Of a stretch of 64,000 nucleotides of DNA, positions 1-64,000 are shown one piece after another (the first letter of the stretch is position 1; each line of letters begins with the position of its first letter). A program made the position numbers and the translations under genes. This DNA is from Isoalcanivorax indicus. Its GTDB lineage: Bacteria > Pseudomonadota > Gammaproteobacteria > Pseudomonadales > Alcanivoracaceae. Under the pieces are notes generated by a model. It was not told the origin of the DNA. It ran no database searches and saw only the letters and a list, made by a program, of their open reading frames with translations. The DNA lies in contig NZ_QGMP01000001.1 in the NCBI RefSeq assembly GCF_003259185.1, positions 1,860,001-1,924,000 on the forward strand, in the 5' to 3' direction.

Positions 1-1629
<1,629 letters not shown>

Positions 1630-1662
1630 GTTATGCCCTTGATTCCGTGTTCATTCTGGAAA

Positions 1663-4500
1663 TTACTCAAGCCCGAAAGCGTCCTGCACCAGCTTCTGCT
1701 GCTGCGCTACATGCTGGGACATCAGCCCGGCCGCAGGCGCGGCGGCGGAATCGCGGCCAGCGTATTGCAGATTCAGCTTCGGATTCAGTCGTGCAACCAC
1801 ATTGCGCATATGGTGCTGGCTGCAATACCAGGCGCCCTGATTCATCGGCTCTTCCTGGCACCACACCACATGCTTGAGCTTGCTGTACTGCTCGATCACC
1901 TCGTACAAGCGGTCCTCCGGGAACGGGTACAGCTGCTCGATACGGACAATGGCGGTGTCGGTCAGCCCCTCGGCTTCCCGTTTTTCCAGCAAGTCGAAAT
2001 ACACCTTGCCGCTGCACAGGACCAGACGCGTCACTTTTGCCGGATCGAGCGCTTCCACTTCAGGCAATACGGTCTGGAAGCGGCCACCGGCGAGTTCGTC
2101 CAGCGTGGAAATGGCGCGCTTGTGACGCAGCAGGCTTTTCGGGCTCATCACTACCAGCGGCTTGCGCAACGGACGGATCGCCTGGCGGCGCAGCAGATGG
2201 AAAATCTGCGCCGGCGTGGTCGGCATGCAGACCTGCATGTTGTGCTCGGCGCACAGCTGCAGGAAGCGCTCCAGACGCGCAGACGAATGCTCCGGGCCCT
2301 GCCCTTCATAACCGTGCGGCAGCAGCAGGGTCAGGCCACAGACACGGGCCCACTTGGCTTCACCGGAGGAGATGAACTGGTCGATCACCACCTGGGCGCC
2401 GTTGGCAAAGTCACCGAACTGGGCTTCCCAGATCACCAGCGACTTGGGCGCCGTGGTGGAGTAGCCGTACTCGAACGCCAGCACCGCTTCTTCAGACAGC
2501 AGCGAGTCGTAAATCTCGAACGGCGGCTGCTCCTTGTAGAGATGCTGCAAAGGCACATAGGGCTCGCCGTTCTTCTGGTTGTGCAGCACGGCGTGACGGT
2601 GCGAGAAGGTACCACGACCGCAATCCTGGCCGGTCAGCCGCACCGGGAAGCCCTGATCGATCAGCGTGGCGTAGGCCAGCGTCTCGGCGTAGCCCCAGTT
2701 GATCGGCAAGGCACCGGCGGTCATCTTGCGGCGGTCTTCCAGAATCTTCTTCACCTGACGCTGGGCCACGAAGCCTTCCGGCATGGTTTCCAGCTGCGTC
2801 GCCAGGCTCTGCATCTTCTTGAGCTTGAAGCCGGTATCCCAGTCGTCCACCACGTCGTGACCGATATACGGCGACCAGTCCACGAACAGCGCCTTGTTCG
2901 GCTCACGCACCAGGGACTTCACCACGTGATTCCCCTGATCCAGGGTATTGCGGTAATCCTCGGCCATGCTGCTGCTTTCGCCTTCGGACACCACCGAGGC
3001 GCTGATCAGACGCTCGGCATACAGGGTACGCGTGGTCGGATGCGACTTGATCTTCTTGTACATCAGCGGCTGGGTGGCGGACGGTTCATCCGCTTCATTG
3101 TGCCCCAGACGGCGATAGCAGATCAGGTCGATGACCACATCCTTCTTGAACTGCATGCGGTAATCCATCGCCACCTGGGTGACGAAAAACACCGCTTCCG
3201 GGTCATCGCCGTTCACATGGAAAATCGGGGCCTGCACCATCTTCGCCACGTCGGTGCAATATTCGGTGGAACGCGCATCTTCACGGCGGCTGGTGGTAAA
3301 GCCGACCTGGTTGTTGATGATCACATGCACCGTACCGCCGGTCTTGAAGCCGCGGGTCTGGGACATCTGGAAGGTTTCCATGACCACGCCCTGCCCCGCG
3401 AAAGCGGCATCACCGTGCAGCAACAGCGGCACCACCTGGTCGCCTTCATCGTCATCACGACGCTCCTGGCGAGCCCGCACCGAGCCCTCTACCACAGGCG
3501 AGACGATTTCCAGGTGTGACGGGTTGAAGGCCATGGCCAGGTGCACTTCGCCGCCAGGCGTCTGCACGTTGGACGAGAAGCCCTGGTGGTACTTCACATC
3601 ACCCGAGCCCTTCTCGTTGAAGGTCTTGCCCTCGAATTCACCGAACAGGTCCGCCGGGCTCTTGCCCAGGGTATTGACCAGTACGTTGAGGCGGCCACGG
3701 TGGGCCATGCCGATGACGATTTCCTTGACGCCATAGCTGCCAGCGCGCTGGATCACTTCGTCCACCAGCGGAATCAGGGATTCACCGCCCTCCAGGCCGA
3801 AGCGCTTGGTGCCGGGATAGCGGCTGCCCAGGTACTTCTCCAGCCCTTCTGCAGCGGTCAGGCGCTCGAAGATATGCTTGCGCACCTCGTCGCTGTACTG
3901 CGGGTGGCTGCGCACACTCTCCATGCGCTGCTGCAGCCAGCGCTTCTCGGCGGTGTTGACGATATGCATGTACTCGGCGCCTACCGTGGAACAGTAGGTG
4001 CCGCGCAGGCAGTCAACGATCTCGCGCAGGGTGGCTTCCGGCTTGCCGATAAACAGGTTGCCGGTCTGGAATACGGTATCCAGGTCTGCCTGACTCAGGC
4101 CGTGATGGGCCAGGTCCAGATCCGGCACTACTTCACGCTCCATCAGGCCCAGCGGATCCAGGTTGGCCACCTGGTGCCCCCGGTTGCGGTAGGCCGCAAT
4201 CAGGTGCAGCACCCGCACCTGGCGTCGCTCGTGCTCGGTGCTCACGGCACCGGCACCGAACTTCTGCACCCGGGAGCGGTTCTTGGCCTGCAACAGGAAG
4301 TATTCGCGTACGGCGCCGTGGGGCAGATCGGATTCCACGTTGCCTTCGACGCTGGGGAGCTTTTCGAAGTAGGCGCGCCAGTCTTCCGGCACGGAATTGG
4401 GATCAGTCAGATAGGATTCGTACAGTTCATCAACATAGGCGGCGTTGCTGCCCCCGATGTGGGAGGTGGCCCACTGGTGCTGCATGGAACTGTCTTGCAT
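1663..4500 (-). CDS. sucA: 2-oxoglutarate dehydrogenase E1 component
   Basis: Thiamine-diphosphate enzyme that decarboxylates 2-oxoglutarate and succinylates the lipoyl group of SucB. At 945 residues it is close to the usual proteobacterial length (about 930-945). The N-terminus has the short E1o arm (YVDELYESYLTDPNSVPEDW), followed by the core with GMAHRGRLNVL and the thiamine/Mg-binding stretch GDAAFAGQGVV, and the C-terminal transketolase-like domain. The ATG at 4500 is used; a second ATG five codons in is possible. It heads the sucA-sucB-lpd unit and is separated from sdhB by a terminator, so it probably has its own promoter in 4501-4749. Confidence 0.97.
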   Translation of the reverse strand: MQDSSMQHQWATSHIGGSNAAYVDELYESYLTDPNSVPEDWRAYFEKLPSVEGNVESDLPHGAVREYFLLQAKNRSRVQKFGAGAVSTEHERRQVRVLHLIAAYRNRGHQVANLDPLGLMEREVVPDLDLAHHGLSQADLDTVFQTGNLFIGKPEATLREIVDCLRGTYCSTVGAEYMHIVNTAEKRWLQQRMESVRSHPQYSDEVRKHIFERLTAAEGLEKYLGSRYPGTKRFGLEGGESLIPLVDEVIQRAGSYGVKEIVIGMAHRGRLNVLVNTLGKSPADLFGEFEGKTFNEKGSGDVKYHQGFSSNVQTPGGEVHLAMAFNPSHLEIVSPVVEGSVRARQERRDDDEGDQVVPLLLHGDAAFAGQGVVMETFQMSQTRGFKTGGTVHVIINNQVGFTTSRREDARSTEYCTDVAKMVQAPIFHVNGDDPEAVFFVTQVAMDYRMQFKKDVVIDLICYRRLGHNEADEPSATQPLMYKKIKSHPTTRTLYAERLISASVVSEGESSSMAEDYRNTLDQGNHVVKSLVREPNKALFVDWSPYIGHDVVDDWDTGFKLKKMQSLATQLETMPEGFVAQRQVKKILEDRRKMTAGALPINWGYAETLAYATLIDQGFPVRLTGQDCGRGTFSHRHAVLHNQKNGEPYVPLQHLYKEQPPFEIYDSLLSEEAVLAFEYGYSTTAPKSLVIWEAQFGDFANGAQVVIDQFISSGEAKWARVCGLTLLLPHGYEGQGPEHSSARLERFLQLCAEHNMQVCMPTTPAQIFHLLRRQAIRPLRKPLVVMSPKSLLRHKRAISTLDELAGGRFQTVLPEVEALDPAKVTRLVLCSGKVYFDLLEKREAEGLTDTAIVRIEQLYPFPEDRLYEVIEQYSKLKHVVWCQEEPMNQGAWYCSQHHMRNVVARLNPKLNLQYAGRDSAAAPAAGLMSQHVAQQQKLVQDAFGLE

Positions 4501-4749
4501 CGTGTCCGTTCCTTCTCGGGAGAAGGGACAGGCCCCCTGAGGCCAGTTACTGCGCAGGGGGATCGCCCGATTCCCGCGTGTAGATTACAGAGACGGCGCT
4601 TTGTGAGCGCCGACCCTCCCGATACAGATTTCAGGTCGAGGTGGGTAACCCCGAACCCTTATAAGTGTATCGACTTTCACGCCCTATTGTTAGACGCAAA
4701 AAGCAAAAAAATTGACAGACTTGCGTGGACTTTGGTCGAAAGTGCGTAC
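4501..4749. promoter_or_regulatory. sucA upstream region with leader hairpin
   Basis: No convincing gene is seen here. A 7-bp perfect hairpin (CGGCGCT-TTGTG-AGCGCCG, 4594-4612) lies about 93 bases upstream of the sucA start and would be in its 5' leader. A more A+T-rich stretch at about 4660-4720 contains TACACT and TATAAG hexamers on the minus strand that could be -10 elements, but no good -35 partner is spaced correctly. Since the sdh transcript terminates before this point, the sucA promoter must be here. Confidence 0.4.
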
Positions 4750-4771
4750 AAAAAAGCGGCCCGAGGGCCGC
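4750..4771 (-). terminator. Rho-independent terminator after sdhB
   Basis: On the minus strand GCGGCCC-TC-GGGCCGC forms a 7-bp GC stem directly followed by six T. It is 20 bases past the sdhB stop codon and separates sdhCDAB from sucAB-lpd. Confidence 0.85.
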
Positions 4772-4790
4772 TTGATTGTCAGACACCGGA

Positions 4791-5507
4791 TCAGACCGCC
4801 CGCTCAAGGAGCATGGAGCGGATATGACCGATGGCCCGGGTCGGATTGAGCCCCTTCGGGCATACGCTGACGCAGTTCATGATGCCGCGGCAGCGAAACA
4901 GCGAGAAGGGATCGTCCAGGTTGCCCAGACGCTCGCCGGTGGCCTGATCGCGGCTGTCCGCCAGGAAGCGGTAGGACTGCAGCAGGGCCGCCGGACCCAG
5001 GAACTTCTCCGGGTTCCACCAGAACGACGGGCAGCTGGTGGAGCAGCAGGCGCACAGGATGCACTCGTACAGACCATCGAGCTTGGCCCGCTCTTCCGGG
5101 CTCTGCCGCCGCTCGATCGCCGGCGCCGGAGACTCGTTGATCAGATACGGCTTCACCTTCTCGTACTGGTTGTAGAACATGGTCATGTCCACCGCCAGAT
5201 CACGAATCACCGGCAAGCCGGGCAGCGGGCGAATCACCAGAGGCTTGCGCCCCTCCAGCACACCAGGGGCCACCTCGGACAGCGGCGTGATGCAGGCCAG
5301 CCCGTTCTTGCCATTGATGTTCATGCCGTCGGAACCACAGACGCCTTCGCGGCAGGACCGGCGATAGGTCAGAGACGGGTCCTGCTCCTTCACCAGTGCC
5401 AGCACGTCCAGCACCATCACATCCTTGCCCTGCGTATCGACCTCGTAGTCCTTCATGAAAGGCTCGCGGTCGGTCTCCGGATTGTAACGATAGATACTGA
5501 CTTTCAT
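4791..5507 (-). CDS. sdhB: Succinate dehydrogenase iron-sulfur subunit
   Basis: Electron-transfer subunit of complex II that carries electrons from the SdhA flavin to quinone. The 238-residue protein has the [2Fe-2S] set C52, C57, D60, C72 (including the Asp seen in the E. coli enzyme), the [4Fe-4S] motif CILCACCSTSCP (from C149) and the [3Fe-4S] motif CRGIMNCVSVCPKG near the C-terminus. Twelve bases separate it from the sdhA stop; it is the last gene of sdhCDAB. Confidence 0.98.
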   Translation of the reverse strand: MKVSIYRYNPETDREPFMKDYEVDTQGKDVMVLDVLALVKEQDPSLTYRRSCREGVCGSDGMNINGKNGLACITPLSEVAPGVLEGRKPLVIRPLPGLPVIRDLAVDMTMFYNQYEKVKPYLINESPAPAIERRQSPEERAKLDGLYECILCACCSTSCPSFWWNPEKFLGPAALLQSYRFLADSRDQATGERLGNLDDPFSLFRCRGIMNCVSVCPKGLNPTRAIGHIRSMLLERAV

Positions 5508-5519
5508 TCCGGGCCTCCG

Positions 5520-7295
5520 TTAGTAAGTCCGAACCTTCGGCTGGAAGGTCTCGACAGTCTTGGGCGCAAAGTTCACGGCACGCTTGCCGAGCTGCTTGCC
5601 CGCAGGGTCATAGATGGAGTGGCACAGCCAGTTCTCATCGTCACGATCCGGGAAATCGTAACGTGAATGCGCGCCACGGCTCTCGGTACGCCCTTCTGCA
5701 GCAATGGCAGTCGCTTCAGCCACCTCAAGCAGGTTGTCCAGCTCCAGCGCTTCCACCCGGGCCGTGTTGAAGGCATTGCTCTTGTCCTCGAGGTGCGCAT
5801 TGGCAATGCGCTCCCGCAGGTCAGCAAGCTTCTTCACGCCTTCTGCCATCAGATCCCCTTTGCGGAACACACCGAAGTGGTTCTGCATGGTCTTCTGCAA
5901 CTCGGCGCGCAGGGCCATGACAGCCTCACCGCTGGTGCTTTCATTCCAGCGACGCTGGCGGGACAGGGCCGCATCGATATCGTCGGACGACGGCTCCGCC
6001 TGCTCCATGCCCTGGCGCAGCGCGTCTTCGATATACAGGCCCGCAGAGCGGCCGAATACCACCAGGTCGAGCAGCGAGTTGCCGCCCAGGCGGTTGGCGC
6101 CGTGTACGGACACACAGGCGACTTCACCCACGGCAAACAGGCCGTCAATGATCTGGTCGTCGCCCTGGCTGCCTTCCGACAGGCGGAGTGCCTGACCGTG
6201 GATGTTGGCCGGAATGCCACCCATCATGTAATGGCAGGTGGGCACCACCGGAATCGGCTCCTTCACCGGGTCGGCATGGGCAAAGGTCTTGGACAGCTCA
6301 CAGATCCCCGGCAAGCGGCTGTGCAGCACTTCTTCACCCAGGTGATCCAGCTTCAGGAACACGTGATCGCCATTCGGGCCACAACCGCGACCGTCCAGGA
6401 TCTCCATCATCATGGAGCGGGCCACCACGTCGCGGCCAGCAAGATCCTTGGCGTTGGGGGCGTAACGCTCCATGAAGCGCTCGCCGTCCTTGTTGACCAG
6501 GTAGCCCCCTTCACCACGGCACCCTTCGGTGACCAGGGTGCCTGCACCGGCGATGCCGGTCGGGTGGAACTGCCACATTTCCATGTCCTGGGCCGGTACG
6601 CCGGCACGCAGGGCCATCCCCATACCGTCGCCGGTGTTGATCAGGGCGTTGGTGGTCGAGGCATAGATACGCCCGGCACCGCCGGTGGCGAATACCGTTG
6701 CCTTCGACTTGAAGAACACCACTTCGCCGGTTTCGATGCACAGGGCAATGACGCCACACACCTGACCCTTCGCGTTCTTCACCAGATCGGTGGCCAGCCA
6801 CTCGCTGTAGAACTGGGTATTGTGCTTGACGTTCTGCTGATACAGGGTGTGCAGCAGCGCGTGACCGGTACGGTCTGCGGCGGCACAGGTACGGGCCGCC
6901 TGGCCACCCTCACCGTAATTCTTGGACTGACCCCCGAACGGGCGCTGGTAGATACGGCCTTCCTCGGTGCGCGAGAACGGCAGACCCATGTGCTCGAGTT
7001 CGAACACGGTTTCCGGACCCACGGAGCACATGTACTCGATGGCGTCCTGGTCACCGATATAGTCGGAGCCCTTGACGGTGTCATACATATGCCAGCGCCA
7101 GTCGTCATTCGGGTCGGAACTGGCAATGGCGCAGGTAATGCCGCCCTGGGCCGACACGGTATGCGAACGGGTCGGGAATACTTTGGAAATCAGGGCAGTC
7201 TTGAAACCCGACTGCGCCAGTTGCAGCGAGGCACGCATGCCCGCGCCGCCGCCGCCGACAATAACGGCATCAAAGGTAACGGTTCTGATCGACAT
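5520..7295 (-). CDS. sdhA: Succinate dehydrogenase flavoprotein subunit
   Basis: Oxidises succinate to fumarate at a covalently bound FAD. The 591-residue protein has the dinucleotide-binding motif GGGGAGM near the N-terminus, the flavinylation histidine in [11 protein letters not shown] (H45), and the conserved [14 protein letters not shown] segment of the catalytic and capping region. Length agrees with the E. coli enzyme (588). It starts three bases after the sdhD stop codon, so the subunits are translated from one tightly packed transcript. Confidence 0.98.
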
Positions 7296-7298
7296 GAT

Positions 7299-7670
7299 TT
7301 ACGCGCCTCCCCAGATCATCAGCAGGCCCCAGAGCACATAGACCAGGAGCACCAGTACTACCAGCGACTGCACCAGCAAACGCACACCGGTGGCCGCACC
7401 GCCAAGCTGGGTGCGGGTAAGATAGTCGGTGGTGACAATCCACAGACCGATCCAGGCGTGCGCGGCAATGGCCAGCACCACCAGGGTGTTGATGATCAGC
7501 ATCGGCGTGGACGTCATCAGCGCCTTCCACGCCTCGAACTCCAGACCGGGGTTGCAGACCAGATAGCCGATCAGGCCAATCGTGTAGAGTGCCAGCAGCA
7601 CCGCGCTCGCGCGCTGCACCAGCCAGTCGGACAGGCCGTTACGGCCAAAACTCGTGACGCTGGTTACCAT
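7299..7670 (-). CDS. sdhD: Succinate dehydrogenase membrane anchor subunit D
   Basis: Small membrane subunit (123 residues, three predicted membrane segments) that with SdhC binds heme b and ubiquinone. H71, D82 and Y83 fall at the same positions as the E. coli heme/quinone residues (AHAWIGLW...TTDYL). Its start overlaps the end of sdhC by seven bases, suggesting translational coupling. Confidence 0.95.
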   Translation of the reverse strand: MVTSVTSFGRNGLSDWLVQRASAVLLALYTIGLIGYLVCNPGLEFEAWKALMTSTPMLIINTLVVLAIAAHAWIGLWIVTTDYLTRTQLGGAATGVRLLVQSLVVLVLLVYVLWGLLMIWGGA

Positions 7671-8047
7671 ACCCAGACTCCCGCCAGCAGAATCAGTACT
7701 ACAGATACAGCGATAACCGTGAAAGCGCCGCGACGGCCGCCCTCCAGGGTTTCACCGATCCCCATGTCCATGATCAGGTGTTTGATACCTGCCGCCAGGT
7801 GATAGATGAGTGCGGCAAGAATGCCCCAGACCACCAGCTTGGCGAGCGGTGAGGCGAGCAGGTCCTTGAGTTCAGCAAAGCTTTCCGGAGACGCCAGAGA
7901 GCGATCCAGCATCCACAGCAGGATCGGCAATGCCACAAACAGGGCAATACCGGCAATACGGTGGGTAATGGAAGCCAGGGCGCTGACCGGGAACTTGATG
8001 GTGGTGAGATCCAGATTTACAGGTCGCTTGTCGTTCACGGTAGCCAT
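7664..8047 (-). CDS. sdhC: Succinate dehydrogenase cytochrome b556 subunit C
   Basis: First gene of sdhCDAB. The ATG at 8047 gives 127 residues, the usual length; the open frame runs further upstream but that extension does not look like SdhC. The sequence shows the family hallmark SALASITHRIAGIALF (quinone-site Ser/Arg), three membrane segments, and H83 in IYHLAAGIKH as the probable heme b ligand. It forms the membrane anchor with SdhD. Confidence 0.95.
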   Translation of the reverse strand: MATVNDKRPVNLDLTTIKFPVSALASITHRIAGIALFVALPILLWMLDRSLASPESFAELKDLLASPLAKLVVWGILAALIYHLAAGIKHLIMDMGIGETLEGGRRGAFTVIAVSVVLILLAGVWVW

Positions 8048-8193
8048 CACTATTAGCCGGGCCCCGGGGTCACCGGAGCAGTTGTCGGGAACGTCTGGAA
8101 CCCGGAAACCCCACTCGTGTCGTAATGGACAGCCGGGGATATCTCGAGCTCCCGCACACCGGCCGGGGAGGGTCCGGCGCGCAACGGGGCGGA

Positions 8194-8222
8194 AGTATAT
8201 CCCTGCCCCTGCCCGAAAACAA
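8194..8222 (-). promoter_or_regulatory. Candidate sdhCDAB promoter
   Basis: Minus strand TTGTTT, 17-base spacer, TATACT (-10 with 5 of 6 consensus bases). The start point would be near 8187, giving a leader of about 140 bases before sdhC. The weak -35 is compatible with activator control. Inference from spacing and hexamers only. Confidence 0.4.
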
Positions 8223-8441
8223 ACCACTTTATGCCGCCGGAATACGGCAACACACTGTTTTTCAAGGGCAAGCCGCCTGCTATCGCCTAAAGTATGAATT
8301 ACCTGTCGCCCTGATAGGCTTATCGTATCGCCGCACTTTCCTGTCGGGCTCATCCGGCGCGCGTCGTAACACCTTGTTTACCGGGCGGTTTGTGACTCGC
8401 CGGTTCCGGTGGTGGAAAGCACGGTAAACAGCGCAACTGCG

Positions 8442-8470
8442 TTGACAAAGGTGTATCAAAACCTTAACGT
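8442..8470 (+). promoter_or_regulatory. Candidate gltA promoter
   Basis: Consensus -35 TTGACA, 17-base spacer and a weak -10 TAACGT, about 90 bases upstream of gltA. A TATAGT hexamer near 8515 is an alternative -10 without a clear -35. Confidence 0.35.
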
Positions 8471-8558
8471 CCGTCGCGCCTGACGTGCAGCGCCGTATCG
8501 GACCGCGCCGTACAGCATATAGTGGGCTATCCAGAACGCCCCCGCGTAGGAGATTTCC

Positions 8559-9845
8559 ATGACCGAGAAGAAAGCCATCCTCAAGGTGGACGGCCGTGAG
8601 GATATCGAGCTGTCGGTATACTCCCCGTCTCTGGGCCAGGACGTTATCGACGTCGGCTCGCTGACCGCCAAGCAATTGTTCACCTTCGATCCGGGCTTTA
8701 CGTCCACCGCATCCTGCGAGTCCAAGATCACCTATATTGATGGTGAAGCGGGCAAGCTGCTGCATCGGGGTTACTCCATCGAGGAACTGGCCGGCCAGTC
8801 CGACTACCTCGAAGTCTGCTTCCTGCTGCTGCACGGTGAACTGCCGACTGCGGCACAGAAGGACGAATTTGTCAGCACCATCAAGAACCACACCATGGTG
8901 CATGAGCAACTGCAGTTCTTCTATCGCGGTTTCCGTCGTGACGCGCACCCCATGGCCGTCATGTGCGGTGTCGTCGGCGCCCTGTCCGCCTTCTATCACG
9001 ACTCCACCGACATCAAGAACCCCAAGCATCGCGAGATCACGGCCATGCGCCTGATTGCCAAGATGCCGACGATTGCCGCCATGTGCTACAAGTACGCGGT
9101 AGGCCAGCCGTTCATGTACCCGCGCAACGACCTGACCTACTCGGAAAACTTCCTGCACATGATGTTCGGCACGCCGTGCGAGGAATCGAAGATCAGCCCG
9201 ACCCTGGCCAAGGCCATGGACCGCATCTTCATCCTGCACGCCGACCACGAACAGAATGCCTCCACATCGACCGTTCGCCTGGCCGGTTCTTCCGGTGCCA
9301 ACCCGTTCGCCTGTATTGCTGCCGGCATCTCGGCCCTGTGGGGGCCGGCACACGGCGGCGCCAACGAAGCAGTGCTGAACATGCTGGACGAGATTGGCGA
9401 CGTGTCGAACATCGACACCTACATCGCCAAGGCGAAGGACAAGAGCGATCCGTTCAAGCTGATGGGCTTTGGTCACCGGGTCTACAAGAACTACGACCCG
9501 CGCGCCAACGTGATGCGCGAATCCTGCCACGAAGTGCTCAGCGAGCTGGGCATCCAGGATCCGCAGCTGGAACTGGCCATGAAGCTGGAAGAGATCGCCC
9601 TGAGCGACCCCTACTTCAAGGAGAAGAAGCTGTTCCCGAACGTGGATTTCTACTCGGGCATCATCCTCAAGGCGATGGGCATCCCGACCTCCATGTTCAC
9701 CGTGATCTTCGCCCTGTCCCGCACCGTGGGCTGGATCGCCCACTGGAACGAGATGATCTCCAACCCCTACAAGATCGGCCGCCCGCGCCAGCTCTACACC
9801 GGCGCCACGGAACGCTCTTTCGTACCGGCAGACCAGCGCAAGTAA
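8559..9845 (+). CDS. gltA: Citrate synthase (type II)
   Basis: Condenses oxaloacetate and acetyl-CoA to citrate, the entry step of the TCA cycle. The 428-residue product matches the NADH-sensitive hexameric type II enzyme of Gram-negative bacteria in length. Catalytic residues are in place: H265 (GPAHGGANE), H306 (GFGHRVYK) and D363 (NVDFYSG). A good ribosome binding site (TAGGAGA) precedes the ATG. It is divergent from sdhCDAB and followed by a strong terminator, so it is monocistronic. Confidence 0.98.
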
Positions 9846-9869
9846 TCTGCGCCCTGCCCGGCATGACAG

Positions 9870-9894
9870 AAAGCCGCCTTCGGGCGGCTTTTTT
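9870..9894 (+). terminator. Rho-independent terminator of gltA
   Basis: Perfect 8-bp stem AAGCCGCC-TTCG-GGCGGCTT with a UUCG tetraloop followed by a T run, 25 bases past the gltA stop. Confidence 0.92.
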
Positions 9895-9976
9895 GTGTTC
9901 GTCTGCCGAGGCGCTTGCGCCATGCCCGGCAAAAAACGAAGCTTGCACATCAGCCAGCAGAAATCGGGGCACCTCC

Positions 9977-10861
9977 ATGAGTGAACGCATTGCCTTTATC
10001 GGTCTCGGTGTCATGGGTTACCCCATGGCCGGGCATCTGCAACAGGCAGGGCATACCGTCTGCGTCTATAACCGCACCGCGGCCAAAGCCGACAAGTGGG
10101 TCGCCGAACATGGCGGCCTGAGTGCCCCGACCCCTGCCGAGGCGGCGCGGGACGCCACGCTGGTGATGACCTGCGTCGGCAATGATGACGACCTGCAAAG
10201 CGTCCTGCTGGGAGACGATGGCGTGCTGGCGGGCATGGCACCCGGCGCCCTGCTGATCGACCACACCACCGCTTCGGCCAATGTGGCCCGTCTGCTGGCC
10301 AGCCGCGCCCGCGAGCGGGACTGCGACATGATTGATGCGCCGGTCTCCGGCGGCCAGCAGGGCGCTGAACAAGGCACCCTGACCATTATGTGCGGTGGCC
10401 GGGGCGACAGCTTCGAGCGCGCCCGCCCGGTACTGGAACACTATGCCCGCGCCGTCACGCTGATGGGTGAGAACGGTGCCGGACAACTGACCAAGATGGT
10501 CAATCAGATCTGCGTCGCCGGGGTCGTGCAGGGCCTGGCGGAAGGCATGGCCTTCGCCGAAAACGCCGGGCTGGACCTGCAACGGGTGATCGACGTGATT
10601 TCCCAGGGCGCCGCCAGTTCATGGCAGATGCTGAACCGCCACGGCACCATGATCCGTGATGAATATGAACATGGCTTTGCCGTGGACTGGATGCGCAAGG
10701 ATCTGGATATCTGCCTGAACGAAGCCACGACCAATGGCAGCGAACTGCCGCTGACCCAGCTGGTCAATCGCTTCTATGCCGAGTTGCAGGAAATGGGCGG
10801 CGGACGCTGGGACACCTCAAGCCTGTTCAAGCGTTTGCAGGCGCGCCGGGTCCGCCACTGA
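9977..10861 (+). CDS. 3-hydroxyisobutyrate/beta-hydroxyacid dehydrogenase family oxidoreductase
   Basis: NAD(P)-dependent dehydrogenase of the 3-hydroxyisobutyrate / tartronate semialdehyde reductase (HIBADH/GarR) family, 294 residues. The N-terminal Rossmann motif is GLGVMGYPMAGH (9-20), the substrate-binding motif is DAPVSGGQQGAEQGTL (about 120-134) and the catalytic lysine motif GxxxxxKxxN contains K173 and N176. The exact substrate (3-hydroxyisobutyrate in valine breakdown, tartronate semialdehyde or succinic semialdehyde) cannot be read from sequence. The ATG at 9977 is chosen because it directly precedes the Rossmann fold; the frame upstream overlaps gltA and is spurious. Confidence 0.85.
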   Translation: MSERIAFIGLGVMGYPMAGHLQQAGHTVCVYNRTAAKADKWVAEHGGLSAPTPAEAARDATLVMTCVGNDDDLQSVLLGDDGVLAGMAPGALLIDHTTASANVARLLASRARERDCDMIDAPVSGGQQGAEQGTLTIMCGGRGDSFERARPVLEHYARAVTLMGENGAGQLTKMVNQICVAGVVQGLAEGMAFAENAGLDLQRVIDVISQGAASSWQMLNRHGTMIRDEYEHGFAVDWMRKDLDICLNEATTNGSELPLTQLVNRFYAELQEMGGGRWDTSSLFKRLQARRVRH

Positions 10862-10878
10862 CCCGGCGGCCTCGCCCG

Positions 10879-11733
10879 TCAGGCGAACAGATGGCGGGCG
10901 TGGTAACGCAGGTGGTCTTCGATAAACGTGGCGATAAAAAAATAGCTGTGGTCATAACCCGGCTGCCGGCGTAGCGTCAGCGGGTGGTCATGCTCGGCGC
11001 ACACTGCCTCCAGCCGCTCTGGCAGCAACTGCTCGACAAGAAAGTTGTCCGCCTCACCCTGATCCACCAACAACGGCTGCCGAGAGTGGCCCGCCGCCAC
11101 CAGCGCGCAGGTGTCGTAGGCGCGCCATGCCGCTTCATCTTCGCCCAGGTAGCCCGCCAGCGCCTTGCGGCCCCAGGGGCAATCCACCGGATTCACGATC
11201 GGCGCAAACGCCGACACCGAGGCGTAGCGGCCCGGCTGGCGCAGGGCCAGCACCAGCGCCCCGTGACCGCCCATGGAATGCCCGCTGATCGCTTCGCGCT
11301 CGCTCACCGGACAATGCGCCCGCACCAGCGCCGGTAATTCTTCGGTGACGTAATCGTACATGCGGTAATGGCTCGACCAGGGCGCCTGCGTGGCGTTGAC
11401 GTAAAACCCGGCACCCGAACCAAAATCATAGCTGTCATGCTCGCCGGGCAAGTCCAGCCCGCGCGGGCTGGTGTCCGGGCATACGATGGCGATGCCCAGC
11501 TCGGCCGCTACCCGCTGGGCGCCCGCCTTCTGCATGAAATTTTCATCGTTGCAGGTCAGGCCGGACAACCACCAGAGCACGGGCACCTTGCCCTGCTCCG
11601 CCTGCGGCGGCAGATAGATGGCAAAAATCATGTCGCAATCCAGCACCGCCGAACGGTGCTGGTAGCGCTTGAGCCAGCCACCGAAACTGCGCGTTTCGGA
11701 CAACAGCACTGGCGCCTGTTTCTGCTGAGTCAT
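10879..11733 (-). CDS. fghA: S-formylglutathione hydrolase
   Basis: Serine hydrolase that splits S-formylglutathione into formate and glutathione, the second step of glutathione-dependent formaldehyde detoxification. The 284-residue esterase-D-type alpha/beta hydrolase has the nucleophile in GHSMGGHG (S153) and the typical [21 protein letters not shown] stretch near residues 54-74. A ribosome binding site AGGAG lies six bases before the ATG. It follows frmA by 17 bases on the same strand. Confidence 0.95.
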
Positions 11734-11750
11734 GGTGCGCTCCTGCTCGC

Positions 11751-12878
<1,128 letters not shown>

Positions 12879-12946
12879 TCATGCTGCCTAACCTAGCAGG
12901 CGAGGCCACGCGGGGCATCAACAATCCTGTATTTTTTACCCCCCTG

Positions 12947-13978
12947 TTACCCCTCGCGCTGCAACACCTGATGGGCCAGCGCGGCCAGCGGCGCAAACAG
13001 GGCGGCGCGTTCACGTGCACTCGACGACGCCGCCGTGCCGCGCAATACCCGCCCCTGAATACCATGGAGAATCGCCGCAAGGCGGAAGATATTGAACGCA
13101 ATATAGAACGGCCAGTGATCAATGCCACGGCGTCCCGTGCGCTGGCAATACGCCTGAATACAGGCCGTCTCGTCGGGAATGTTGAGGGCCTTGAGGTCCA
13201 GCCCGGCCAGCCCGTTCATGCCCTGGGCGGGCATGTGGTACATCATGGCGTGATAGGCAAAATCCGCCAGCGGATGACCGAGCGTCGACAGCTCCCAGTC
13301 CAGCACGGCCAGTACGCGCGGTTCGGTGGGGTGAAAGATCATGTTGTCGCAACGAAAATCACCATGGGCCACCACCGTCTCATCCCCCGGCGGAATCATC
13401 TCGGGCAGATCGCGCACCAGGGCATCCATATTCGGGTCGCGCCCGGCTTCGGGGTCACCCAGATACTGCTTTGACCAGAGCCCGATCTGCCGGGCAAAGA
13501 AGTTGCCGGGGCGGCCGTAATCCCCGAGCCCCGCCGCCTGCGGATCAATGCGGTGCAACTGCGCCAGCGTGGCGTTCATGGCGTCGAAGTAGTCGGCGCG
13601 CGCTGCCAACGGCACCTCCGGGAAGGTGGGGTCCCAGAAAATACGCCCCTCAACATGATCCATCACATAAAAGGCACTGCCGAGCACATCGGTGTCCTCG
13701 CACAGGGCGTGTACACGCGGCACCGGGAACCCCTGCCCGGCCAGTGCCTGCTGCACGCGCGCTTCGCGTTCGACGCTGTGCGCGCCCTTGAGGATCGGAC
13801 CATCAGGTTTGCGGCGCAGCACATAGGTGCCGGAGCCGGCATCGATGCGCCAGGAGGGAATCGACTGCCCGCCGGGAAAGCGGGTCAGCGTTATCGGGCC
13901 CTTGAAGCCATCAATATGCTGCGCCAGCCAGGTGTTCAGCGCGGCAGCCTCGAAAGGGAGCGTTTCAGCCTGTGCCAT
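12947..13978 (-). CDS. APH-family phosphotransferase (ACAD10/11 N-domain-like)
   Basis: Kinase-fold protein of 343 residues in the aminoglycoside-phosphotransferase superfamily. The Brenner motif HGDFRCDNMIF and the following metal-binding segment VLDWELSTLGHPLADFAY are intact. This subgroup resembles the kinase half of ACAD10/ACAD11 and is often near fatty-acyl metabolism genes; members of that group phosphorylate 4-hydroxyacyl-CoAs. That substrate is inference here, although lipid-related genes are common elsewhere in the window. An antibiotic-resistance role is unlikely. Confidence 0.75.
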   Translation of the reverse strand: MAQAETLPFEAAALNTWLAQHIDGFKGPITLTRFPGGQSIPSWRIDAGSGTYVLRRKPDGPILKGAHSVEREARVQQALAGQGFPVPRVHALCEDTDVLGSAFYVMDHVEGRIFWDPTFPEVPLAARADYFDAMNATLAQLHRIDPQAAGLGDYGRPGNFFARQIGLWSKQYLGDPEAGRDPNMDALVRDLPEMIPPGDETVVAHGDFRCDNMIFHPTEPRVLAVLDWELSTLGHPLADFAYHAMMYHMPAQGMNGLAGLDLKALNIPDETACIQAYCQRTGRRGIDHWPFYIAFNIFRLAAILHGIQGRVLRGTAASSSARERAALFAPLAALAHQVLQREG

Positions 13979-14092
13979 CCTTGCCTCCGGTGATCGGGTT
14001 AACGACCCGGATCACCGTATACCAGCCTGGCGGGGGCGAACCATGACCCGGAATGACAGGCTTCCTGACCGGAAAGGCCGCTGACGACCAAT

Positions 14093-14126
14093 AAAAAAGC
14101 CCGCTTCTTGCGAAGCGGGCTTTTTT
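14093..14126 (-). terminator. Bidirectional terminator of the tRNA operon
   Basis: Perfect 15-bp stem AAAAAAGCCCGCTTC-TTGC-GAAGCGGGCTTTTTT with a T run on both strands. It lies four bases past the 3' CCA of tRNA-Glu and insulates the tRNA genes from the phosphotransferase gene downstream. Confidence 0.92.
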
Positions 14127-14130
14127 ATAA

Positions 14131-14206
14131 TGGCGTCCCCTAGGGGATTCGAACCCCTGTTACCGCCGTGAAAGGGCGGTGTCCTAGGCCTCTAGACGAA
14201 GGGGAC
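14131..14206 (-). tRNA. tRNA-Glu (anticodon UUC)
   Basis: 76 nucleotides including the encoded CCA. The acceptor stem pairs GTCCCC with GGGGAC, the T arm contains GGTTCGAATCC, and the anticodon loop CTTTCAC gives UUC (14170-14172). It is the second gene of the two-tRNA unit and lies downstream of gltX, which charges it. Confidence 0.96.
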
Positions 14207-14220
14207 GGAACCCTGGAATC

Positions 14221-14296
<76 letters not shown>

Positions 14297-14348
14297 AGAT
14301 CGGTCAAACGGTGATGTTGGCAAGCAACGCCCCCGGTTGAGGCTGCGC

Positions 14349-14376
14349 ATTGTAGCAGCCGCCCGGGGGCTGTCAA
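14349..14376 (-). promoter_or_regulatory. Strong sigma-70 promoter of the tRNA-Ala/Glu unit
   Basis: Minus strand TTGACA (6 of 6), 16-base spacer, TACAAT (5 of 6), followed by a G+C-rich GCGC discriminator typical of stringently controlled stable RNA promoters. The start point would be near 14342, about 45 bases before tRNA-Ala. It begins 20 bases after the gltX stop, so the tRNAs need not depend on gltX transcription. Confidence 0.8.
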
Positions 14377-14395
14377 GCAGTTGAAACACAGGAAC

Positions 14396-15907
14396 TTACT
14401 GATCGTCTGTTCCTTGATCAGCCTCGCCCTCGCGCAGTGCGGCCCAGGCCTTTTCCAGCTTCTTGGTCTGCTTCTTGGAGACACCGCCCAGCACCTCGAT
14501 AGCGTGGCGCAGACGGGCGCGAGACAGGTCCGGGCCAATCACAGCCATGCTGTCCACCACCGAAAAGCTGGCCGGGGTCCCGGCAATGGCCACGAACACG
14601 GGGAACAGGAAATCCTTGACCTTGACCCCCTCCCCGTCCGCCAGAGCCTTGGCCTCGGCAAACAGCGCGTCCCGATCCCACTGGCGCAGGGCTTCCAGCG
14701 ACCAGAGCAGATACTGCAGCCAGACTTTCATGTCTTCGACGTCGAGCTTGTCATGCTGGAAGCTGGCCGCAGTGATGGCTGGCGCATCGCCAAAGCAGAA
14801 GCCCGCCTTGTCGACCACCTGGCTCAGGGTCTCGACGCGGGTCTTGATATGCGGGATCACCTTGAGGGCATGGTCGCGGTTGAACAGCCATTGCTGCAGG
14901 GTGTCGAGGAAAGCCTCGTCGTCCAGTTCACGCAGCCAGAGGCCGTTGAGCCAGGACAGCTTTTCCAGATCGAATACCGGACCGCCCAGGGACACGCGCT
15001 GGATATCGAACTGGGCCTGCATCTCGGCCAGAGAGAATTTCTCGCGCTCGTCCGGCATCGACCAGCCCATGCGGCCCAGATAATTGACCAGCGCCCGGGG
15101 CAGGAAGCCCTTGTCGCGATAAAAATTGATGCTGGTGGGGTTCTTGCGCTTGGACAGTTTCGATTTGTCCGGATTACGCAGCAAGGGCATGTGGCACAGC
15201 ACCGGCATGTCCCAACCGAAGTATTCGTACAGCAGCTTGTGTTTTGGTGCCGAGTTGAGCCACTCCTCGCCGCGGATCACATGGGTGATCTGCATCAGGT
15301 GGTCGTCCACCACGTTGGCCAGGTGGTAGGTGGGCATGCCGTCAGACTTGAGCAGGATCTGGGCGTCGGTCAGTGACCAGTCGAGCTCCACCGGGCCGCG
15401 CAGCAGGTCGTCCACGACGCAGCGGCCGGTTTCCGGCACACGCATGCGCACCACGCTGGGCGCGCCCGCCGCTTCACGGCGCGCGACCTCGTCGGCGGGC
15501 AATTCCAGGTCAGCGGGCTTCAGGGCGCGTTGTTCGCCCTTTTCCTTCAATGCTTCGCGCAGGGCCTCCAGTTCTTCCGGGGTGCGGTAACAACGGAAAG
15601 CATGCCCCGCAGCCAGCAGCTGCTCGGCATGCTGCCGATAAATGTCGCCGCGCTCGCTCTGCCGGTAAGGGCCGTGGGGGCCGCCCACGTCCGGGCCTTC
15701 GTCCCAGTCCAGGCCGAGCCAGCGCAGGGAATCCAGGATCGCCTGCTCCGAGGCCGCCGTGGAGCGCTGCTGGTCGGTATCTTCGATACGCAGCAGGAAC
15801 TGGCCACCGTGGGCGCGGGCAAAGCAGAGATTGAACAGCGCAATGTAGGCGGTGCCGACATGGGGGTCGCCAGTGGGCGACGGCGCAACGCGGGTACGGA
15901 CGGTCAT
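14396..15907 (-). CDS. gltX: Glutamyl-tRNA synthetase
   Basis: Class I aminoacyl-tRNA synthetase that attaches glutamate to tRNA-Glu. The product is 503 residues from the ATG at 15907; that start is preferred over a GTG two codons upstream because GGAG then lies five bases before the ATG. It shows the HIGH-type motif in [14 protein letters not shown] and the KMSKS-type motif in [10 protein letters not shown], with a C-terminal helical anticodon-binding region. Its product's substrate tRNA is encoded just downstream. Confidence 0.97.
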
Positions 15908-15936
15908 GGTCACTCCGACAATTCAGACTGGCGCGG

Positions 15937-15942
15937 ATTATA
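15937..15942 (-). promoter_or_regulatory. gltX -10 element
   Basis: Perfect minus-strand TATAAT about 30 bases upstream of the gltX ATG, predicting a leader of roughly 20-25 bases. No good -35 hexamer is found at 16-18 bases. Confidence 0.5.
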
Positions 15943-16032
15943 CCTGCGTTGGCAGCCAGTATCGCCCCCGCTTCACGTCAAGGATGGTCATGATAAGCTG
16001 TCAACGATATTCACTCAGAACGAGGGAGCACA

Positions 16033-16578
16033 ATGAACACGACTCATCGCATCACCTTGCTTGCCAGTCTGATCGCCGGGGCACTGCTGACCAGTGCCTG
16101 TTCCGACCGCGATCCCCCGGCACCGGAAGCCACCGCTCCGGGCGAAACCGCCGAGCATGCCGCAGACACCCACGCGCATCACACCATGGAAGACACTCGC
16201 GGCGAGGGCATTGGCCTGCCACGCAGCCCGGCCCCTGAGGACGCACGGCTCTACTTCGTCTCGCCGCAGGACGGCGATACCGTCAGCAGCCCGGTGAAAG
16301 TGGAGTTCGGCCTGGAAGGCATGGCCGTGGTGCCCGCTGGCGAGGAGCGAGACCACGCAGGTCATCACCATATCCTGATCAATGTGGAGGAGCTGCCGGC
16401 GATGGATTACCCGTTGCCCGCCACCGAGCAGATCGTGCATTTTGGCGGCGGCCAGACCGAGGCCGAGCTGGACCTGCCGCCGGGCACGCACACCCTGCAA
16501 CTGCTGCTGGGCGATCACCTGCATATTCCCCATGAACCGCCGGTGCTGTCCGAACAAATCACCATTACCGTCGAGTAA
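16033..16578 (+). CDS. DUF4399 domain lipoprotein, histidine-rich
   Basis: Exported protein of 181 residues with an N-terminal signal and probable lipidation cysteine C23 (LLTSAC; threonine at -3 is unusual). The mature N-terminus is Glu/His-rich (HAADTHAHHTMED), and the C-terminal DUF4399 domain (about 70-181) contains SPQDGDTVSSPVKVEFG and a second histidine group GHHHILIN. The two His clusters suggest metal binding, but no function is established for the family. A GAGGGAG site precedes the ATG. Divergent from gltX. Confidence 0.75.
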   Translation: MNTTHRITLLASLIAGALLTSACSDRDPPAPEATAPGETAEHAADTHAHHTMEDTRGEGIGLPRSPAPEDARLYFVSPQDGDTVSSPVKVEFGLEGMAVVPAGEERDHAGHHHILINVEELPAMDYPLPATEQIVHFGGGQTEAELDLPPGTHTLQLLLGDHLHIPHEPPVLSEQITITVE

Positions 16579-16671
16579 TGCCCTCGCCCGCCGGGTGTCC
16601 TGCCCGGCGGGCAGATTGATCTGCTTCATGTCATAATGCGCGCCCCGCAGCCATCTCGCGATCATCCTGCC

Positions 16672-17655
16672 ATGTCCGGTCACCCTGCCCCGCTGAATCG
16701 CCGCCTGTCCGTTGCGCCGATGATGGACTGGACCACGCGCGACTTCCGTTACCTGTGTCGCCTGATTACCCGGCAGACACTGCTGTACACGGAGATGGTC
16801 ACTGCGCCCGCCATCCTGTTTGGCCCCCGTGACCAACTGCTCGGGTTCGATGCACTGGAGCACCCGCTGGCGGTACAGCTCGGCGGCAGTGACCCGGTAC
16901 AGTTGGCCGAAGCCGCGCGGATTTGTGAAGGCTATGGTTACGACGAGATCAACCTGAATGTGGGCTGCCCGTCCGATCGGGTGCAGTCCGGCCGCTTCGG
17001 TGCCTGCCTGATGGCCGACCCGGATCTGGTGGCCGAATGTGTGGCCGCCATGGCCGATGCCGTCTCACTGCCGGTGACGGTGAAAAGCCGGATCGGCATT
17101 GATGACCGGGACGACTATGCATTCCTGCATACCTTTGTGGACCGGGTGCGCGGCGCGGGCTGCCGCAGCTTCACCATCCATGCCCGCAAGGCCATCCTCA
17201 GCGGGCTGAGCCCGAAGGAAAACCGCGACATACCGCCACTGGTTTACGAGCGTGCCTATGCAGTGCGGCGTGATTTCCCCGACTGCGAAATCATCATCAA
17301 TGGCGGCATCCGCTCACTGGAGGAGATCCGCGAGCATCTGGACCAGGTGGACGGCGTCATGATCGGCCGTGAGGCCTATCATAATCCCTGGTTCCTGCAT
17401 GAGGCCGACCCGCTGCTGTTCGGCAGCCCGGCGCCCAGTGCCGACCGGCATGCGGTCGCAGAAGCCTTCCTGCCCTATGTCGAGCGCCGCTTTGCCGAAG
17501 GGGTGCACCCCAAGCATGTCTTGCGGCATATCCTCAACCTGTTCCAGGCCGTACCCGGCGCCCGCGCCTTCCGCCGTCATCTGAGCATGAATGCCCACAA
17601 GCCGGAGGCCACCCCTGAGGTACTGCGTGAGGCCTTGCGGCTTGTGCCGCGTTAA
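16672..17655 (+). CDS. dusA: tRNA-dihydrouridine synthase A
   Basis: FMN-dependent reductase that makes dihydrouridine at D-loop positions 20/20a of tRNAs. It has SVAPMMDWTTRDFRYL at the N-terminus (DusA-type start of the TIM barrel), the catalytic cysteine in NLNVGCPSDRVQSGRFGACLM (C99), and KSRIGIDD further on. The start at 16672 gives 327 residues; an ATG at 16636 in the same frame would add twelve residues with no homologous content, and neither has a strong ribosome binding site. Confidence 0.92.
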   Translation: MSGHPAPLNRRLSVAPMMDWTTRDFRYLCRLITRQTLLYTEMVTAPAILFGPRDQLLGFDALEHPLAVQLGGSDPVQLAEAARICEGYGYDEINLNVGCPSDRVQSGRFGACLMADPDLVAECVAAMADAVSLPVTVKSRIGIDDRDDYAFLHTFVDRVRGAGCRSFTIHARKAILSGLSPKENRDIPPLVYERAYAVRRDFPDCEIIINGGIRSLEEIREHLDQVDGVMIGREAYHNPWFLHEADPLLFGSPAPSADRHAVAEAFLPYVERRFAEGVHPKHVLRHILNLFQAVPGARAFRRHLSMNAHKPEATPEVLREALRLVPR

Positions 17656-17712
17656 CGCAGGCTTGTCATCTGTTATGGATACTCTTACCCGGACTGGCAA
17701 GGCAGCACGATC

Positions 17713-18651
17713 ATGAACAGCAAGCGCGTACAACTGGCCCAATGGAGCACCCTGGTTGCCGACACCGGCGACATGGAGGCGATTCGCACCCTGACCCCGG
17801 AGGATGCCACCACCAATCCGTCCCTGCTCCTGGCCGTGGCGCAGGCGGGGCGTCACGCCTCCCTGCTGGACGATGCTGCGCATCTGGCTCGCCAGCTGGG
17901 CCGCGACGACAGCATGGCGCTGCGCTGCGACGCCTTCGCCACCCTCACGGGCCAGGTCATTCTGGAGACCATCCCCGGGCTGGTGTCCACCGAGGTGGAC
18001 GCGCGGCTGTCTTTTGACACCATGGCCACCGTCGAGCGGGCCCGGGGGCTGATCGCCCTGTACCGGGAGCTGGGGGTGGATACCGACCGTATCCTGATCA
18101 AGATCGCCGCGACCTGGGAAGGCATCCGCGCCGCAGCGGTGCTGGAACAGGAAGGCATTCGCTGCAATCTGACGCTGGTGTTCTGTCTCGCCCAGGCGCT
18201 GGCGGCGGCGCAACATTGCGCCACGCTGATCTCACCGTTCGTGGGCCGCATCTACGACTGGCACGTCAAGCGTGGGCTGGAGGTCAGCGGCCCGGAGAAT
18301 GACCCCGGTGTGCAGTCGGTACGGCAGATTTTCCACACACTGAAGTCCCAGGGGCTGGACACCATTGTCATGGGCGCCAGCTTCCGTAATGTCAGCCAGG
18401 TGGAAGCGCTGGCCGGTTGCGATCGGCTGACCATCAGCCCGGCGCTGCTGGAAGCGCTGGACGCCGACCAGGGCGCCCTGGCGCGCCAGCTCGACGCCGG
18501 CGACGTGCCGCTGGGCGAGGCCGCGCCCCCACTGGAGGAGGCCGCGTTTCGCTGGGCGATCAACGATGACCCCATGGCCAGCGAACTGCTCAGCGACGGC
18601 ATCCGCCGCTTTGCCCGGGATCAGGAAGCCCTGGAGCGTCTGCTGGCATGA
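17713..18651 (+). CDS. tal: Transaldolase
   Basis: Non-oxidative pentose-phosphate pathway enzyme that moves a dihydroxyacetone unit from sedoheptulose 7-phosphate to glyceraldehyde 3-phosphate. The 312-residue class I enzyme (TalB type) carries the Schiff-base lysine in RILIKIAATWEGIRA (K130), the start motif DATTNPSLLL (31-40), and conserved TLVFCLAQALAA and SPFVGRIYDW stretches. Its stop overlaps the start of the TerB-like gene (ATGA). Confidence 0.95.
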   Translation: MNSKRVQLAQWSTLVADTGDMEAIRTLTPEDATTNPSLLLAVAQAGRHASLLDDAAHLARQLGRDDSMALRCDAFATLTGQVILETIPGLVSTEVDARLSFDTMATVERARGLIALYRELGVDTDRILIKIAATWEGIRAAAVLEQEGIRCNLTLVFCLAQALAAAQHCATLISPFVGRIYDWHVKRGLEVSGPENDPGVQSVRQIFHTLKSQGLDTIVMGASFRNVSQVEALAGCDRLTISPALLEALDADQGALARQLDAGDVPLGEAAPPLEEAAFRWAINDDPMASELLSDGIRRFARDQEALERLLA

Positions 18652-19091
18652 AGCGCCTGTTCAGCCAGTTGATGGGGCGCGCGGCCGCGCCGGAAGCCGA
18701 TGCCGACGATCTGCATCTGGCGGCCGCCGCGCTGCTTTATGAAGTGGCCCGCGCCGACGGCCAGATCGATCCGCGCGAACGCGACACCCTGCTCACGAAG
18801 CTGGCCGCGCGCTGGGATTTGCCGAGGGATCAGGTGGTGGAAAAGTTCGACGCGGCTGAAGAAGCGGCCGAACAGGCGACGGATTACTTCCAGTTCACCC
18901 GGCCCCTGCGCGAGCACTGGTCAGCGGATGAGCGTCGCGCGCTGATTCATGACATGTGGAGCGTGGCCCATGCGGACGGCAAGACCCATCCGCAGGAAGA
19001 ATACGTGATTCGCAAGGTGGCTGATCTGTTGTACGTGGCGCACAGCGATTTTATCCGTGCTCGCCATGCCACACAGCCAGACAACGACTGA
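18648..19091 (+). CDS. TerB-like protein
   Basis: Protein of 147 residues with the TerB/DjlA-type helical fold: two copies of an acidic motif, VARADGQIDPRERDTL (about 35-50) and VAHADGKTHPQEEYVI (about 107-122), each with an E/D-x-x-E pattern typical of the family. Family members occur in tellurite-resistance operons and as stand-alone cytoplasmic proteins of unknown role; nothing else from a ter operon is nearby. The ATG overlaps the transaldolase stop by four bases, so the two are probably co-translated. Confidence 0.8.
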   Translation: MKRLFSQLMGRAAAPEADADDLHLAAAALLYEVARADGQIDPRERDTLLTKLAARWDLPRDQVVEKFDAAEEAAEQATDYFQFTRPLREHWSADERRALIHDMWSVAHADGKTHPQEEYVIRKVADLLYVAHSDFIRARHATQPDND

Positions 19092-19112
19092 CGGCGCTAT
19101 CCGGCCCGTCCA

Positions 19113-19889
19113 TTACCAGTCGTCGTCATCCCAGTCGTCCATATCCGCACCGAACTCGAAGTCGTCATCCGCGGTGCGCTGGCCTGCGGCGGTGCGCCGG
19201 CTTTGCAGGTAATAGTCGCGCAGGAAGGCGTAGCGGTCGCCACTGATGGCGTCTTCGAAGTCCAGAATGCGGGCACGCACATCCAGGGCAAACACCCCGG
19301 AATACACCCAGGCGGTGGGCCGGTGCCTGATCTGGCGCTGCAGGCCGATATAGTAATCCGGGTACATGGCTGGCGCGTCACGCAGGGTGGACGGCCCCAG
19401 CCCCGGCAGCATCAGATAAGGACCCTCGGGCACGCCCCAGCGCGCCAGGGTAATACCGAAATCGCTGTCGCGTTTGGCCAGTTCGATACTGCTGGCCACA
19501 TCAAAGAACCCGGCAACCCCCAACGTGCTGTTGATGCTGAAACGGCCCAGATTGTTACCGGCATCGCCCCAGCGCCATTGCAGGATATTGTTCACGCCGC
19601 TGCGGAAATCGCGCACGTTCTCGAAAAAATTGCCGACCGGGCGACGAATGAAACCGGGGACAACACGGCGGTAGCCCTGGGCGGCGGGTTTCGCCGCATA
19701 CTTGTCCACCGTCTCGTTGAACGAGAAGATGCGACGGTTCATGGCCTCCCACGGGTCATTCGGATGGGTCAGCCCTTCATAGGTCTCGCCGCGCTCGGCG
19801 GCATGCAGAGCGTCGTCGAAGTCTGCCTGGGCAGACAGCGCCAGACAGCACAGCACGGTGCCTGTCAGGAATGCCACTGTTCGACTCAC
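19113..19889 (-). CDS. mlaA: MlaA/VacJ family protein, fourth gene of the bufferin operon
   Basis: MlaA homologues sit in the outer membrane and feed mislocalised phospholipids to the Mla retrograde pathway. The family core is clear: NDPWEAMNRRIFSFN, VPGFIRRPVGNFFENVRD, RFSINSTLGVAGFFDVAS and GVPEGPYLMLPGLGPSTLRD. The GTG at 19889 is chosen because GGAGGGG lies just upstream; it overlaps the bufC stop as GTGA, so translation is coupled to bufC. The 258-residue product has a signal peptide ([22 protein letters not shown]) but no convincing lipobox: C14 and C15 sit inside the hydrophobic core and the best cleavage is SAQA/D. The C-terminus is an acidic tail with alternating Trp (DMDDWDDDDW). 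Most MlaA proteins are lipoproteins without such a tail. Confidence 0.88.
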   Translation of the reverse strand: MSRTVAFLTGTVLCCLALSAQADFDDALHAAERGETYEGLTHPNDPWEAMNRRIFSFNETVDKYAAKPAAQGYRRVVPGFIRRPVGNFFENVRDFRSGVNNILQWRWGDAGNNLGRFSINSTLGVAGFFDVASSIELAKRDSDFGITLARWGVPEGPYLMLPGLGPSTLRDAPAMYPDYYIGLQRQIRHRPTAWVYSGVFALDVRARILDFEDAISGDRYAFLRDYYLQSRRTAAGQRTADDDFEFGADMDDWDDDDW

Positions 19890-20704
19890 AACCCCTCCTT
19901 CGATGACGTCGATGCCGGCCGCGGAGTATAGCAGATACCCGCGATCACCCCGCGCGCCTGAAGATCCGCCAGCAGATCGGCACCAAACGCCAGCACGCTG
20001 TCGGGGGAAGGGTGTTGCATCGCCGCAGCCAGACCGTGCAGCAACGCCTGCCCGGTCTGTGTCCCGTTGCCCTGCATCTGCTGCACCAGTGCCGCCGTCA
20101 GCGCATTGAGCTCCATGAAGCGCACCTGCTCTTCCCGGTCGCGATAGACCAGCAGCCAGACCGGTGCCGCCAGCGGCTCGGTCGGCTGGAAGGTCGCGCA
20201 CAACCGATGCACAGGCCAGTCATACGCCAGTACGGCACACCAGGGCGACAGCACCGGAATGTGCTGCATCAGATCGCCGTCCGGGCTGTCCACCTCCGGC
20301 GCCGGGGTGTCGTCGGTATCCAGCACCAGCTCCATCCATTCGTAATGCGCCAGAGCACCCAGCCAGGGAGGGTCATCGGCGTCGGTGCCGCTGTCGGCCA
20401 GAAACGTCAGGAAGGCTTCCGGGATATCCCGAAAATACGGGGAGTGGCTGCGGTGCAGGCGCAGGAAGTCGCGCACCAGCGTTTGCCATCGCGCGGCGGG
20501 CAGCAGGCTGGTCAGCACCGGAAAGGTGCCGCTCAGGAATTGCGACACATTATTGAAAACCAGGGAGCGGTAGATCTCGACGCGGCGCGCCTCCAGTCCC
20601 GGCGGGACGGGATGCGCCGCAGGATCGCGCAAATGCGCGGCAAAGGCCCGTTGCACGGCCTGGAATGGCGGACCACTCCTGTCGCCACTCATGTCGCCAC
20701 TCAT
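19886..20704 (-). CDS. bufC: DUF2063 partner protein of MNIO enzyme (BufC/HvfC-like)
   Basis: Partner of the DUF692 enzyme in bufferin/oxazolin pathways; family members act with the MNIO enzyme on the Cys-containing precursor. The N-terminal DUF2063 helical domain contains [10 protein letters not shown]...[25 protein letters not shown], followed by a C-terminal domain. The ATG at 20704 overlaps the bufB stop (ATGA) and gives 272 residues. Two other in-frame ATGs exist (20716 and 20692) because the start region is a 12-base tandem repeat encoding MSGD units; the true start is uncertain within this repeat. The stop overlaps the mlaA-like gene. Confidence 0.88.
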
Positions 20705-20719
20705 GTCGCCACCCATGCT
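20685..20719 (-). repeat. 12-base tandem repeat over the bufB/bufC junction
   Basis: About three copies of ATGRGTGGCGAC on the minus strand, encoding M(G/S)GD-MSGD-(R)SGD-like units. Each of the three copies' first codons but one is an ATG, giving three candidate start codons in the same frame around the bufB stop. Confidence 0.75.
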
Positions 20720-21558
20720 GCACCCCTGCCCTGCGCCTGGCGCCGCCGGATCTGCTCCACTTCTTCCAGCAGCACCGGCACCTCGGGGAAGTTGAAATCC
20801 CGCTCCAGCAAGGTGGGCAGCACACCAAAGCAATCATAGGCATGTTCCAGCAAGGCCCAGACCGGATCGATGACCGGGCTGCCGTGGGTATCCACCTTGA
20901 GGTCTTCCGCTTCGTCATAGTGCCCGGCCACATGGACATACATGATGCGCTCGCCGGGCAGCCCGGCGATGAACGCCGCCGGGTCGTAGCCGTGATTGAT
21001 GCTGTTGACGTAGGCATTGTTGACGTCCAGCAACAGGCCGCAGTCCGCCTCGTCCAGCACGGCACGCACAAACTCCAGTTCGGTCATGGCCTGCCCCGGC
21101 AGGACCCCGGGCGGCGTGTAGTAGCTGACATGTTCGATCCCGATACGCTGTTCCAGGGTGTCTTGCACCTGGCGAATGCGCGCTGCCACGTAATGCACCG
21201 CTTCTTCGGTGAACGGGATCGGCATCAGGTCATAAAGGTGGGCATCGTCGCTGCAATAGCTCAGATGTTCGGTATAGCACCGCACCTGATAACGCTGCAG
21301 GAAGGCGCGAATGTCGGCCAGCAGCGTGGTGTCCAGCGGCGCGGGGGCGCCCAGGGACAGCGACAGTCCATGGGTTACCAGGGGATAGTCCCGGGCAAAC
21401 GCTTCGAAACGTGATTGCCAGCGGCCGCCCAGACGAATCCAGTTCTCCGGCGCCACTTCCATGAAGTCAACGCGGGAGGCCACCTGGTCGGCGTGCGCGC
21501 GCAGGCCGGTCATGAGGCCGCGGCGCAGCCCCAGACCGGCACCGGATACCGGCTGCAT
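20701..21558 (-). CDS. bufB: DUF692 multinuclear non-heme iron oxidative enzyme (BufB/HvfB-like)
   Basis: MNIO enzymes use a di- or tri-iron site to modify cysteine residues in ribosomally made peptides; in bufferin/oxazolin systems they convert Cys in EGKCG motifs to heterocycles that bind copper. This 285-residue TIM-barrel protein has the family start [10 protein letters not shown], and candidate metal ligands in VTHGLSLS (H63), CYTEHLSYC (E97, H98), [11 protein letters not shown] (D178, N180, N181), HVAGH (H209, H213), VDTHGSPV (D223, H225) and LLERDFNFP (E252, D254). It begins 25 bases after the precursor gene stop and overlaps bufC. Family role is established; the exact product here is inference. 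Confidence 0.92.
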
Positions 21559-21582
21559 CAGTGCGCGCAGCGGGTCATCAGA

Positions 21583-21819
21583 TCAGGCTGAACCACACTT
21601 GCCCTCGCCGCACTTGCCTTCACCACATTTACCTTCCCCGCACTTGCCTTCACCGCACTTGCCCTCGGCATCCTTGTCGTGATGCCCGGCAAGCTGGTAG
21701 CCCGCATCAAGGTCGGTGGCCGAGAACGGGTTCTCTGCCGCCTGGGCCGGCAGGGACATGCCGCCTGCCATGAGGGCCGCACCAAAGGCAGCAGCCAGGG
21801 TCTGGGTCTTCTTGGACAT
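21583..21819 (-). CDS. bufA: Bufferin/oxazolin-type RiPP precursor with five EGKCG repeats
   Basis: Secreted precursor peptide of 78 residues. The ATG at 21819 follows AGGAG at eight bases. A Sec-type signal peptide (about 1-27, ending LPAQA) is followed by a linker rich in Asp/His (GHHDKDAEG) and then five consecutive EGKCG units (52-76) ending in SA. The only cysteines are the five in these repeats. EGKCG tandem repeats next to DUF692 and DUF2063 genes are the signature of copper-responsive bufferins (Caulobacter) and Haemophilus HvfA oxazolin precursors. A periplasmic copper-chelating role is therefore the leading hypothesis. It is the first gene of the bufA-bufB-bufC-mlaA operon. Confidence 0.93.
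   Translation of the reverse strand: MSKKTQTLAAAFGAALMAGGMSLPAQAAENPFSATDLDAGYQLAGHHDKDAEGKCGEGKCGEGKCGEGKCGEGKCGSA
21592..21666 (-). repeat. 15-base tandem repeat encoding EGKCG x5
   Basis: Five in-frame copies of a 15-base unit (minus strand GARGGYAARTGYGGY) within bufA. Copies differ at third codon positions, so the amino-acid repeat is under selection rather than a fresh DNA slip product. Confidence 0.9.
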
Positions 21820-21960
21820 GGTGTTCTCCTTGGTTATGGTGCCATTCTTGGTTGTAGTGCCATCAGAAACGCAGGCAACCTGGCCTGCCATCCCGGTAAA
21901 CATACCGCACTCCGCCCCCGGGGATGTGAAGACCAGATCGCGAAATACTGTTTTTCCCAT

Positions 21961-22000
21961 AAAGAAACGGAGCCGGCAAATGCCAGGCTCCGTTTCCTTT
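21961..22000 (-). terminator. Terminator between acidic-peptide gene and bufA
   Basis: Long stem GAAACGGAGCC / GGCTCCGTTTC (21964-21974 with 21986-21996); the loop can itself pair GGCA/TGCC. On the minus strand the stem is followed by a TTTCTTT tract. It lies about 65 bases past the stop of the acidic-peptide gene and would isolate that gene from bufABC. No gene is seen in 21820-22064 apart from this; the bufA promoter must lie within 21820-21960. Confidence 0.7.
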
Positions 22001-22064
22001 GTGCGTCCCTGCACGAGTCAGCGATTCAGGCCAGCCCCGAAGGGCTGACCGTCACGCATTGGAC

Positions 22065-22268
22065 TTACCAGCCAGGCTGCTGGGTATCGTCCTGCTCGTC
22101 TTCGTCTTCCTCGTCAGCGCCGTCCCAGCCCTGGGCGTCATAGCTGATCATGCTCTGATCGGGGCCCTGGTCTGCCGGTGCGGCGTGAGCCATCGGTGCA
22201 AAGGCTGATGCAGCCAGAAATGCAATAGCGGCGATAGCGGCGAACGGGTTGAACTTCTTGATATCCAT
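22065..22268 (-). CDS. Secreted acidic 67-residue peptide of unknown function
   Basis: The ATG at 22268 has GAGGAG seven bases upstream; an ATG five codons earlier lacks a site. The product has a strong signal peptide (lysines at 4-5, hydrophobic Ala-rich core, cleavage after MAHA) and a mature part of about 35 residues that is very acidic (ADEEDEDEQDD) and ends QQPGW. There is no cysteine, so it is not a second EGKCG precursor. It is on the same strand as bufA and just upstream, but a terminator separates them. I do not recognise the family. A structural or metal-binding role is possible from the acid tract only. Confidence 0.65.
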   Translation of the reverse strand: MDIKKFNPFAAIAAIAFLAASAFAPMAHAAPADQGPDQSMISYDAQGWDGADEEDEDEQDDTQQPGW

Positions 22269-22370
22269 AATGCTACTCCTCAAATCACTTTGTGGGTTGC
22301 ATAGTTTTCGTCACCCCGAACGCGCTGATGTTCCTCCTGCGTTGCTCGCCACCTCGTCCTTTTACACCGT

Positions 22371-22398
22371 TTAATATTCAGACCTGACCAGTTCACAA
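22371..22398 (-). promoter_or_regulatory. Candidate promoter of the acidic-peptide gene
   Basis: Minus strand TTGTGA, 16-base spacer, TATTAA, giving a leader of about 95 bases before the ATG at 22268. Moderate matches only. Confidence 0.35.
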
Positions 22399-22422
22399 TT
22401 ACCCGGGATTCAGCACGAATCC

Positions 22423-23553
22423 TCAGCGTTTCTGCACCACCACACTGCCGATCGAGTAACCCGCACCGAAGGAACAGATGACGCCACGGTCCCCGGACTG
22501 CATGTCCTGATTGTGCTTGTGAAACGCAATGATGGACCCGGCGGAACTGGTATTGGCGTATTCATCCAGAATCACCGGCGCATCCTCGCGCGTTGCCGGG
22601 CGGCCCAGCACGCGACGGGCGATAAATTCATTCATGCCCAGATTGGCCTGGTGCAGCCACATGCGGCGCAGGTCTTCTGCCGTCATGCCCAGATCGGCGA
22701 TGTGCCCGCTGATCTGCTCCGCCACCATCGGGCAGACATCCTTGAACACCTTGCGGCCTTCCTGACGAAACAGTTTGTCACGTGCACCCACGCCGGATTC
22801 GTCAGCCCGGTTGAGAAACCCGAAGTTGTTGCGAATGTTGTTGGAGAATTTTGTTTGCAGGCGCGTGCCCAGCACTTCCCACTGATTGTCAGAGGTCGCG
22901 GCGTCTTTCGCTTCCAGTACCAGCGCAGTGGCCACGTCACCGAAGATGAAATGGCAATCACGATCTTCCCAGGCCAGATGCGCAGAGCAGATTTCCGGGT
23001 TCACCACCACCACACAGCGAGCGCTGCCGGTGCGAATGGCATCCACCGCCGCCTGCAAGCCGAAGGTGGCGGCGGAACAGGCCACGTTCATGTCATAGCC
23101 CCAGCCACGCTCCATGCCCAGATAGTGCTGGATCTCGATGGCCATGGCCGGGTAGGCACGCTGCATGTTGGAACAGGCCACCAGCACGGCATCCACATCG
23201 GCCGGGGTCCGGCCGGCATTGTCCAGCGCCTGGCGGATGGCCTTGACGCCCATCTCGGCCTGCACGGACATCTCGTCATCGCTGCGCTCGGCAATACGCG
23301 GCGCCATACGTTCCGGGTCCAGCACGCCATCCTTGTTCAGGACATAGCGCTGGCGGATACCCGAGGCTTTCTCGATGAATTCGGCGCTGGAGGGCTGCAG
23401 GGGCTCCACACGCCCGGCCTCGATGTCGGCGGCATGCCGTGCATTGTAGAGTTCGACGTACCGGTTGAAGGACACCACCAGTTCTTCGTTGGTGATGGTC
23501 TCCTGCGGGGTCCAGAGACCGGTCCCGCTGATTACTACTGCCTGCTGTGTCAC
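22423..23553 (-). CDS. Beta-ketoacyl-ACP synthase III family protein
   Basis: Thiolase-fold condensing enzyme of 376 residues. The catalytic triad is intact: Cys in [10 protein letters not shown] (C159), His in [10 protein letters not shown] and Asn in YANTSSAGS, with the C-terminal glycine-rich [10 protein letters not shown]. It belongs to the longer KAS III branch found in Pseudomonas-like bacteria beside canonical FabH; such members feed acyl-CoA (for example octanoyl-CoA from beta-oxidation) into fatty-acid synthesis. That role is inferred. It starts with GTG, with AGGA about seven bases upstream, and is not next to other fab genes. Confidence 0.85.
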
Positions 23554-23679
23554 TGCGCTGTCCTCGCATCAGAAACGCCGACGCCTTGGTGCGCCGGCAA
23601 GCTGTTCGTGATTTAGTTGTGGATTATCGCGGTTAAGGCGGCGATAGGCAAAGACCTCATTCACGCGGCGCTGATCGTT

Positions 23680-26600
23680 TCAGCACGTCTCCCACTGCTG
23701 GCGCAGGCGCTTGGCCGATACCGGCATGCGGGTCCCCAGTTGCTGTGCAAACAGGCTGACACGGTACTCCTCCAGCATCCAGCGGTACTGCTGCAAGGGC
23801 TCCGGCCACTGCCAGGCCGGGCGCGCCCCGGCCCGCGTCGCCAGTTGTGCCATCAGGGCCTCCAGTTCGGCCACCTGAGCCCGGTCCTTGCCAATCTGCC
23901 CGCCAAGGCGATCCAGCCGATGTATCAGCGCCTTCACGTAGCGGGGATACTCCGCCAGCCAGGTCTCCGGCACCTCCAGCAGGAAGCCGGGATAGAACAG
24001 CCCCGACAACTGCGTCTTGATATCCCGATGGGCATGCGCCCAGGCCAGCGGGAACTGCTTGTCCAGCTTCACAGCAATGCTGCGGTAGTCTGCCAGCAAC
24101 GCGCCCCAGTCACGCAGCCGGCGTTCCGAGGCCGCCACGAAGTCACCTCGCCCCGCCGCCAGACAGGCCTGGAAGGCGGCCTCGTCGCGCACAGCCGCAA
24201 GGCCCGGAAAGTGGTCGCGGGCGCAGCGCAGCAGCGCTTCTTCAAGCACGCCACGCCCCAGCGCGGACTTCTCCGCCGCCATCTTCTGGAAGCCTGGCTG
24301 CTGCCCGGCGCTCCGGCGCAGCATGCGGACCTGCTCGCCCAGACGCAGCAAGGCCAGGCGAGCCACACCCCAGGGATGGTGCCAGGCGGCCTCCTCTTCG
24401 CTCTGGAACAGGCTGGCAGCCACCGTTTTGCCCTGATCCTGCAGCCCCGGCCAGACGCGCAGCGTTACGCCACCTCGCGCCCGCTCCTCCAGCGGTGCCA
24501 GCGTGCCGAAGACCCAGTCCGTGCCGGTCACGGTCTCACCGCCCTGCTCCGCCGCCACGGCGGCCACGGCACGCTCGGAGAAGCGCGCCTGCAGGGCGGC
24601 CAGATCACGGCTCTCGGCCAGGGTCGCCCTGCCATCCAGAACGCGGATATTGAAGTGCAGATGCGCGGGGATCTGCTCGGGCTGCCAGGCCTCCAGCTCC
24701 ACCCGCGTGCCACTCATGCGGGTCAGTTCACGAATCACGGCGGGCAACAGCGGCGTCTCGCCCGGGGTCAGGACCTCCAGCAGGGCCCGCACATAATCCG
24801 GTACCGGCACGAAATGCCGGCGCAGGGCCTTGGGCAGGGCACGGATCAAGGCTTCCAGCTTTTCGGCCAGCAGGCCCGGCACCAGCCACTCCAGTCGCTC
24901 GGCGGGCACCTGATTGAGCACCTCCACGGGCACCTGCAAGGTCACCCCGTCACGGCTTCCGGTGGGATCGAAACTGTATTCCAGCGGCAGCTGCAGATCA
25001 CCACAATCCAGGGTGTCCGGAAAGGCCGCCTCGACCATATCGGGATCACGCACCAGCAGGTCCGCCTCGGTCATCAGCAGCGCCTGTTGCTGCTCCGGTG
25101 TGGCCTTGCGCTGATACCAGCTTTCCACATGGGTCAAGGTGTACAGGTCTTGCGGCAGGCGCGCATCATAGAAGGCAAAGCGCACCTCTTCATCGGCGAT
25201 CAGATCACGCCGACGCAGCTTGTGTTCGTAGGCTTCCAGTTCGGCCAGCCGCTCGCGATTGGCGCGGACAAATGCCGGTTCGCGGCTGAGCTGCCCGGCC
25301 ACCAGCCCTTCGCGAATCAACAGCTCACGGGCCAGCAGCGGATCATGGGGGCCGTAATGCACGCGTCGCCCGGCCACCAGCAACAGTCCGAACAGGGTCA
25401 CCTGCTCCTTGGCCTGCACGGCGCCACGCTTCTTTGACCAGTAAGGTTCGACGTATCGACGCTTGACCAGATGAGCGCCTTCTTCCTCGATCCATTCGGG
25501 CTGCACCTGAGCCACACAGCGGGCGAACAGCCGACTGGTGTCCACCAGCTCAGCCGCCATCAGCCAGGGCGATTTCGTCCGGGACAGCGCCGAACCCGGC
25601 CATATCTGCGGCTTGCGATTGCGCGTCGACAGCCAGTCGCCTTCATCGGTGCGGCGGATGACATTGCCCAGCAGACCGGCCAGCAGGGCACGGTGCAGCG
25701 CCTCATACGTGGCGGGCGCCGTGTTGCGCTGCCAGCTCATCTCCCGGCACAACAACAGCAACTGGCGATGGGTGTCGCGCCATTCGCGCATGCGTGTCGG
25801 CGACAGGAAGGTTTTTTTCAGCAGTTTTTCATACTGATTACGCGACAGCGTCTCCCGCTGTGCTTCGGCCCAGCGCCACAGGTTCAGGAAAAATACGAAA
25901 TCGGATTGCTTGTCGAGGAACGACTGGTGGGCCTGATCTGCCTGCTGCTGTTGATCGTGCGGACGCTCACGCGGGTCCTGAACAGCCAGGGCAGAAACAA
26001 TGATCAGGGCTTCTTCCAGCGCATCCAGCGATACGGCCCGCAACAGCATGCGCGCCAGACGCGGGTCCAGCGGAAAGCGTGCCAGTTGGCGGCCCGTCTC
26101 CGTCAAGGTGCGTCCCTTGATGGCACCCAGTTCTTCCAGCAGCCGGTAGCCGTCGCGCACCAGGCGACCATCCGGGGGATCAATAAACGGAAAATCTTCC
26201 AGCTCACCCAAACGCAGATCCGCCATCTGCAGGATCACAGCGGCCAGATTGGTGCGGCGAATTTCCGGATCAGTAAACGCCGGGCGGCTCAGGTAATCCT
26301 CTTCGCTGTACAGGCGATAACAGATACCGGGCATGATGCGCCCGCTGCGCCCCTTGCGCTGATCGGCACTGGCCTGCGACACCGGCTCTATCGGCAGGCG
26401 CTGCACTTTCGAGTGCACGCTGTAACGGCTGATCCGTGCCGTGCCCGCATCAATCACGTAGCGAATGCCCGGCACGGTCAGCGAGGTTTCCGCCACATTG
26501 GTCGCCAGCACCACCCGGCGCCCCCGATGTGGTGCAAACACACGGTGTTGCTCCTGCTGGCTCAGGCGGGCATACAGGGGCAGGAATTCGGTGTCACGAA

Positions 26601-27531
26601 ACTGGCACCGGCGCAGGTGGTGATGCAGCTCGCGAATGTCCCGCTCGCCGCTGAGAAACACCAGCACGTCGCGGGCGGCGGGCAACTGGCCTCGCTCTTC
26701 CTCCTCGATCTCCCGCAGCACGGCCTCAACATCGCGGCGCAGGTCCCGCTCGCCTTCTTCGCCGCTGTCACGATAGCGCACCTCCACCGGAAAAGTGCGG
26801 CCGGATACTTCGATCACCGGCGCCCCGCGGAAGTGATTGGCGAAGCGCTCATGGTCGATGGTGGCCGAGGTAATGATGACTTTCAGATCGGGGCGTTTCG
26901 GCAACAGCTGGCGCAGGTAGCCAAGCAGAAAATCAATATTCAGGCTGCGCTCATGGGCTTCGTCGATGATCAGCGTGTCGTACTGGTCCAGATACCGATC
27001 CTGCTGCATTTCGGACAACAGCATGCCGTCGGTCATCACCTTGATCAGCGACTGCTCACCAAGCTGCTCCTGAAAACGCACCTTGAAACCAACAGTGCCG
27101 CCGAGGTTGCTGTCCAGTTCTTCCGCCAGACGTGCCGCCACCGCCCGAGCGGCCAGACGGCGCGGCTGGGTGTGGCCGATATAACCGCGTCGGCCGCGCC
27201 CGAGTTTCAGGCACAGCTTGGGGAGCTGGGTGGTCTTGCCGGAACCGGTCTCACCGGCCACCACCACCACCTGATGTGCCGTGATGGCGGCCTCCAGTTC
27301 GTCCAGGGCCGCCACCACTGGCAGGTCCGGCCAGCGCAGCGGCACCGGCACGGTCTCGCGCTGCGCCCGGCGGGCAGCGGAAGCGGCCAGCTCGGTCTGC
27401 AGGCGCTCGGCGCGGCGGGCATCGTAGCGCTTTTCCAGTTGCCGCACGGCGCGTCTCAGACGCCCCTGGTCAGCACCGAAACAATCGTCGAGCGCGGCAC
27501 GCAACGCGCGGGGGGCGAGCGTATCGGTCAC
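23680..27531 (-). CDS. hrpA: ATP-dependent RNA helicase HrpA
   Basis: DEAH-box RNA helicase, 1283 residues, near the length of E. coli HrpA (1300), which rescues stalled ribosomes by acting on mRNA. Walker A is GETGSGKT (93-100), the DEAH box is at 190-193, SATIDHERF marks motif III, and QRKGRSGR is motif VI. The long C-terminal domain after about residue 600 is the HrpA-specific DUF3418 region. It starts with GTG overlapping the stop of the M61 peptidase gene (GTGA), suggesting coupled translation. Confidence 0.96.
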
Positions 27532-29327
27532 AGGGCGCGGGGATAACGCAGCCAGTGGCGCGCGGCCTCGTTCAGCTCGTTATCCTGAAGTGTCAGCACC
27601 GCCGTATTGGCCTCGCCCGGTGTCAGGGCCACGTCGAACTGCATCAGCTCATCGCGGCGGAACGCGTGCACGCGAATCCGTTCGCCCGGTTGATAGACCG
27701 CCAGTTGCTCATCGAAGCGACGGGCATCGGTTTTCAGGCCGTTCAACGCCACAATCACATCCCCTGCGGACAGGCCCGCCGCCATGGCAGGCCCTTGATC
27801 GTGGGCCATCTGTATACGCGCCCCGAGGGGGTCTTCGGCCAGTCGCACGCCGAGCCACGCTGGCGTTGTCGTGGCCGCCTTGCCGCCGGCGTCGGCATGC
27901 CCTGCAGGAGGGCGCCAGTGCAGCTGCACGCCGCGTGTTGCCAGCAGATCTTCCAGCGGCAACGGAGCCGTGCTGTACAGCGCGAGATCAAAAAAGTCGG
28001 CCATGGACTGCCCGGCCAGTTCTTCCGCAATGGCCTGGATGGCCCGCTCGGGTACGCCCTTGTCCTGTTTGCCGTAGCGTTGCCAGAGCAGCCGCATCAG
28101 GTCATCCAGGCTCTTTTCCTCGCCAGTGATATCACGCAGCGTCAGATCCAGTGCCAGGGCAACCAGTGCGCCCTTGGCGTAATAGCTGACAATCGCGTTG
28201 GGCGCGTTCTCGTCCTGTTTGTAGAAACGCGTCCAGGCATCAAAGCTCGATTCGGTCACCGTCTGCCGTTGCGCGCCGCTGCCACGCTGCACACGGGTCA
28301 GCGTCTGCGCCACCAGTTCGAGGTACGCCTGCGGGGTAATCAGCCCGGTGCGCACCAGGGCCAGATCATCGTAGTAGCTGGTGATGCCCTCGAAGGCCCA
28401 GAGCAGTTCGGTATGCACTTCCTGGCGCAGGTCAAACGGCGTAAAGGCTTCCGGTTTGATGCGTTTGATGTTCCAGGTGTGGAAATACTCGTGGCTGCAC
28501 AGGCCGAGATAGGTGCGATAACCGTCACGCAAACTGTCCGGGGCGTCGGTGCGCCGCGGCAGATCATTGCGGGCACACATCAGACTGGTGGAATTGCGGT
28601 GTTCCAGGCCGCCGTATCCGTCCCCGGTGACCAGTGTCATGAACACATAATGATCCATCGGCGCCGGTTCACCGAACAGGCGGATGTGCTCTTCACAGAT
28701 CGGCACCAGATCCCGACACAGGCGCGCCAGATCGGTGAAGTGACGGCCACTGATGACCACTTCGTGGGGCACACCGCATGCCTCGAAAACGGCGTGCTCA
28801 AAACGCCCCATCTCCACCGGGTAATCAATCAGCGCATCGTAGTTGTCGGCACGAAAGCGCCCGAAAGTCAGTGCTGCGCCGCTGACCCGCGGCATGCCGG
28901 TGGCCAGGCGCCAGCCGCTGCACTGCGGGTGCGCCGGGGCCTCGATCTCGACCTCACAGGGCTGGTCTTCGTGTCCCATGGCGGCGAGGAACACACAGCT
29001 GCCATTGAAATAACCGTGCGTGGTATCCAGATGCGCGCCGCGCACCGACAGGTCCCAGGCGTACACTTCTATACGCACCGTCACCGGCCCTTCGACCGGC
29101 GCCAGCTGCCAGGTCTGTTTGTCCAGCTTGACCCAGTCCACGCTCTGGCCGGCGGCCCGGGCCTCGAACGACACGATATGCCGGGCGAAGTCACGGATCA
29201 TGTAGCTGCCGGGGATCCAGGCAGGCAAGGTGAACGCCTGCCCTTCCGGGGTCGGTTCGGACACCGTGACCTCGACGGCAAACAGGTGGGCTTCGGGGCG
29301 ATGCGGCTGGATGCGATAGTGAATCAC
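27528..29327 (-). CDS. M61 family glycyl aminopeptidase with PDZ domain
   Basis: Zinc metallopeptidase of 599 residues. The catalytic motif HEYFH is at 279-283, followed by TWNIKRIKPE as in other M61 enzymes, with the downstream family segment LLWAFEGITSYYDDL. GYGGLEHRNS at about 238 is the family substrate-binding segment. A PDZ-like domain covers about residues 480-560 (WLGVRLAEDPLGARIQMAHDQGPAMAAGLSAGDVIVALNG). No signal peptide is visible, so it is probably cytoplasmic. GTG start with GGAG five bases upstream. Transcribed with hrpA. Confidence 0.92.
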   Translation of the reverse strand: MIHYRIQPHRPEAHLFAVEVTVSEPTPEGQAFTLPAWIPGSYMIRDFARHIVSFEARAAGQSVDWVKLDKQTWQLAPVEGPVTVRIEVYAWDLSVRGAHLDTTHGYFNGSCVFLAAMGHEDQPCEVEIEAPAHPQCSGWRLATGMPRVSGAALTFGRFRADNYDALIDYPVEMGRFEHAVFEACGVPHEVVISGRHFTDLARLCRDLVPICEEHIRLFGEPAPMDHYVFMTLVTGDGYGGLEHRNSTSLMCARNDLPRRTDAPDSLRDGYRTYLGLCSHEYFHTWNIKRIKPEAFTPFDLRQEVHTELLWAFEGITSYYDDLALVRTGLITPQAYLELVAQTLTRVQRGSGAQRQTVTESSFDAWTRFYKQDENAPNAIVSYYAKGALVALALDLTLRDITGEEKSLDDLMRLLWQRYGKQDKGVPERAIQAIAEELAGQSMADFFDLALYSTAPLPLEDLLATRGVQLHWRPPAGHADAGGKAATTTPAWLGVRLAEDPLGARIQMAHDQGPAMAAGLSAGDVIVALNGLKTDARRFDEQLAVYQPGERIRVHAFRRDELMQFDVALTPGEANTAVLTLQDNELNEAARHWLRYPRAL

Positions 29328-29395
29328 ACGGACTCCGGTTTACTGCGCAGGATGCCCATAGTATACAGGTCAGCGACACGATTTAAGGAGCCAGC

Positions 29396-30370
29396 ATGGC
29401 CAGTGTACTCCCGGATACTCACGTCTCGTCAGGCACCGTCGATAGCGGTGACGGACACGCCATCGCCACACGCCTGTGGGTGGCCGACAACGCCCATGGC
29501 GTCGTGCACTGGCTGCATGGCATGGCGGAGCATGGCGCCCGTTATGCCGTGCTGGCGCAGACGCTCAACGCGGCTGGCTGGCACCTGTGCGTGCACGATC
29601 ACCGGGGGCATGGCGACAGCCAGTCGGCCGAATGCCCGCAGGGTCACTTTGCCGACGAGCATGGCTGGCAACGGGTTATCCGCGACGTGAGCCAGGTGCA
29701 ACACTGGCTGCGCGAACGCTATCCCGATCTGCCCCACGTTCTGGGCGGCCATTCCATGGGCAGTTTTATCGCCCTGGCCTGGGCGCAACACCATGCTGAC
29801 GACGCCAGGACACCACTGGCAGGGCTTGTGCTGTGCGGCAGCGATTACCATCCCGGCTGGTTCTACCATCTTGCGCGCCTGCCGATCCTGCTGGAGCGTC
29901 GTCGGCATGGCCCGCGCGGCACCAGCCCGCTGATCCGCAGCATGACCTTCGACGCCTGGGCAAAGACCCTGAAGACACGGCACACCGACTTCGACTGGCT
30001 GAGCCGCGACAACGACGAGGTGCGGGCCTACATCGATGACCCGGCCTGCGGTTTCGATTGCACCACTCAGCTATGGAGCGACCTGCTGGCTGGCCTGAGC
30101 CGCACCCATGCCCGCGCCTCGCTACAGCGCCTGCCTGCCGATCTGCCGGTATTGCTGATGGCCGGTGACCAGGACCCCATGAGCCGCCAGGGCAAGGGAA
30201 TGAAAGGCCTGCACCGGGCGTTACAACGCCGCGGTCTGCGCGACCTTGTCTTCAACGAATATGCCGGTGGCCGCCATGAAATCCTCAACGACTACTGCCG
30301 CGCCGAGGTGATGGCCGGGCTGCAGACCTGGCTGGAAGCTCACCGGCCGTCGTCAGCATCGCCCGCCTGA
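29396..30370 (+). CDS. Alpha/beta hydrolase, monoacylglycerol lipase-like
   Basis: Serine hydrolase of 324 residues, Hydrolase_4 (serine aminopeptidase S33/monoglyceride lipase) family. It has the HG dipeptide of the oxyanion loop (HWLHGMAEHGARY, about 38-50), DHRGHGDS, the nucleophile elbow GGHSMGS (S120), a lid/cap region after about 150, and DQDPMSRQGKGM plus GGRHEILND with the acid and the histidine of the triad. No signal peptide. AAGGAG precedes the ATG. Probably splits monoglycerides or small esters in the cytoplasm. Its end overlaps the convergent gene by 31 bases. Confidence 0.88.
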   Translation: MASVLPDTHVSSGTVDSGDGHAIATRLWVADNAHGVVHWLHGMAEHGARYAVLAQTLNAAGWHLCVHDHRGHGDSQSAECPQGHFADEHGWQRVIRDVSQVQHWLRERYPDLPHVLGGHSMGSFIALAWAQHHADDARTPLAGLVLCGSDYHPGWFYHLARLPILLERRRHGPRGTSPLIRSMTFDAWAKTLKTRHTDFDWLSRDNDEVRAYIDDPACGFDCTTQLWSDLLAGLSRTHARASLQRLPADLPVLLMAGDQDPMSRQGKGMKGLHRALQRRGLRDLVFNEYAGGRHEILNDYCRAEVMAGLQTWLEAHRPSSASPA

Positions 30371-30717
30371 GCACCACGGACGCGGGGATGCCTCTGTTCG
30401 GCCTCTTCCCGGAACAGTGCCAGCCAGTGCCCGGCATGTGAGCGCGCAAGACGCGCCAGCACCCGGGCACGCTGCGTAGCAGCATCGGGGGCGCCACACT
30501 GATCCAGTGCCTCGACAATGGCCCCGTTCACCGCTTCCAGATATTCCAGCTGCTCGATGGACAAGGTCAGCGCGTCATAAAGCGCCACCGTCGAGCGGAC
30601 CTCGCGAATCGGTGCGGGGCCGCCCAGCGGATACACTGCCCCCATGGACGGGCTGATCGGGGTCACTGTCGCGCCTGCGCTGACAAACGGGTGGGTAACG
30701 CATTGATTATCGGTCAT
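30340..30717 (-). CDS. Hypothetical 125-residue protein
   Basis: The ATG at 30717 is preceded by AAGGAG; the longer frame upstream is not supported. The product is soluble, with a helical central region (REVRSTVALYDALTLSIEQLEYLEAVNGAIVEAL) and no recognised domain, signal or membrane segment. It overlaps the end of the lipase gene tail to tail. A sigma-70-like promoter overlapped by an 18-base palindrome lies upstream, so it may be specifically regulated. Confidence 0.6.
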   Translation of the reverse strand: MTDNQCVTHPFVSAGATVTPISPSMGAVYPLGGPAPIREVRSTVALYDALTLSIEQLEYLEAVNGAIVEALDQCGAPDAATQRARVLARLARSHAGHWLALFREEAEQRHPRVRGAQAGDADDGR

Positions 30718-30746
30718 CTCCGGCTCCTTCCACACAACAACACCGG

Positions 30747-30786
30747 CATCATGGCACGACCCTCGACAACTGTCCATATGGACAGT
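30747..30786 (-). promoter_or_regulatory. Promoter overlapped by an 18-base palindromic operator
   Basis: ACTGTCCATATGGACAGT (30769-30786) is a perfect palindrome, further flanked by GAC/GTC. Its right half supplies a -35 (TGGACA, 5 of 6) on the minus strand, 17 bases before CATGAT (4 of 6), upstream of the gene starting at 30717. The arrangement fits repression by a dimeric regulator, which is not encoded next door. Confidence 0.55.
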
Positions 30787-30795
30787 GTCCGACAT

Positions 30796-30821
30796 AAAAA
30801 AAGCGCACCCTGAGGTGCGCC
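30796..30821 (-). terminator. Terminator of the coiled-coil protein gene
   Basis: Minus strand GCGCACC-TCAG-GGTGCGC stem with a run of seven T, 31 bases past the stop at 30852. Confidence 0.88.
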
Positions 30822-30851
30822 GTGGTGATGCCGTTGCAAGATGACCGGCGG

Positions 30852-31142
30852 TCAGCCGAACAGCTTGCTTTTCATGTCGCGGATGCCTTCGGAGACCGAA
30901 TCCCACGTCTCATCCATCTGCCGCTTGAGATCGTCCCAGGTGTCGTCCGCGCTGTTGCGCGCCTTGTCCATGCGACTGCTCAGATCCTGGCGTTTTTCCT
31001 TGAGATCCAGCTTGCGCTTTTCCCACTGGTGGCGCAGGTCCTCGTTGGCCTGACGGGCCTTGATTTCCATCTTGTCGATCTCGTTATCCCACTCGCTCAG
31101 CTTGTCCTTGAGCTTGTCGATATATTCCTGACGGGATGCCAT
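30852..31142 (-). CDS. Small coiled-coil protein
   Basis: Highly charged 96-residue protein predicted to be almost wholly helical and coiled-coil (EYIDKLKDKLSEWDNEIDKMEIKARQANEDL...). It lacks cysteine, signal peptide and membrane segment. Similar small coiled-coil proteins are widespread in proteobacteria and often annotated as stress-related; no function is established. A good AGGAGG site precedes the ATG, and a strong terminator follows. Confidence 0.75.
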   Translation of the reverse strand: MASRQEYIDKLKDKLSEWDNEIDKMEIKARQANEDLRHQWEKRKLDLKEKRQDLSSRMDKARNSADDTWDDLKRQMDETWDSVSEGIRDMKSKLFG

Positions 31143-31224
31143 GTCTCAACCTCCTGTTAATGAGTGAACGTTTACAGCCTAACCGTCTGAACCCGCTGCT
31201 CAAGCAAACAGCCGTTAAATGACG

Positions 31225-31584
31225 TTAAAGCTGCTCCGAGGATGTCGGGGCGCCCGCAGGGGCGCCCGCAGGGGCATCTGAAGGCGGGCGGTACACGCGC
31301 CGGTCCCCGGCCACCATCTCCGCGAAGGCCCGGGCGATCTGTTCGAACTGGATCATCCCCGCCAGCGTGGCACTCGCTTCCTGGAACACGTGTCGTCGCG
31401 GCATCAGACGTTCAAAGCCAAAACCTGCCAGAAAGGCCACCGGCAACCACTTCGGCCGGGCAATATGGGGGTACCAGCGCCGGTGTGTATCAACCAGGCG
31501 GGCGTGCAGGATCGTCCGGCGATCCGTCACCCTCTGGCGTAGCGCCTGCACCTGACGATGCTCCCTGTGCTGCTTCATCAACAT
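31225..31584 (-). CDS. Hypothetical protein, YqjK-like position
   Basis: Basic 119-residue protein with a short hydrophobic segment (KWLPVAFLAGFGFERLM, about 45-61) and an Ala/Pro-rich tail. It starts 95 bases inside the end of the YqjE-like gene in another frame, with GGAG eight bases before the ATG. Its place after DUF883- and holin-X-type genes mirrors the third gene of the enterobacterial yqjD-yqjE-yqjK cluster; sequence similarity to YqjK is weak by eye. Confidence 0.6.
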   Translation of the reverse strand: MLMKQHREHRQVQALRQRVTDRRTILHARLVDTHRRWYPHIARPKWLPVAFLAGFGFERLMPRRHVFQEASATLAGMIQFEQIARAFAEMVAGDRRVYRPPSDAPAGAPAGAPTSSEQL

Positions 31585-32056
31585 CGCTGTTCTCCCGAGG
31601 CAATGTCATACGTAAAGCCGCCAGGGCACGGACGGCCTCGCGGCTGCCGGCAAAGCGCATGTCTGCCGTCAATCGCCGGATCCAGAGCCAGGCCAGACCG
31701 GTAGCCACCAGCAGAAAACACACCATCGCCAGTCCGGCCATCAGCGGTGTGAGCCTGCCCGCATCCACCAGTGCCCAGGCGGTGCTGCCACCGATCACCA
31801 TCAGCGTGCCCGCCAGCAGCAACCCGGTCATGGCGGCCAGCATGATGATGGTCAGTAACGTCGTCAGAAAAAGGCGCAGCTCGGCCTTGAGCAGCACCAG
31901 CGTATCGCGGGCGAGCGCCGAAGCGTCACCACCAATGTGGCGAAGATCATCCAGTGCGGCGAACGGGTCCCCGCCCCCCGCGCTGGCCTCTTCCTCAGGC
32001 CATGGCGCCCCGGCGTTCTGTTCTGCTTTGCCATGCGCCTGTTCAGAAGGCGTCAT
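31490..32056 (-). CDS. YqjE/holin-X-like inner membrane protein
   Basis: Protein of 188 residues with a cytoplasmic N-terminus rich in Ala/Glu, an amphipathic stretch ending LKAELRLFL, then two strong membrane helices (about 63-90 and 100-125), and a charged cytoplasmic tail. This topology matches the phage-holin-family/YqjE group. It starts ten bases after the DUF883 gene. In E. coli YqjE accompanies YqjD, which tethers ribosomes to the membrane in stationary phase; the same role here is inference. Confidence 0.7.
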   Translation of the reverse strand: MTPSEQAHGKAEQNAGAPWPEEEASAGGGDPFAALDDLRHIGGDASALARDTLVLLKAELRLFLTTLLTIIMLAAMTGLLLAGTLMVIGGSTAWALVDAGRLTPLMAGLAMVCFLLVATGLAWLWIRRLTADMRFAGSREAVRALAALRMTLPRENSDVDEAAQGASSGAGATPEGDGSPDDPARPPG

Positions 32057-32066
32057 TCGACGCCCC

Positions 32067-32351
32067 TCAACGGCGAGTCAGCGCAGAGAACAAGGTCCCC
32101 GCTGCAAAAGCCAGGCCCAAAGCCGTCATCGGGTTCTCGCGAACATAACCCGTGACATTATTGAGTATCTGCTCGGAACGACTGCGGGCATAGTCACCTG
32201 TTTCGCGCAGCCGCGCCGCCGCATCGGCAGCTTCCTGGCGCAGCTTTTCTTCTGCAGGGGCGGCGCGTGAGGCGGCGGTATCCACCGCGCCATGAAGAGA
32301 CTGGGCGACCTTGTCAGTGGTCTGGTGTTGGGTCGAGTTTCCTTTGGCCAT
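32067..32351 (-). CDS. DUF883 (ElaB/YqjD-like) membrane-anchored protein
   Basis: 94-residue tail-anchored protein: a long amphipathic helix (about 10-68) followed by a C-terminal membrane helix TALGLAFAAGTLFSAL and a final Arg-Arg. That layout, and the VRENPMTALGLAFAAG segment, is the hallmark of ElaB/YqjD proteins, which bind 70S/100S ribosomes at the membrane in stationary phase in E. coli. A near-consensus AAAGGAGGT precedes the ATG, so translation should be strong. First of a three-gene membrane operon. Confidence 0.82.
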   Translation of the reverse strand: MAKGNSTQHQTTDKVAQSLHGAVDTAASRAAPAEEKLRQEAADAAARLRETGDYARSRSEQILNNVTGYVRENPMTALGLAFAAGTLFSALTRR

Positions 32352-32503
32352 GATCTGTTACCTCCTTTCAACGATGCACGGTTGGCAAGACGCCGTAGCG
32401 CCTTGACACCATACAAACATACTCCTTCCCGACGAAAAAAGGCAGGCACGCAGAAAGCGCGTAAAAGGCCGTAAAAAGGTGTAACGCCAATCAGCCTCAG
32501 GGG

Positions 32504-33682
32504 TCAGCGACTGAGGTAACGCATGGCCTCTTCCAGGCCCTTGATAGTCAATGGATACATATGGTTATCCACCAGCTGGCGAGTCCACACCGTCGAGGTG
32601 GTCATATCCCAGCTGCGCTGCGGCTCGGGGTTGAGCCAGACCACCTTGTCGTAGGTCTCCACGATGCGCTGCATCCAGACGGCACCCGGCTCATCGTTCC
32701 AGTGCTCCACGCTGCCGCCCACAGAGTTGATTTCGTAGGGGCTCATGGCCGCATCGCCGATGAAGATCACCCGGTAGTCCGAGGCGTACTTGTGCAGCAC
32801 ATCCCAGGTGGCCGTCTTTTCGTCCCAGCGACGACGGTTGTCCTTCCACACATATTCATAGATGAAGTTATGGAAATAGAAATATTCCATGTGCTTGAAC
32901 TCGGTGCGCGCCGCCGAGAACAGCTCTTCACAGATGCGGATGTACGGGTCCATGGAGCCGCCGATATCGAAGAACAGCAGCACCTTGACCCGGTTCTCCT
33001 CTTCCGGGCGCATGCGGATATCCAGCAGACCGGCGTTGCGCGCCGTGGAGCGGATGGTGTCATCCAGATCCAGCTCTTCCGCACGGCCGGTGCGGGCGAA
33101 CTTGCGCAGCCGGCGCAGCGCCAGCTTGATGTTGCGAACACCCAGCTCCACCGAATCATCCAGATTACGGTACTCGCGTTTCTCCCAGACCTTGACGGCA
33201 CGCTTGTTGCGCGACGGCCCGGTAATGCGAATACCCTCCGGATTGGCACCGTGCCCGCCATAAGGCGAGGTGCCGCCGGTGCCGATCATCTTGTTGCCAC
33301 CCTGATGACGCTTGTGCTGTTCCTCCATGCGCTTGCGGAACTCTTCCAGCAGCTTTTCCAGGCTGCCCATGCGCTGCAAGGCATTCAGCTCTTCGGGGGA
33401 CAGGTTCTTCTCGATCTGTTTGCGCAGCCACTCTTCGGGGATAGCCTTGGAGAACCAGTCAGGGTCGATGCTGTCCAGACCCTTGAAATAATGGTCAAAG
33501 GCACGGTCGAAGCGATCGTAGTATTTCTCATCCTTGACCATGACCGCGCGCGACAGCAGATAGAAGTCATCCACACTGCCGAAGGCCAGATGAGCACCCA
33601 TGGCATTATGCAGATCCAGCAGTTCGCGCAGGGTCACAGGCACCCGGTGCTCGCGCAGTGTCTCGAAGAAACGAACCAGCAC
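32504..33682 (-). CDS. VWA domain (CoxE-like) protein
   Basis: Protein of 392 residues with an alpha-helical N-terminus and a C-terminal von Willebrand A domain. The MIDAS motif reads FDIGGSMD, i.e. DxGxS rather than the usual DxSxS. It starts with GTG five bases after the moxR-like gene, an arrangement seen throughout proteobacteria in which the AAA+ ATPase and the VWA protein form a chaperone pair that helps metal-cofactor insertion or complex assembly. The client is unknown here. Confidence 0.85.
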   Translation of the reverse strand: MLVRFFETLREHRVPVTLRELLDLHNAMGAHLAFGSVDDFYLLSRAVMVKDEKYYDRFDRAFDHYFKGLDSIDPDWFSKAIPEEWLRKQIEKNLSPEELNALQRMGSLEKLLEEFRKRMEEQHKRHQGGNKMIGTGGTSPYGGHGANPEGIRITGPSRNKRAVKVWEKREYRNLDDSVELGVRNIKLALRRLRKFARTGRAEELDLDDTIRSTARNAGLLDIRMRPEEENRVKVLLFFDIGGSMDPYIRICEELFSAARTEFKHMEYFYFHNFIYEYVWKDNRRRWDEKTATWDVLHKYASDYRVIFIGDAAMSPYEINSVGGSVEHWNDEPGAVWMQRIVETYDKVVWLNPEPQRSWDMTTSTVWTRQLVDNHMYPLTIKGLEEAMRYLSR

Positions 33683-33687
33683 AGCAA

Positions 33688-34530
33688 TCAGCCCTCGCGG
33701 CGGGACATGAACGCCAGCCGCTCCAGCAGTTGCACATCCGCCTCGTTCTTGACCAGCGCCCCGTAAAGCGGCGGGATCGCTTTCTTGGTGTCACGGTTCT
33801 TGAGGATGTCCTCGGGGATATCATCGGCCAGCAGCAGTTTCAGCCAATCGATCAGCTCGGAGGTGGACGGCTTCTTCTTCAGACCAGGCACCTTGCGCAG
33901 GTCGAAGAATATCTCCATGGCTTCCTTCACCAGGCTCTGCTTGATGCCGGGGTAATGCACGTCGATGATCTGCATCATCGTCGCCGCATCAGGGAAGTTG
34001 ATGTAGTGGAAGAAGCAGCGGCGCAGGAAGGCATCCGGCAGTTCCTTCTCATTGTTCGAAGTGATGATCACGATCGGGCGGCGCACCGCCTTGACCAACT
34101 GCTGGGTCTCATAGACATAGAATTCCATGCGGTCGAGTTCCTGCAACAGGTCGTTGGGGAACTCGATGTCCGCCTTGTCGATCTCGTCGATCAGGAGCAC
34201 CACCTGTTCGTCAGCCTCGAACGCCTCCCAGAGCTTGCCCTTCTTGATGTAGTTACCCACATCCTCGACGCCCTCGGAGCCCAGCTGCGAGTCACGCAGG
34301 CGCGACACGGCGTCATACTCGTACAGCCCCTGCTGGGCCTTGGTGGTGGATTTGATGTTCCAGCTCAGCAACCGCAGACCCAGCGATGCCGCCACCTGCT
34401 CGGCCAGCAATGTCTTGCCGGTACCGGGCTCCCCCTTGATCAGCAGCGGCCGCTGCAAGGCAATGGCCGCATTGACAGCCATGCGCAGGTCGTCGGTGGC
34501 TACGTACTGGTCGGTCCCCTGAAACTGCAT
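33688..34530 (-). CDS. MoxR-family AAA+ ATPase
   Basis: AAA+ ATPase of 280 residues with Walker A GEPGTGKT (33-40), Walker B VVLLIDEIDKADIEF, sensor 1 IVIITSNNEKELPDAFLRRC, and arginine-containing sensor regions. MoxR proteins act as chaperones together with a VWA partner, which is encoded directly downstream. Probably a hexameric cytoplasmic ATPase. Confidence 0.9.
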   Translation of the reverse strand: MQFQGTDQYVATDDLRMAVNAAIALQRPLLIKGEPGTGKTLLAEQVAASLGLRLLSWNIKSTTKAQQGLYEYDAVSRLRDSQLGSEGVEDVGNYIKKGKLWEAFEADEQVVLLIDEIDKADIEFPNDLLQELDRMEFYVYETQQLVKAVRRPIVIITSNNEKELPDAFLRRCFFHYINFPDAATMMQIIDVHYPGIKQSLVKEAMEIFFDLRKVPGLKKKPSTSELIDWLKLLLADDIPEDILKNRDTKKAIPPLYGALVKNEADVQLLERLAFMSRREG

Positions 34531-34566
34531 CGGTCGATCTCCACTGCGGAATTAAGCCAGCGCCCT

Positions 34567-34594
34567 ACTCTAGCAAGCGGCGGGGCCATGGCAA
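34567..34594 (-). promoter_or_regulatory. Candidate promoter of the moxR-VWA pair
   Basis: Minus strand TTGCCA (5 of 6), 16-base spacer, TAGAGT (4 of 6), with a predicted start point about 30 bases upstream of the ATPase ATG. Confidence 0.45.
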
Positions 34595-34691
34595 GGTGAA
34601 ATCCGGTCAGGGAACTGAGCAGTCAGGTCACCCCGGCGGAAAACCCGCGGGTACTGCCGCCTGCGCGCCGCCTGTGGGATAATCCCGCGCC

Positions 34692-35414
34692 ATGAACCTG
34701 CTGCTTCTGACCCCACAAGACCGCCGCGAAGATGGTCACTGGCAGATTGCCGACCGTCGGGCCCACCATGTCCGCACCGTCCTGGGGCTGACACCCGGCG
34801 CTACCCTGCGCGCCGGTCTGCTCGATGACGGGCTGGGCCATGCTCACCTGGTCAGCGACGACGGCCGCAACATGGTGCTGGCCTTCAACGCGAGCATGCC
34901 ACCACCACCGCCACTCCCCCTGACGCTGATCCTGGCGTTACCCCGCCCGAAGATGTTGCGCCGCATCCTCATCGATGCCAGTTCACTGGGCGTGAAGCGA
35001 ATCGTTCTGCTGAACAGCTACAAGGTGGACAAGAGCTACTGGCGAACACCGGAACTCGGCATGCCCTTACTGGAAGAAAAACTGCGCCTCGGACTCGAAC
35101 AGGCGGGCGACACCGTCATGCCCTCGCTGTGGTTGCGTGATCGCTTCAAGCCTTTCATCGAAGATGAACTGCCGACCTTGTGCGAAGGCAGCCAGAAGTT
35201 GCTGGCCCACCCGGCACCGGGACAGACACAAACACCTCCTGGCGATTGCACCGTCGCCACCACCCTCGCGATCGGCCCCGAGGGTGGCTGGACACCTTAC
35301 GAAGCATCGCGATTTCTTGACGCAGAATTTACGCCCTGCACACTCGGGCAACGCATCCTGCGTGTAGAAACGGCGGTGCCCGCGCTCATCGCACGAATCA
35401 TGCGCCTGCCCTGA
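34692..35414 (+). CDS. rsmE: 16S rRNA m3U1498 methyltransferase
   Basis: SPOUT-class methyltransferase that methylates U1498 of 16S rRNA in the assembled 30S subunit. The 240-residue protein has an N-terminal PUA-like domain containing HHVRTVLGLTPG, the central LALPRPKMLRRILIDASSLGVKRI segment, and the C-terminal knot motif LAIGPEGGWTPYEASRF followed by LGQRILRVETAVPAL. No clear ribosome binding site precedes the ATG. Confidence 0.95.
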   Translation: MNLLLLTPQDRREDGHWQIADRRAHHVRTVLGLTPGATLRAGLLDDGLGHAHLVSDDGRNMVLAFNASMPPPPPLPLTLILALPRPKMLRRILIDASSLGVKRIVLLNSYKVDKSYWRTPELGMPLLEEKLRLGLEQAGDTVMPSLWLRDRFKPFIEDELPTLCEGSQKLLAHPAPGQTQTPPGDCTVATTLAIGPEGGWTPYEASRFLDAEFTPCTLGQRILRVETAVPALIARIMRLP

Positions 35415-35725
35415 AAAAAAAGGCGAATGTAATATTCTGTTTTGTTTCTCTCCGCCACCTGTACCGTTCGCCATCAAGCGCAGACAATGTCTTCAAGGCA
35501 TCGCCGTCGAGCTTTGCCCGGCGGTGCGCCGGCAGTACGAGGGTACGGCGATGGCAAGAACAGGCTGATGACAAAGAATTAGTTTTTTAATGACTCTTTA
35601 TTATTAGCCGTTACGAAAATCATACCGCGCACCTACGGATTGAACATGAGCCTCGGGTGCATACTACAGCGGTGCCAACATCGTCGGCACCAGGGACCAA
35701 TTCAGGCTACGATCAAGGAGCAGAC
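35415..35725. other. Non-coding spacer upstream of the OmpA-family gene (311 bases)
   Basis: No gene is visible. The first part is ordinary in composition; 35575-35640 is unusually A+T-rich for this genome (runs such as TTAGTTTTTTAATGACTCTTTATTATTAG) and contains a TATTAT hexamer at 35599-35604 that may be a -10 of the downstream gene, although no -35 fits. A leader of roughly 115 bases would result. No rsmE terminator is evident. Confidence 0.5.
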
Positions 35726-36748
35726 ATGAAAGCGAAGCTGTTATCCGTTGCGGCGCTTCCGATACTTTCCCTTCCCGCACTGGCTGTAGCCAGCGGCAAC
35801 ATGCCGGACAGCTACGGTTATATCGGTGGGCGAGCGAGCTACAACTTCTTTTACGAGAACAGTGTGTACCTGCGCGATCAGGATGGCCTGGAGAACGACA
35901 CCTTCTTCGGCGGCCAGGTTGGCTGGCGCTTCAGCCCGGCATGGTCTGTTCAGGCCACCTACGAGCAGGCGGACAGCCGACTGGAAAGCAAGTATGACTC
36001 GGGCGCTCGCGTCAACTCCGAGACCTATTTTGCCAGCCTTCGTCACCACTTCCACAACACCAGCATCCTCGGTTTCGAGCCCTATGCCGGCATCAATGCC
36101 GGTGAGCTGGATATCCGTCCGACCGCTGGCTCGGCCGGTGACCGCGAGAAGGATTTCATGGCCGGTGTGGAGCTGGGCGTACAACGCGCACTGATCCAGG
36201 ACCGACTGGCGCTGGACCTGGGCACGCGCCATGCCTACAGCCACGACAACTATTTCACCTACGGCCAGGTGTATGCCGGTCTGAACCTGATGTTCGGTGC
36301 ACGCACCCAGCGCGCTGCCGAACCGGCGCCAGAACCGACACCGCGTGCAGAACCGACACCGCCGCCGCAGCCGCAGGTCACGCGCCGTCAGGTCGAGGAA
36401 ACGCACACCGCCAACTTCGACTTTGATGACGCCAGCATCAGCGATGCCAACCGTGCAGAACTGGTCGAGGCCGCGCGCTTCATGCGCCAGCACCCGCAGA
36501 CCCGCGTTACGCTGGAAGGCCACACCTGCACCATGGGGCCGGAAGAGTACAACCAGCGTCTGTCCGAGCGCCGGGCCGAGAACGCCAAGCGCCTGCTGGT
36601 TGACCAGGAAGGCATTGCGGAAAACCGGGTAGAGGTTGTCGGCAAGGGTGAACACGAGCCTGTTGCAGATAACAGTACTCGCGAAGGCCGTGCGCAAAAC
36701 CGTCGTGTCGAAGCCATCATCACAGGCACGATCGAGGAGCGCCGCTGA
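35726..36748 (+). CDS. OmpA family outer membrane protein
   Basis: Outer-membrane protein of 340 residues from the ATG at 35726, which follows AAGGAG. A signal peptide (1-about 20, ending ALAVAS) is followed by an eight-strand beta-barrel (about 25-190; alternating aromatic strands such as YGYIGGRASYNFFYENSVYL), a Pro/Glu/Thr-rich periplasmic hinge (about 195-222) and a C-terminal OmpA peptidoglycan-binding domain with FDFDDASISDANRAEL and LSERRAENAKRLL. It anchors the outer membrane to peptidoglycan. Confidence 0.92.
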   Translation: MKAKLLSVAALPILSLPALAVASGNMPDSYGYIGGRASYNFFYENSVYLRDQDGLENDTFFGGQVGWRFSPAWSVQATYEQADSRLESKYDSGARVNSETYFASLRHHFHNTSILGFEPYAGINAGELDIRPTAGSAGDREKDFMAGVELGVQRALIQDRLALDLGTRHAYSHDNYFTYGQVYAGLNLMFGARTQRAAEPAPEPTPRAEPTPPPQPQVTRRQVEETHTANFDFDDASISDANRAELVEAARFMRQHPQTRVTLEGHTCTMGPEEYNQRLSERRAENAKRLLVDQEGIAENRVEVVGKGEHEPVADNSTREGRAQNRRVEAIITGTIEERR

Positions 36749-36767
36749 TCCTGGCGCGCTCAACAAT

Positions 36768-36795
36768 AAAAGCCCGGCATTGCCGGGCTTTTTTT
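36768..36795. terminator. Bidirectional terminator between ompA-like gene and rluB
   Basis: Stem AGCCCGGC-ATT-GCCGGGCT with seven T on the plus strand and AAAA on the other side. It can serve both the OmpA-family gene and the convergent rluB, whose stop is ten bases away. Confidence 0.88.
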
Positions 36796-36805
36796 ATGCG
36801 CCTTG

Positions 36806-37648
36806 TCAGCGCCGATACGGATTCCGGCGAGGCTTCCGCGGCGGTTTGTCACCGCTGCGCTGGGTGCGCAGCCGGGCACGACCATAAAGCCCGGTGTACT
36901 GCTTGCCTTTCAGATCCACGCGAGCCGTAAGGGCCTCGAACTGTTCCGGCGGCAACTCCATCCAGCGCCCCTGGCGCAACTGGGGTGGCAGAGGAATATC
37001 GCCGAAGCGAATCCGGATCAGCCGCGCCACTTCCAGCTCCTGGGATTCCAGCAACCGGCGCACTTCCCGGTACTTGCCGCCGACCAGTGACACCTTGTAC
37101 CAGTGATTGGCACCCTCTTCTGCGCCGCCTGCATCGCTGATGCTCTTGAACCGGGAGATGCCATCTTCCAGCATCACCCCGTCCAGCATCGCCTTGCGTT
37201 TTTCCGGCGTCAGCTCACCGCGAACGCGCACCGCGTACTCGCGAACAAAGCCGTTCGACGGGTGCATCAGGCGATGCGCCAGTTCGCCATCGGTGGTGAA
37301 CAGCAGCAGCCCGGATGTGTTGATATCCAGACGTCCCACCTGCACCCAGCGCATACCCTTGAGACGCGGCAGGTTGTCAAACACCGTCGGACGCCCTTCC
37401 GGGTCGTTACGCGAGCACACTTCTCCCGACGGCTTGTGATACATGATGACCCGGCTCACTATCTCTTCCGGGGCCTGAGTACGAATGATATGCCCGTCCA
37501 CGCGGATAGTATCCTCTGCTTCGGCGCGATCGCCGAGGGTGGCAATGCGACCGTTGACCGACACACGGCCATCGCTGATCCAGGTTTCCAGCTCACGCCG
37601 TGAACCCAGCCCGGCTCGCGCCAGGACTTTCTGAAGTTTTTCACTCAT
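36806..37648 (-). CDS. rluB: 23S rRNA pseudouridine(2605) synthase
   Basis: Forms pseudouridine 2605 in 23S rRNA. The ATG at 37648 gives 280 residues: an S4 RNA-binding domain (about 3-60) and a catalytic domain with the aspartate in VGRLDINTSGLLLFT (D108). The C-terminal tail is basic (RSGDKPPRKPRRNPYRR). It overlaps the scpB stop by eight bases, so it is the last gene of the scpA-scpB-rluB run. RluE/RluF-type specificity is less likely given the scpB neighbour. Confidence 0.93.
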   Translation of the reverse strand: MSEKLQKVLARAGLGSRRELETWISDGRVSVNGRIATLGDRAEAEDTIRVDGHIIRTQAPEEIVSRVIMYHKPSGEVCSRNDPEGRPTVFDNLPRLKGMRWVQVGRLDINTSGLLLFTTDGELAHRLMHPSNGFVREYAVRVRGELTPEKRKAMLDGVMLEDGISRFKSISDAGGAEEGANHWYKVSLVGGKYREVRRLLESQELEVARLIRIRFGDIPLPPQLRQGRWMELPPEQFEALTARVDLKGKQYTGLYGRARLRTQRSGDKPPRKPRRNPYRR

Positions 37649-38468
37649 CGTCTTCGTTTTCGGCTCCAGCGGTGGAGGGAACCTCCGTCGCTTCAATGGC
37701 CTCCCTGGGAGACGCAGGCTTGCGACGGTACTGGGCATCAAACTCCGCCAGCACCGCGTCCACCTTGTCCATGTCCATCAATGTGGACTCGTCGATTTCC
37801 GGTTCAGCATCGGCCGGGAGCATACCCAGACCGCCCTGCTGCGGCGCTTCTTCAGCGCCGCCGTGTTGCACTCCTTCCGCACTGTCGTCCAGCGCCGCTT
37901 CACGCGGGCGATCATCCAGTGCCAGTTCTTCATTCAGCTTGTCCAGATCCTTGATCTCGGCCAGTGACGGCAGATCCTCCAGACTCTTCAGATCGAAGTA
38001 GTCGAGAAACTGCCGGGTGGTCGCGTACATGGCCGGTCGGCCCGGCACATCGCGATGTCCCACCACCCGCGCCCAGCCCCGTTCAAGCAGCGTGCGCACG
38101 ATCTGGCTGCTTACGGCCACGCCGCGAATCTCTTCGATCTCGCCACGCGTGATGGGCTGCCGATAGGCCATGAGTGCCAGCGTTTCCAGAATGGCACGGC
38201 TGTAACGCGGCGCCTTTTCCTGCCACAGGCGGCTGACCCAGGGGCCCATTTCCTTGCGCACCTGAAAACGGAAACCGGATGCCACTTCGCGCAATTCGAT
38301 ACCCCGCCCGGCATAGCTCTCGGCCAGGTCATCCAGCACCTTGCCCAGCGTGGCCTTGTCTGGCCGCTCTGCCTCATCAAAGAGCATCAACATGGCATCC
38401 CGGTCCAGCGGACCTTCCGATGCAAAAATCGCGCCTTCGACAATGTTTCTGATCTGTTCCGCGTCCAC
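37641..38468 (-). CDS. scpB: Segregation and condensation protein B
   Basis: Winged-helix partner of ScpA/SMC in chromosome condensation. The 275-residue protein has two winged-helix domains in the first 180 residues (IVEGAIFASEGPLDRDAM...; SRAILETLALMAYRQPITRGEIEEIRG) and a long acidic C-terminal extension. GTG start, with its gene seven bases after scpA. Confidence 0.93.
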   Translation of the reverse strand: MDAEQIRNIVEGAIFASEGPLDRDAMLMLFDEAERPDKATLGKVLDDLAESYAGRGIELREVASGFRFQVRKEMGPWVSRLWQEKAPRYSRAILETLALMAYRQPITRGEIEEIRGVAVSSQIVRTLLERGWARVVGHRDVPGRPAMYATTRQFLDYFDLKSLEDLPSLAEIKDLDKLNEELALDDRPREAALDDSAEGVQHGGAEEAPQQGGLGMLPADAEPEIDESTLMDMDKVDAVLAEFDAQYRRKPASPREAIEATEVPSTAGAENEDDE

Positions 38469-38475
38469 CTGTGTC

Positions 38476-39411
38476 TTATCCTTCCTGTATCAGGTCATCA
38501 GCGTCGTCATTCTCTTCGAGGATCACGGTACGCGCCTTGACATGGATCGGGGTAAACGGCTGATTCTGGATCAGCTCAATCAGGGATTCCTTGACCAGCT
38601 CCAGCACCGCCAGAAACGTCACCACCACCCCGGCACGCCCTTCCTCGATCGGGAAAAGGGCCACAAACGGCACGAATTCCCGACCGCGCAGCCGCTCCAG
38701 CACATTCGCCATGCGCTCCCGGGTCGACAGCTTCTCGCGCGAGATATGGTGGCTCTCGAACATGTCCGCCCGGTGCAGCACATCCTTGAAGGCCAGCAGC
38801 AACTCACGCAGGTCGACATCCGGCTCCGGGCGCTGGCGGCTGAACTCCGGGCGCTTCGCGGCGGCCAGGAACACATCGCGCTCCAGTCGCGGCAAGGCAT
38901 CGATGTCTTCGGCGGCCTTCTTGAAGCGCTCGTACTCCTGCAGGCGCCGGATAAGCTCGGCTCTGGGGTCCTCGCCATCCTCGTCGCCTTCGGCTTCCGG
39001 GCGCGGCAGCAGGCTGCGCGACTTGATCTCGCCAAGCAGGGCCGCCATCACCAGATATTCTGCCGCCAGCTCGAAATTCAAGGCCTTCATCAGTTCCACG
39101 TACTGCATGTACTGAGCGGTAATCTGGGCCACCGGGATATCCAGGATATCCAGGTTCTGGCGCTTGATCAGGTACAGCAGCAGATCCAGCGGGCCTTCGA
39201 AGGCTTCGAGAAACACCTCCAGCGCGTCCGGCGGGATATACAGGTCATCGGGCAGCTTGGTGATGGCCTGGCCATACATCAGGCCAAACGGCATCTCGTT
39301 CTGCTTCGGATTGAGGGCATCAGCGGCACCGGCACCGGTCTGCACCGGTGTCTCCTGCTGTACTTTCTCCTGTACCTTCTGCTGCAGTCCGGCGTCCGCT
39401 GTGTCGTCCAT
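38476..39411 (-). CDS. scpA: Segregation and condensation protein A
   Basis: Kleisin that bridges SMC heads. The 311-residue product has an N-terminal extension of about 60 residues, then the conserved FEGPLDLLLYLIKRQNLDILDIPVAQIT segment, ELAAEYLVMAALLGEIKSRSLLP, and a C-terminal winged helix. No smc or mukB gene is in the window. Between trpS and scpB on one strand. Confidence 0.94.
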   Translation of the reverse strand: MDDTADAGLQQKVQEKVQQETPVQTGAGAADALNPKQNEMPFGLMYGQAITKLPDDLYIPPDALEVFLEAFEGPLDLLLYLIKRQNLDILDIPVAQITAQYMQYVELMKALNFELAAEYLVMAALLGEIKSRSLLPRPEAEGDEDGEDPRAELIRRLQEYERFKKAAEDIDALPRLERDVFLAAAKRPEFSRQRPEPDVDLRELLLAFKDVLHRADMFESHHISREKLSTRERMANVLERLRGREFVPFVALFPIEEGRAGVVVTFLAVLELVKESLIELIQNQPFTPIHVKARTVILEENDDADDLIQEG

Positions 39412-39423
39412 CTTGCCTGGCTC

Positions 39424-40638
39424 CTAGCGGTAATTAAGGCCCATGGCGCTACGCACCTCTTCCAGCGTGGCGCGGGCTGCCTCGCGAGCTTCCTCGCACC
39501 CTTCCGAAACAATGGTACGCACCAGATCGGGATTACGCATGTGTTCCTCGGCCCGGCGCCGGATCGGCTCCAGCTCCGCCTGCACGGCATCGATCACCGG
39601 CTTCTTGCAATCCAGACAGCCGATACCTGCACTGGTGCAGCCTTCCTGAACCCAGGCGCAGGTGGCCTCATCGGAATAGACCTTGTGGAATTCCCACACC
39701 GGGCACTTCTCCGGCGTTCCTGGATCGTCCCGGCGGACACGGGCCGGGTCGGTGGGCATGCGGCGGATCTTCTGCTCCAGCTCATCCGGGTCCTCGCGCA
39801 GGCTGATGGTGTTGCCGTAGGACTTGGACATCTTCTGTCCGTCCAGCCCGGGCATCTTCGATGCCGGCGTCAACAGCGCCTGAGGCTCCGGCAGGATGAC
39901 CTTGCCGCCCCCTTCCAGGTCACCCAGCAACCGTTCGCGATCGCCCAGGGTGATGTTCTGCTGGTCCATGACCAGGGCGCGGGCCGTTTCCAGTGCGCTT
40001 TCATCGCCCTGCTCCTGATAGCGGCGCCGGTTGTCCGCATAGATGCGCGCCTGCTTCTTGCCCATCTTGCGAATCGCCGCCTCGACCGCTTCCTCGAAGC
40101 CGGGCTCACGCCCGTACAGGTGGTTGAAGCGCCGCGCGACCTCGCGCGTGATCTCCACATGGGCCACCTGGTCGGCCCCCACCGGCACCATACCGGCACG
40201 GTACATCAGAATGTCCGCAGACTGCAGCAACGGATAGCCCAGGAAGCCATAGGTGGCCAGGTCTTTCTCCTTGAGCTTTTCCTGCTGGTCCTTGTAGGTC
40301 GGCACCCGCTCCAGCCAACCCAGCGGCGTCATCATCGACAGCAGCAGATGCAGCTCGGCATGCTCCGGCACGCGCGACTGGATGAACAGGGTCGAGGAGC
40401 CAGGATTGACACCAGCCGCCAGCCAGTCGATCACCATGTCCCAGACCGCTTGCTCGATCTTCTGCGGGTTCTCGTACTCAGTGGTCAGGGCATGCCAGTC
40501 CGCCACAAAGAAGAAGCACTCGAATTCATGCTGCAGACGCACCCAGTTCTTCAGCACGCCATGATAGTGACCCAGATGCAGGCGCCCAGTAGGGCGCATG
40601 CCGGACAGAACGCGCTGGGAAGAAACCGCAGAACTCAA
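39424..40638 (-). CDS. trpS: Tryptophanyl-tRNA synthetase
   Basis: Class Ic synthetase of 404 residues that charges tRNA-Trp. The HIGH motif is in MRPTGRLHLGHYHG and the KMSKS motif is GQKMSKSYGN. It belongs to the longer type that contains an internal insertion with cysteines (CAWVQEGCTSAGIGCLDCKK) that could hold a metal or Fe-S site as in some bacterial TrpRS. The start codon is TTG with AGGAG seven bases upstream; no ATG exists before the HIGH region. Confidence 0.93.
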   Translation of the reverse strand: MSSAVSSQRVLSGMRPTGRLHLGHYHGVLKNWVRLQHEFECFFFVADWHALTTEYENPQKIEQAVWDMVIDWLAAGVNPGSSTLFIQSRVPEHAELHLLLSMMTPLGWLERVPTYKDQQEKLKEKDLATYGFLGYPLLQSADILMYRAGMVPVGADQVAHVEITREVARRFNHLYGREPGFEEAVEAAIRKMGKKQARIYADNRRRYQEQGDESALETARALVMDQQNITLGDRERLLGDLEGGGKVILPEPQALLTPASKMPGLDGQKMSKSYGNTISLREDPDELEQKIRRMPTDPARVRRDDPGTPEKCPVWEFHKVYSDEATCAWVQEGCTSAGIGCLDCKKPVIDAVQAELEPIRRRAEEHMRNPDLVRTIVSEGCEEAREAARATLEEVRSAMGLNYR

Positions 40639-40718
40639 AACAGACTCCTGGAAAGACTGGCAGGTGAAGGGCGGCAGTATACCGGCTCAGGGGACCTGTG
40701 TTCCACGCTTGATAGCGC

Positions 40719-41342
40719 TCAGAAAATGCCTTCGAGGCTGCCAGCCCCTTCACGCACCACTTCAGGGCCGTCCCCCTCTGCCAGGGAAATCACCGTGGTT
40801 TCGGTAAGACCGCAGAAGCCGCCATCAATGATCAGGTCAACACGACCTTCCAGCACGTTGCGCACATCCACCGGATCGGTCAGCGGGTATTCGTCCCCCG
40901 GCAACAACAGGGTCGAGGTCATGATCGGCTCGCCATGCTCGGCCAGCAGACCCTGGCAGATGGCATGTTCCGGCACGCGGATGCCAATGGTGCGCTTCTT
41001 CGGATGCATCAGTCGACGCGGCACCTCTCCGGTCCCCTTGAGAATCCAGGTATAGGCACCGGGGGTATGCGCCTTGAGCAATCGGTAATCCGGATTTTCC
41101 ACCTTGGCATAGGTGGCCAGCACCGACAGGTCCGCACACAACAGGGTGAACTGGTGCTTGTCATCCAGGCGACGCAACTGGATAAGCCTGTCCAGCGCCG
41201 CCTTCTCCCCGATACCACAGCCCAACGCATAGGTCGTATCCGTGGGATAGGCAATCAGCCCACCGGCACGCAGCACCTCGACCGCCTGACGCAGCAGACG
41301 CGGTTGCGGTGTTTCCGGATGGATATGCAGTATCAGGGTCAT
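40719..41342 (-). CDS. yciO: Sua5/YciO/YrdC family protein
   Basis: Protein of 207 residues with the YrdC dsRNA-binding-like fold (GLIAYPTDTTYALGCGI near residue 30, KHQFTLLCADLSVLATYAKV). The pattern and the neighbouring PHP and trpS genes match YciO rather than TsaC; the family makes or is related to threonylcarbamoyl-AMP synthase used in tRNA t6A synthesis. The YciO role itself is unsettled. ATG start. Confidence 0.87.
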   Translation of the reverse strand: MTLILHIHPETPQPRLLRQAVEVLRAGGLIAYPTDTTYALGCGIGEKAALDRLIQLRRLDDKHQFTLLCADLSVLATYAKVENPDYRLLKAHTPGAYTWILKGTGEVPRRLMHPKKRTIGIRVPEHAICQGLLAEHGEPIMTSTLLLPGDEYPLTDPVDVRNVLEGRVDLIIDGGFCGLTETTVISLAEGDGPEVVREGAGSLEGIF

Positions 41343-41409
41343 GCGGTCGCCCGAGGCTCATGGGAGTGCGGCGGCCATTGTAGGGGCCAGACGCCGCCCC
41401 GGCCAGCCT

Positions 41410-42267
41410 TCAGGCCGCCAGGGCCGCATCGGGCCGGAACAACTCGGCCACCGGGCGGGCGCCCTCGGGCAGCGCAGGCAGGCGGCCCAGAGTGAGCCAT
41501 TTCTGCGCCGGGGTGTGGAAATCCGAACCGCCCGAGGCGTGCAGCGGGAAATCCCGCAGGCATTCGCGCAGCAGGGCCTGCTGGACGTCATTGAGGCGCG
41601 GCATGGCGACTTCCAGCGCCTGCCCACCGGCGTCACAGAAATCCGTCAACAGCTGCCGCAGCTTGCGCCGGGTCAGCCCGTAACGCACCGGGTGCGCCAC
41701 CACCGCAACCCCCCCGGCCGCCCGCAACACCGCCACGGCCTCGGCCATGTCGACCCAGGGCGTGCTGACATAGGCTGACTGGCCCGCCTTGAGATAGCGA
41801 TTGAAGGCATGTTCCTCATCGCGCACCTTGCCCGCAGCCACCAGCATGCGCGCGAACCAGGGGCGCCCCGGGGCATCGGTGTCCGCCAGCGCCGCCGCCC
41901 GGTCGTAGCTGCCCGCCAGACCGGCCGCCTTGTCCAGCCGCTTGCCGATCATTTCGGCGCGGCGTACCCGCGCCTCCTGCTGCGAGGCCACCAGACCCAC
42001 CAGCCCGGCATCCGCAGTGTCCATGCCCAGCCCGACGATGTGCAGTTCGCGCCGGGACCAGGAGGCCGACACCTCGATGCCCGGCAGCAGGCTGATACCG
42101 TGCACCTGTGCAGCCCGGGCGGCCTCCGGCAGCCCGGCCAGGGTGTCATGGTCGGTCAGCGCCAGCTGCTGCACACCGGCGGCAGCGGCAGCATCGACCA
42201 GTGCGGTCGGGCTCAGGGTGCCGTCCGAGGCCGTGCTGTGGCAGTGATAATCGTAGATGACAGACAA
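41410..42267 (-). CDS. rnm: PHP domain 5'-3' exoribonuclease (RNase AM/YciV-like)
   Basis: PHP-type metallophosphoesterase of 285 residues. Metal-binding motifs are YDYHCHSTASDGTLSP near the start, LTDHDTLAGL and LLPGIEVSA, then GVAVVAHPVRYGL and ASGGSDFHTP. This agrees with E. coli YciV (RNase AM), which trims 5' ends of rRNA and degrades short RNA and pAp. Start is TTG with GGAG seven bases upstream. The rnm-yciO pair is conserved next to trp/rluB genes in gammaproteobacteria. Confidence 0.88.
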   Translation of the reverse strand: MSVIYDYHCHSTASDGTLSPTALVDAAAAAGVQQLALTDHDTLAGLPEAARAAQVHGISLLPGIEVSASWSRRELHIVGLGMDTADAGLVGLVASQQEARVRRAEMIGKRLDKAAGLAGSYDRAAALADTDAPGRPWFARMLVAAGKVRDEEHAFNRYLKAGQSAYVSTPWVDMAEAVAVLRAAGGVAVVAHPVRYGLTRRKLRQLLTDFCDAGGQALEVAMPRLNDVQQALLRECLRDFPLHASGGSDFHTPAQKWLTLGRLPALPEGARPVAELFRPDAALAA

Positions 42268-42413
42268 GCGTCTCTCCGAGCTGGCTTTCCGGGCAGGTTT
42301 CGCGCAGCGTACCCCAGCCCCGGCGACTCCGCCAGCAGCCTGTGCCAGCCGCAGCAGTGGCTGTAGCGCATGCCGCCCCCTATACTATCCGGCTCTTGCG
42401 GACTGGAGCCGGC

Positions 42414-43055
42414 ATGAAAAAGGTCTTCGATTACCTGCCAGTGGTGGTGTTTTTCGCGCTCTACTTCCTGAGTGGCCGCGACATCTACCTGGCCACCTGG
42501 GGCATCCTCATTGCCTGTCTGGTTCAGGTCAGCGCCGGCTGGCTGATCTGGCGCAAGGTCGAGCGCATGCACCTGCTGGTGTTCGTGGTCACCGTGATCT
42601 TCGGCGGCCTGACCCTGCTGCTGCGCGACGATGTCTTTATCAAATGGCGCCCCACCGTCATCTATGGCCTGCTCGCCATGGTGCTGCTCGGTGGCCAGTT
42701 CCTGCGTGAACGCATCCTGCTGCAGCGCATGTGTGAAGCCATGATGATCACCGGTCTGGGCCATATCGTGCCGCTGAGCCGGCGCCACTGGACCATACTG
42801 AACTTCGCCTTCGTGCTGTACTTCAGCTTCCTCGGCGTACTGAATATCTATGTGGCCTACCAGTTCAGCACCGACTTCTGGGTCAACTTCAAACTGATCG
42901 GCTTTACGGCCCTCAATTTCGTCTTCTACATCAGCCTGTTCGGCTACGTTTACACCCTGTTGCCGGAAGAAGAGCGGAACCGCCTGTTCCGCGAAAGCGG
43001 CGCCAGCAAGGGCGACAACACAGACGCTCAGGCGAACCCCGAAGACAAAGGATAA
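42414..43055 (+). CDS. yciB: Inner membrane septation/intracellular protein YciB
   Basis: Polytopic inner-membrane protein of 213 residues with five or six membrane segments; the start [21 protein letters not shown] and the segment [18 protein letters not shown] are family signatures (also called IspZ/septation protein A). E. coli YciB links cell-envelope synthesis and division. The ATG at 42414 follows GGAG; earlier frame start is unsupported. Co-directional with yciI, eight bases apart, as in many gammaproteobacteria. The C-terminal tail is charged and longer than usual. Confidence 0.9.
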
Positions 43056-43063
43056 CTGCACCT

Positions 43064-43363
43064 ATGTTCTACGCGATCATCAGCGAAGACGTTCCCGACA
43101 GCCTGGCCCTGCGCAAGCAGGCGCGGCCGGACCACCTGGCCCGGCTGGAGGCCCTGCGCGACGCCGGACGGCTGCTGCTGGCCGGCCCGCATCCGGCGGA
43201 AGACTGCGAAGACCCCGGCGAGGCAGGCTTTACCGGGTCCCTCGTGGTGGCAGAATTCGACTCGCTCGAGGCCGCCCGGGCCTGGGCGGACGCCGACCCC
43301 TACATGACAGCGGGGGTCTACCGCGCGGTGACAGTGAAACCATTTCGTAAAGTTCTGCCCTGA
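43064..43363 (+). CDS. yciI: YciI-like protein
   Basis: Small 99-residue dimeric alpha/beta protein with the family His-Asp pair region ([33 protein letters not shown]). Ferredoxin-like YCII domain; some relatives are dehalogenase- or dehydrogenase-like, but YciI itself has no proven function. Follows yciB closely. Confidence 0.9.
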
Positions 43364-43407
43364 TGTGATGCCGGTCACAACTCTGCAAAAGCGCCTTTCC
43401 CTACACT
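43364..43407 (+). promoter_or_regulatory. CRP/Vfr-type site and class II promoter
   Basis: TGTGA-TGCCGG-TCACA (43364-43379) has both CRP half-sites intact with the standard six-base spacer. A TACACT -10 lies at 43402-43407 with no -35 hexamer, so transcription would begin near 43413, placing the centre of the site at about -41.5, the geometry of class II CRP-activated promoters. It lies between yciI and the SH3-domain gene. Confidence 0.65.
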
Positions 43408-43446
43408 GCGCCCGCACTCAAACATGATTACGGAGAGAAGATTCCG

Positions 43447-44121
43447 ATGCGTCACCTTGCGCTTTGTCTGCTTGCCCTGCTGATCCTCGGCATCACCACA
43501 CCTCAGGCCGCCCAGGCCAGCACCGGCTGGATCGGCGACACCCTGTTCGTACCGGTACGGGCTGGCGCCGGCAACGGCTTCCGCATTGTCCATCGTGGCC
43601 TGCGCACTGGCACCCGGGTTGAAATCCTGGAATGGGAACAAGGCGCAGAATGGGCCCAGATTCGCACCGGCGATACCGAGGGCTGGGTTGAAACCCAGTA
43701 CCTGAGCCGTTCGCCCATCGCCCAGGTGCGTCTGGAGCAGGCACAGCAGAATGCCCAGCGCATGGAACAGCAACTGGCCACCGCACGGGAAGAGCTGGCC
43801 AGCGTGACCCGTGAGCGGGACCAACTGGCCGGGCGCGCTCGCGAACTTGACCAGAGCCTGAACGCTCGGGGGGAAGAACTGGAGAAGTTGCAGGAAGTGG
43901 CCGCCGATCCGATGCGTCTTGATCGGGCCAACCGTCAGCTCAATGAGGAAATCAGCCTGCTGCGTACCGAACTTGACCAGGTGCGCGCCGAGAACAGCCA
44001 GTTGCGTAACGACCAGACCTTCAAGGGCTGGATGTTTGCCCTGCTGACCATCTTCGGCGGCATGCTGCTGGGCTGGTACTTCAAATCACGCAGTGGGCGC
44101 CAGCGCAACAGCTGGGTCTGA
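43447..44121 (+). CDS. SH3 domain membrane protein (TIGR04211/YgiM-like)
   Basis: Exported, membrane-anchored protein of 224 residues: signal peptide (cleavage near AQA, residue 23), a bacterial SH3 domain (about 25-85; GDTLFVPVRAGAGNGFRIVHRGL...WVETQYLSRSP), a long coiled coil (about 90-190) and a C-terminal membrane helix MFALLTIFGGMLLGWYF with basic end. This matches YgiM-like proteins. GGAGAG precedes the ATG. The upstream CRP-type site suggests carbon- or cAMP-dependent control. Confidence 0.88.
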   Translation: MRHLALCLLALLILGITTPQAAQASTGWIGDTLFVPVRAGAGNGFRIVHRGLRTGTRVEILEWEQGAEWAQIRTGDTEGWVETQYLSRSPIAQVRLEQAQQNAQRMEQQLATAREELASVTRERDQLAGRARELDQSLNARGEELEKLQEVAADPMRLDRANRQLNEEISLLRTELDQVRAENSQLRNDQTFKGWMFALLTIFGGMLLGWYFKSRSGRQRNSWV

Positions 44122-44125
44122 CGCC

Positions 44126-45352
44126 TCAGAGAATCCCGAACAGGGTCTCGACCCGTAACACGACCCCCGTGGCCGTGCGGTAGCCTGTCTCCCGCGGCCA
44201 CAGCAGGTACGGCTCGATCTCGTAGTAGAACCAGGGCCGCCAGGTGTTGCGGCGATAGGTCACCCCGGCCCGGTAGTTTTCCACCTTCGGGTCCGGGCGG
44301 GTAAATCCCTCGACACTGACCAGATAACGCATGGCTGACCGCCGCGTCAGCTCGCGGCCGACCACCGCGCTTTGCTGCCAGAACCAGCCTTCCCCCTCGT
44401 CGATCAGTTCGTTACTGATTTCCGCGTAGCTGGTCAGACGAAACAGCGTATGGCTGTCCAGTGGCCGGTCGAAATCGAACACGCTGCGTGAACGAAAGCC
44501 ACGTGTGTCACGCCAGTCCACCGTTTCCGTGAGACGAAACGACCAGTTCTCCGAAATCGGTTTCTGATACCGGTAGCGCGCTCGCCAGAACGCCTTGAAG
44601 TTGGAACGCAGGCCGATGTCCATGTCCAGGTCCATGTCATCCGCCGTGCGCAATACCCAGTTCACGCCAGCGCGAAAGGTGTTGTCCTCCCGCTGACCGG
44701 TAGTCTCCGGCGAGCCGGGCAAGCCGGCATTGTCATCCTCGAAGTCCCGCTCACTGGCAAACACCAGACTCAGTCGCCGCTCCAGCCCGGGCAGGTGCGC
44801 ACGCACGCGAAAACGCACATCACTGTCGCGCTCACCGTCGTCCTGCAGCAACTGGGCGGCCACCACCCGCACCGAGGTGCCGGAGCTGCTGCGGCTCTGA
44901 TCGTCGGGGTCGCCAAAGACACCATCCAGCCATTGGGTGGGCCAGCACAGGCCACGGGAAAACGCGTAATGGGTGCGATCGACCCAACGCAGTTCGTCAA
45001 CCGACCAGGGGTCACAATCATCAGGAACACGGTAGGCCTGCCCGGTTTTCTCATCCACCTCCAGCACGATGCTGCCGTCGGCTTCTTCCTGCCAGCCTTC
45101 CGGGTCGAACAGGGGGGTGTCGTCAACCGGTTCGTCATCCTCCTCGTCCGGGCCTGGATCCCAGAGCATGACGTCACTGTCCAGAGGCTCCTTGTTGCCC
45201 TCCAGGGCAGAAGCCGGCACGCACAGCCACCACAACGCCAGGCACCACAGCAGTCGCCGCACCGGGCGCGGCCGTTGTATGGCTGCCGATGTCCTGCGCC
45301 CGCACTGCACGCTTCCTGCGCCCGGTCTGATATGAGCTACTGCCACAGCCAC
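44126..45352 (-). CDS. Hypothetical exported protein, possible outer-membrane beta-barrel
   Basis: About 400 residues of unknown family. A hydrophobic signal (RRLLWCLALWWLCVPASA) precedes an acidic low-complexity stretch (DPGPDEEDDEPVDDTPLFD). The C-terminal 250 residues show alternating polar/aromatic patterns (FRLTETVDWRDTRGFRSRSVFDF; RPWFYYEIEPYLLWPRE) and the last strand ends GVVLRVETLFGIL, suggesting an outer-membrane barrel. The N-terminus has no ATG; GTG codons at 45352, 45346 and 45310 are candidates and 45352 is given as the outer limit. Convergent with the SH3-domain gene, four bases apart. Confidence 0.65.
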   Translation of the reverse strand: MAVAVAHIRPGAGSVQCGRRTSAAIQRPRPVRRLLWCLALWWLCVPASALEGNKEPLDSDVMLWDPGPDEEDDEPVDDTPLFDPEGWQEEADGSIVLEVDEKTGQAYRVPDDCDPWSVDELRWVDRTHYAFSRGLCWPTQWLDGVFGDPDDQSRSSSGTSVRVVAAQLLQDDGERDSDVRFRVRAHLPGLERRLSLVFASERDFEDDNAGLPGSPETTGQREDNTFRAGVNWVLRTADDMDLDMDIGLRSNFKAFWRARYRYQKPISENWSFRLTETVDWRDTRGFRSRSVFDFDRPLDSHTLFRLTSYAEISNELIDEGEGWFWQQSAVVGRELTRRSAMRYLVSVEGFTRPDPKVENYRAGVTYRRNTWRPWFYYEIEPYLLWPRETGYRTATGVVLRVETLFGIL

Positions 45353-45431
45353 CTACTCGCCCTGCCTTGGACGAGCATAGCCCCGCCCATGGAGGCAGGA
45401 CCAGCAGCGGATTGCAAAATCTGGCCATGGG

Positions 45432-46613
<1,182 letters not shown>

Positions 46614-46826
46614 GGGGGATGCCTCTGCAAGTGATCAAGCGGAAAACTGCCGGCGAGCATAGAAAGCCGCCAGGCCCGCGCCAATGACGCCAATGTTCAA
46701 AAAACCTGACCGGAAACACCAGCGGCCAGCCTGTTGACCCGGGCGCCACCCTGCGCCGTCGTGAATGGTCGCCAGACGCCCGCTTTTCCGCTAGGATGGC
46801 GCCCCTCTGAATTACTATACAAGTGT

Positions 46827-47717
46827 ATGAATATTATCCATCACCTGCGCGCTGTACTGGCCCTCACCCTGATCGCCGTGAATACGCTGATCCTGGCCAT
46901 CCCCCTGTACCTGCTGACCCTGGTCAAGCTGGCCATTCGTCGCGAGGGCCTCCAGGTCACCCTGTCGCGCTGGCTGGTGCGCATTGCCGAGCTGTGGATG
47001 TCGGTGAACAATACGGTGATCGCCCTGATCAGCCGCCCCCGCTTTCATGTCGAAGGCACCGAGTCCCTGCGTTACGACGACTGGTATCTGGCCACCAGCA
47101 ATCACCAGTCCTGGGCCGATATCCTGATCATGCAGAAGGTGTTCAACCGCCGGGTGCCGATTCTCAAGTTCTTCCTCAAGCAGGAACTGCTCAAGGTGCC
47201 GGTGCTGGGCCACGCCTGGTGGGCACTGGATTTCCCCTTCATGAAGCGCCATACCCGCGAGGAAATCGAGAAAAACCCGAGCCTCAAGGGCAAGGACCTG
47301 GAAACCACCCGCAAGGCCTGCGAGAAATTTGCCTACTTCCCCACCTCGGTGATGAACTTCTTCGAGGGCACACGCTTCACCCCGGCCAAGCATGACCAGC
47401 AGCAATCGCCCTACAAGTATCTGCTCAAACCGAAAGCCGGCGGCACCGCCTTCACCCTCGGCGCCATGGGCGGGAAATTGAAAACCCTGCTGGATGTGAC
47501 CATTATCTATCCCAAGGATGCACCGCGATCGCTGAATGCCTTCCTCGGCGGCGCCATTCGTGACATCCAGGTGGTAGTGCAGATACGGGATATCCCCGCC
47601 TGGACTGCCGAGGGGGACTACGAAAACGACCCGGCCTTCCGGGCCCGTTTCCAGCAATGGATTTCCGAACTGTGGGCCGAAAAGGACGCACTGTTACAGG
47701 CTCGTCTGGATACCTGA
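46827..47717 (+). CDS. PlsC-like acyltransferase (YihG-type)
   Basis: Membrane-bound glycerophosphate-type acyltransferase of 296 residues. An N-terminal membrane helix region (about 8-35) is followed by NHQSWAD (NHxxxxD, 92-98), then FPFMKR and FFEGTRFTP (FxxGTR) for phosphate binding. Closest by pattern to YihG/YihF-type lysophosphatidic acid acyltransferases. The ATG at 46827 lacks a ribosome binding site and lies about nine bases after a TACTAT hexamer, so the mRNA could be leaderless; the in-frame extension upstream is not plausible. Confidence 0.87.
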   Translation: MNIIHHLRAVLALTLIAVNTLILAIPLYLLTLVKLAIRREGLQVTLSRWLVRIAELWMSVNNTVIALISRPRFHVEGTESLRYDDWYLATSNHQSWADILIMQKVFNRRVPILKFFLKQELLKVPVLGHAWWALDFPFMKRHTREEIEKNPSLKGKDLETTRKACEKFAYFPTSVMNFFEGTRFTPAKHDQQQSPYKYLLKPKAGGTAFTLGAMGGKLKTLLDVTIIYPKDAPRSLNAFLGGAIRDIQVVVQIRDIPAWTAEGDYENDPAFRARFQQWISELWAEKDALLQARLDT

Positions 47718-48619
47718 GCAGCGCTCTGGCGCTGCTGTGGCTGCTGGCGCCGCTGACGGCGCCCGCCAGCGCCCTGTACCGCTGGCAGGATCACGACGGC
47801 CGCTGGCATTTTTCTGACCGCGCCCCCGATCATGACCTGGTGGAAGACCTGTCCGAGCGCTACCGCCAGCCGGACGCTCCGGATATCCGTATCGAGACCC
47901 GCGATTACACCCTGTCCCCGGCACTGCGCCAGCGCCTTGAGCTGTCCATCACCCGTATCTTCACCATCTACCGCCAGGCCCTGAGCGTTACGCCGCCCAC
48001 CGACACCCCTTTCGACATACTGCTTTACGGCGACGCCGAGGCCTATCGTGCCTATGCCCGCGCCACCGCGCCGCAACTGGAAAACCCTGCCGGCTTCTTC
48101 AACGGCCAGACCCGCCGTATCACGGCACTCGCCCTGCCTGATCACGATGCCCTGCTGCGCCTGATCACGCACGAGTGTTCCCACGCCATCTCTGCCACCC
48201 AGGGCGGCTATGTGCCGATCTGGCTGAATGAGGGGCTGGCCGAATACTTTTCCCAACTGCAGCTCTACGGCATGACCGCCGAGGTCCCGGTGGCCGATCA
48301 CTGGCTGCGCCAGCTGCGCCGCCAGCCGCTTGCCGCCGATACCCTGCGGCGCACCGTGGACGCCCCGCCCAAAGACTGGCAAGCCGCAGCGGGCTCGGGC
48401 CACAGCTACGCCGTCAGCTGGTCACTGGTCTGGTTCCTGATGGACAGCCCGGAGGGTCGCGAGCTGCTGCGCACCCTGCTGGCCCGCGTGGCCGACGACC
48501 CACGCCCGTTGCTGCACAGCGTGGAACTCATCGACGCGCACTGGCCCGGCGGCTTCAACGCCCTCGAACAGGCCTGGCGGCAATGGCTGCCGCGCGCCAG
48601 CGGTCGGCATCGGTACTAG
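47657..48619 (+). CDS. Secreted gluzincin-type metallopeptidase with DUF4124
   Basis: Exported protein of up to 320 residues. A hydrophobic signal (about 19-38, ending APASA) precedes a DUF4124 segment (LYRWQDHDGRWHFSDRAP), and the C-terminal part holds HECSH (172-176) with a downstream NEGLAEYF (E192/E196), i.e. the HExxH + NExxAE pattern of MA-clan gluzincins (peptidase MA-like). It overlaps the acyltransferase end by 61 bases; the start may be ATG 47657 or a GTG at 47672. Confidence 0.8.
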   Translation: MDFRTVGRKGRTVTGSSGYLSSALALLWLLAPLTAPASALYRWQDHDGRWHFSDRAPDHDLVEDLSERYRQPDAPDIRIETRDYTLSPALRQRLELSITRIFTIYRQALSVTPPTDTPFDILLYGDAEAYRAYARATAPQLENPAGFFNGQTRRITALALPDHDALLRLITHECSHAISATQGGYVPIWLNEGLAEYFSQLQLYGMTAEVPVADHWLRQLRRQPLAADTLRRTVDAPPKDWQAAAGSGHSYAVSWSLVWFLMDSPEGRELLRTLLARVADDPRPLLHSVELIDAHWPGGFNALEQAWRQWLPRASGRHRY

Positions 48620-48717
48620 CCTTATTGTGGTGGAGTGCTGCGCTGGGGCTTATTACCTGAGCGGCTTATGATTATGATGGGCGCCCAGGCACACAGTAAG
48701 CGCACAAGGGGACATGC

Positions 48718-51405
48718 ATGCTCGGCAAACTGTTCAAACCGCGCTGGCAACACGCCAATGCAGAACATCGCCTGCGCGCCATCAATGAACTGGCGCCGGA
48801 CGATCCGCAACGCACACAGATACTCAGTACCCTTGCCCGCGGCGACAGTGCCGCCGAGGTGCGCGCCGCAGCGGCGGGCCACATCACCGACTTCAGGTTT
48901 CTTGATCAACTGGTGCATCAGGACCCGGACAACCGCGTGCGCGACGCCGCCGCCACCCGCATCAACCAGCTGCTGGCCGGGCTGGCCAGCGACGGCCCCA
49001 GTCTGGATAACCGGCTGCGGCTGGTCCGCCTGACCGACAACCCGGCGGCATTGGCGTTCGTTGCCCGTCACAGCCCGGACAGCATCTGCCGACTGGCCGC
49101 CATCGCCCGCACGCAGGACAGCGCCCTGCTGCTGGACCTCGCCGTGCACGGCGAAGACGCCGCCATGCGCATCGCCGCTGCGGAACGACTCACCGACGAA
49201 GACAGCCTGCGTCTGTTGCTGCGCGACGGCAGAGACAAGAAGGTACTGCAACATGCGCGCGAACAACTGCGTCATTACCAGCAGGCCCGTGATGCCGCAC
49301 AAGCCCGCCGCCAGGCACGCAGCAATGTGATCGCCGAGCTCACCCAGCATGCTACCCGTGTCCCGGACGCGCTCTACGCGGCACGACTGACGCAACTGTG
49401 CCAGCAATGGCAGACCGTGACCGAAGACGCCGACAGCCATGAACAGCAAGCCTTCGATAGTGCCCGCACCCGTTGCCAGGCGGTTATCGATGACCTGCAA
49501 CGCGCCCGTGATGAGCAGGCGCGACTGACCGCCGCGCGCAGCGAACAGGAGGCCGCGCTGGCCCAGCTCGAACAGCTGCAAGACGCCCTGGATATCGACA
49601 TGCTGCCGGAGCAGACCGGCAGCCTGCGTGCCCTGCTGGATACGCAGCAACGCCGCTGGGAAGAAGCCGTCGCCGTGGTGGAACCTGATGCGACCCGGAG
49701 CGCCCGCTTCCAGACCTTGCTCGACGACTGGCGTCAGGCGTTGCAGCAACTGCACACCTACCAGAACGCCGAGGACGCCCTGAATCGACTGACGGCGCTG
49801 TTGCAAACCCCGGACGACGGCGCAGCCTCAAACGACGACTCGTCCGAGCGCGAAACCCTCGCCGCCCAGGCCCGTGCGCTGGATGCCGACTGGCCGTCGA
49901 TGCTGCCCAGACCAGCCCTGCTGACCCAGGTCATGGCGTTGCTGACGCCAAAGCGCCCGCCCCCCGAGGCAGCGCCCCGCAAGGCCAGCGGCAAGACGGC
50001 GCGCAGCGCCGAACAGGACTCCCTGGACGCCCTGCTGGGCGCGCTGCAACGCGAACTGCGCCAGCGCAACCTGCGCCATGCCAACCGGCTGTGCCACAAG
50101 GCCGAAGCCCTGCTGGCCGAGCATCCCGATGCCAGCCGTGCAGCGCGGCTGGAGAAACTGCGCCCGCAACTGGACGAATTGCGTGACTGGCATGCCTTCG
50201 CGGCCGAACCGAAAAAGCAGGCGCTGTGCGAACGCATGGACACCCTGTGTGCCGCGCCGCTGGACCCGGAAGAGCAGGCCAGCGCCATCCAGGCCCTGCA
50301 CGATGAATGGCGCAGCCTGATGTCTTCGGACCAGGACAGTGACCAGCACCTGTGGGATCGCTTCAAGGCGTCATCCGATCGCGCCTACGAACCTTGCCGC
50401 GCGCATTTTCGTGAACAGGATGCCGAACGCCAGGCCAACCTGCAGAAACGCGAGGCCCTGTGCGATCAGTTGCAAACCCTGCTGGACAACCAGGACTGGG
50501 ACAAGGCCGACTACCCCGCCTTGCTCGATATTCGCCGCAAGGCGCCGGAAGAATTCCGCGCATTGCAGCCGGTGCGCTTTACCGACGCACGGGAGGCAGG
50601 CCGACGCTTCAGCAACCTGCTGAAACGTTTTTCCGATCAGTTGCAGCGCGTCAGCGATACCCATGCCGCCATCCTGGAACAACTGGCCAGCGAGGCGGAA
50701 GCCTTGCTGGAGCAGGACGACCTGCGCCGCGCCACGGACGAGGCCAAAGCCCTGCAGCAGCGCTGGAAAAATGCGGGCTGGGTGATGCCGCAGCAGTACC
50801 GAGGCCTGCACAAGCGATTCCGCAAGGCCTGTGATGCTCTGTTTAACCGTCAGAAGGAACTCCGCCAGGCGCAACGTGCCGACGAGGTCCAGGAGCGCGA
50901 GGCCGCTCGCGAGGCCCTGACCCGGCTGTCGGGTCTTGCCAACGACCACGACACCCGCCACGACGCAGACACTCTGAAGACCGCACTGCGGGAACTCGAA
51001 GCTGTCGCCATCCCGCGCCGCGACAATGCCCTGCAGCAACAACGCCAGGCACTGGCCACGCAACTGCGTGAACAACTCGCCGCCCAACCACGCCGGGCAC
51101 TGGTGGAACAGTTACTGTCCGATATTGATGCGGCGCCGGATGCCGGCGAGGCGTGCAACGCGCAGCGTACCCTGGCCGTCGCCCTGGAGGTGAGCGCAGA
51201 CGTGCCCAGCCCCGACGATGCACGCGAAGAAAGGATGCGCTGGCAGCTGGAACAATTACCGAAAGCCATGAAGCAGCAACAGACCCCGGATCGCCTGAAG
51301 GCCTGTGCCGAACACCTTGCCGCACAGCGCCCTCTGCTCGGCAGCGGCCTGGCGCCGGGCATTCGTCAACGGCTGCGCAGCGCCGTGCAGGCCTGCGTCC
51401 GCTAG
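48718..51405 (+). CDS. DUF349 repeat protein with N-terminal HEAT-like repeats
   Basis: Large cytoplasmic, almost entirely helical protein (895 residues). Residues 1-120 resemble HEAT repeats (RDAAATRINQLLAGL; RLAAIARTQDSALLLDLAVH). The rest contains several copies of the DUF349 unit with the W(K/R)-x-AG/LW-DRF pattern (HLWDRFKASSDRAYEPCRAHF; QRWKNAGWVMPQQYRGLHKRFRKACDALF), typical of a gammaproteobacterial family of unknown function. No signal or membrane segment. Stands alone between converging genes. Confidence 0.85.
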   Translation: MLGKLFKPRWQHANAEHRLRAINELAPDDPQRTQILSTLARGDSAAEVRAAAAGHITDFRFLDQLVHQDPDNRVRDAAATRINQLLAGLASDGPSLDNRLRLVRLTDNPAALAFVARHSPDSICRLAAIARTQDSALLLDLAVHGEDAAMRIAAAERLTDEDSLRLLLRDGRDKKVLQHAREQLRHYQQARDAAQARRQARSNVIAELTQHATRVPDALYAARLTQLCQQWQTVTEDADSHEQQAFDSARTRCQAVIDDLQRARDEQARLTAARSEQEAALAQLEQLQDALDIDMLPEQTGSLRALLDTQQRRWEEAVAVVEPDATRSARFQTLLDDWRQALQQLHTYQNAEDALNRLTALLQTPDDGAASNDDSSERETLAAQARALDADWPSMLPRPALLTQVMALLTPKRPPPEAAPRKASGKTARSAEQDSLDALLGALQRELRQRNLRHANRLCHKAEALLAEHPDASRAARLEKLRPQLDELRDWHAFAAEPKKQALCERMDTLCAAPLDPEEQASAIQALHDEWRSLMSSDQDSDQHLWDRFKASSDRAYEPCRAHFREQDAERQANLQKREALCDQLQTLLDNQDWDKADYPALLDIRRKAPEEFRALQPVRFTDAREAGRRFSNLLKRFSDQLQRVSDTHAAILEQLASEAEALLEQDDLRRATDEAKALQQRWKNAGWVMPQQYRGLHKRFRKACDALFNRQKELRQAQRADEVQEREAAREALTRLSGLANDHDTRHDADTLKTALRELEAVAIPRRDNALQQQRQALATQLREQLAAQPRRALVEQLLSDIDAAPDAGEACNAQRTLAVALEVSADVPSPDDAREERMRWQLEQLPKAMKQQQTPDRLKACAEHLAAQRPLLGSGLAPGIRQRLRSAVQACVR

Positions 51406-51433
51406 GCCCCCCCGTCCGGCAGGCGGGCCCGCG

Positions 51434-52078
51434 CTATTGTCCGTAGCGCGGGCCTTTTTCGAGAAAGGCCAGCTCGGCCGCCGTACTCTCCCGCCCCAAC
51501 ACCGCATTGCGGTAAGGAAAGCGGCCGAACCGTTCGATGATGTCGGCATGCTCGCGTGCGAAGCGAATATTGCTCGCCAGCTTTTCCCTGATGGCCTCAG
51601 GTGCCTCGGCCCGGGCGCGCTCGAAGCAGTCGATGCCGCGCTGTTGCAGATCCAGGTCTTCCGCGTGCATCAACGGCATGTAGAAAAACACCCGCCCGGC
51701 CCACGGCAACCCCTTGTCCATGCCGATGGCCAGCCCCTCATTGACCAGCGTCACAGCACGGTGATCGCCGGCGAAGGCCTGTGCCGTACCGCGATACACA
51801 TTGCGTGCGAACTGATCCAGCAACAGGATCAATGCCAGTCGCGAAAGCGGTTTGCTTTCCCAGTCCACCAGCTCACTGCAAAGCGCAGCGTCCACCAGAC
51901 CACCGAACTGTTCCGTGATCTCCGCATCCAGGGCAGCGCCGCCAGCGAACCAGCGTTGCTCGAAGAACGGCGCGGGCCACGCGCTTTTCGTATCCTCGCT
52001 CTTCATATCCTCGCCGAACCAGAATGCCAGCACCGGTTGCCACAGGGGTTTGACCTCAAACCCGGACGTCTCGAACAT
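51434..52078 (-). CDS. DUF924 family protein
   Basis: Soluble protein of 214 residues; ATG 52078 follows GGAGGG. Family segments are VLAFWFGED near the start, RLALILLLDQFARNVYRGTAQAFAGD in the middle and FYMPLMHAEDLDLQQ. DUF924 proteins adopt a TPR-like fold and have no established activity. The final residues YRNAVLGRESTAAELAFLEKG are also typical. It follows tesA by one base on the minus strand. Confidence 0.88.
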   Translation of the reverse strand: MFETSGFEVKPLWQPVLAFWFGEDMKSEDTKSAWPAPFFEQRWFAGGAALDAEITEQFGGLVDAALCSELVDWESKPLSRLALILLLDQFARNVYRGTAQAFAGDHRAVTLVNEGLAIGMDKGLPWAGRVFFYMPLMHAEDLDLQQRGIDCFERARAEAPEAIREKLASNIRFAREHADIIERFGRFPYRNAVLGRESTAAELAFLEKGPRYGQ

Positions 52079-52079
52079 C

Positions 52080-52703
52080 TTATTGCCCTCCCCGCGCCGA
52101 GCACAGACGCGCCACTTCAGGTGCCAGCACCGACCAGGCGTTCTCAAGCAGACGCGGTTGCGCGTCAGCCGTCGGATGGATGCCATCACTCTGCATCAGC
52201 CGTGGATCATCGCCTACGCCTTCCAGGAAAAACGGCTTGAACGGCAGCTGTTCCTCTTCCGCCACCTGCGCAAAGGCACGCTCGAACAGGTCGCTGTAGG
52301 CCGCACCATAATTGGGCGGAATCAACATGCCAAAGAGTACCGGAGTGGCCCCGGCCTCACGGCTGGCAGCCACCATGGCACGCAGGTTTTCCGCCATGCG
52401 CGCGGGCGGCTGCCCGCGCAACCCATCGTTACCGCCGAGCTCAATCACCACAATCTGCGGCGCGTGCCGTGTCAGCAACGCAGGCAGACGCGCGCGCCCG
52501 CCCGCCGTGGTCTCGCCACTGACCGACGCGTTATTCACTGTCAGCCCCGGACACTCCTCATCAATACGCTGTTGCAGCAACGTGACCCAGCCCTGTTCCT
52601 TGTCAAGGCCGTACGCCGCACTGATACTGTCCCCCACGATCAGTACATCGGCTGAGGCCACCAGGCTCAGACAGCCGAACACAATACCGAGTACATACCG
52701 CAT
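52080..52703 (-). CDS. tesA: Acyl-CoA thioesterase I / lysophospholipase L1 (TesA)
   Basis: Periplasmic SGNH hydrolase of 207 residues. A short signal (1-18) is followed by block I VGDSISAAYGL (nucleophile S26), block III ELGGNDGLRG and block V DGIHPT with the Asp/His of the triad. It cleaves acyl-CoA, lysophospholipids and esters. Its ATG (52703-52701) overlaps the divergent ybbA ATG by two bases. Confidence 0.95.
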   Translation of the reverse strand: MRYVLGIVFGCLSLVASADVLIVGDSISAAYGLDKEQGWVTLLQQRIDEECPGLTVNNASVSGETTAGGRARLPALLTRHAPQIVVIELGGNDGLRGQPPARMAENLRAMVAASREAGATPVLFGMLIPPNYGAAYSDLFERAFAQVAEEEQLPFKPFFLEGVGDDPRLMQSDGIHPTADAQPRLLENAWSVLAPEVARLCSARGGQ

Positions 52704-53388
52704 GACGTCTACTCCAATCCTTACTGCCGACCACCTCGGCAAACGGGTTCCGGGCCCGGAAGGCGAACTGACCCTGCTGGACCATATCGCATTACAGGTG
52801 CAACCCGGTGAAAGCGTGGCCATCACCGGCCCCAGTGGCAGTGGCAAGTCTACCTTGCTTGGCATTCTGGCGGGACTCGATCGTCCCAGCGACGGTGAAG
52901 TGCGCCTCGACGGCGAGCCTTTCAGTGCGCTGGATGAAGATCAGCGCGCCCTGCGCCGGGGCGCGCTGTGCGCCTTCGTATTCCAGTCGTTTCACCTGGT
53001 CAGCGATCTCAATGTACTGGAAAACGTCATGCTGCCGCTGGAAATCAAGGGCACCCGCCAGCCTGCGCAGGTAGCACGGCAATGGCTTGAGCGTGTCGGC
53101 CTGGGCCACAGGCTCCGGCATTTTCCCACCACGCTGTCTGGCGGTGAGCAACAGCGTGTGGCCCTGGCCCGCGCCTTCGCGGTCGCGCCCCGGCTGCTGT
53201 TTGCGGATGAACCCACCGGCAGTCTGGATCATGCCAACGGCCAGCGCGTCATCGAGCTGCTGTTCGACATGAACCGCGAAGCAGGCACCGCCCTGGTGCT
53301 GGTCACCCACGACGACCAGCTGGCCGCGCGCTGCCAGCGCCACCTGCGCCTGGAAGAAGGCCGCCTGCTGACCCCGGAGCCCGTCTGA
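52702..53388 (+). CDS. ybbA: ABC transporter ATP-binding protein (YbbA)
   Basis: ATPase of a LolD/MacB-type transporter, 228 residues, with Walker A GPSGSGKS (43-50), signature LSGGEQQR and Walker [13 protein letters not shown]. The start codon shares two bases with the divergent tesA start. Its stop overlaps the YbbP start (TGATG), so ATPase and permease are coupled. The tesA/ybbA/ybbP order is the same as in E. coli. The substrate is unknown. Confidence 0.95.
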
Positions 53389-55838
53389 TGCCTGCAGCCC
53401 TGACGCGTCCCTGGCGCGATCCGGCGTTTCGCATCCTGGCGCTGGCGCTGGCGATTGCCGCCCTGTCGCTGGCGTCCGTGGTGCTGCTGCGCGCCGAGCT
53501 GGAACAACGATTCGATGTGCGCACTGCCGAAGTGCTCGGTGGCGATCTGGTGCTGGCGGGCAGCTACCCCGCTGACGATGCCCAGCGCGCCCTGCTGGCC
53601 GCGTTGCGGCAGACCGAGATCGCCGATTTTCCCACCGTGCTGGTGCACGACGATGACATGCTGCTGGTGTCCGCCCGCGCCGCCGGTGACGACTATCCCC
53701 TCTATGGCCAGCTGGGTGTGGCCGACGACCGTTTCGCCGCCACCCACGGCATCGACCACGGTCCGGTTCCGGGTGAACTCTGGGTCGCCGATCAGGTGCT
53801 CGACCGCCTCGGCGTGGCGCTCGGCGATACCGTTACGGTGGGCCGCCAGCCCCTGACCGTCACACAGATCATCCGCCAGGAGCCGGATCAGGGCGCCGGT
53901 TTCTACAGCATGAACCCGCGCATCCTGTTCCACCGCGATGACCTGACCGCCACCGGCATTCTCGGCCCCGGCACCCGGGTCGATTACCGGCTCCTGCTGG
54001 CCGGTGACACCACTGAAGTGGCTCGCGCCGCACAGGCCTTGCCCGACACGCTGCGCGAGGATCAGCGCCTGGACACCGTGGCCGATGCCGCCACCCGCTC
54101 CATGGGCCCGATGCGGCAACTGACCCTGTGGGTCAGCCTGGGCGTGTTGCTGGTCAGCCTGCTGTGCGGCGCCGCCATCTATCTGGCCACCACGCAAAGG
54201 GTGCGGCGCCGGGCCCGCATGGCCGCCCTGCTGCGCAGCTTCGGCGCCCGCCGTCGCCAGGTGCTGACCCGTCTGCTCGGCGAAGAAGCCTGGGCGGTGG
54301 TGCCTGCCGTCCTGACAGGCACCTTGCTGGGCATCGCCCTGATGCTCGGCCTGCGCCGCGCCCTCGGTTGGGATGGCCCGCTGGCGGCCGGTGTCGCCGA
54401 CTGGCTGACCTTGCTGCTCGGGCCGATGGTGTTGTGGCTGGCGTTTGCCCTGCCCCGGCTGAGTGCGCTGGTGCGCACGCCCGCCATGCAGGTCCTGAAT
54501 GATCGCCTGGCGCCGCGCCAGCTTGCCGGCGTGATCGAACTGGCGGCGGCGCTGGGCGCGCCGGTGCTGCTCGCTGCCCTGCTGACCGGCTCCCTGGCCG
54601 AACTGGCGCAACTGCTGACGCTGCTGGTGGTGCTCGGCGCCCTGCTTCCCGCCCTGCTCTGGCCGCTGCTCAAATTGCTGGATATCGCCAGCGCCAGGCT
54701 GCCGCTGGCCGCCCGCCTGGCCGTGCGACGGCTGAGCCGCCGCCCGGGCCTGACCCTGCCCTTGCTGGCCTCGCTGACGGTGGCCCTCGCCGTGCTCGGC
54801 ATGGCCGGGCAGACCGGCAACCAGCTGCTCAGCGACTGGCGCCAGAAGCTGCCGGACGACGCCCCCAACCATTTTGTCTTCAACCTGTTCGACGATGATC
54901 TGCCCGCTTTTGCAGACTGGCTGCGCGAACACGAGGCACGCCCGCAACCGGCCTACCCGGTCGTGCGCGGCCGCCTGTCCGAGATCAACGGTGTGCCCGT
55001 GCGTGAGGCCGTGACCAAGGAAGACGATCAGACCGAACGCACCCTGAACCGCGACCTGATCCTGACCGAAGCCGACGCGCTGCCGCCCAGCAACCGTATC
55101 GCCGCCGGTCGCTGGCAGGCCGACGCCACCGGCGAGGTGTCGGTGGAACAGGAACTGGCCGAACGGCTCGGCCTGGGCCTGGACGATGTGGTGCAGTTCA
55201 CCACCAGCCAGGGCATCGTCAGCGCCCGCATCACCAGCATCCGCGAGGTCGACTGGGAGAGCTTCGAGCCGAACTTCTACTTCATGTTTGCCGGTGACGG
55301 GCTGGCCGGGCAGGACATCACCTGGCTGACCAGCTTCTGGCTGGCCGAGGGCGATGGTGCCCGGCTCGCCCGCCTGCTGCGCGCAATGCCGCATATCACC
55401 CTGCTGGATGTGAACGCATTGCTGGATCAGGCCCAGGACATCATTCGCCAGGCCAGCCGCGCCACCGGCCTGATGGCGCTGCTGCTGATGGCCGCCGCCA
55501 TGCTGGTACTGGGCGCCGCCTTGCTCGGCGCTCAGGCCCAGCGTGGCCGCGACAATGCACTGCTGCGCACTCTGGGCGGCAGCCGCGAACTGATTCGCCG
55601 GGTTACCGCACTGGAGTGTCTGGTGCTGGGCGGCGGCGCGGCGCTGGGCGCCACCCTGATCATGCTGGCCGCCCTGTATCCGCTGGGCCAACGGCTGTTC
55701 GATGGCGCCCTGCCCTGGTCGCTGTGGTTACTGCTGCCAGCCTTGCTCGGGCTGATCGTCGCCATGACCGGCATGGCCCTGGGACGCGGCGCCCTGCGCC
55801 AGCCGCCGCTGGCCCTGTTGCGGCAGGACGCCGGCTAG
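53388..55838 (+). CDS. ybbP: FtsX-like ABC transporter permease (YbbP)
   Basis: Inner-membrane permease of 816 residues, with one N-terminal membrane helix, a large periplasmic domain (about 40-240), a first FtsX domain with helices near 245-400, a second periplasmic domain (about 490-680), and a final FtsX domain. This matches the E. coli YbbP layout (804). It probably works with YbbA as a mechanotransmission-type ABC system, perhaps with periplasmic TesA. Function in lipid or lipoprotein handling is inference. Confidence 0.93.
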   Translation: MPAALTRPWRDPAFRILALALAIAALSLASVVLLRAELEQRFDVRTAEVLGGDLVLAGSYPADDAQRALLAALRQTEIADFPTVLVHDDDMLLVSARAAGDDYPLYGQLGVADDRFAATHGIDHGPVPGELWVADQVLDRLGVALGDTVTVGRQPLTVTQIIRQEPDQGAGFYSMNPRILFHRDDLTATGILGPGTRVDYRLLLAGDTTEVARAAQALPDTLREDQRLDTVADAATRSMGPMRQLTLWVSLGVLLVSLLCGAAIYLATTQRVRRRARMAALLRSFGARRRQVLTRLLGEEAWAVVPAVLTGTLLGIALMLGLRRALGWDGPLAAGVADWLTLLLGPMVLWLAFALPRLSALVRTPAMQVLNDRLAPRQLAGVIELAAALGAPVLLAALLTGSLAELAQLLTLLVVLGALLPALLWPLLKLLDIASARLPLAARLAVRRLSRRPGLTLPLLASLTVALAVLGMAGQTGNQLLSDWRQKLPDDAPNHFVFNLFDDDLPAFADWLREHEARPQPAYPVVRGRLSEINGVPVREAVTKEDDQTERTLNRDLILTEADALPPSNRIAAGRWQADATGEVSVEQELAERLGLGLDDVVQFTTSQGIVSARITSIREVDWESFEPNFYFMFAGDGLAGQDITWLTSFWLAEGDGARLARLLRAMPHITLLDVNALLDQAQDIIRQASRATGLMALLLMAAAMLVLGAALLGAQAQRGRDNALLRTLGGSRELIRRVTALECLVLGGGAALGATLIMLAALYPLGQRLFDGALPWSLWLLLPALLGLIVAMTGMALGRGALRQPPLALLRQDAG

Positions 55839-55936
55839 GATCGGCGGCGTGGCGCCGATTGACCCGCTCGGGCCTGCCGCACCGCCGGCAAATGGGTACC
55901 ATGGTGCATTATTGATAATGAAGATGGATCTGACCC

Positions 55937-57958
55937 ATGACCCGACGTCGTCGCCGCTGGCCCTGGTTACTGGCTGCCTTGGCCCTGCTGGCCGGGGCTG
56001 GCCTGTTGCACACCGCCTGGCCCTTTATCGCCTATCCGGTCACCCACCTGACGATCGACCGCCCGGCGCCGCAGCCCGCTGAAGCCATCCAGGTGCCCCT
56101 GGCAGGTGTGGCCGAAGTCGATATCACGCCGCCCATCGGCATCCCCAAGTTCGGCTATTCCGCCTGGGCTCGCCCCGCCGACGGCTTCCGCACCCGGCTG
56201 CGCGCCCGCGCCTTTTATCTGCATGCCCCGGACAGCACACCTCTGGCGCTGGTCACGCTGGACCTGGGGGCCGGGTCGCGCGTGCTGCACAGCCGCGTGG
56301 CCGAACTGATTGCCGCGCGCACCGATGTGCCCGCCCACGGCCTGAGCCTGCTGGCCACGCACACCCACTCCGGGCCGGGCCAGTACATGGATAACGATTT
56401 CTACAATGTGTTCGGCAGCGACAGCCCCGGCTTCGACCCGCAGCTGGCCGAATTTCTGAGCCTGCGGATTGCCGACGCCGTGGTCAGCGCCTTCAACGAA
56501 CGGCGCGCCGCCCGTGTCGCCACCGGCCAGCGCGAGGTGCGCGGCTTTACCCGCAACCGCTCGCTGGCGGCCTGGGCGCGCAATCCCGGCGCACCGCACG
56601 ACCCCGACGAGACCGACGCGCTGCGCGCCATCAACCCGCGCCTGACCATGCTGCGCATTGATCTGGAAGCCGACGATGGCCGCTACTATCCGGCCGGGGC
56701 CCTGACCGCCTTTTCCATCCACGGCACTGCGATTCCCGCCTTTACCCGCCCCTGGCATGCCGACGTCTGGGCCTGGCTGGGCCGTGATGTCGCGGTCGGC
56801 ATCGCCGCCGACCATGACACCCCCTTTGCGCCCGTGCACGGGGCCTACCAGGCCACCCACGGCGACAACAACCCGGCCTGGGTGCGCGGCCAACGGGGCG
56901 ACCGTGAGGCGCGCCGTATCGGTGAAGGCCTGGCGGGACAGGCCCTGCAACTGTTCAACCGCCTGGGTGAGCAGCTCGATGGTGAACTGCGCACCGCCGT
57001 CGCCAGCCGCGAACTGGATCTGCTCGCCTTGCCCGACGGGCAACGCCATGGCCTGTGCCCGCGTGCCATCGTGGGCGCGGCCACAGCCGGCGCTGCCGAG
57101 GGCGACGAGGTGTTCCCGATTTCCTGGCTGCCGTACCTGCAACATGGCTGGCCGCGCCGCGTCTTCACCGATGGATGTCAGGCTGAAAAACAATGGATGC
57201 TGTCGCACCTGCAACGCCTGCTGCCCGCCTCACGTTTCCCGCACCGGCCATTGTTGCAGGTGATCCAGGTGAACGATCTGGTGCTGGTCGCCCTGCCCTG
57301 GGAAGTCACGCTGGAAAGCGGCAACCGCCTGCGGGAAGCCGTTACCGCTGAATTGCCGCGGGGCAACTGGCTGGTGGAAATCAGCAGCGTGGCCAACGGC
57401 TATATCGGCTATGCCACCACAGCGGAAGAATACAGCCTGCAATATTACGAGGGCGGGCATACCCTCTACGGCCCCGGCACGCTCGCCTTTCTGACCGCCC
57501 AGAGCCAGCGGCTGACCCGTGATCTGGTCACCCACGGCGAGGTCGATGAGGCTGGCGGGCCCTGGCATTACCGACTACGCAGCCGTACATACTGGCCCGC
57601 TACCGACCTGCCCGTGGCCACCCGCCAGGCCGAGAGCACACCCGCCTTCATGCCGGCTGAAGGCCCGGACGAAGCCCACTGGCGCTTCCGCTTCAGCGGC
57701 GAGCATCCCGCCCACCTGGACCTGACCCAGCCATTGCTCAGCGTGGAAGCGGATCACGGCAACGGCTGGTATCCCCTGCTTCGCAACGAGGTGCCGGAAA
57801 ACGACCAGGGCAGCAATCTGCGCCTGCGCTGGCTGGGCGACACCGCCACCGGTGCCGACTATGCGGTGTACTGGTACAACCCGCCCGCGCCCGATCCGGC
57901 GGTCCGTTTCCGTGTGCGCATCGACGGCGACCCGGTGCTGTACTCGCCACCGTTTTAA
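55937..57958 (+). CDS. Neutral ceramidase-like protein with altered nucleophile motif
   Basis: Membrane-anchored protein of 673 residues, neutral/alkaline non-lysosomal ceramidase family. Arg-rich start and one membrane helix (about 9-30) suggest an uncleaved anchor with the domain in the periplasm. The zinc motif THTHSGPG is at 141-148 and the family's first strand DITPPIGIPKFGYS at 62-75. Where ceramidases have GDVSPN (nucleophilic Ser), this protein has HGDNNPAW, i.e. Asn replaces Ser. True ceramidase activity is therefore doubtful; another amide or ester substrate, or loss of activity, is possible. Weak ribosome binding site. Confidence 0.82.
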   Translation: MTRRRRRWPWLLAALALLAGAGLLHTAWPFIAYPVTHLTIDRPAPQPAEAIQVPLAGVAEVDITPPIGIPKFGYSAWARPADGFRTRLRARAFYLHAPDSTPLALVTLDLGAGSRVLHSRVAELIAARTDVPAHGLSLLATHTHSGPGQYMDNDFYNVFGSDSPGFDPQLAEFLSLRIADAVVSAFNERRAARVATGQREVRGFTRNRSLAAWARNPGAPHDPDETDALRAINPRLTMLRIDLEADDGRYYPAGALTAFSIHGTAIPAFTRPWHADVWAWLGRDVAVGIAADHDTPFAPVHGAYQATHGDNNPAWVRGQRGDREARRIGEGLAGQALQLFNRLGEQLDGELRTAVASRELDLLALPDGQRHGLCPRAIVGAATAGAAEGDEVFPISWLPYLQHGWPRRVFTDGCQAEKQWMLSHLQRLLPASRFPHRPLLQVIQVNDLVLVALPWEVTLESGNRLREAVTAELPRGNWLVEISSVANGYIGYATTAEEYSLQYYEGGHTLYGPGTLAFLTAQSQRLTRDLVTHGEVDEAGGPWHYRLRSRTYWPATDLPVATRQAESTPAFMPAEGPDEAHWRFRFSGEHPAHLDLTQPLLSVEADHGNGWYPLLRNEVPENDQGSNLRLRWLGDTATGADYAVYWYNPPAPDPAVRFRVRIDGDPVLYSPPF

Positions 57959-58032
57959 TCCAGGTTCCCCTCCGCATGGAGCATTCCCTGCTATGCTGGC
58001 AGCTACCGTGATTGTGGCTGCCGGAGTGCCTG

Positions 58033-58626
58033 ATGAAACGTCTCTCGAGAACGACCGCTTCGCTTTTGCCCATGATGCTGGCGATGCTGAGCGGTTGCGC
58101 CAGCACCAGCAGCGTGGAGGTGCACTACACCAGCGACACCCAGCACGGCACCCACCTGCTGCTGGCCGCGCGCACGCCGGAAGAACGCTATCGGGCCGAG
58201 TGGGAAAGTGCCTGCGCCCCGATTCTCGCCCGGGCCGGTTATCAGGTGACGCAAAGCCATCGGGTCATGCCCGGCTGGTATGAGCCGGGTAACACAGCCC
58301 TCAAGCAGCGTGCGCAGGACTTGCAGTTGCAGAACATTCTGGTGGCGGAACTCACCGCCTTGCTGGTAGCGCAATTCCCGGAAATGCATGAAACCCGCCT
58401 GAACCCGGAGGCCGGTTCCGGCATCGCCGGGGTGCATGAACAGATCACGCCGATCCGTGATTACCGCGCCATGCGCGATGTGCCCCCCAGCGACCAGAAT
58501 GTGGAAGCCACCCTGCTCACCACAGACGGACATCCACTGTGGCGTGGCGATATCACTACCCGTGAGGCCAACAGCATCAAGGCCATTGCCCGCAGCCAGT
58601 GCCGCGCCCTGGTCAAGGCGCTTTGA
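58033..58626 (+). CDS. Lipoprotein of unknown function
   Basis: Lipoprotein of 197 residues from the ATG at 58033 (GGAG at seven bases); the frame extends upstream but without a site. The signal ends in a canonical lipobox LSGC (C22). The mature part begins with Ser/Thr-rich residues and includes NVEATLLTTDGHPLWRGDITTREANSIKAIARSQ, reminiscent of lipoproteins that carry a domain like the Sbal_3080/DUF-type trypsin-resistant fold; I do not recognise the family firmly. It follows the ceramidase-like gene by 74 bases on the same strand. Confidence 0.7.
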   Translation: MKRLSRTTASLLPMMLAMLSGCASTSSVEVHYTSDTQHGTHLLLAARTPEERYRAEWESACAPILARAGYQVTQSHRVMPGWYEPGNTALKQRAQDLQLQNILVAELTALLVAQFPEMHETRLNPEAGSGIAGVHEQITPIRDYRAMRDVPPSDQNVEATLLTTDGHPLWRGDITTREANSIKAIARSQCRALVKAL

Positions 58627-58724
58627 GCAAGGTGCGTTGAGCACACGCTGAATTCCCGGTCATTGCGGGCACCGCGGCGGCTCGCCACAATCCCGGCGAA
58701 CCGATTTTTCGCAAGGAGCCCGCC

Positions 58725-59900
58725 ATGACAGGCACCCCCACATCCACGCCCACGCCCCGCAGCGGTCCGCTTTCCGGCCTGCGTATCATCGAGCTTTCCG
58801 GCATCGGCCCCGGGCCCTTCTGCGGCATGATGCTGGCCGACATGGGCGCCGAGGTGATTCGCGTGGACCGCCCGGGCGGCAACCCGGTGGCGGAAACCGG
58901 CCATCAGGTGCTGTTTCGCAATCGCCGCAGCATCAGCCTGAACCTCAAGCACCCGGACGGTGTGGCCGCCCTGCTGACGCTGTGCGAAAGCGCCGACGGC
59001 CTGTTCGAGGGCTACCGCCCCGGCGTGACCGAGCGCCTGGGTATCGGCCCGCAGGACTGCATGGCCCGCAACCCGAAACTGGTCTATGGCCGCATGACCG
59101 GCTGGGGCCAGGACGGCCCACTGGCCCAGGCTGCGGGCCACGACATCAACTACATTGCGCTCTCCGGTGCCCTGCATGCCATGGGGCGGCGCGGTGACAA
59201 GCCACTGCCGCCGCTGAATCTGGTGGGCGACTTTGGCGGCGGCGGCATGATGCTCGCCTTCGGCATGGTCTGCGCGCTGCTGGAAACCGGGCGCAGCGGC
59301 CAGGGACAGGTGATCGACGCCGCCATGACCGAAGGTGCCGCCGCCTTGATGGCGATGTTTTACGGCCTCAACGGCCAGGGCCAATTCAGCAACGGCCGGG
59401 GCGGCCATATGCTGGATACCGGCGCCCATTTCTACGAGGTCTACGAAACCGCCGACGGCGGCTACATTTCCGTCGGCAGCATCGAGCCGCAGTTCTACGC
59501 CCTGTTGAGCGAAAAAGCCGGGCTGGACAGCGACACCTTCGGCGTGCAGATGGACCCGGCCCGCTGGCCGTCGCAGAAGGCACAGCTCGCCGCCCTGTTC
59601 CGCCAGCGCAGCCGCGATGAATGGTGCGCCCTGATGGAAGGCACCGACATCTGCTTTGCCCCCGTACTGGATCTGAACGAAGCACCGCACCATCCGCATC
59701 ACCGCGCCCGGGGCAGCTTCGTCGAGGTCGCCGGTATCACCCAGCATGCCCCGACCCCGCGTTTTTCGCGTACCGCTGCCGCCACACCGGACGCCGCACG
59801 CCCCCCCGGCACGGACACCCGCGCCGTGCTGCGTGAGGCGGGCTTCGACGACACCCGCATCGAACACCTGCTGCAAAGCGGCGCCGCCACGCAACTCTGA
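58725..59900 (+). CDS. CaiB/BaiF family CoA enzyme, alpha-methylacyl-CoA racemase-like (second copy)
   Basis: Family III CoA-transferase/racemase of 391 residues. It has [37 protein letters not shown] at the N-terminus, [12 protein letters not shown] with the racemase histidine, and [16 protein letters not shown], all as in mycobacterial MCR and human AMACR. AMACR-type assignment is firmer than for the copy at 45432. AAGGAG precedes the ATG. It lies upstream of the AbfD-like gene on the same strand and may act with it on acyl-CoA substrates; the 188-base gap makes co-transcription uncertain. Confidence 0.87.
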
Positions 59901-60088
59901 GCATCGGGGGGGCGACGCCCGGCGTGGCCCTCCTGGCGCGGCCTTCTGACGCGCTTTCCTGACGTTAGTGTCCAGCCGAGCTGTACACCCCTGTCATTGC
60001 CTTTCGCGCGCGGCGCCCTACCATGGTATGACCCGAGAGTCACAAGCGAAGTCATAACCCGACATCAGCCCGCGCGCAGGAGAGAGCG

Positions 60089-61600
60089 ATGAACGCCGTG
60101 CCACCGATCAAGGACCGCAAACAGGAAAGCGCCGAGGAACGCTGGGCGCGCTTCCCCGTCATCACCACCGGCGAGGAATACCTGGCCAGCCTGCGCAATC
60201 GCGGTACCGACCTGTATCTGTTCGGCGAGCGCATTGAAGAACCGGCAGATCACCCGATCATCAAGCCGTCCATCAATGCCCTGCGCGCCAGCTACGATCT
60301 GGCCATCGAAGACCCGGATCTGGCCACCGCCTGGTCGCCGCTGATCGACGCCCGCGTGAACCGCTTCCTGCATATCGTGGAATCGCCCGACGACCTGGTG
60401 ATGAAAAACCGCATGCAGCGCCGCATGGGTCAGATCACCGGCACCTGCTTCCAGCGCTGCACCGGGCTGGACACCATTTCCGTACTGCATTCGATCACCT
60501 ACGAGATCGACGAAAAACACGGCACCGAGTACCACCAGCGTTACCTGCGCTTCCTGAAGGAAGCCCAGCGCAAGAACATCCTGATCGCCGCCGGCATGAC
60601 CGACCCGAAAGGCGATCGCTCCAAGCGCCCCCACGAGCAGGCCGACCCGGACATGTTCATGCACGTGTCCGGCCGCAATGACAAAGGCATCTTCGTACGC
60701 GGCGCCAAGGCACACATGACCGGCGGCTGGAACCAGCACTGGATCTGCGTGATGCCGACCATGAACCTCACCGAAGAAGACAAGAACTATGCCGTGGTCG
60801 GCATGATCCCCGGCGACGCCGAGGGCATCACCTATATCTATGGCCGCCAGTCCTGCGATACCCGCGCCATGGAAGAAGGCAATATCGACCAGGGCAACGC
60901 CGAATACGGCGGTCAGGAAGTGCTGGTGTATTTCGACGATGTGTTCATTCCCTGGGAACACGTGCTGATGGATGGCGAGTACGAATTCGCCCAGGACATG
61001 GTGGCGCGTTTTACCGCGTATCACCGCGCGTCTTACGTGTGCAAGACCGGCCTGGGTGATGTCCTGGTCGGCGCTGCGGCGTCCATCGCCGAGTACAATG
61101 GCCTCGACAAGGTCAGCCACATTCGCGACAAGCTGGTGGAAATGGTGCACCTCAACGAAACCATTTTCTCTTCCGGTATTGCCAGCTCCCACGAAGCAAA
61201 AAAACTGCCCAGCGGCATCTTCATGAACGACGCCATGCTGAGCAATGTGTGCAAGCACAATGTCACCCGCTTCCCCTATGAAATCTCCCGCCTGGCCCAG
61301 GATCTGGCCGGCGGCCTGATGGTCACCATGCCCAGCGAACAGGACATGAATTCCGAGGAAGTGGGCGGCATCATCAAGAAGTTTCTGAAAGGGCGTGACG
61401 ATATTGCCGTGGAAGACCGGGTGCGCATCCTGCGCCTGATCGAGAACATGACCCTGGGACGTAACGCCGTCGGCTACCTGACCGAATCCATGCACGGTGC
61501 CGGCAGCCCGCAGGCGCAGCGCATCCAGATCCTGCGCGGCATGAACGTCGAAGACAAGAAGTGGCATGCGCGCAAACTGGCCGGGGTGAAACAGGCCTGA
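60089..61600 (+). CDS. 4-hydroxybutyryl-CoA dehydratase/vinylacetyl-CoA isomerase-like protein (HpaB family)
   Basis: Flavoprotein of 503 residues in the HpaB/AbfD superfamily. Cys residues C120 and C124 (GTCFQRCTG) and H312 with C318 (YHRASYVCKTG) match in order the four [4Fe-4S] ligands of AbfD, with the His-to-Cys gap one residue shorter than I recall for the clostridial enzyme. The GGWNQHWICVMPT and WEHVLMDGEYEFAQDM stretches are shared with the family. AbfD dehydrates 4-hydroxybutyryl-CoA to crotonyl-CoA; simple HpaB oxygenases lack these cysteines. GCAGGAGAG precedes the ATG. Substrate is inference. Confidence 0.78.
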   Translation: MNAVPPIKDRKQESAEERWARFPVITTGEEYLASLRNRGTDLYLFGERIEEPADHPIIKPSINALRASYDLAIEDPDLATAWSPLIDARVNRFLHIVESPDDLVMKNRMQRRMGQITGTCFQRCTGLDTISVLHSITYEIDEKHGTEYHQRYLRFLKEAQRKNILIAAGMTDPKGDRSKRPHEQADPDMFMHVSGRNDKGIFVRGAKAHMTGGWNQHWICVMPTMNLTEEDKNYAVVGMIPGDAEGITYIYGRQSCDTRAMEEGNIDQGNAEYGGQEVLVYFDDVFIPWEHVLMDGEYEFAQDMVARFTAYHRASYVCKTGLGDVLVGAAASIAEYNGLDKVSHIRDKLVEMVHLNETIFSSGIASSHEAKKLPSGIFMNDAMLSNVCKHNVTRFPYEISRLAQDLAGGLMVTMPSEQDMNSEEVGGIIKKFLKGRDDIAVEDRVRILRLIENMTLGRNAVGYLTESMHGAGSPQAQRIQILRGMNVEDKKWHARKLAGVKQA

Positions 61601-61617
61601 CCTGAACAGGCCTGATT

Positions 61618-61672
61618 GACGGTACTGGCGCGGCGTTCTGATCCCGGATTATGATCAAAACGCCAGACCGTC
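61618..61672. repeat. Long imperfect inverted repeat
   Basis: Outer stem GACGGT(A)CTGGCG / CGCCAGACCGTC (61618-61630 and 61661-61672) and inner stem TTCTGATC / GATCAAAA (61636-61643 and 61653-61660). Located between the AbfD-like gene and the downstream lipoprotein. No T run follows, so it is not a standard terminator. Confidence 0.7.
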
Positions 61673-61739
61673 CCGGCGAACCTCAGCGCCCCCGGATGTG
61701 CGCGGCATTATCCTGAACGCCATATCCGGAGGGCTCTCC

Positions 61740-62105
61740 ATGCGCCTTGTCATATTGCTTGCCACACTGGCGCTCACCGCCTGTGCAACCCCCTTGCCCA
61801 ATACCTACGAAAACGTCGAGTTCTTTATCACCAGTCAGTCCCGCGAACCCGTGATGGTGGAATTCTATTCCCAGCATCGCAATGCCGCCTGGCCCGGCGG
61901 CGGCAAGGCCTATGTGGTGCGTGACTACGAAGAGCACCGCTTCGCCCTGCACTGCCGCAGCACCGAGCAAATCTGCTACGGCGCCTGGGTGGAACATCGC
62001 CCCAACGAATACTGGGGCGTCGGTATGGACGACGCCCATTGGTGTGACAAATGCTGCATGACCTGCAGTGAAGGCAACCGCGCTCGCTTTACCCTGCATG
62101 ACTGA
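61740..62105 (+). CDS. Small cysteine-rich lipoprotein
   Basis: Lipoprotein of 121 residues; the ATG at 61740 follows GGAGG. The lipobox LTAC gives C15. The mature part has a beta-rich look (ENVEFFITSQSREPVMVEFYSQH...) and six further cysteines, four in a tight group near the C-terminus (WCDKCCMTCSEG; C102, C105, C106, C109), plus C72 and C79. The cluster could form disulfides or bind a metal in the envelope. Family not recognised. Confidence 0.72.
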   Translation: MRLVILLATLALTACATPLPNTYENVEFFITSQSREPVMVEFYSQHRNAAWPGGGKAYVVRDYEEHRFALHCRSTEQICYGAWVEHRPNEYWGVGMDDAHWCDKCCMTCSEGNRARFTLHD

Positions 62106-62123
62106 CCGCGCCGAGGTCAGCCG

Positions 62124-63836
62124 TCAGTCACAGCCGGCCAACAGGCCATCGCAGGTCTGACGGCGACCCGCGCGATCCGTAAAGTCACGAGCGCTGGCGT
62201 GATAAAAACTCCAGCGCTCCGACCAGTCCTCATCGGCCAGCAGCCGGGCATCTGCATCATCAAAACCCGGCTCCCCCGGCTGCTTCAGATAGCGATCAAA
62301 CCAGGCCAGCGTATAGTGCTGCGCCATCGGCAAGCCCCACCCGCCCACGCAACGTCCCTGCTCGATGCGCGGGCACCAGGAGGTCGTGGGAAAGCTCGGC
62401 AACAAGGACCACTCGTAATGCGAACTGCCCCGAATGGTGAAGCCGAAGGCGGGCACCTCCGCCGCCTGCCAGGCATCGAACCAGCCCAGGCGCGCACGCG
62501 GCTCAGGTGGCGAGCTGAACGGCACTGGCGTCAGACCGTATTCGGAATCCTGGCTCATCATCGGCACCCGGGGCACAAACACCGGCCGCTCGACATCGCC
62601 CCCCAACAGACCGAAGACCAGGCTGAGCGGGCTGCCACCGCCGCCACCCTCGGCAGGCACGCTGGCCGGCGGCGTCGCCGCACCGTCCCAGGCCACGGCC
62701 ACTTTCACCGGGTTCTCCACGTCGAGCTGGCCGTCCCAGGGATCAGCACCGACCCCGCCCAGCCCCTGCACCACCGACACCCCGGTACCGCCCAGTGAAT
62801 GCCCGGCAATGCCCAGACGCTCGGCGTCGATATGATCGTGATAAGGGTTGAAGGCGGTCACCGGCGTAGGCCAGGTCCCCGCGCAGGTGTCGTTATGCGG
62901 ATACGGTTGCTCCGGCGCGGAGCGGAAGAAGTCGATGGCGTCCACCAGCCCTTCCCAGAACACCGCCGGATTGAAGTTGCTGCCCTGGACACCCTGCGGC
63001 GTGGTCAGATCAGAACGGCCCTGACCGCGCGGATCAAAGGTCAGCACCACATAGCCATTCTCCACCAGCATCTGCGCCGCCCACCAGTAGAGCGTCTCCG
63101 GTGCCTGCACCGAACCGTTCTGGATCACCACACCCGGCAGCGTGGCGCCCGCCGGGGTATTCAGCGGACGCCAGACCCGACCGGACAGCCGCGCACATTC
63201 CCGGTCGTAGAACACCACCGGCTCTACCGTGCCAACACTGCCGTAGAAGCTGTCCACACCCGGATAGCGGAACGGGTCCCCGGCGCACTGTGCTGCCCAA
63301 CTGGTGCACAGCGGCGTCACCGGCGTATTGCCGAGCAGGCCGATGGCCGCCATGGGGTCGTTCTGCAGGGCCTCGGCGGTGTCCGTCACCGTATCCTGCA
63401 CCAGCGTCAGCAGCGCCTGCGGGTCCGTCAGGTTATTGACGATCCCCCCCAGCAAGCCCGTGATGCCGCCCAGCAGCCAGGTGTTATCCGCCGCCGCGCG
63501 CTCGGTAAAGCTGGCCGCATTGGCCAGGCTCTGGCTGGTCCAGCGCAGCATAAAGGCCGGGCTGGTGACCTGCTCCACGGGTGCTTCCAGCACGCGTGCA
63601 TAATTCTCCGCCTCGCGGGCGTACCACTCGGGCGACGGGAAGGCCGGGCCCTGCGCCTGCGCCGCATCATCATCGGCTATCGGGTCATCATGTCCGGGCG
63701 CGTCTTGCTCCGGCGCATCGGTACGCGGGCCGCCGTCATCCGGGGCCGCAGACAGGTTGTCGCTGCTGCTGCCACCGCAGGCGGACAACAGAAACAGAGT
63801 GAGCGTGGCGACGCCCAGCGTGGACAGGTAGCGCAT
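62124..63836 (-). CDS. Large lipoprotein alpha/beta hydrolase
   Basis: Lipoprotein of 570 residues: lipobox LLSAC (C20), a Gly/Ser and Asp/Pro-rich linker (about 21-65), a helical domain (about 70-165), then an alpha/beta hydrolase domain with the strand LTFDPRGQGRSD, the nucleophile elbow GHSLGGTG and a late histidine region (SSHYEWSLLPSFP) that may complete the triad. Several cysteines probably form disulfides. Outer-membrane or secreted ester hydrolase; resembles polyester/lipase-like dienelactone hydrolase-fold proteins. Substrate unknown. Confidence 0.8.
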   Translation of the reverse strand: MRYLSTLGVATLTLFLLSACGGSSSDNLSAAPDDGGPRTDAPEQDAPGHDDPIADDDAAQAQGPAFPSPEWYAREAENYARVLEAPVEQVTSPAFMLRWTSQSLANAASFTERAAADNTWLLGGITGLLGGIVNNLTDPQALLTLVQDTVTDTAEALQNDPMAAIGLLGNTPVTPLCTSWAAQCAGDPFRYPGVDSFYGSVGTVEPVVFYDRECARLSGRVWRPLNTPAGATLPGVVIQNGSVQAPETLYWWAAQMLVENGYVVLTFDPRGQGRSDLTTPQGVQGSNFNPAVFWEGLVDAIDFFRSAPEQPYPHNDTCAGTWPTPVTAFNPYHDHIDAERLGIAGHSLGGTGVSVVQGLGGVGADPWDGQLDVENPVKVAVAWDGAATPPASVPAEGGGGGSPLSLVFGLLGGDVERPVFVPRVPMMSQDSEYGLTPVPFSSPPEPRARLGWFDAWQAAEVPAFGFTIRGSSHYEWSLLPSFPTTSWCPRIEQGRCVGGWGLPMAQHYTLAWFDRYLKQPGEPGFDDADARLLADEDWSERWSFYHASARDFTDRAGRRQTCDGLLAGCD

Positions 63837-63949
63837 AATCTCGATCCGGTTGTTGTTTTAAATCGAGTATCCGCGCCCTGCCACCAGGCTCAATTACCCT
63901 GCGTTGGCTTTATGTTGGTGATTGGTACGCCCGTGCGCCCTCACGGCTA

Positions 63950-63978
63950 TTGATGCCAGTGGCCCGCGCGATTAAACT
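63950..63978 (+). promoter_or_regulatory. Candidate promoter for the tRNA at the window edge
   Basis: TTGATG (4 of 6), 17-base spacer, TAAACT (4 of 6), followed by a C+G-rich stretch. The predicted start is near 63985, just before the tRNA-like sequence. Confidence 0.45.
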
Positions 63979-63988
63979 CTCGCGCTTC

Positions 63989-64000
63989 GCCGGTGTAGCT
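63989..64000 (+). tRNA. First 12 bases of a probable tRNA (cut by window edge)
   Basis: GCCGGTGTAGCT reads as a seven-base acceptor strand, then U8, A9 and the start of the D stem GCU(C). The order fits a tRNA 5' end such as some threonine or other tRNAs, but the anticodon is outside the window, so identity is unknown. The promoter-like sequence just upstream supports it. Confidence 0.5.

Follow-up and report, generated by a model that had tools for sequence, protein, structure and literature searches.

The window, a 64,000-nucleotide stretch of Isoalcanivorax indicus DNA, encodes at 60089..61600 (+ strand) a 503-aa AbfD-type [4Fe-4S]/FAD protein of the 4-hydroxyacyl-CoA dehydratase/vinylacetyl-CoA delta-isomerase family, in which the cluster ligands and catalytic residues are intact and whose gene (abfD) is linked to one for an alpha-methylacyl-CoA racemase (AMACR). 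Sequence, tree and fold place the protein within the AbfD family and exclude an HpaB oxygenase. By family it is an ordinary member; by branch it is an unusual one. We put at roughly 50% the probability that it is an oxygen-tolerant radical enzyme which, together with the AMACR encoded beside it, serves the aerobic breakdown of acyl-CoAs; in this reading its activity, its tolerance of oxygen and its substrate are all predicted.

Gene identification and family assignment

The source genome (3.44 Mb, completeness rated 100%) is close to Alcanivorax, a genus of oil degraders. The reading frame of abfD starts with ATG, preceded by a ribosome-binding-like AGGAG (60078..60082, +; read by eye), and a promoter scan of 58600-62200 found no promoter. 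Two named records, one of them from A. limicola, are 98% identical to the encoded protein. The best PDB sequence matches were, in order, 6vjr (E 1.1e-219), 1u8v (E 5.4e-164) and then HpaB (7.4e-35), with identities of 64.6% to 6vjr (477 columns), 53.5% to 1u8v and about 25% to HpaB 2yyg.

The Pfam pair HpaB_N/HpaB covers the protein from end to end, and these domain names would suit an HpaB-type aromatic hydroxylase that depends on reduced flavin and has retained its cysteines by chance. We rejected this identity as extremely improbable: the NCBIfam HpaB-1 score (159.5) does not come near the cut-off of 480.2, the tree sets the protein apart from HpaB, the set of ligands and catalytic residues that is invariant in AbfD-type rows is absent from HpaB, and the position of HpaB H142, which we take to be the substrate-binding histidine, is occupied by alanine (A168).

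Cluster ligands, catalytic residues and predicted fold

Four residues align with the cluster ligands of AbfD (alignment; codon coordinates by arithmetic, all on the + strand): C120 with C99 (60446..60448), C124 with C103 (60458..60460), H312 with H292 (61022..61024) and C318 with C299 (61040..61042). The ligand order is thus as originally predicted, and all four are invariant in 96 of 96 AbfD-type rows, a set that counts the query along with L001 (its own copy) and near-duplicates drawn from two collections, and that leaves L090 (21 aa as extracted) outside the alignment; in HpaB 2yyg the ligands are absent. The alignment also pairs E277, Y316, K319 and E466 with AbfD E257, Y296, K300 and E455, presumably the catalytic residues. 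E466 is kept in 95 of the 96 rows, the exception being the truncated L055.

The spacing between H312 and C318 is, as had been noticed, one residue shorter than in the clostridial enzyme (HRASY-VCK vs HRQSYGGCK). It is no oddity: the short form is the majority form, found in 87 of 96 rows and in 6vjr among them, and the long one is confined to nine rows (1u8v, five Clostridia, two Bacteroidetes and one Dehalococcoidales). The short spacing, which occurs in archaeal and in other bacterial rows, is a possible correlate of oxygen tolerance.

An AlphaFold2 model of the protein, built on a 46-sequence alignment and without cofactor, reached a mean pLDDT of 88.4; the ten-residue blocks containing cluster-site residues and E466 scored lower (121-130, 71; 311-320, 80; 461-470, 54). 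Foldseek placed 6vjr first (TM 0.93, rmsd 1.6) and 1u8v, the Clostridium aminobutyricum enzyme with which a structural comparison had been proposed, second (TM 0.92, rmsd 1.8), followed by HpaB entries; the superposition was judged on the overall fold and the ligands on the alignment, and it is at these two levels that the second outcome named as refuting, ligands away from the cluster site, was examined. The original prediction of an AbfD-like Fe-S flavoprotein is therefore borne out by the retained ligands and catalytic residues, the identity to 6vjr, the fold and the position within the AbfD clade described below.

Cysteines of the cluster have been lost in two groups of relatives. Five gammaproteobacterial proteins (L103-L107; 32-35% identity) keep the first cysteine and the histidine and have Tyr/Ala in place of two ligand cysteines; they apparently form a cluster-less branch that, judged by sequence, is the nearest to AbfD among those sampled. 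The Rhodococcus plasmid type (L126-L129; 27-29% identity) has no cluster cysteines at the ligand positions. Since cysteine loss does happen in the superfamily, full retention of the ligands in the 503-aa protein is informative.

Phylogeny and distribution

A quick maximum-likelihood tree of 98 rows was computed with SH-aLRT support, without bootstrap, and rooted on one HpaB. These rows were drawn from a set of 115, which excludes rows shorter than 400 aa (L055, L090, L117 and L121) and L001-L014, by removing 13 near-identical Alcanivorax-type rows and L113, L116, L122 and L129. The protein lies inside the AbfD clade (78 rows, SH-aLRT 99), so a place among the HpaB oxygenases, which had been named as one refuting outcome, did not arise; long-branch warnings mostly concerned rows outside this clade. 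Within it, the protein belongs to a 31-row bacterial clade (SH-aLRT 100) comprising Alcanivorax, Alloalcanivorax, sphingomonads, Panacagrimonas, Caenimonas, Alcaligenaceae, Thermoleophilia, Saprospiraceae and some unplaced MAGs, lineages that we take to be mostly aerobic. Its neighbours are Nitrososphaeria (with 6vjr) and a group of Myxococcota, Chloroflexota and others, with the clostridial AbfDs outside. L042, a record titled as a Bifidobacterium breve MAG, groups with Thermoleophilia, and its title is probably wrong.

The gene is present in 4 of 7 genomes of the genus. In an even sample of the class, matches occurred in 23 of 369 genomes, the source genome included, and besides this genome only 8 of the 369 carried cluster-bearing AbfDs (60-64% identity); the protein is therefore uncommon in the class. 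A cluster-bearing AbfD with 63% identity (L125:11965-13521) was also seen on a Bradyrhizobium elkanii plasmid typed as conjugative, surrounded by xanthine-dehydrogenase-like and lactonase genes.

AbfD is an oxygen-sensitive radical enzyme, and its family is best known from anaerobes, so that an aerobic host had seemed surprising. This surprise is weakened by the nearest solved homologue, 6vjr, which bears the PDB title 'Oxygen tolerant Archeal 4hydroxybutyrylCoA dehydratase (4HBD) from N. maritimus', comes from what we take to be an aerobic archaeon and has the same short His-Cys spacing; because of this title and this spacing, an AbfD with short spacing in an aerobe is no paradox, even though one review places the 3HP/4HB pathway with the oxygen-sensitive ones (PMC12246640).

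Linkage of abfD to an AMACR gene

The AMACR-like gene that had been reported upstream of abfD is present at 58725..59900 (+), 188 bp from it, and encodes a 391-aa protein of the AMACR/MCR type. Its best matches are solved racemases (M. tuberculosis MCR 1x74, E 4.1e-115, 357 residues) and it keeps the motifs GHDINY and GDFGGG, presumably the His/Asp motifs of racemases; motifs and matches together identify it as a predicted alpha-methylacyl-CoA racemase. The genome has only three CoA_transf_3 genes. Further upstream, at 55937-58626, lie genes for a protein resembling neutral ceramidase and for a 204-aa protein that gave no Pfam match, and the same gene order before AMACR is seen in many Alcanivorax loci.

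The link between the two genes is recurrent in the clade, and stronger than the original prediction could know. Among 80 named loci, with flanks of up to 8 kb and often shorter, the AMACR cluster was found in the flanks of abfD in 17 of 23 Alcanivoracaceae-type loci and in none of 37 AbfD loci outside the clade; of the 20 remaining clade loci, six had it (L035, L036, L039, L047, L048 and L050). None of the eight sphingomonad loci had a linked AMACR. A CoA transferase following abfD on a Sphingomonas plasmid (L124) was left uncounted, being 28% identical and without racemase motif. Genes clustering with msrA/msrB (methionine sulfoxide reductases; identity established in L019, 6501-7696) lie upstream of abfD in 15 Alcanivorax-type loci, in 13 of which msrA-msrB stands between AMACR and abfD.

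Co-occurrence was counted within the family Alcanivoracaceae. Of 24 genomes, 12 had both genes, one abfD only (G022), one the AMACR orthologue only (G002) and ten neither, with orthologues called at 69% identity, a threshold set after the values had been seen. The orthologue was thus present in 12 of 13 genomes with abfD and in 1 of 11 without it (Fisher p 6e-5, shared ancestry ignored), or, counting genomes at least 90% complete, in 11 of 12 and 1 of 8, respectively. The two genes lie within 2 kb of each other in 10 of the 12 genomes having both; G010 and G016 keep both as well, on separate contigs.

A genome-wide AMACR search covered the genomes of 18 of 20 clade loci from beyond Alcanivoracaceae and of 18 of 37 loci outside the clade. 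In the six non-Alcanivoracaceae genomes with linkage, the linked AMACR was the top-scoring AMACR match of the genome (positions matched by hand), being the sole match at E <=1e-60 in two and leading narrowly in G407 and G409. No AMACR above 50% identity was found in 3 of the 18 clade genomes examined, and the two Saprospiraceae copies had in-frame stops. AMACR is, moreover, a common gene: outside the clade, 6 of 18 AbfD genomes, all six from Myxococcota, had an AMACR above 50% identity, none of them in the flanks of abfD. These results count against a partnership of the two genes, as do the unlinked sphingomonad loci and L124, the two family genomes with one gene only and the intervening msrA-msrB.

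In an AMACR tree, from which 11 near-identical rows had been removed, 13 of the 14 rows labelled as linked formed one 17-row clade (SH-aLRT 89) together with four rows from family genomes; one row, L149, is labelled 'free' though it adjoins abfD in G017. The branching of this clade resembles that of AbfD, and only G002 within it lacks abfD; the linked row outside it is the Rhodococcus one. Pairwise AbfD and AMACR distances were correlated over 16 pairs (r 0.83, with 0 of 2000 permutations as high), which shared ancestry can partly explain.

Gene neighbourhoods and other genes of the window

In L050, abfD and AMACR stand in a run with genes for an acyl-CoA ligase, two acyl-CoA dehydrogenases, a thiolase, a 2-oxoacid dehydrogenase, an enoyl-CoA hydratase and a 3-hydroxyacyl-CoA dehydrogenase. 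In L036 and L039, abfD is followed by a ligase with an AMP-binding_C_2 domain, and in most sphingomonad loci an AraC-type regulator gene is close to abfD, often divergent, with alpha/beta hydrolase genes downstream in several. These settings would fit organic-acid catabolism better than CO2 fixation. Genes of the CofC-like and CofH-like type (F420 biosynthesis) and a luciferase-like monooxygenase gene were noted near abfD of Caenimonas (L036:196-17470); members of the CofC-like and CofH-like clusters also occur in Panacagrimonas (L035).

The acyl-CoA degradation set of L050 would also fit a protein that is mainly a delta-3/delta-2 enoyl-CoA isomerase of branched or unsaturated acyl-CoAs, with the dehydratase half-reaction unused. 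The PDB names the 6vjr protein vinylacetyl-CoA delta-isomerase, and AbfD has both dehydratase and isomerase activity. Such a restricted role is nevertheless improbable, given that the full set of dehydratase residues is conserved, all cluster ligands included, and that ordinary crotonase-fold isomerases could presumably serve more cheaply.

The cluster-less relative of Rhodococcus opacus PD630, a single gene present in two records (L126:3995-6536 and L129:9995-12536), is directly followed by an AMACR-like gene and then by genes for an acyl-CoA ligase and a carboxylase. This AMACR-like protein is 52.5% identical to that of the window and is annotated as an alpha-methylacyl-CoA racemase in one record and as a CaiB/BaiF CoA-transferase in the other. 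Cluster-less relatives occur at three distinct loci on Rhodococcus plasmids, and only the R. opacus one has a racemase-like neighbour (none in L127 and L128).

Two genomic arguments of the original prediction stood in part. The complete oxidative TCA cycle ascribed to the window holds for the genes identified by Pfam, namely sucB, sucA, sdhB and sdhA (-) and gltA (+) at 352-9845. The supposed ACAD10-like kinase exists as an APH-family gene (12947-13978, -); its tie to ACAD10 fell away, the matches being generic APH ones below the NCBIfam cut-offs, and at about 46 kb from abfD, with no connection seen, it was rejected as a partner. An esterase gene (PF00756) and a zinc alcohol dehydrogenase gene lie side by side at 10879-12860 (-), resembling what we take to be a gene pair for the glutathione-dependent detoxification of formaldehyde.

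Clade-specific changes near the active site

In the clade (44 rows), nineteen positions, 17 of which belong to the core, carry nearly fixed letters that occur in less than 5% of the 47 other AbfD rows. The pair G147-A148 of AbfD, kept in 47 of 47 other rows, is replaced in the clade by A168-G169 (codons 60590..60595, +; sequence comparison), of which A168 is the residue aligned with HpaB H142. AbfD Q189, kept in all other rows except one of the clostridial group, is replaced by M210 (codon 60716..60718, +), which adjoins T211 (AbfD T190). Further clade letters are G213 for Cys or Ser 192 and A314, two residues past the ligand histidine. Five of the 17 core positions are no more than two residues away from one of 12 functional sites (p 0.013 against all core positions and 0.0009 against variable columns), the list of sites being partly drawn from background knowledge and chosen post hoc, after the changes were known. 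This shift looks as a change of substrate would and suggests one, falling short of proof.

The changes also appear to argue against assuming plain 4-hydroxybutyryl-CoA as the substrate. According to that simpler view, the protein would be a plain oxygen-tolerant 4-hydroxybutyryl-CoA dehydratase, forming crotonyl-CoA from 4-hydroxybutyrate (4HB) derived from gamma-butyrolactone, 4HB-containing polyesters or succinate semialdehyde, and the AMACR would belong to another branch of lipid degradation. The retained AbfD catalytic set and the 64.6% identity to the closest solved relative, the N. maritimus 4HBD, speak for it. We consider it rather unlikely, as G147, A148 and Q189, (nearly) fixed in the 47 other rows, are changed across the clade, and as it leaves the repeated AMACR linkage across phyla unexplained. 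Moreover, the seven genes examined at 53388-63836 include none that resembles a 4HB entry gene. The genome itself has one Fe-ADH match above the cut-off and one below; its sole PF13336 match, a protein of 717 aa, is atypical and scores below every NCBIfam cut-off.

Proposed function and significance

The most likely function is that of a dehydratase/isomerase of the oxygen-tolerant radical type for 4-hydroxy- or 3-enoyl-CoAs, probably alpha-branched. The mechanism of AbfD is a radical dehydration through one-electron chemistry of the flavin. Here, the flavin would take one electron from the deprotonated acyl-CoA, enabling loss of the beta-hydrogen, after which the group at the gamma carbon would leave and a 4-hydroxyacyl-CoA would become a 2-enoyl-CoA; acting as an isomerase, the enzyme would convert a 3-enoyl-CoA into a 2-enoyl-CoA. 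In either case, the product could be finished by ordinary beta-oxidation. The use of 4-hydroxyacyl-CoAs at which the original prediction hinted is plausible for the putative dehydratase. An alpha-methyl-branched substrate is our leading guess, and with it the role of AMACR would be to present the epimer whose alpha-hydrogen an AbfD-type enzyme can remove.

More tentatively, and with odds of being right that we rate as somewhat poor, several phyla of aerobic bacteria may share an undescribed two-gene module, made up of a racemase and an oxygen-tolerant Fe-S radical dehydratase whose AbfD active site has been reshaped (G147A, A148G, Q189M) to accept 4-hydroxy- or 3-enoyl-CoAs with an alpha-methyl branch. 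If so, it would open a radical route, working in air, for branched acids whose breakdown is otherwise blocked, e.g., those from isoprenoid hydrocarbons.

If the proposed function is correct, the radical chemistry of AbfD would have a place in catabolism under air, apart from CO2 fixation by archaea, and the clade would supply oxygen-tolerant candidates for engineered pathways that need an AbfD step. In the literature, the 3HP/4HB pathway, which uses an AbfD-type enzyme, is counted among the oxygen-sensitive ones (PMC12246640), the reaction is described as a mechanistically difficult radical one (PMC7078158) in which the FAD-dependent enzyme eliminates water from C4 of 4-hydroxybutyryl-CoA (PMC8364193), and the gene is used as a marker of archaeal carbon fixation (PMC8670421). 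An AbfD match in a bacterial metagenome would, by itself, be no marker of the 3HP/4HB cycle.

Comparison with known systems

Our literature search, with many subscription papers outside its scope, found no paper joining 4-hydroxybutyryl-CoA dehydratase with alpha-methylacyl-CoA racemase, with Sphingopyxis, or with 'oxygen sensitive' and 'aerobic bacteria', and none joining Alcanivorax with either vinylacetyl-CoA delta-isomerase or alpha-methylacyl-CoA racemase; two papers mention Alcanivorax as well as 4-hydroxybutyryl-CoA dehydratase.

Among characterized systems, the 503-aa protein shares with N. maritimus 6vjr the ligands, the short His-Cys spacing and the fold; it differs in its bacterial host, in its AMACR neighbour and at A168-G169, M210, G213 and A314, where 6vjr has G-A, Q, C and R, respectively. 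With C. aminobutyricum AbfD (1u8v) it has in common the four ligands, the catalytic residues and the fold, whereas the clostridial enzyme has a His-Cys spacing longer by one residue and lies outside the archaeal and bacterial short-spacing clade. FADH2-dependent hydroxylases of the HpaB/TftD type have the same fold and Pfam domains, but HpaB is about 25% identical (2yyg), has no cluster ligands and falls outside the AbfD clade. The AMACR of the window has the racemase motifs in common with M. tuberculosis MCR (1x74) and, unlike it, adjoins an AbfD gene; in the AMACR tree it groups with most of the other copies that are linked.
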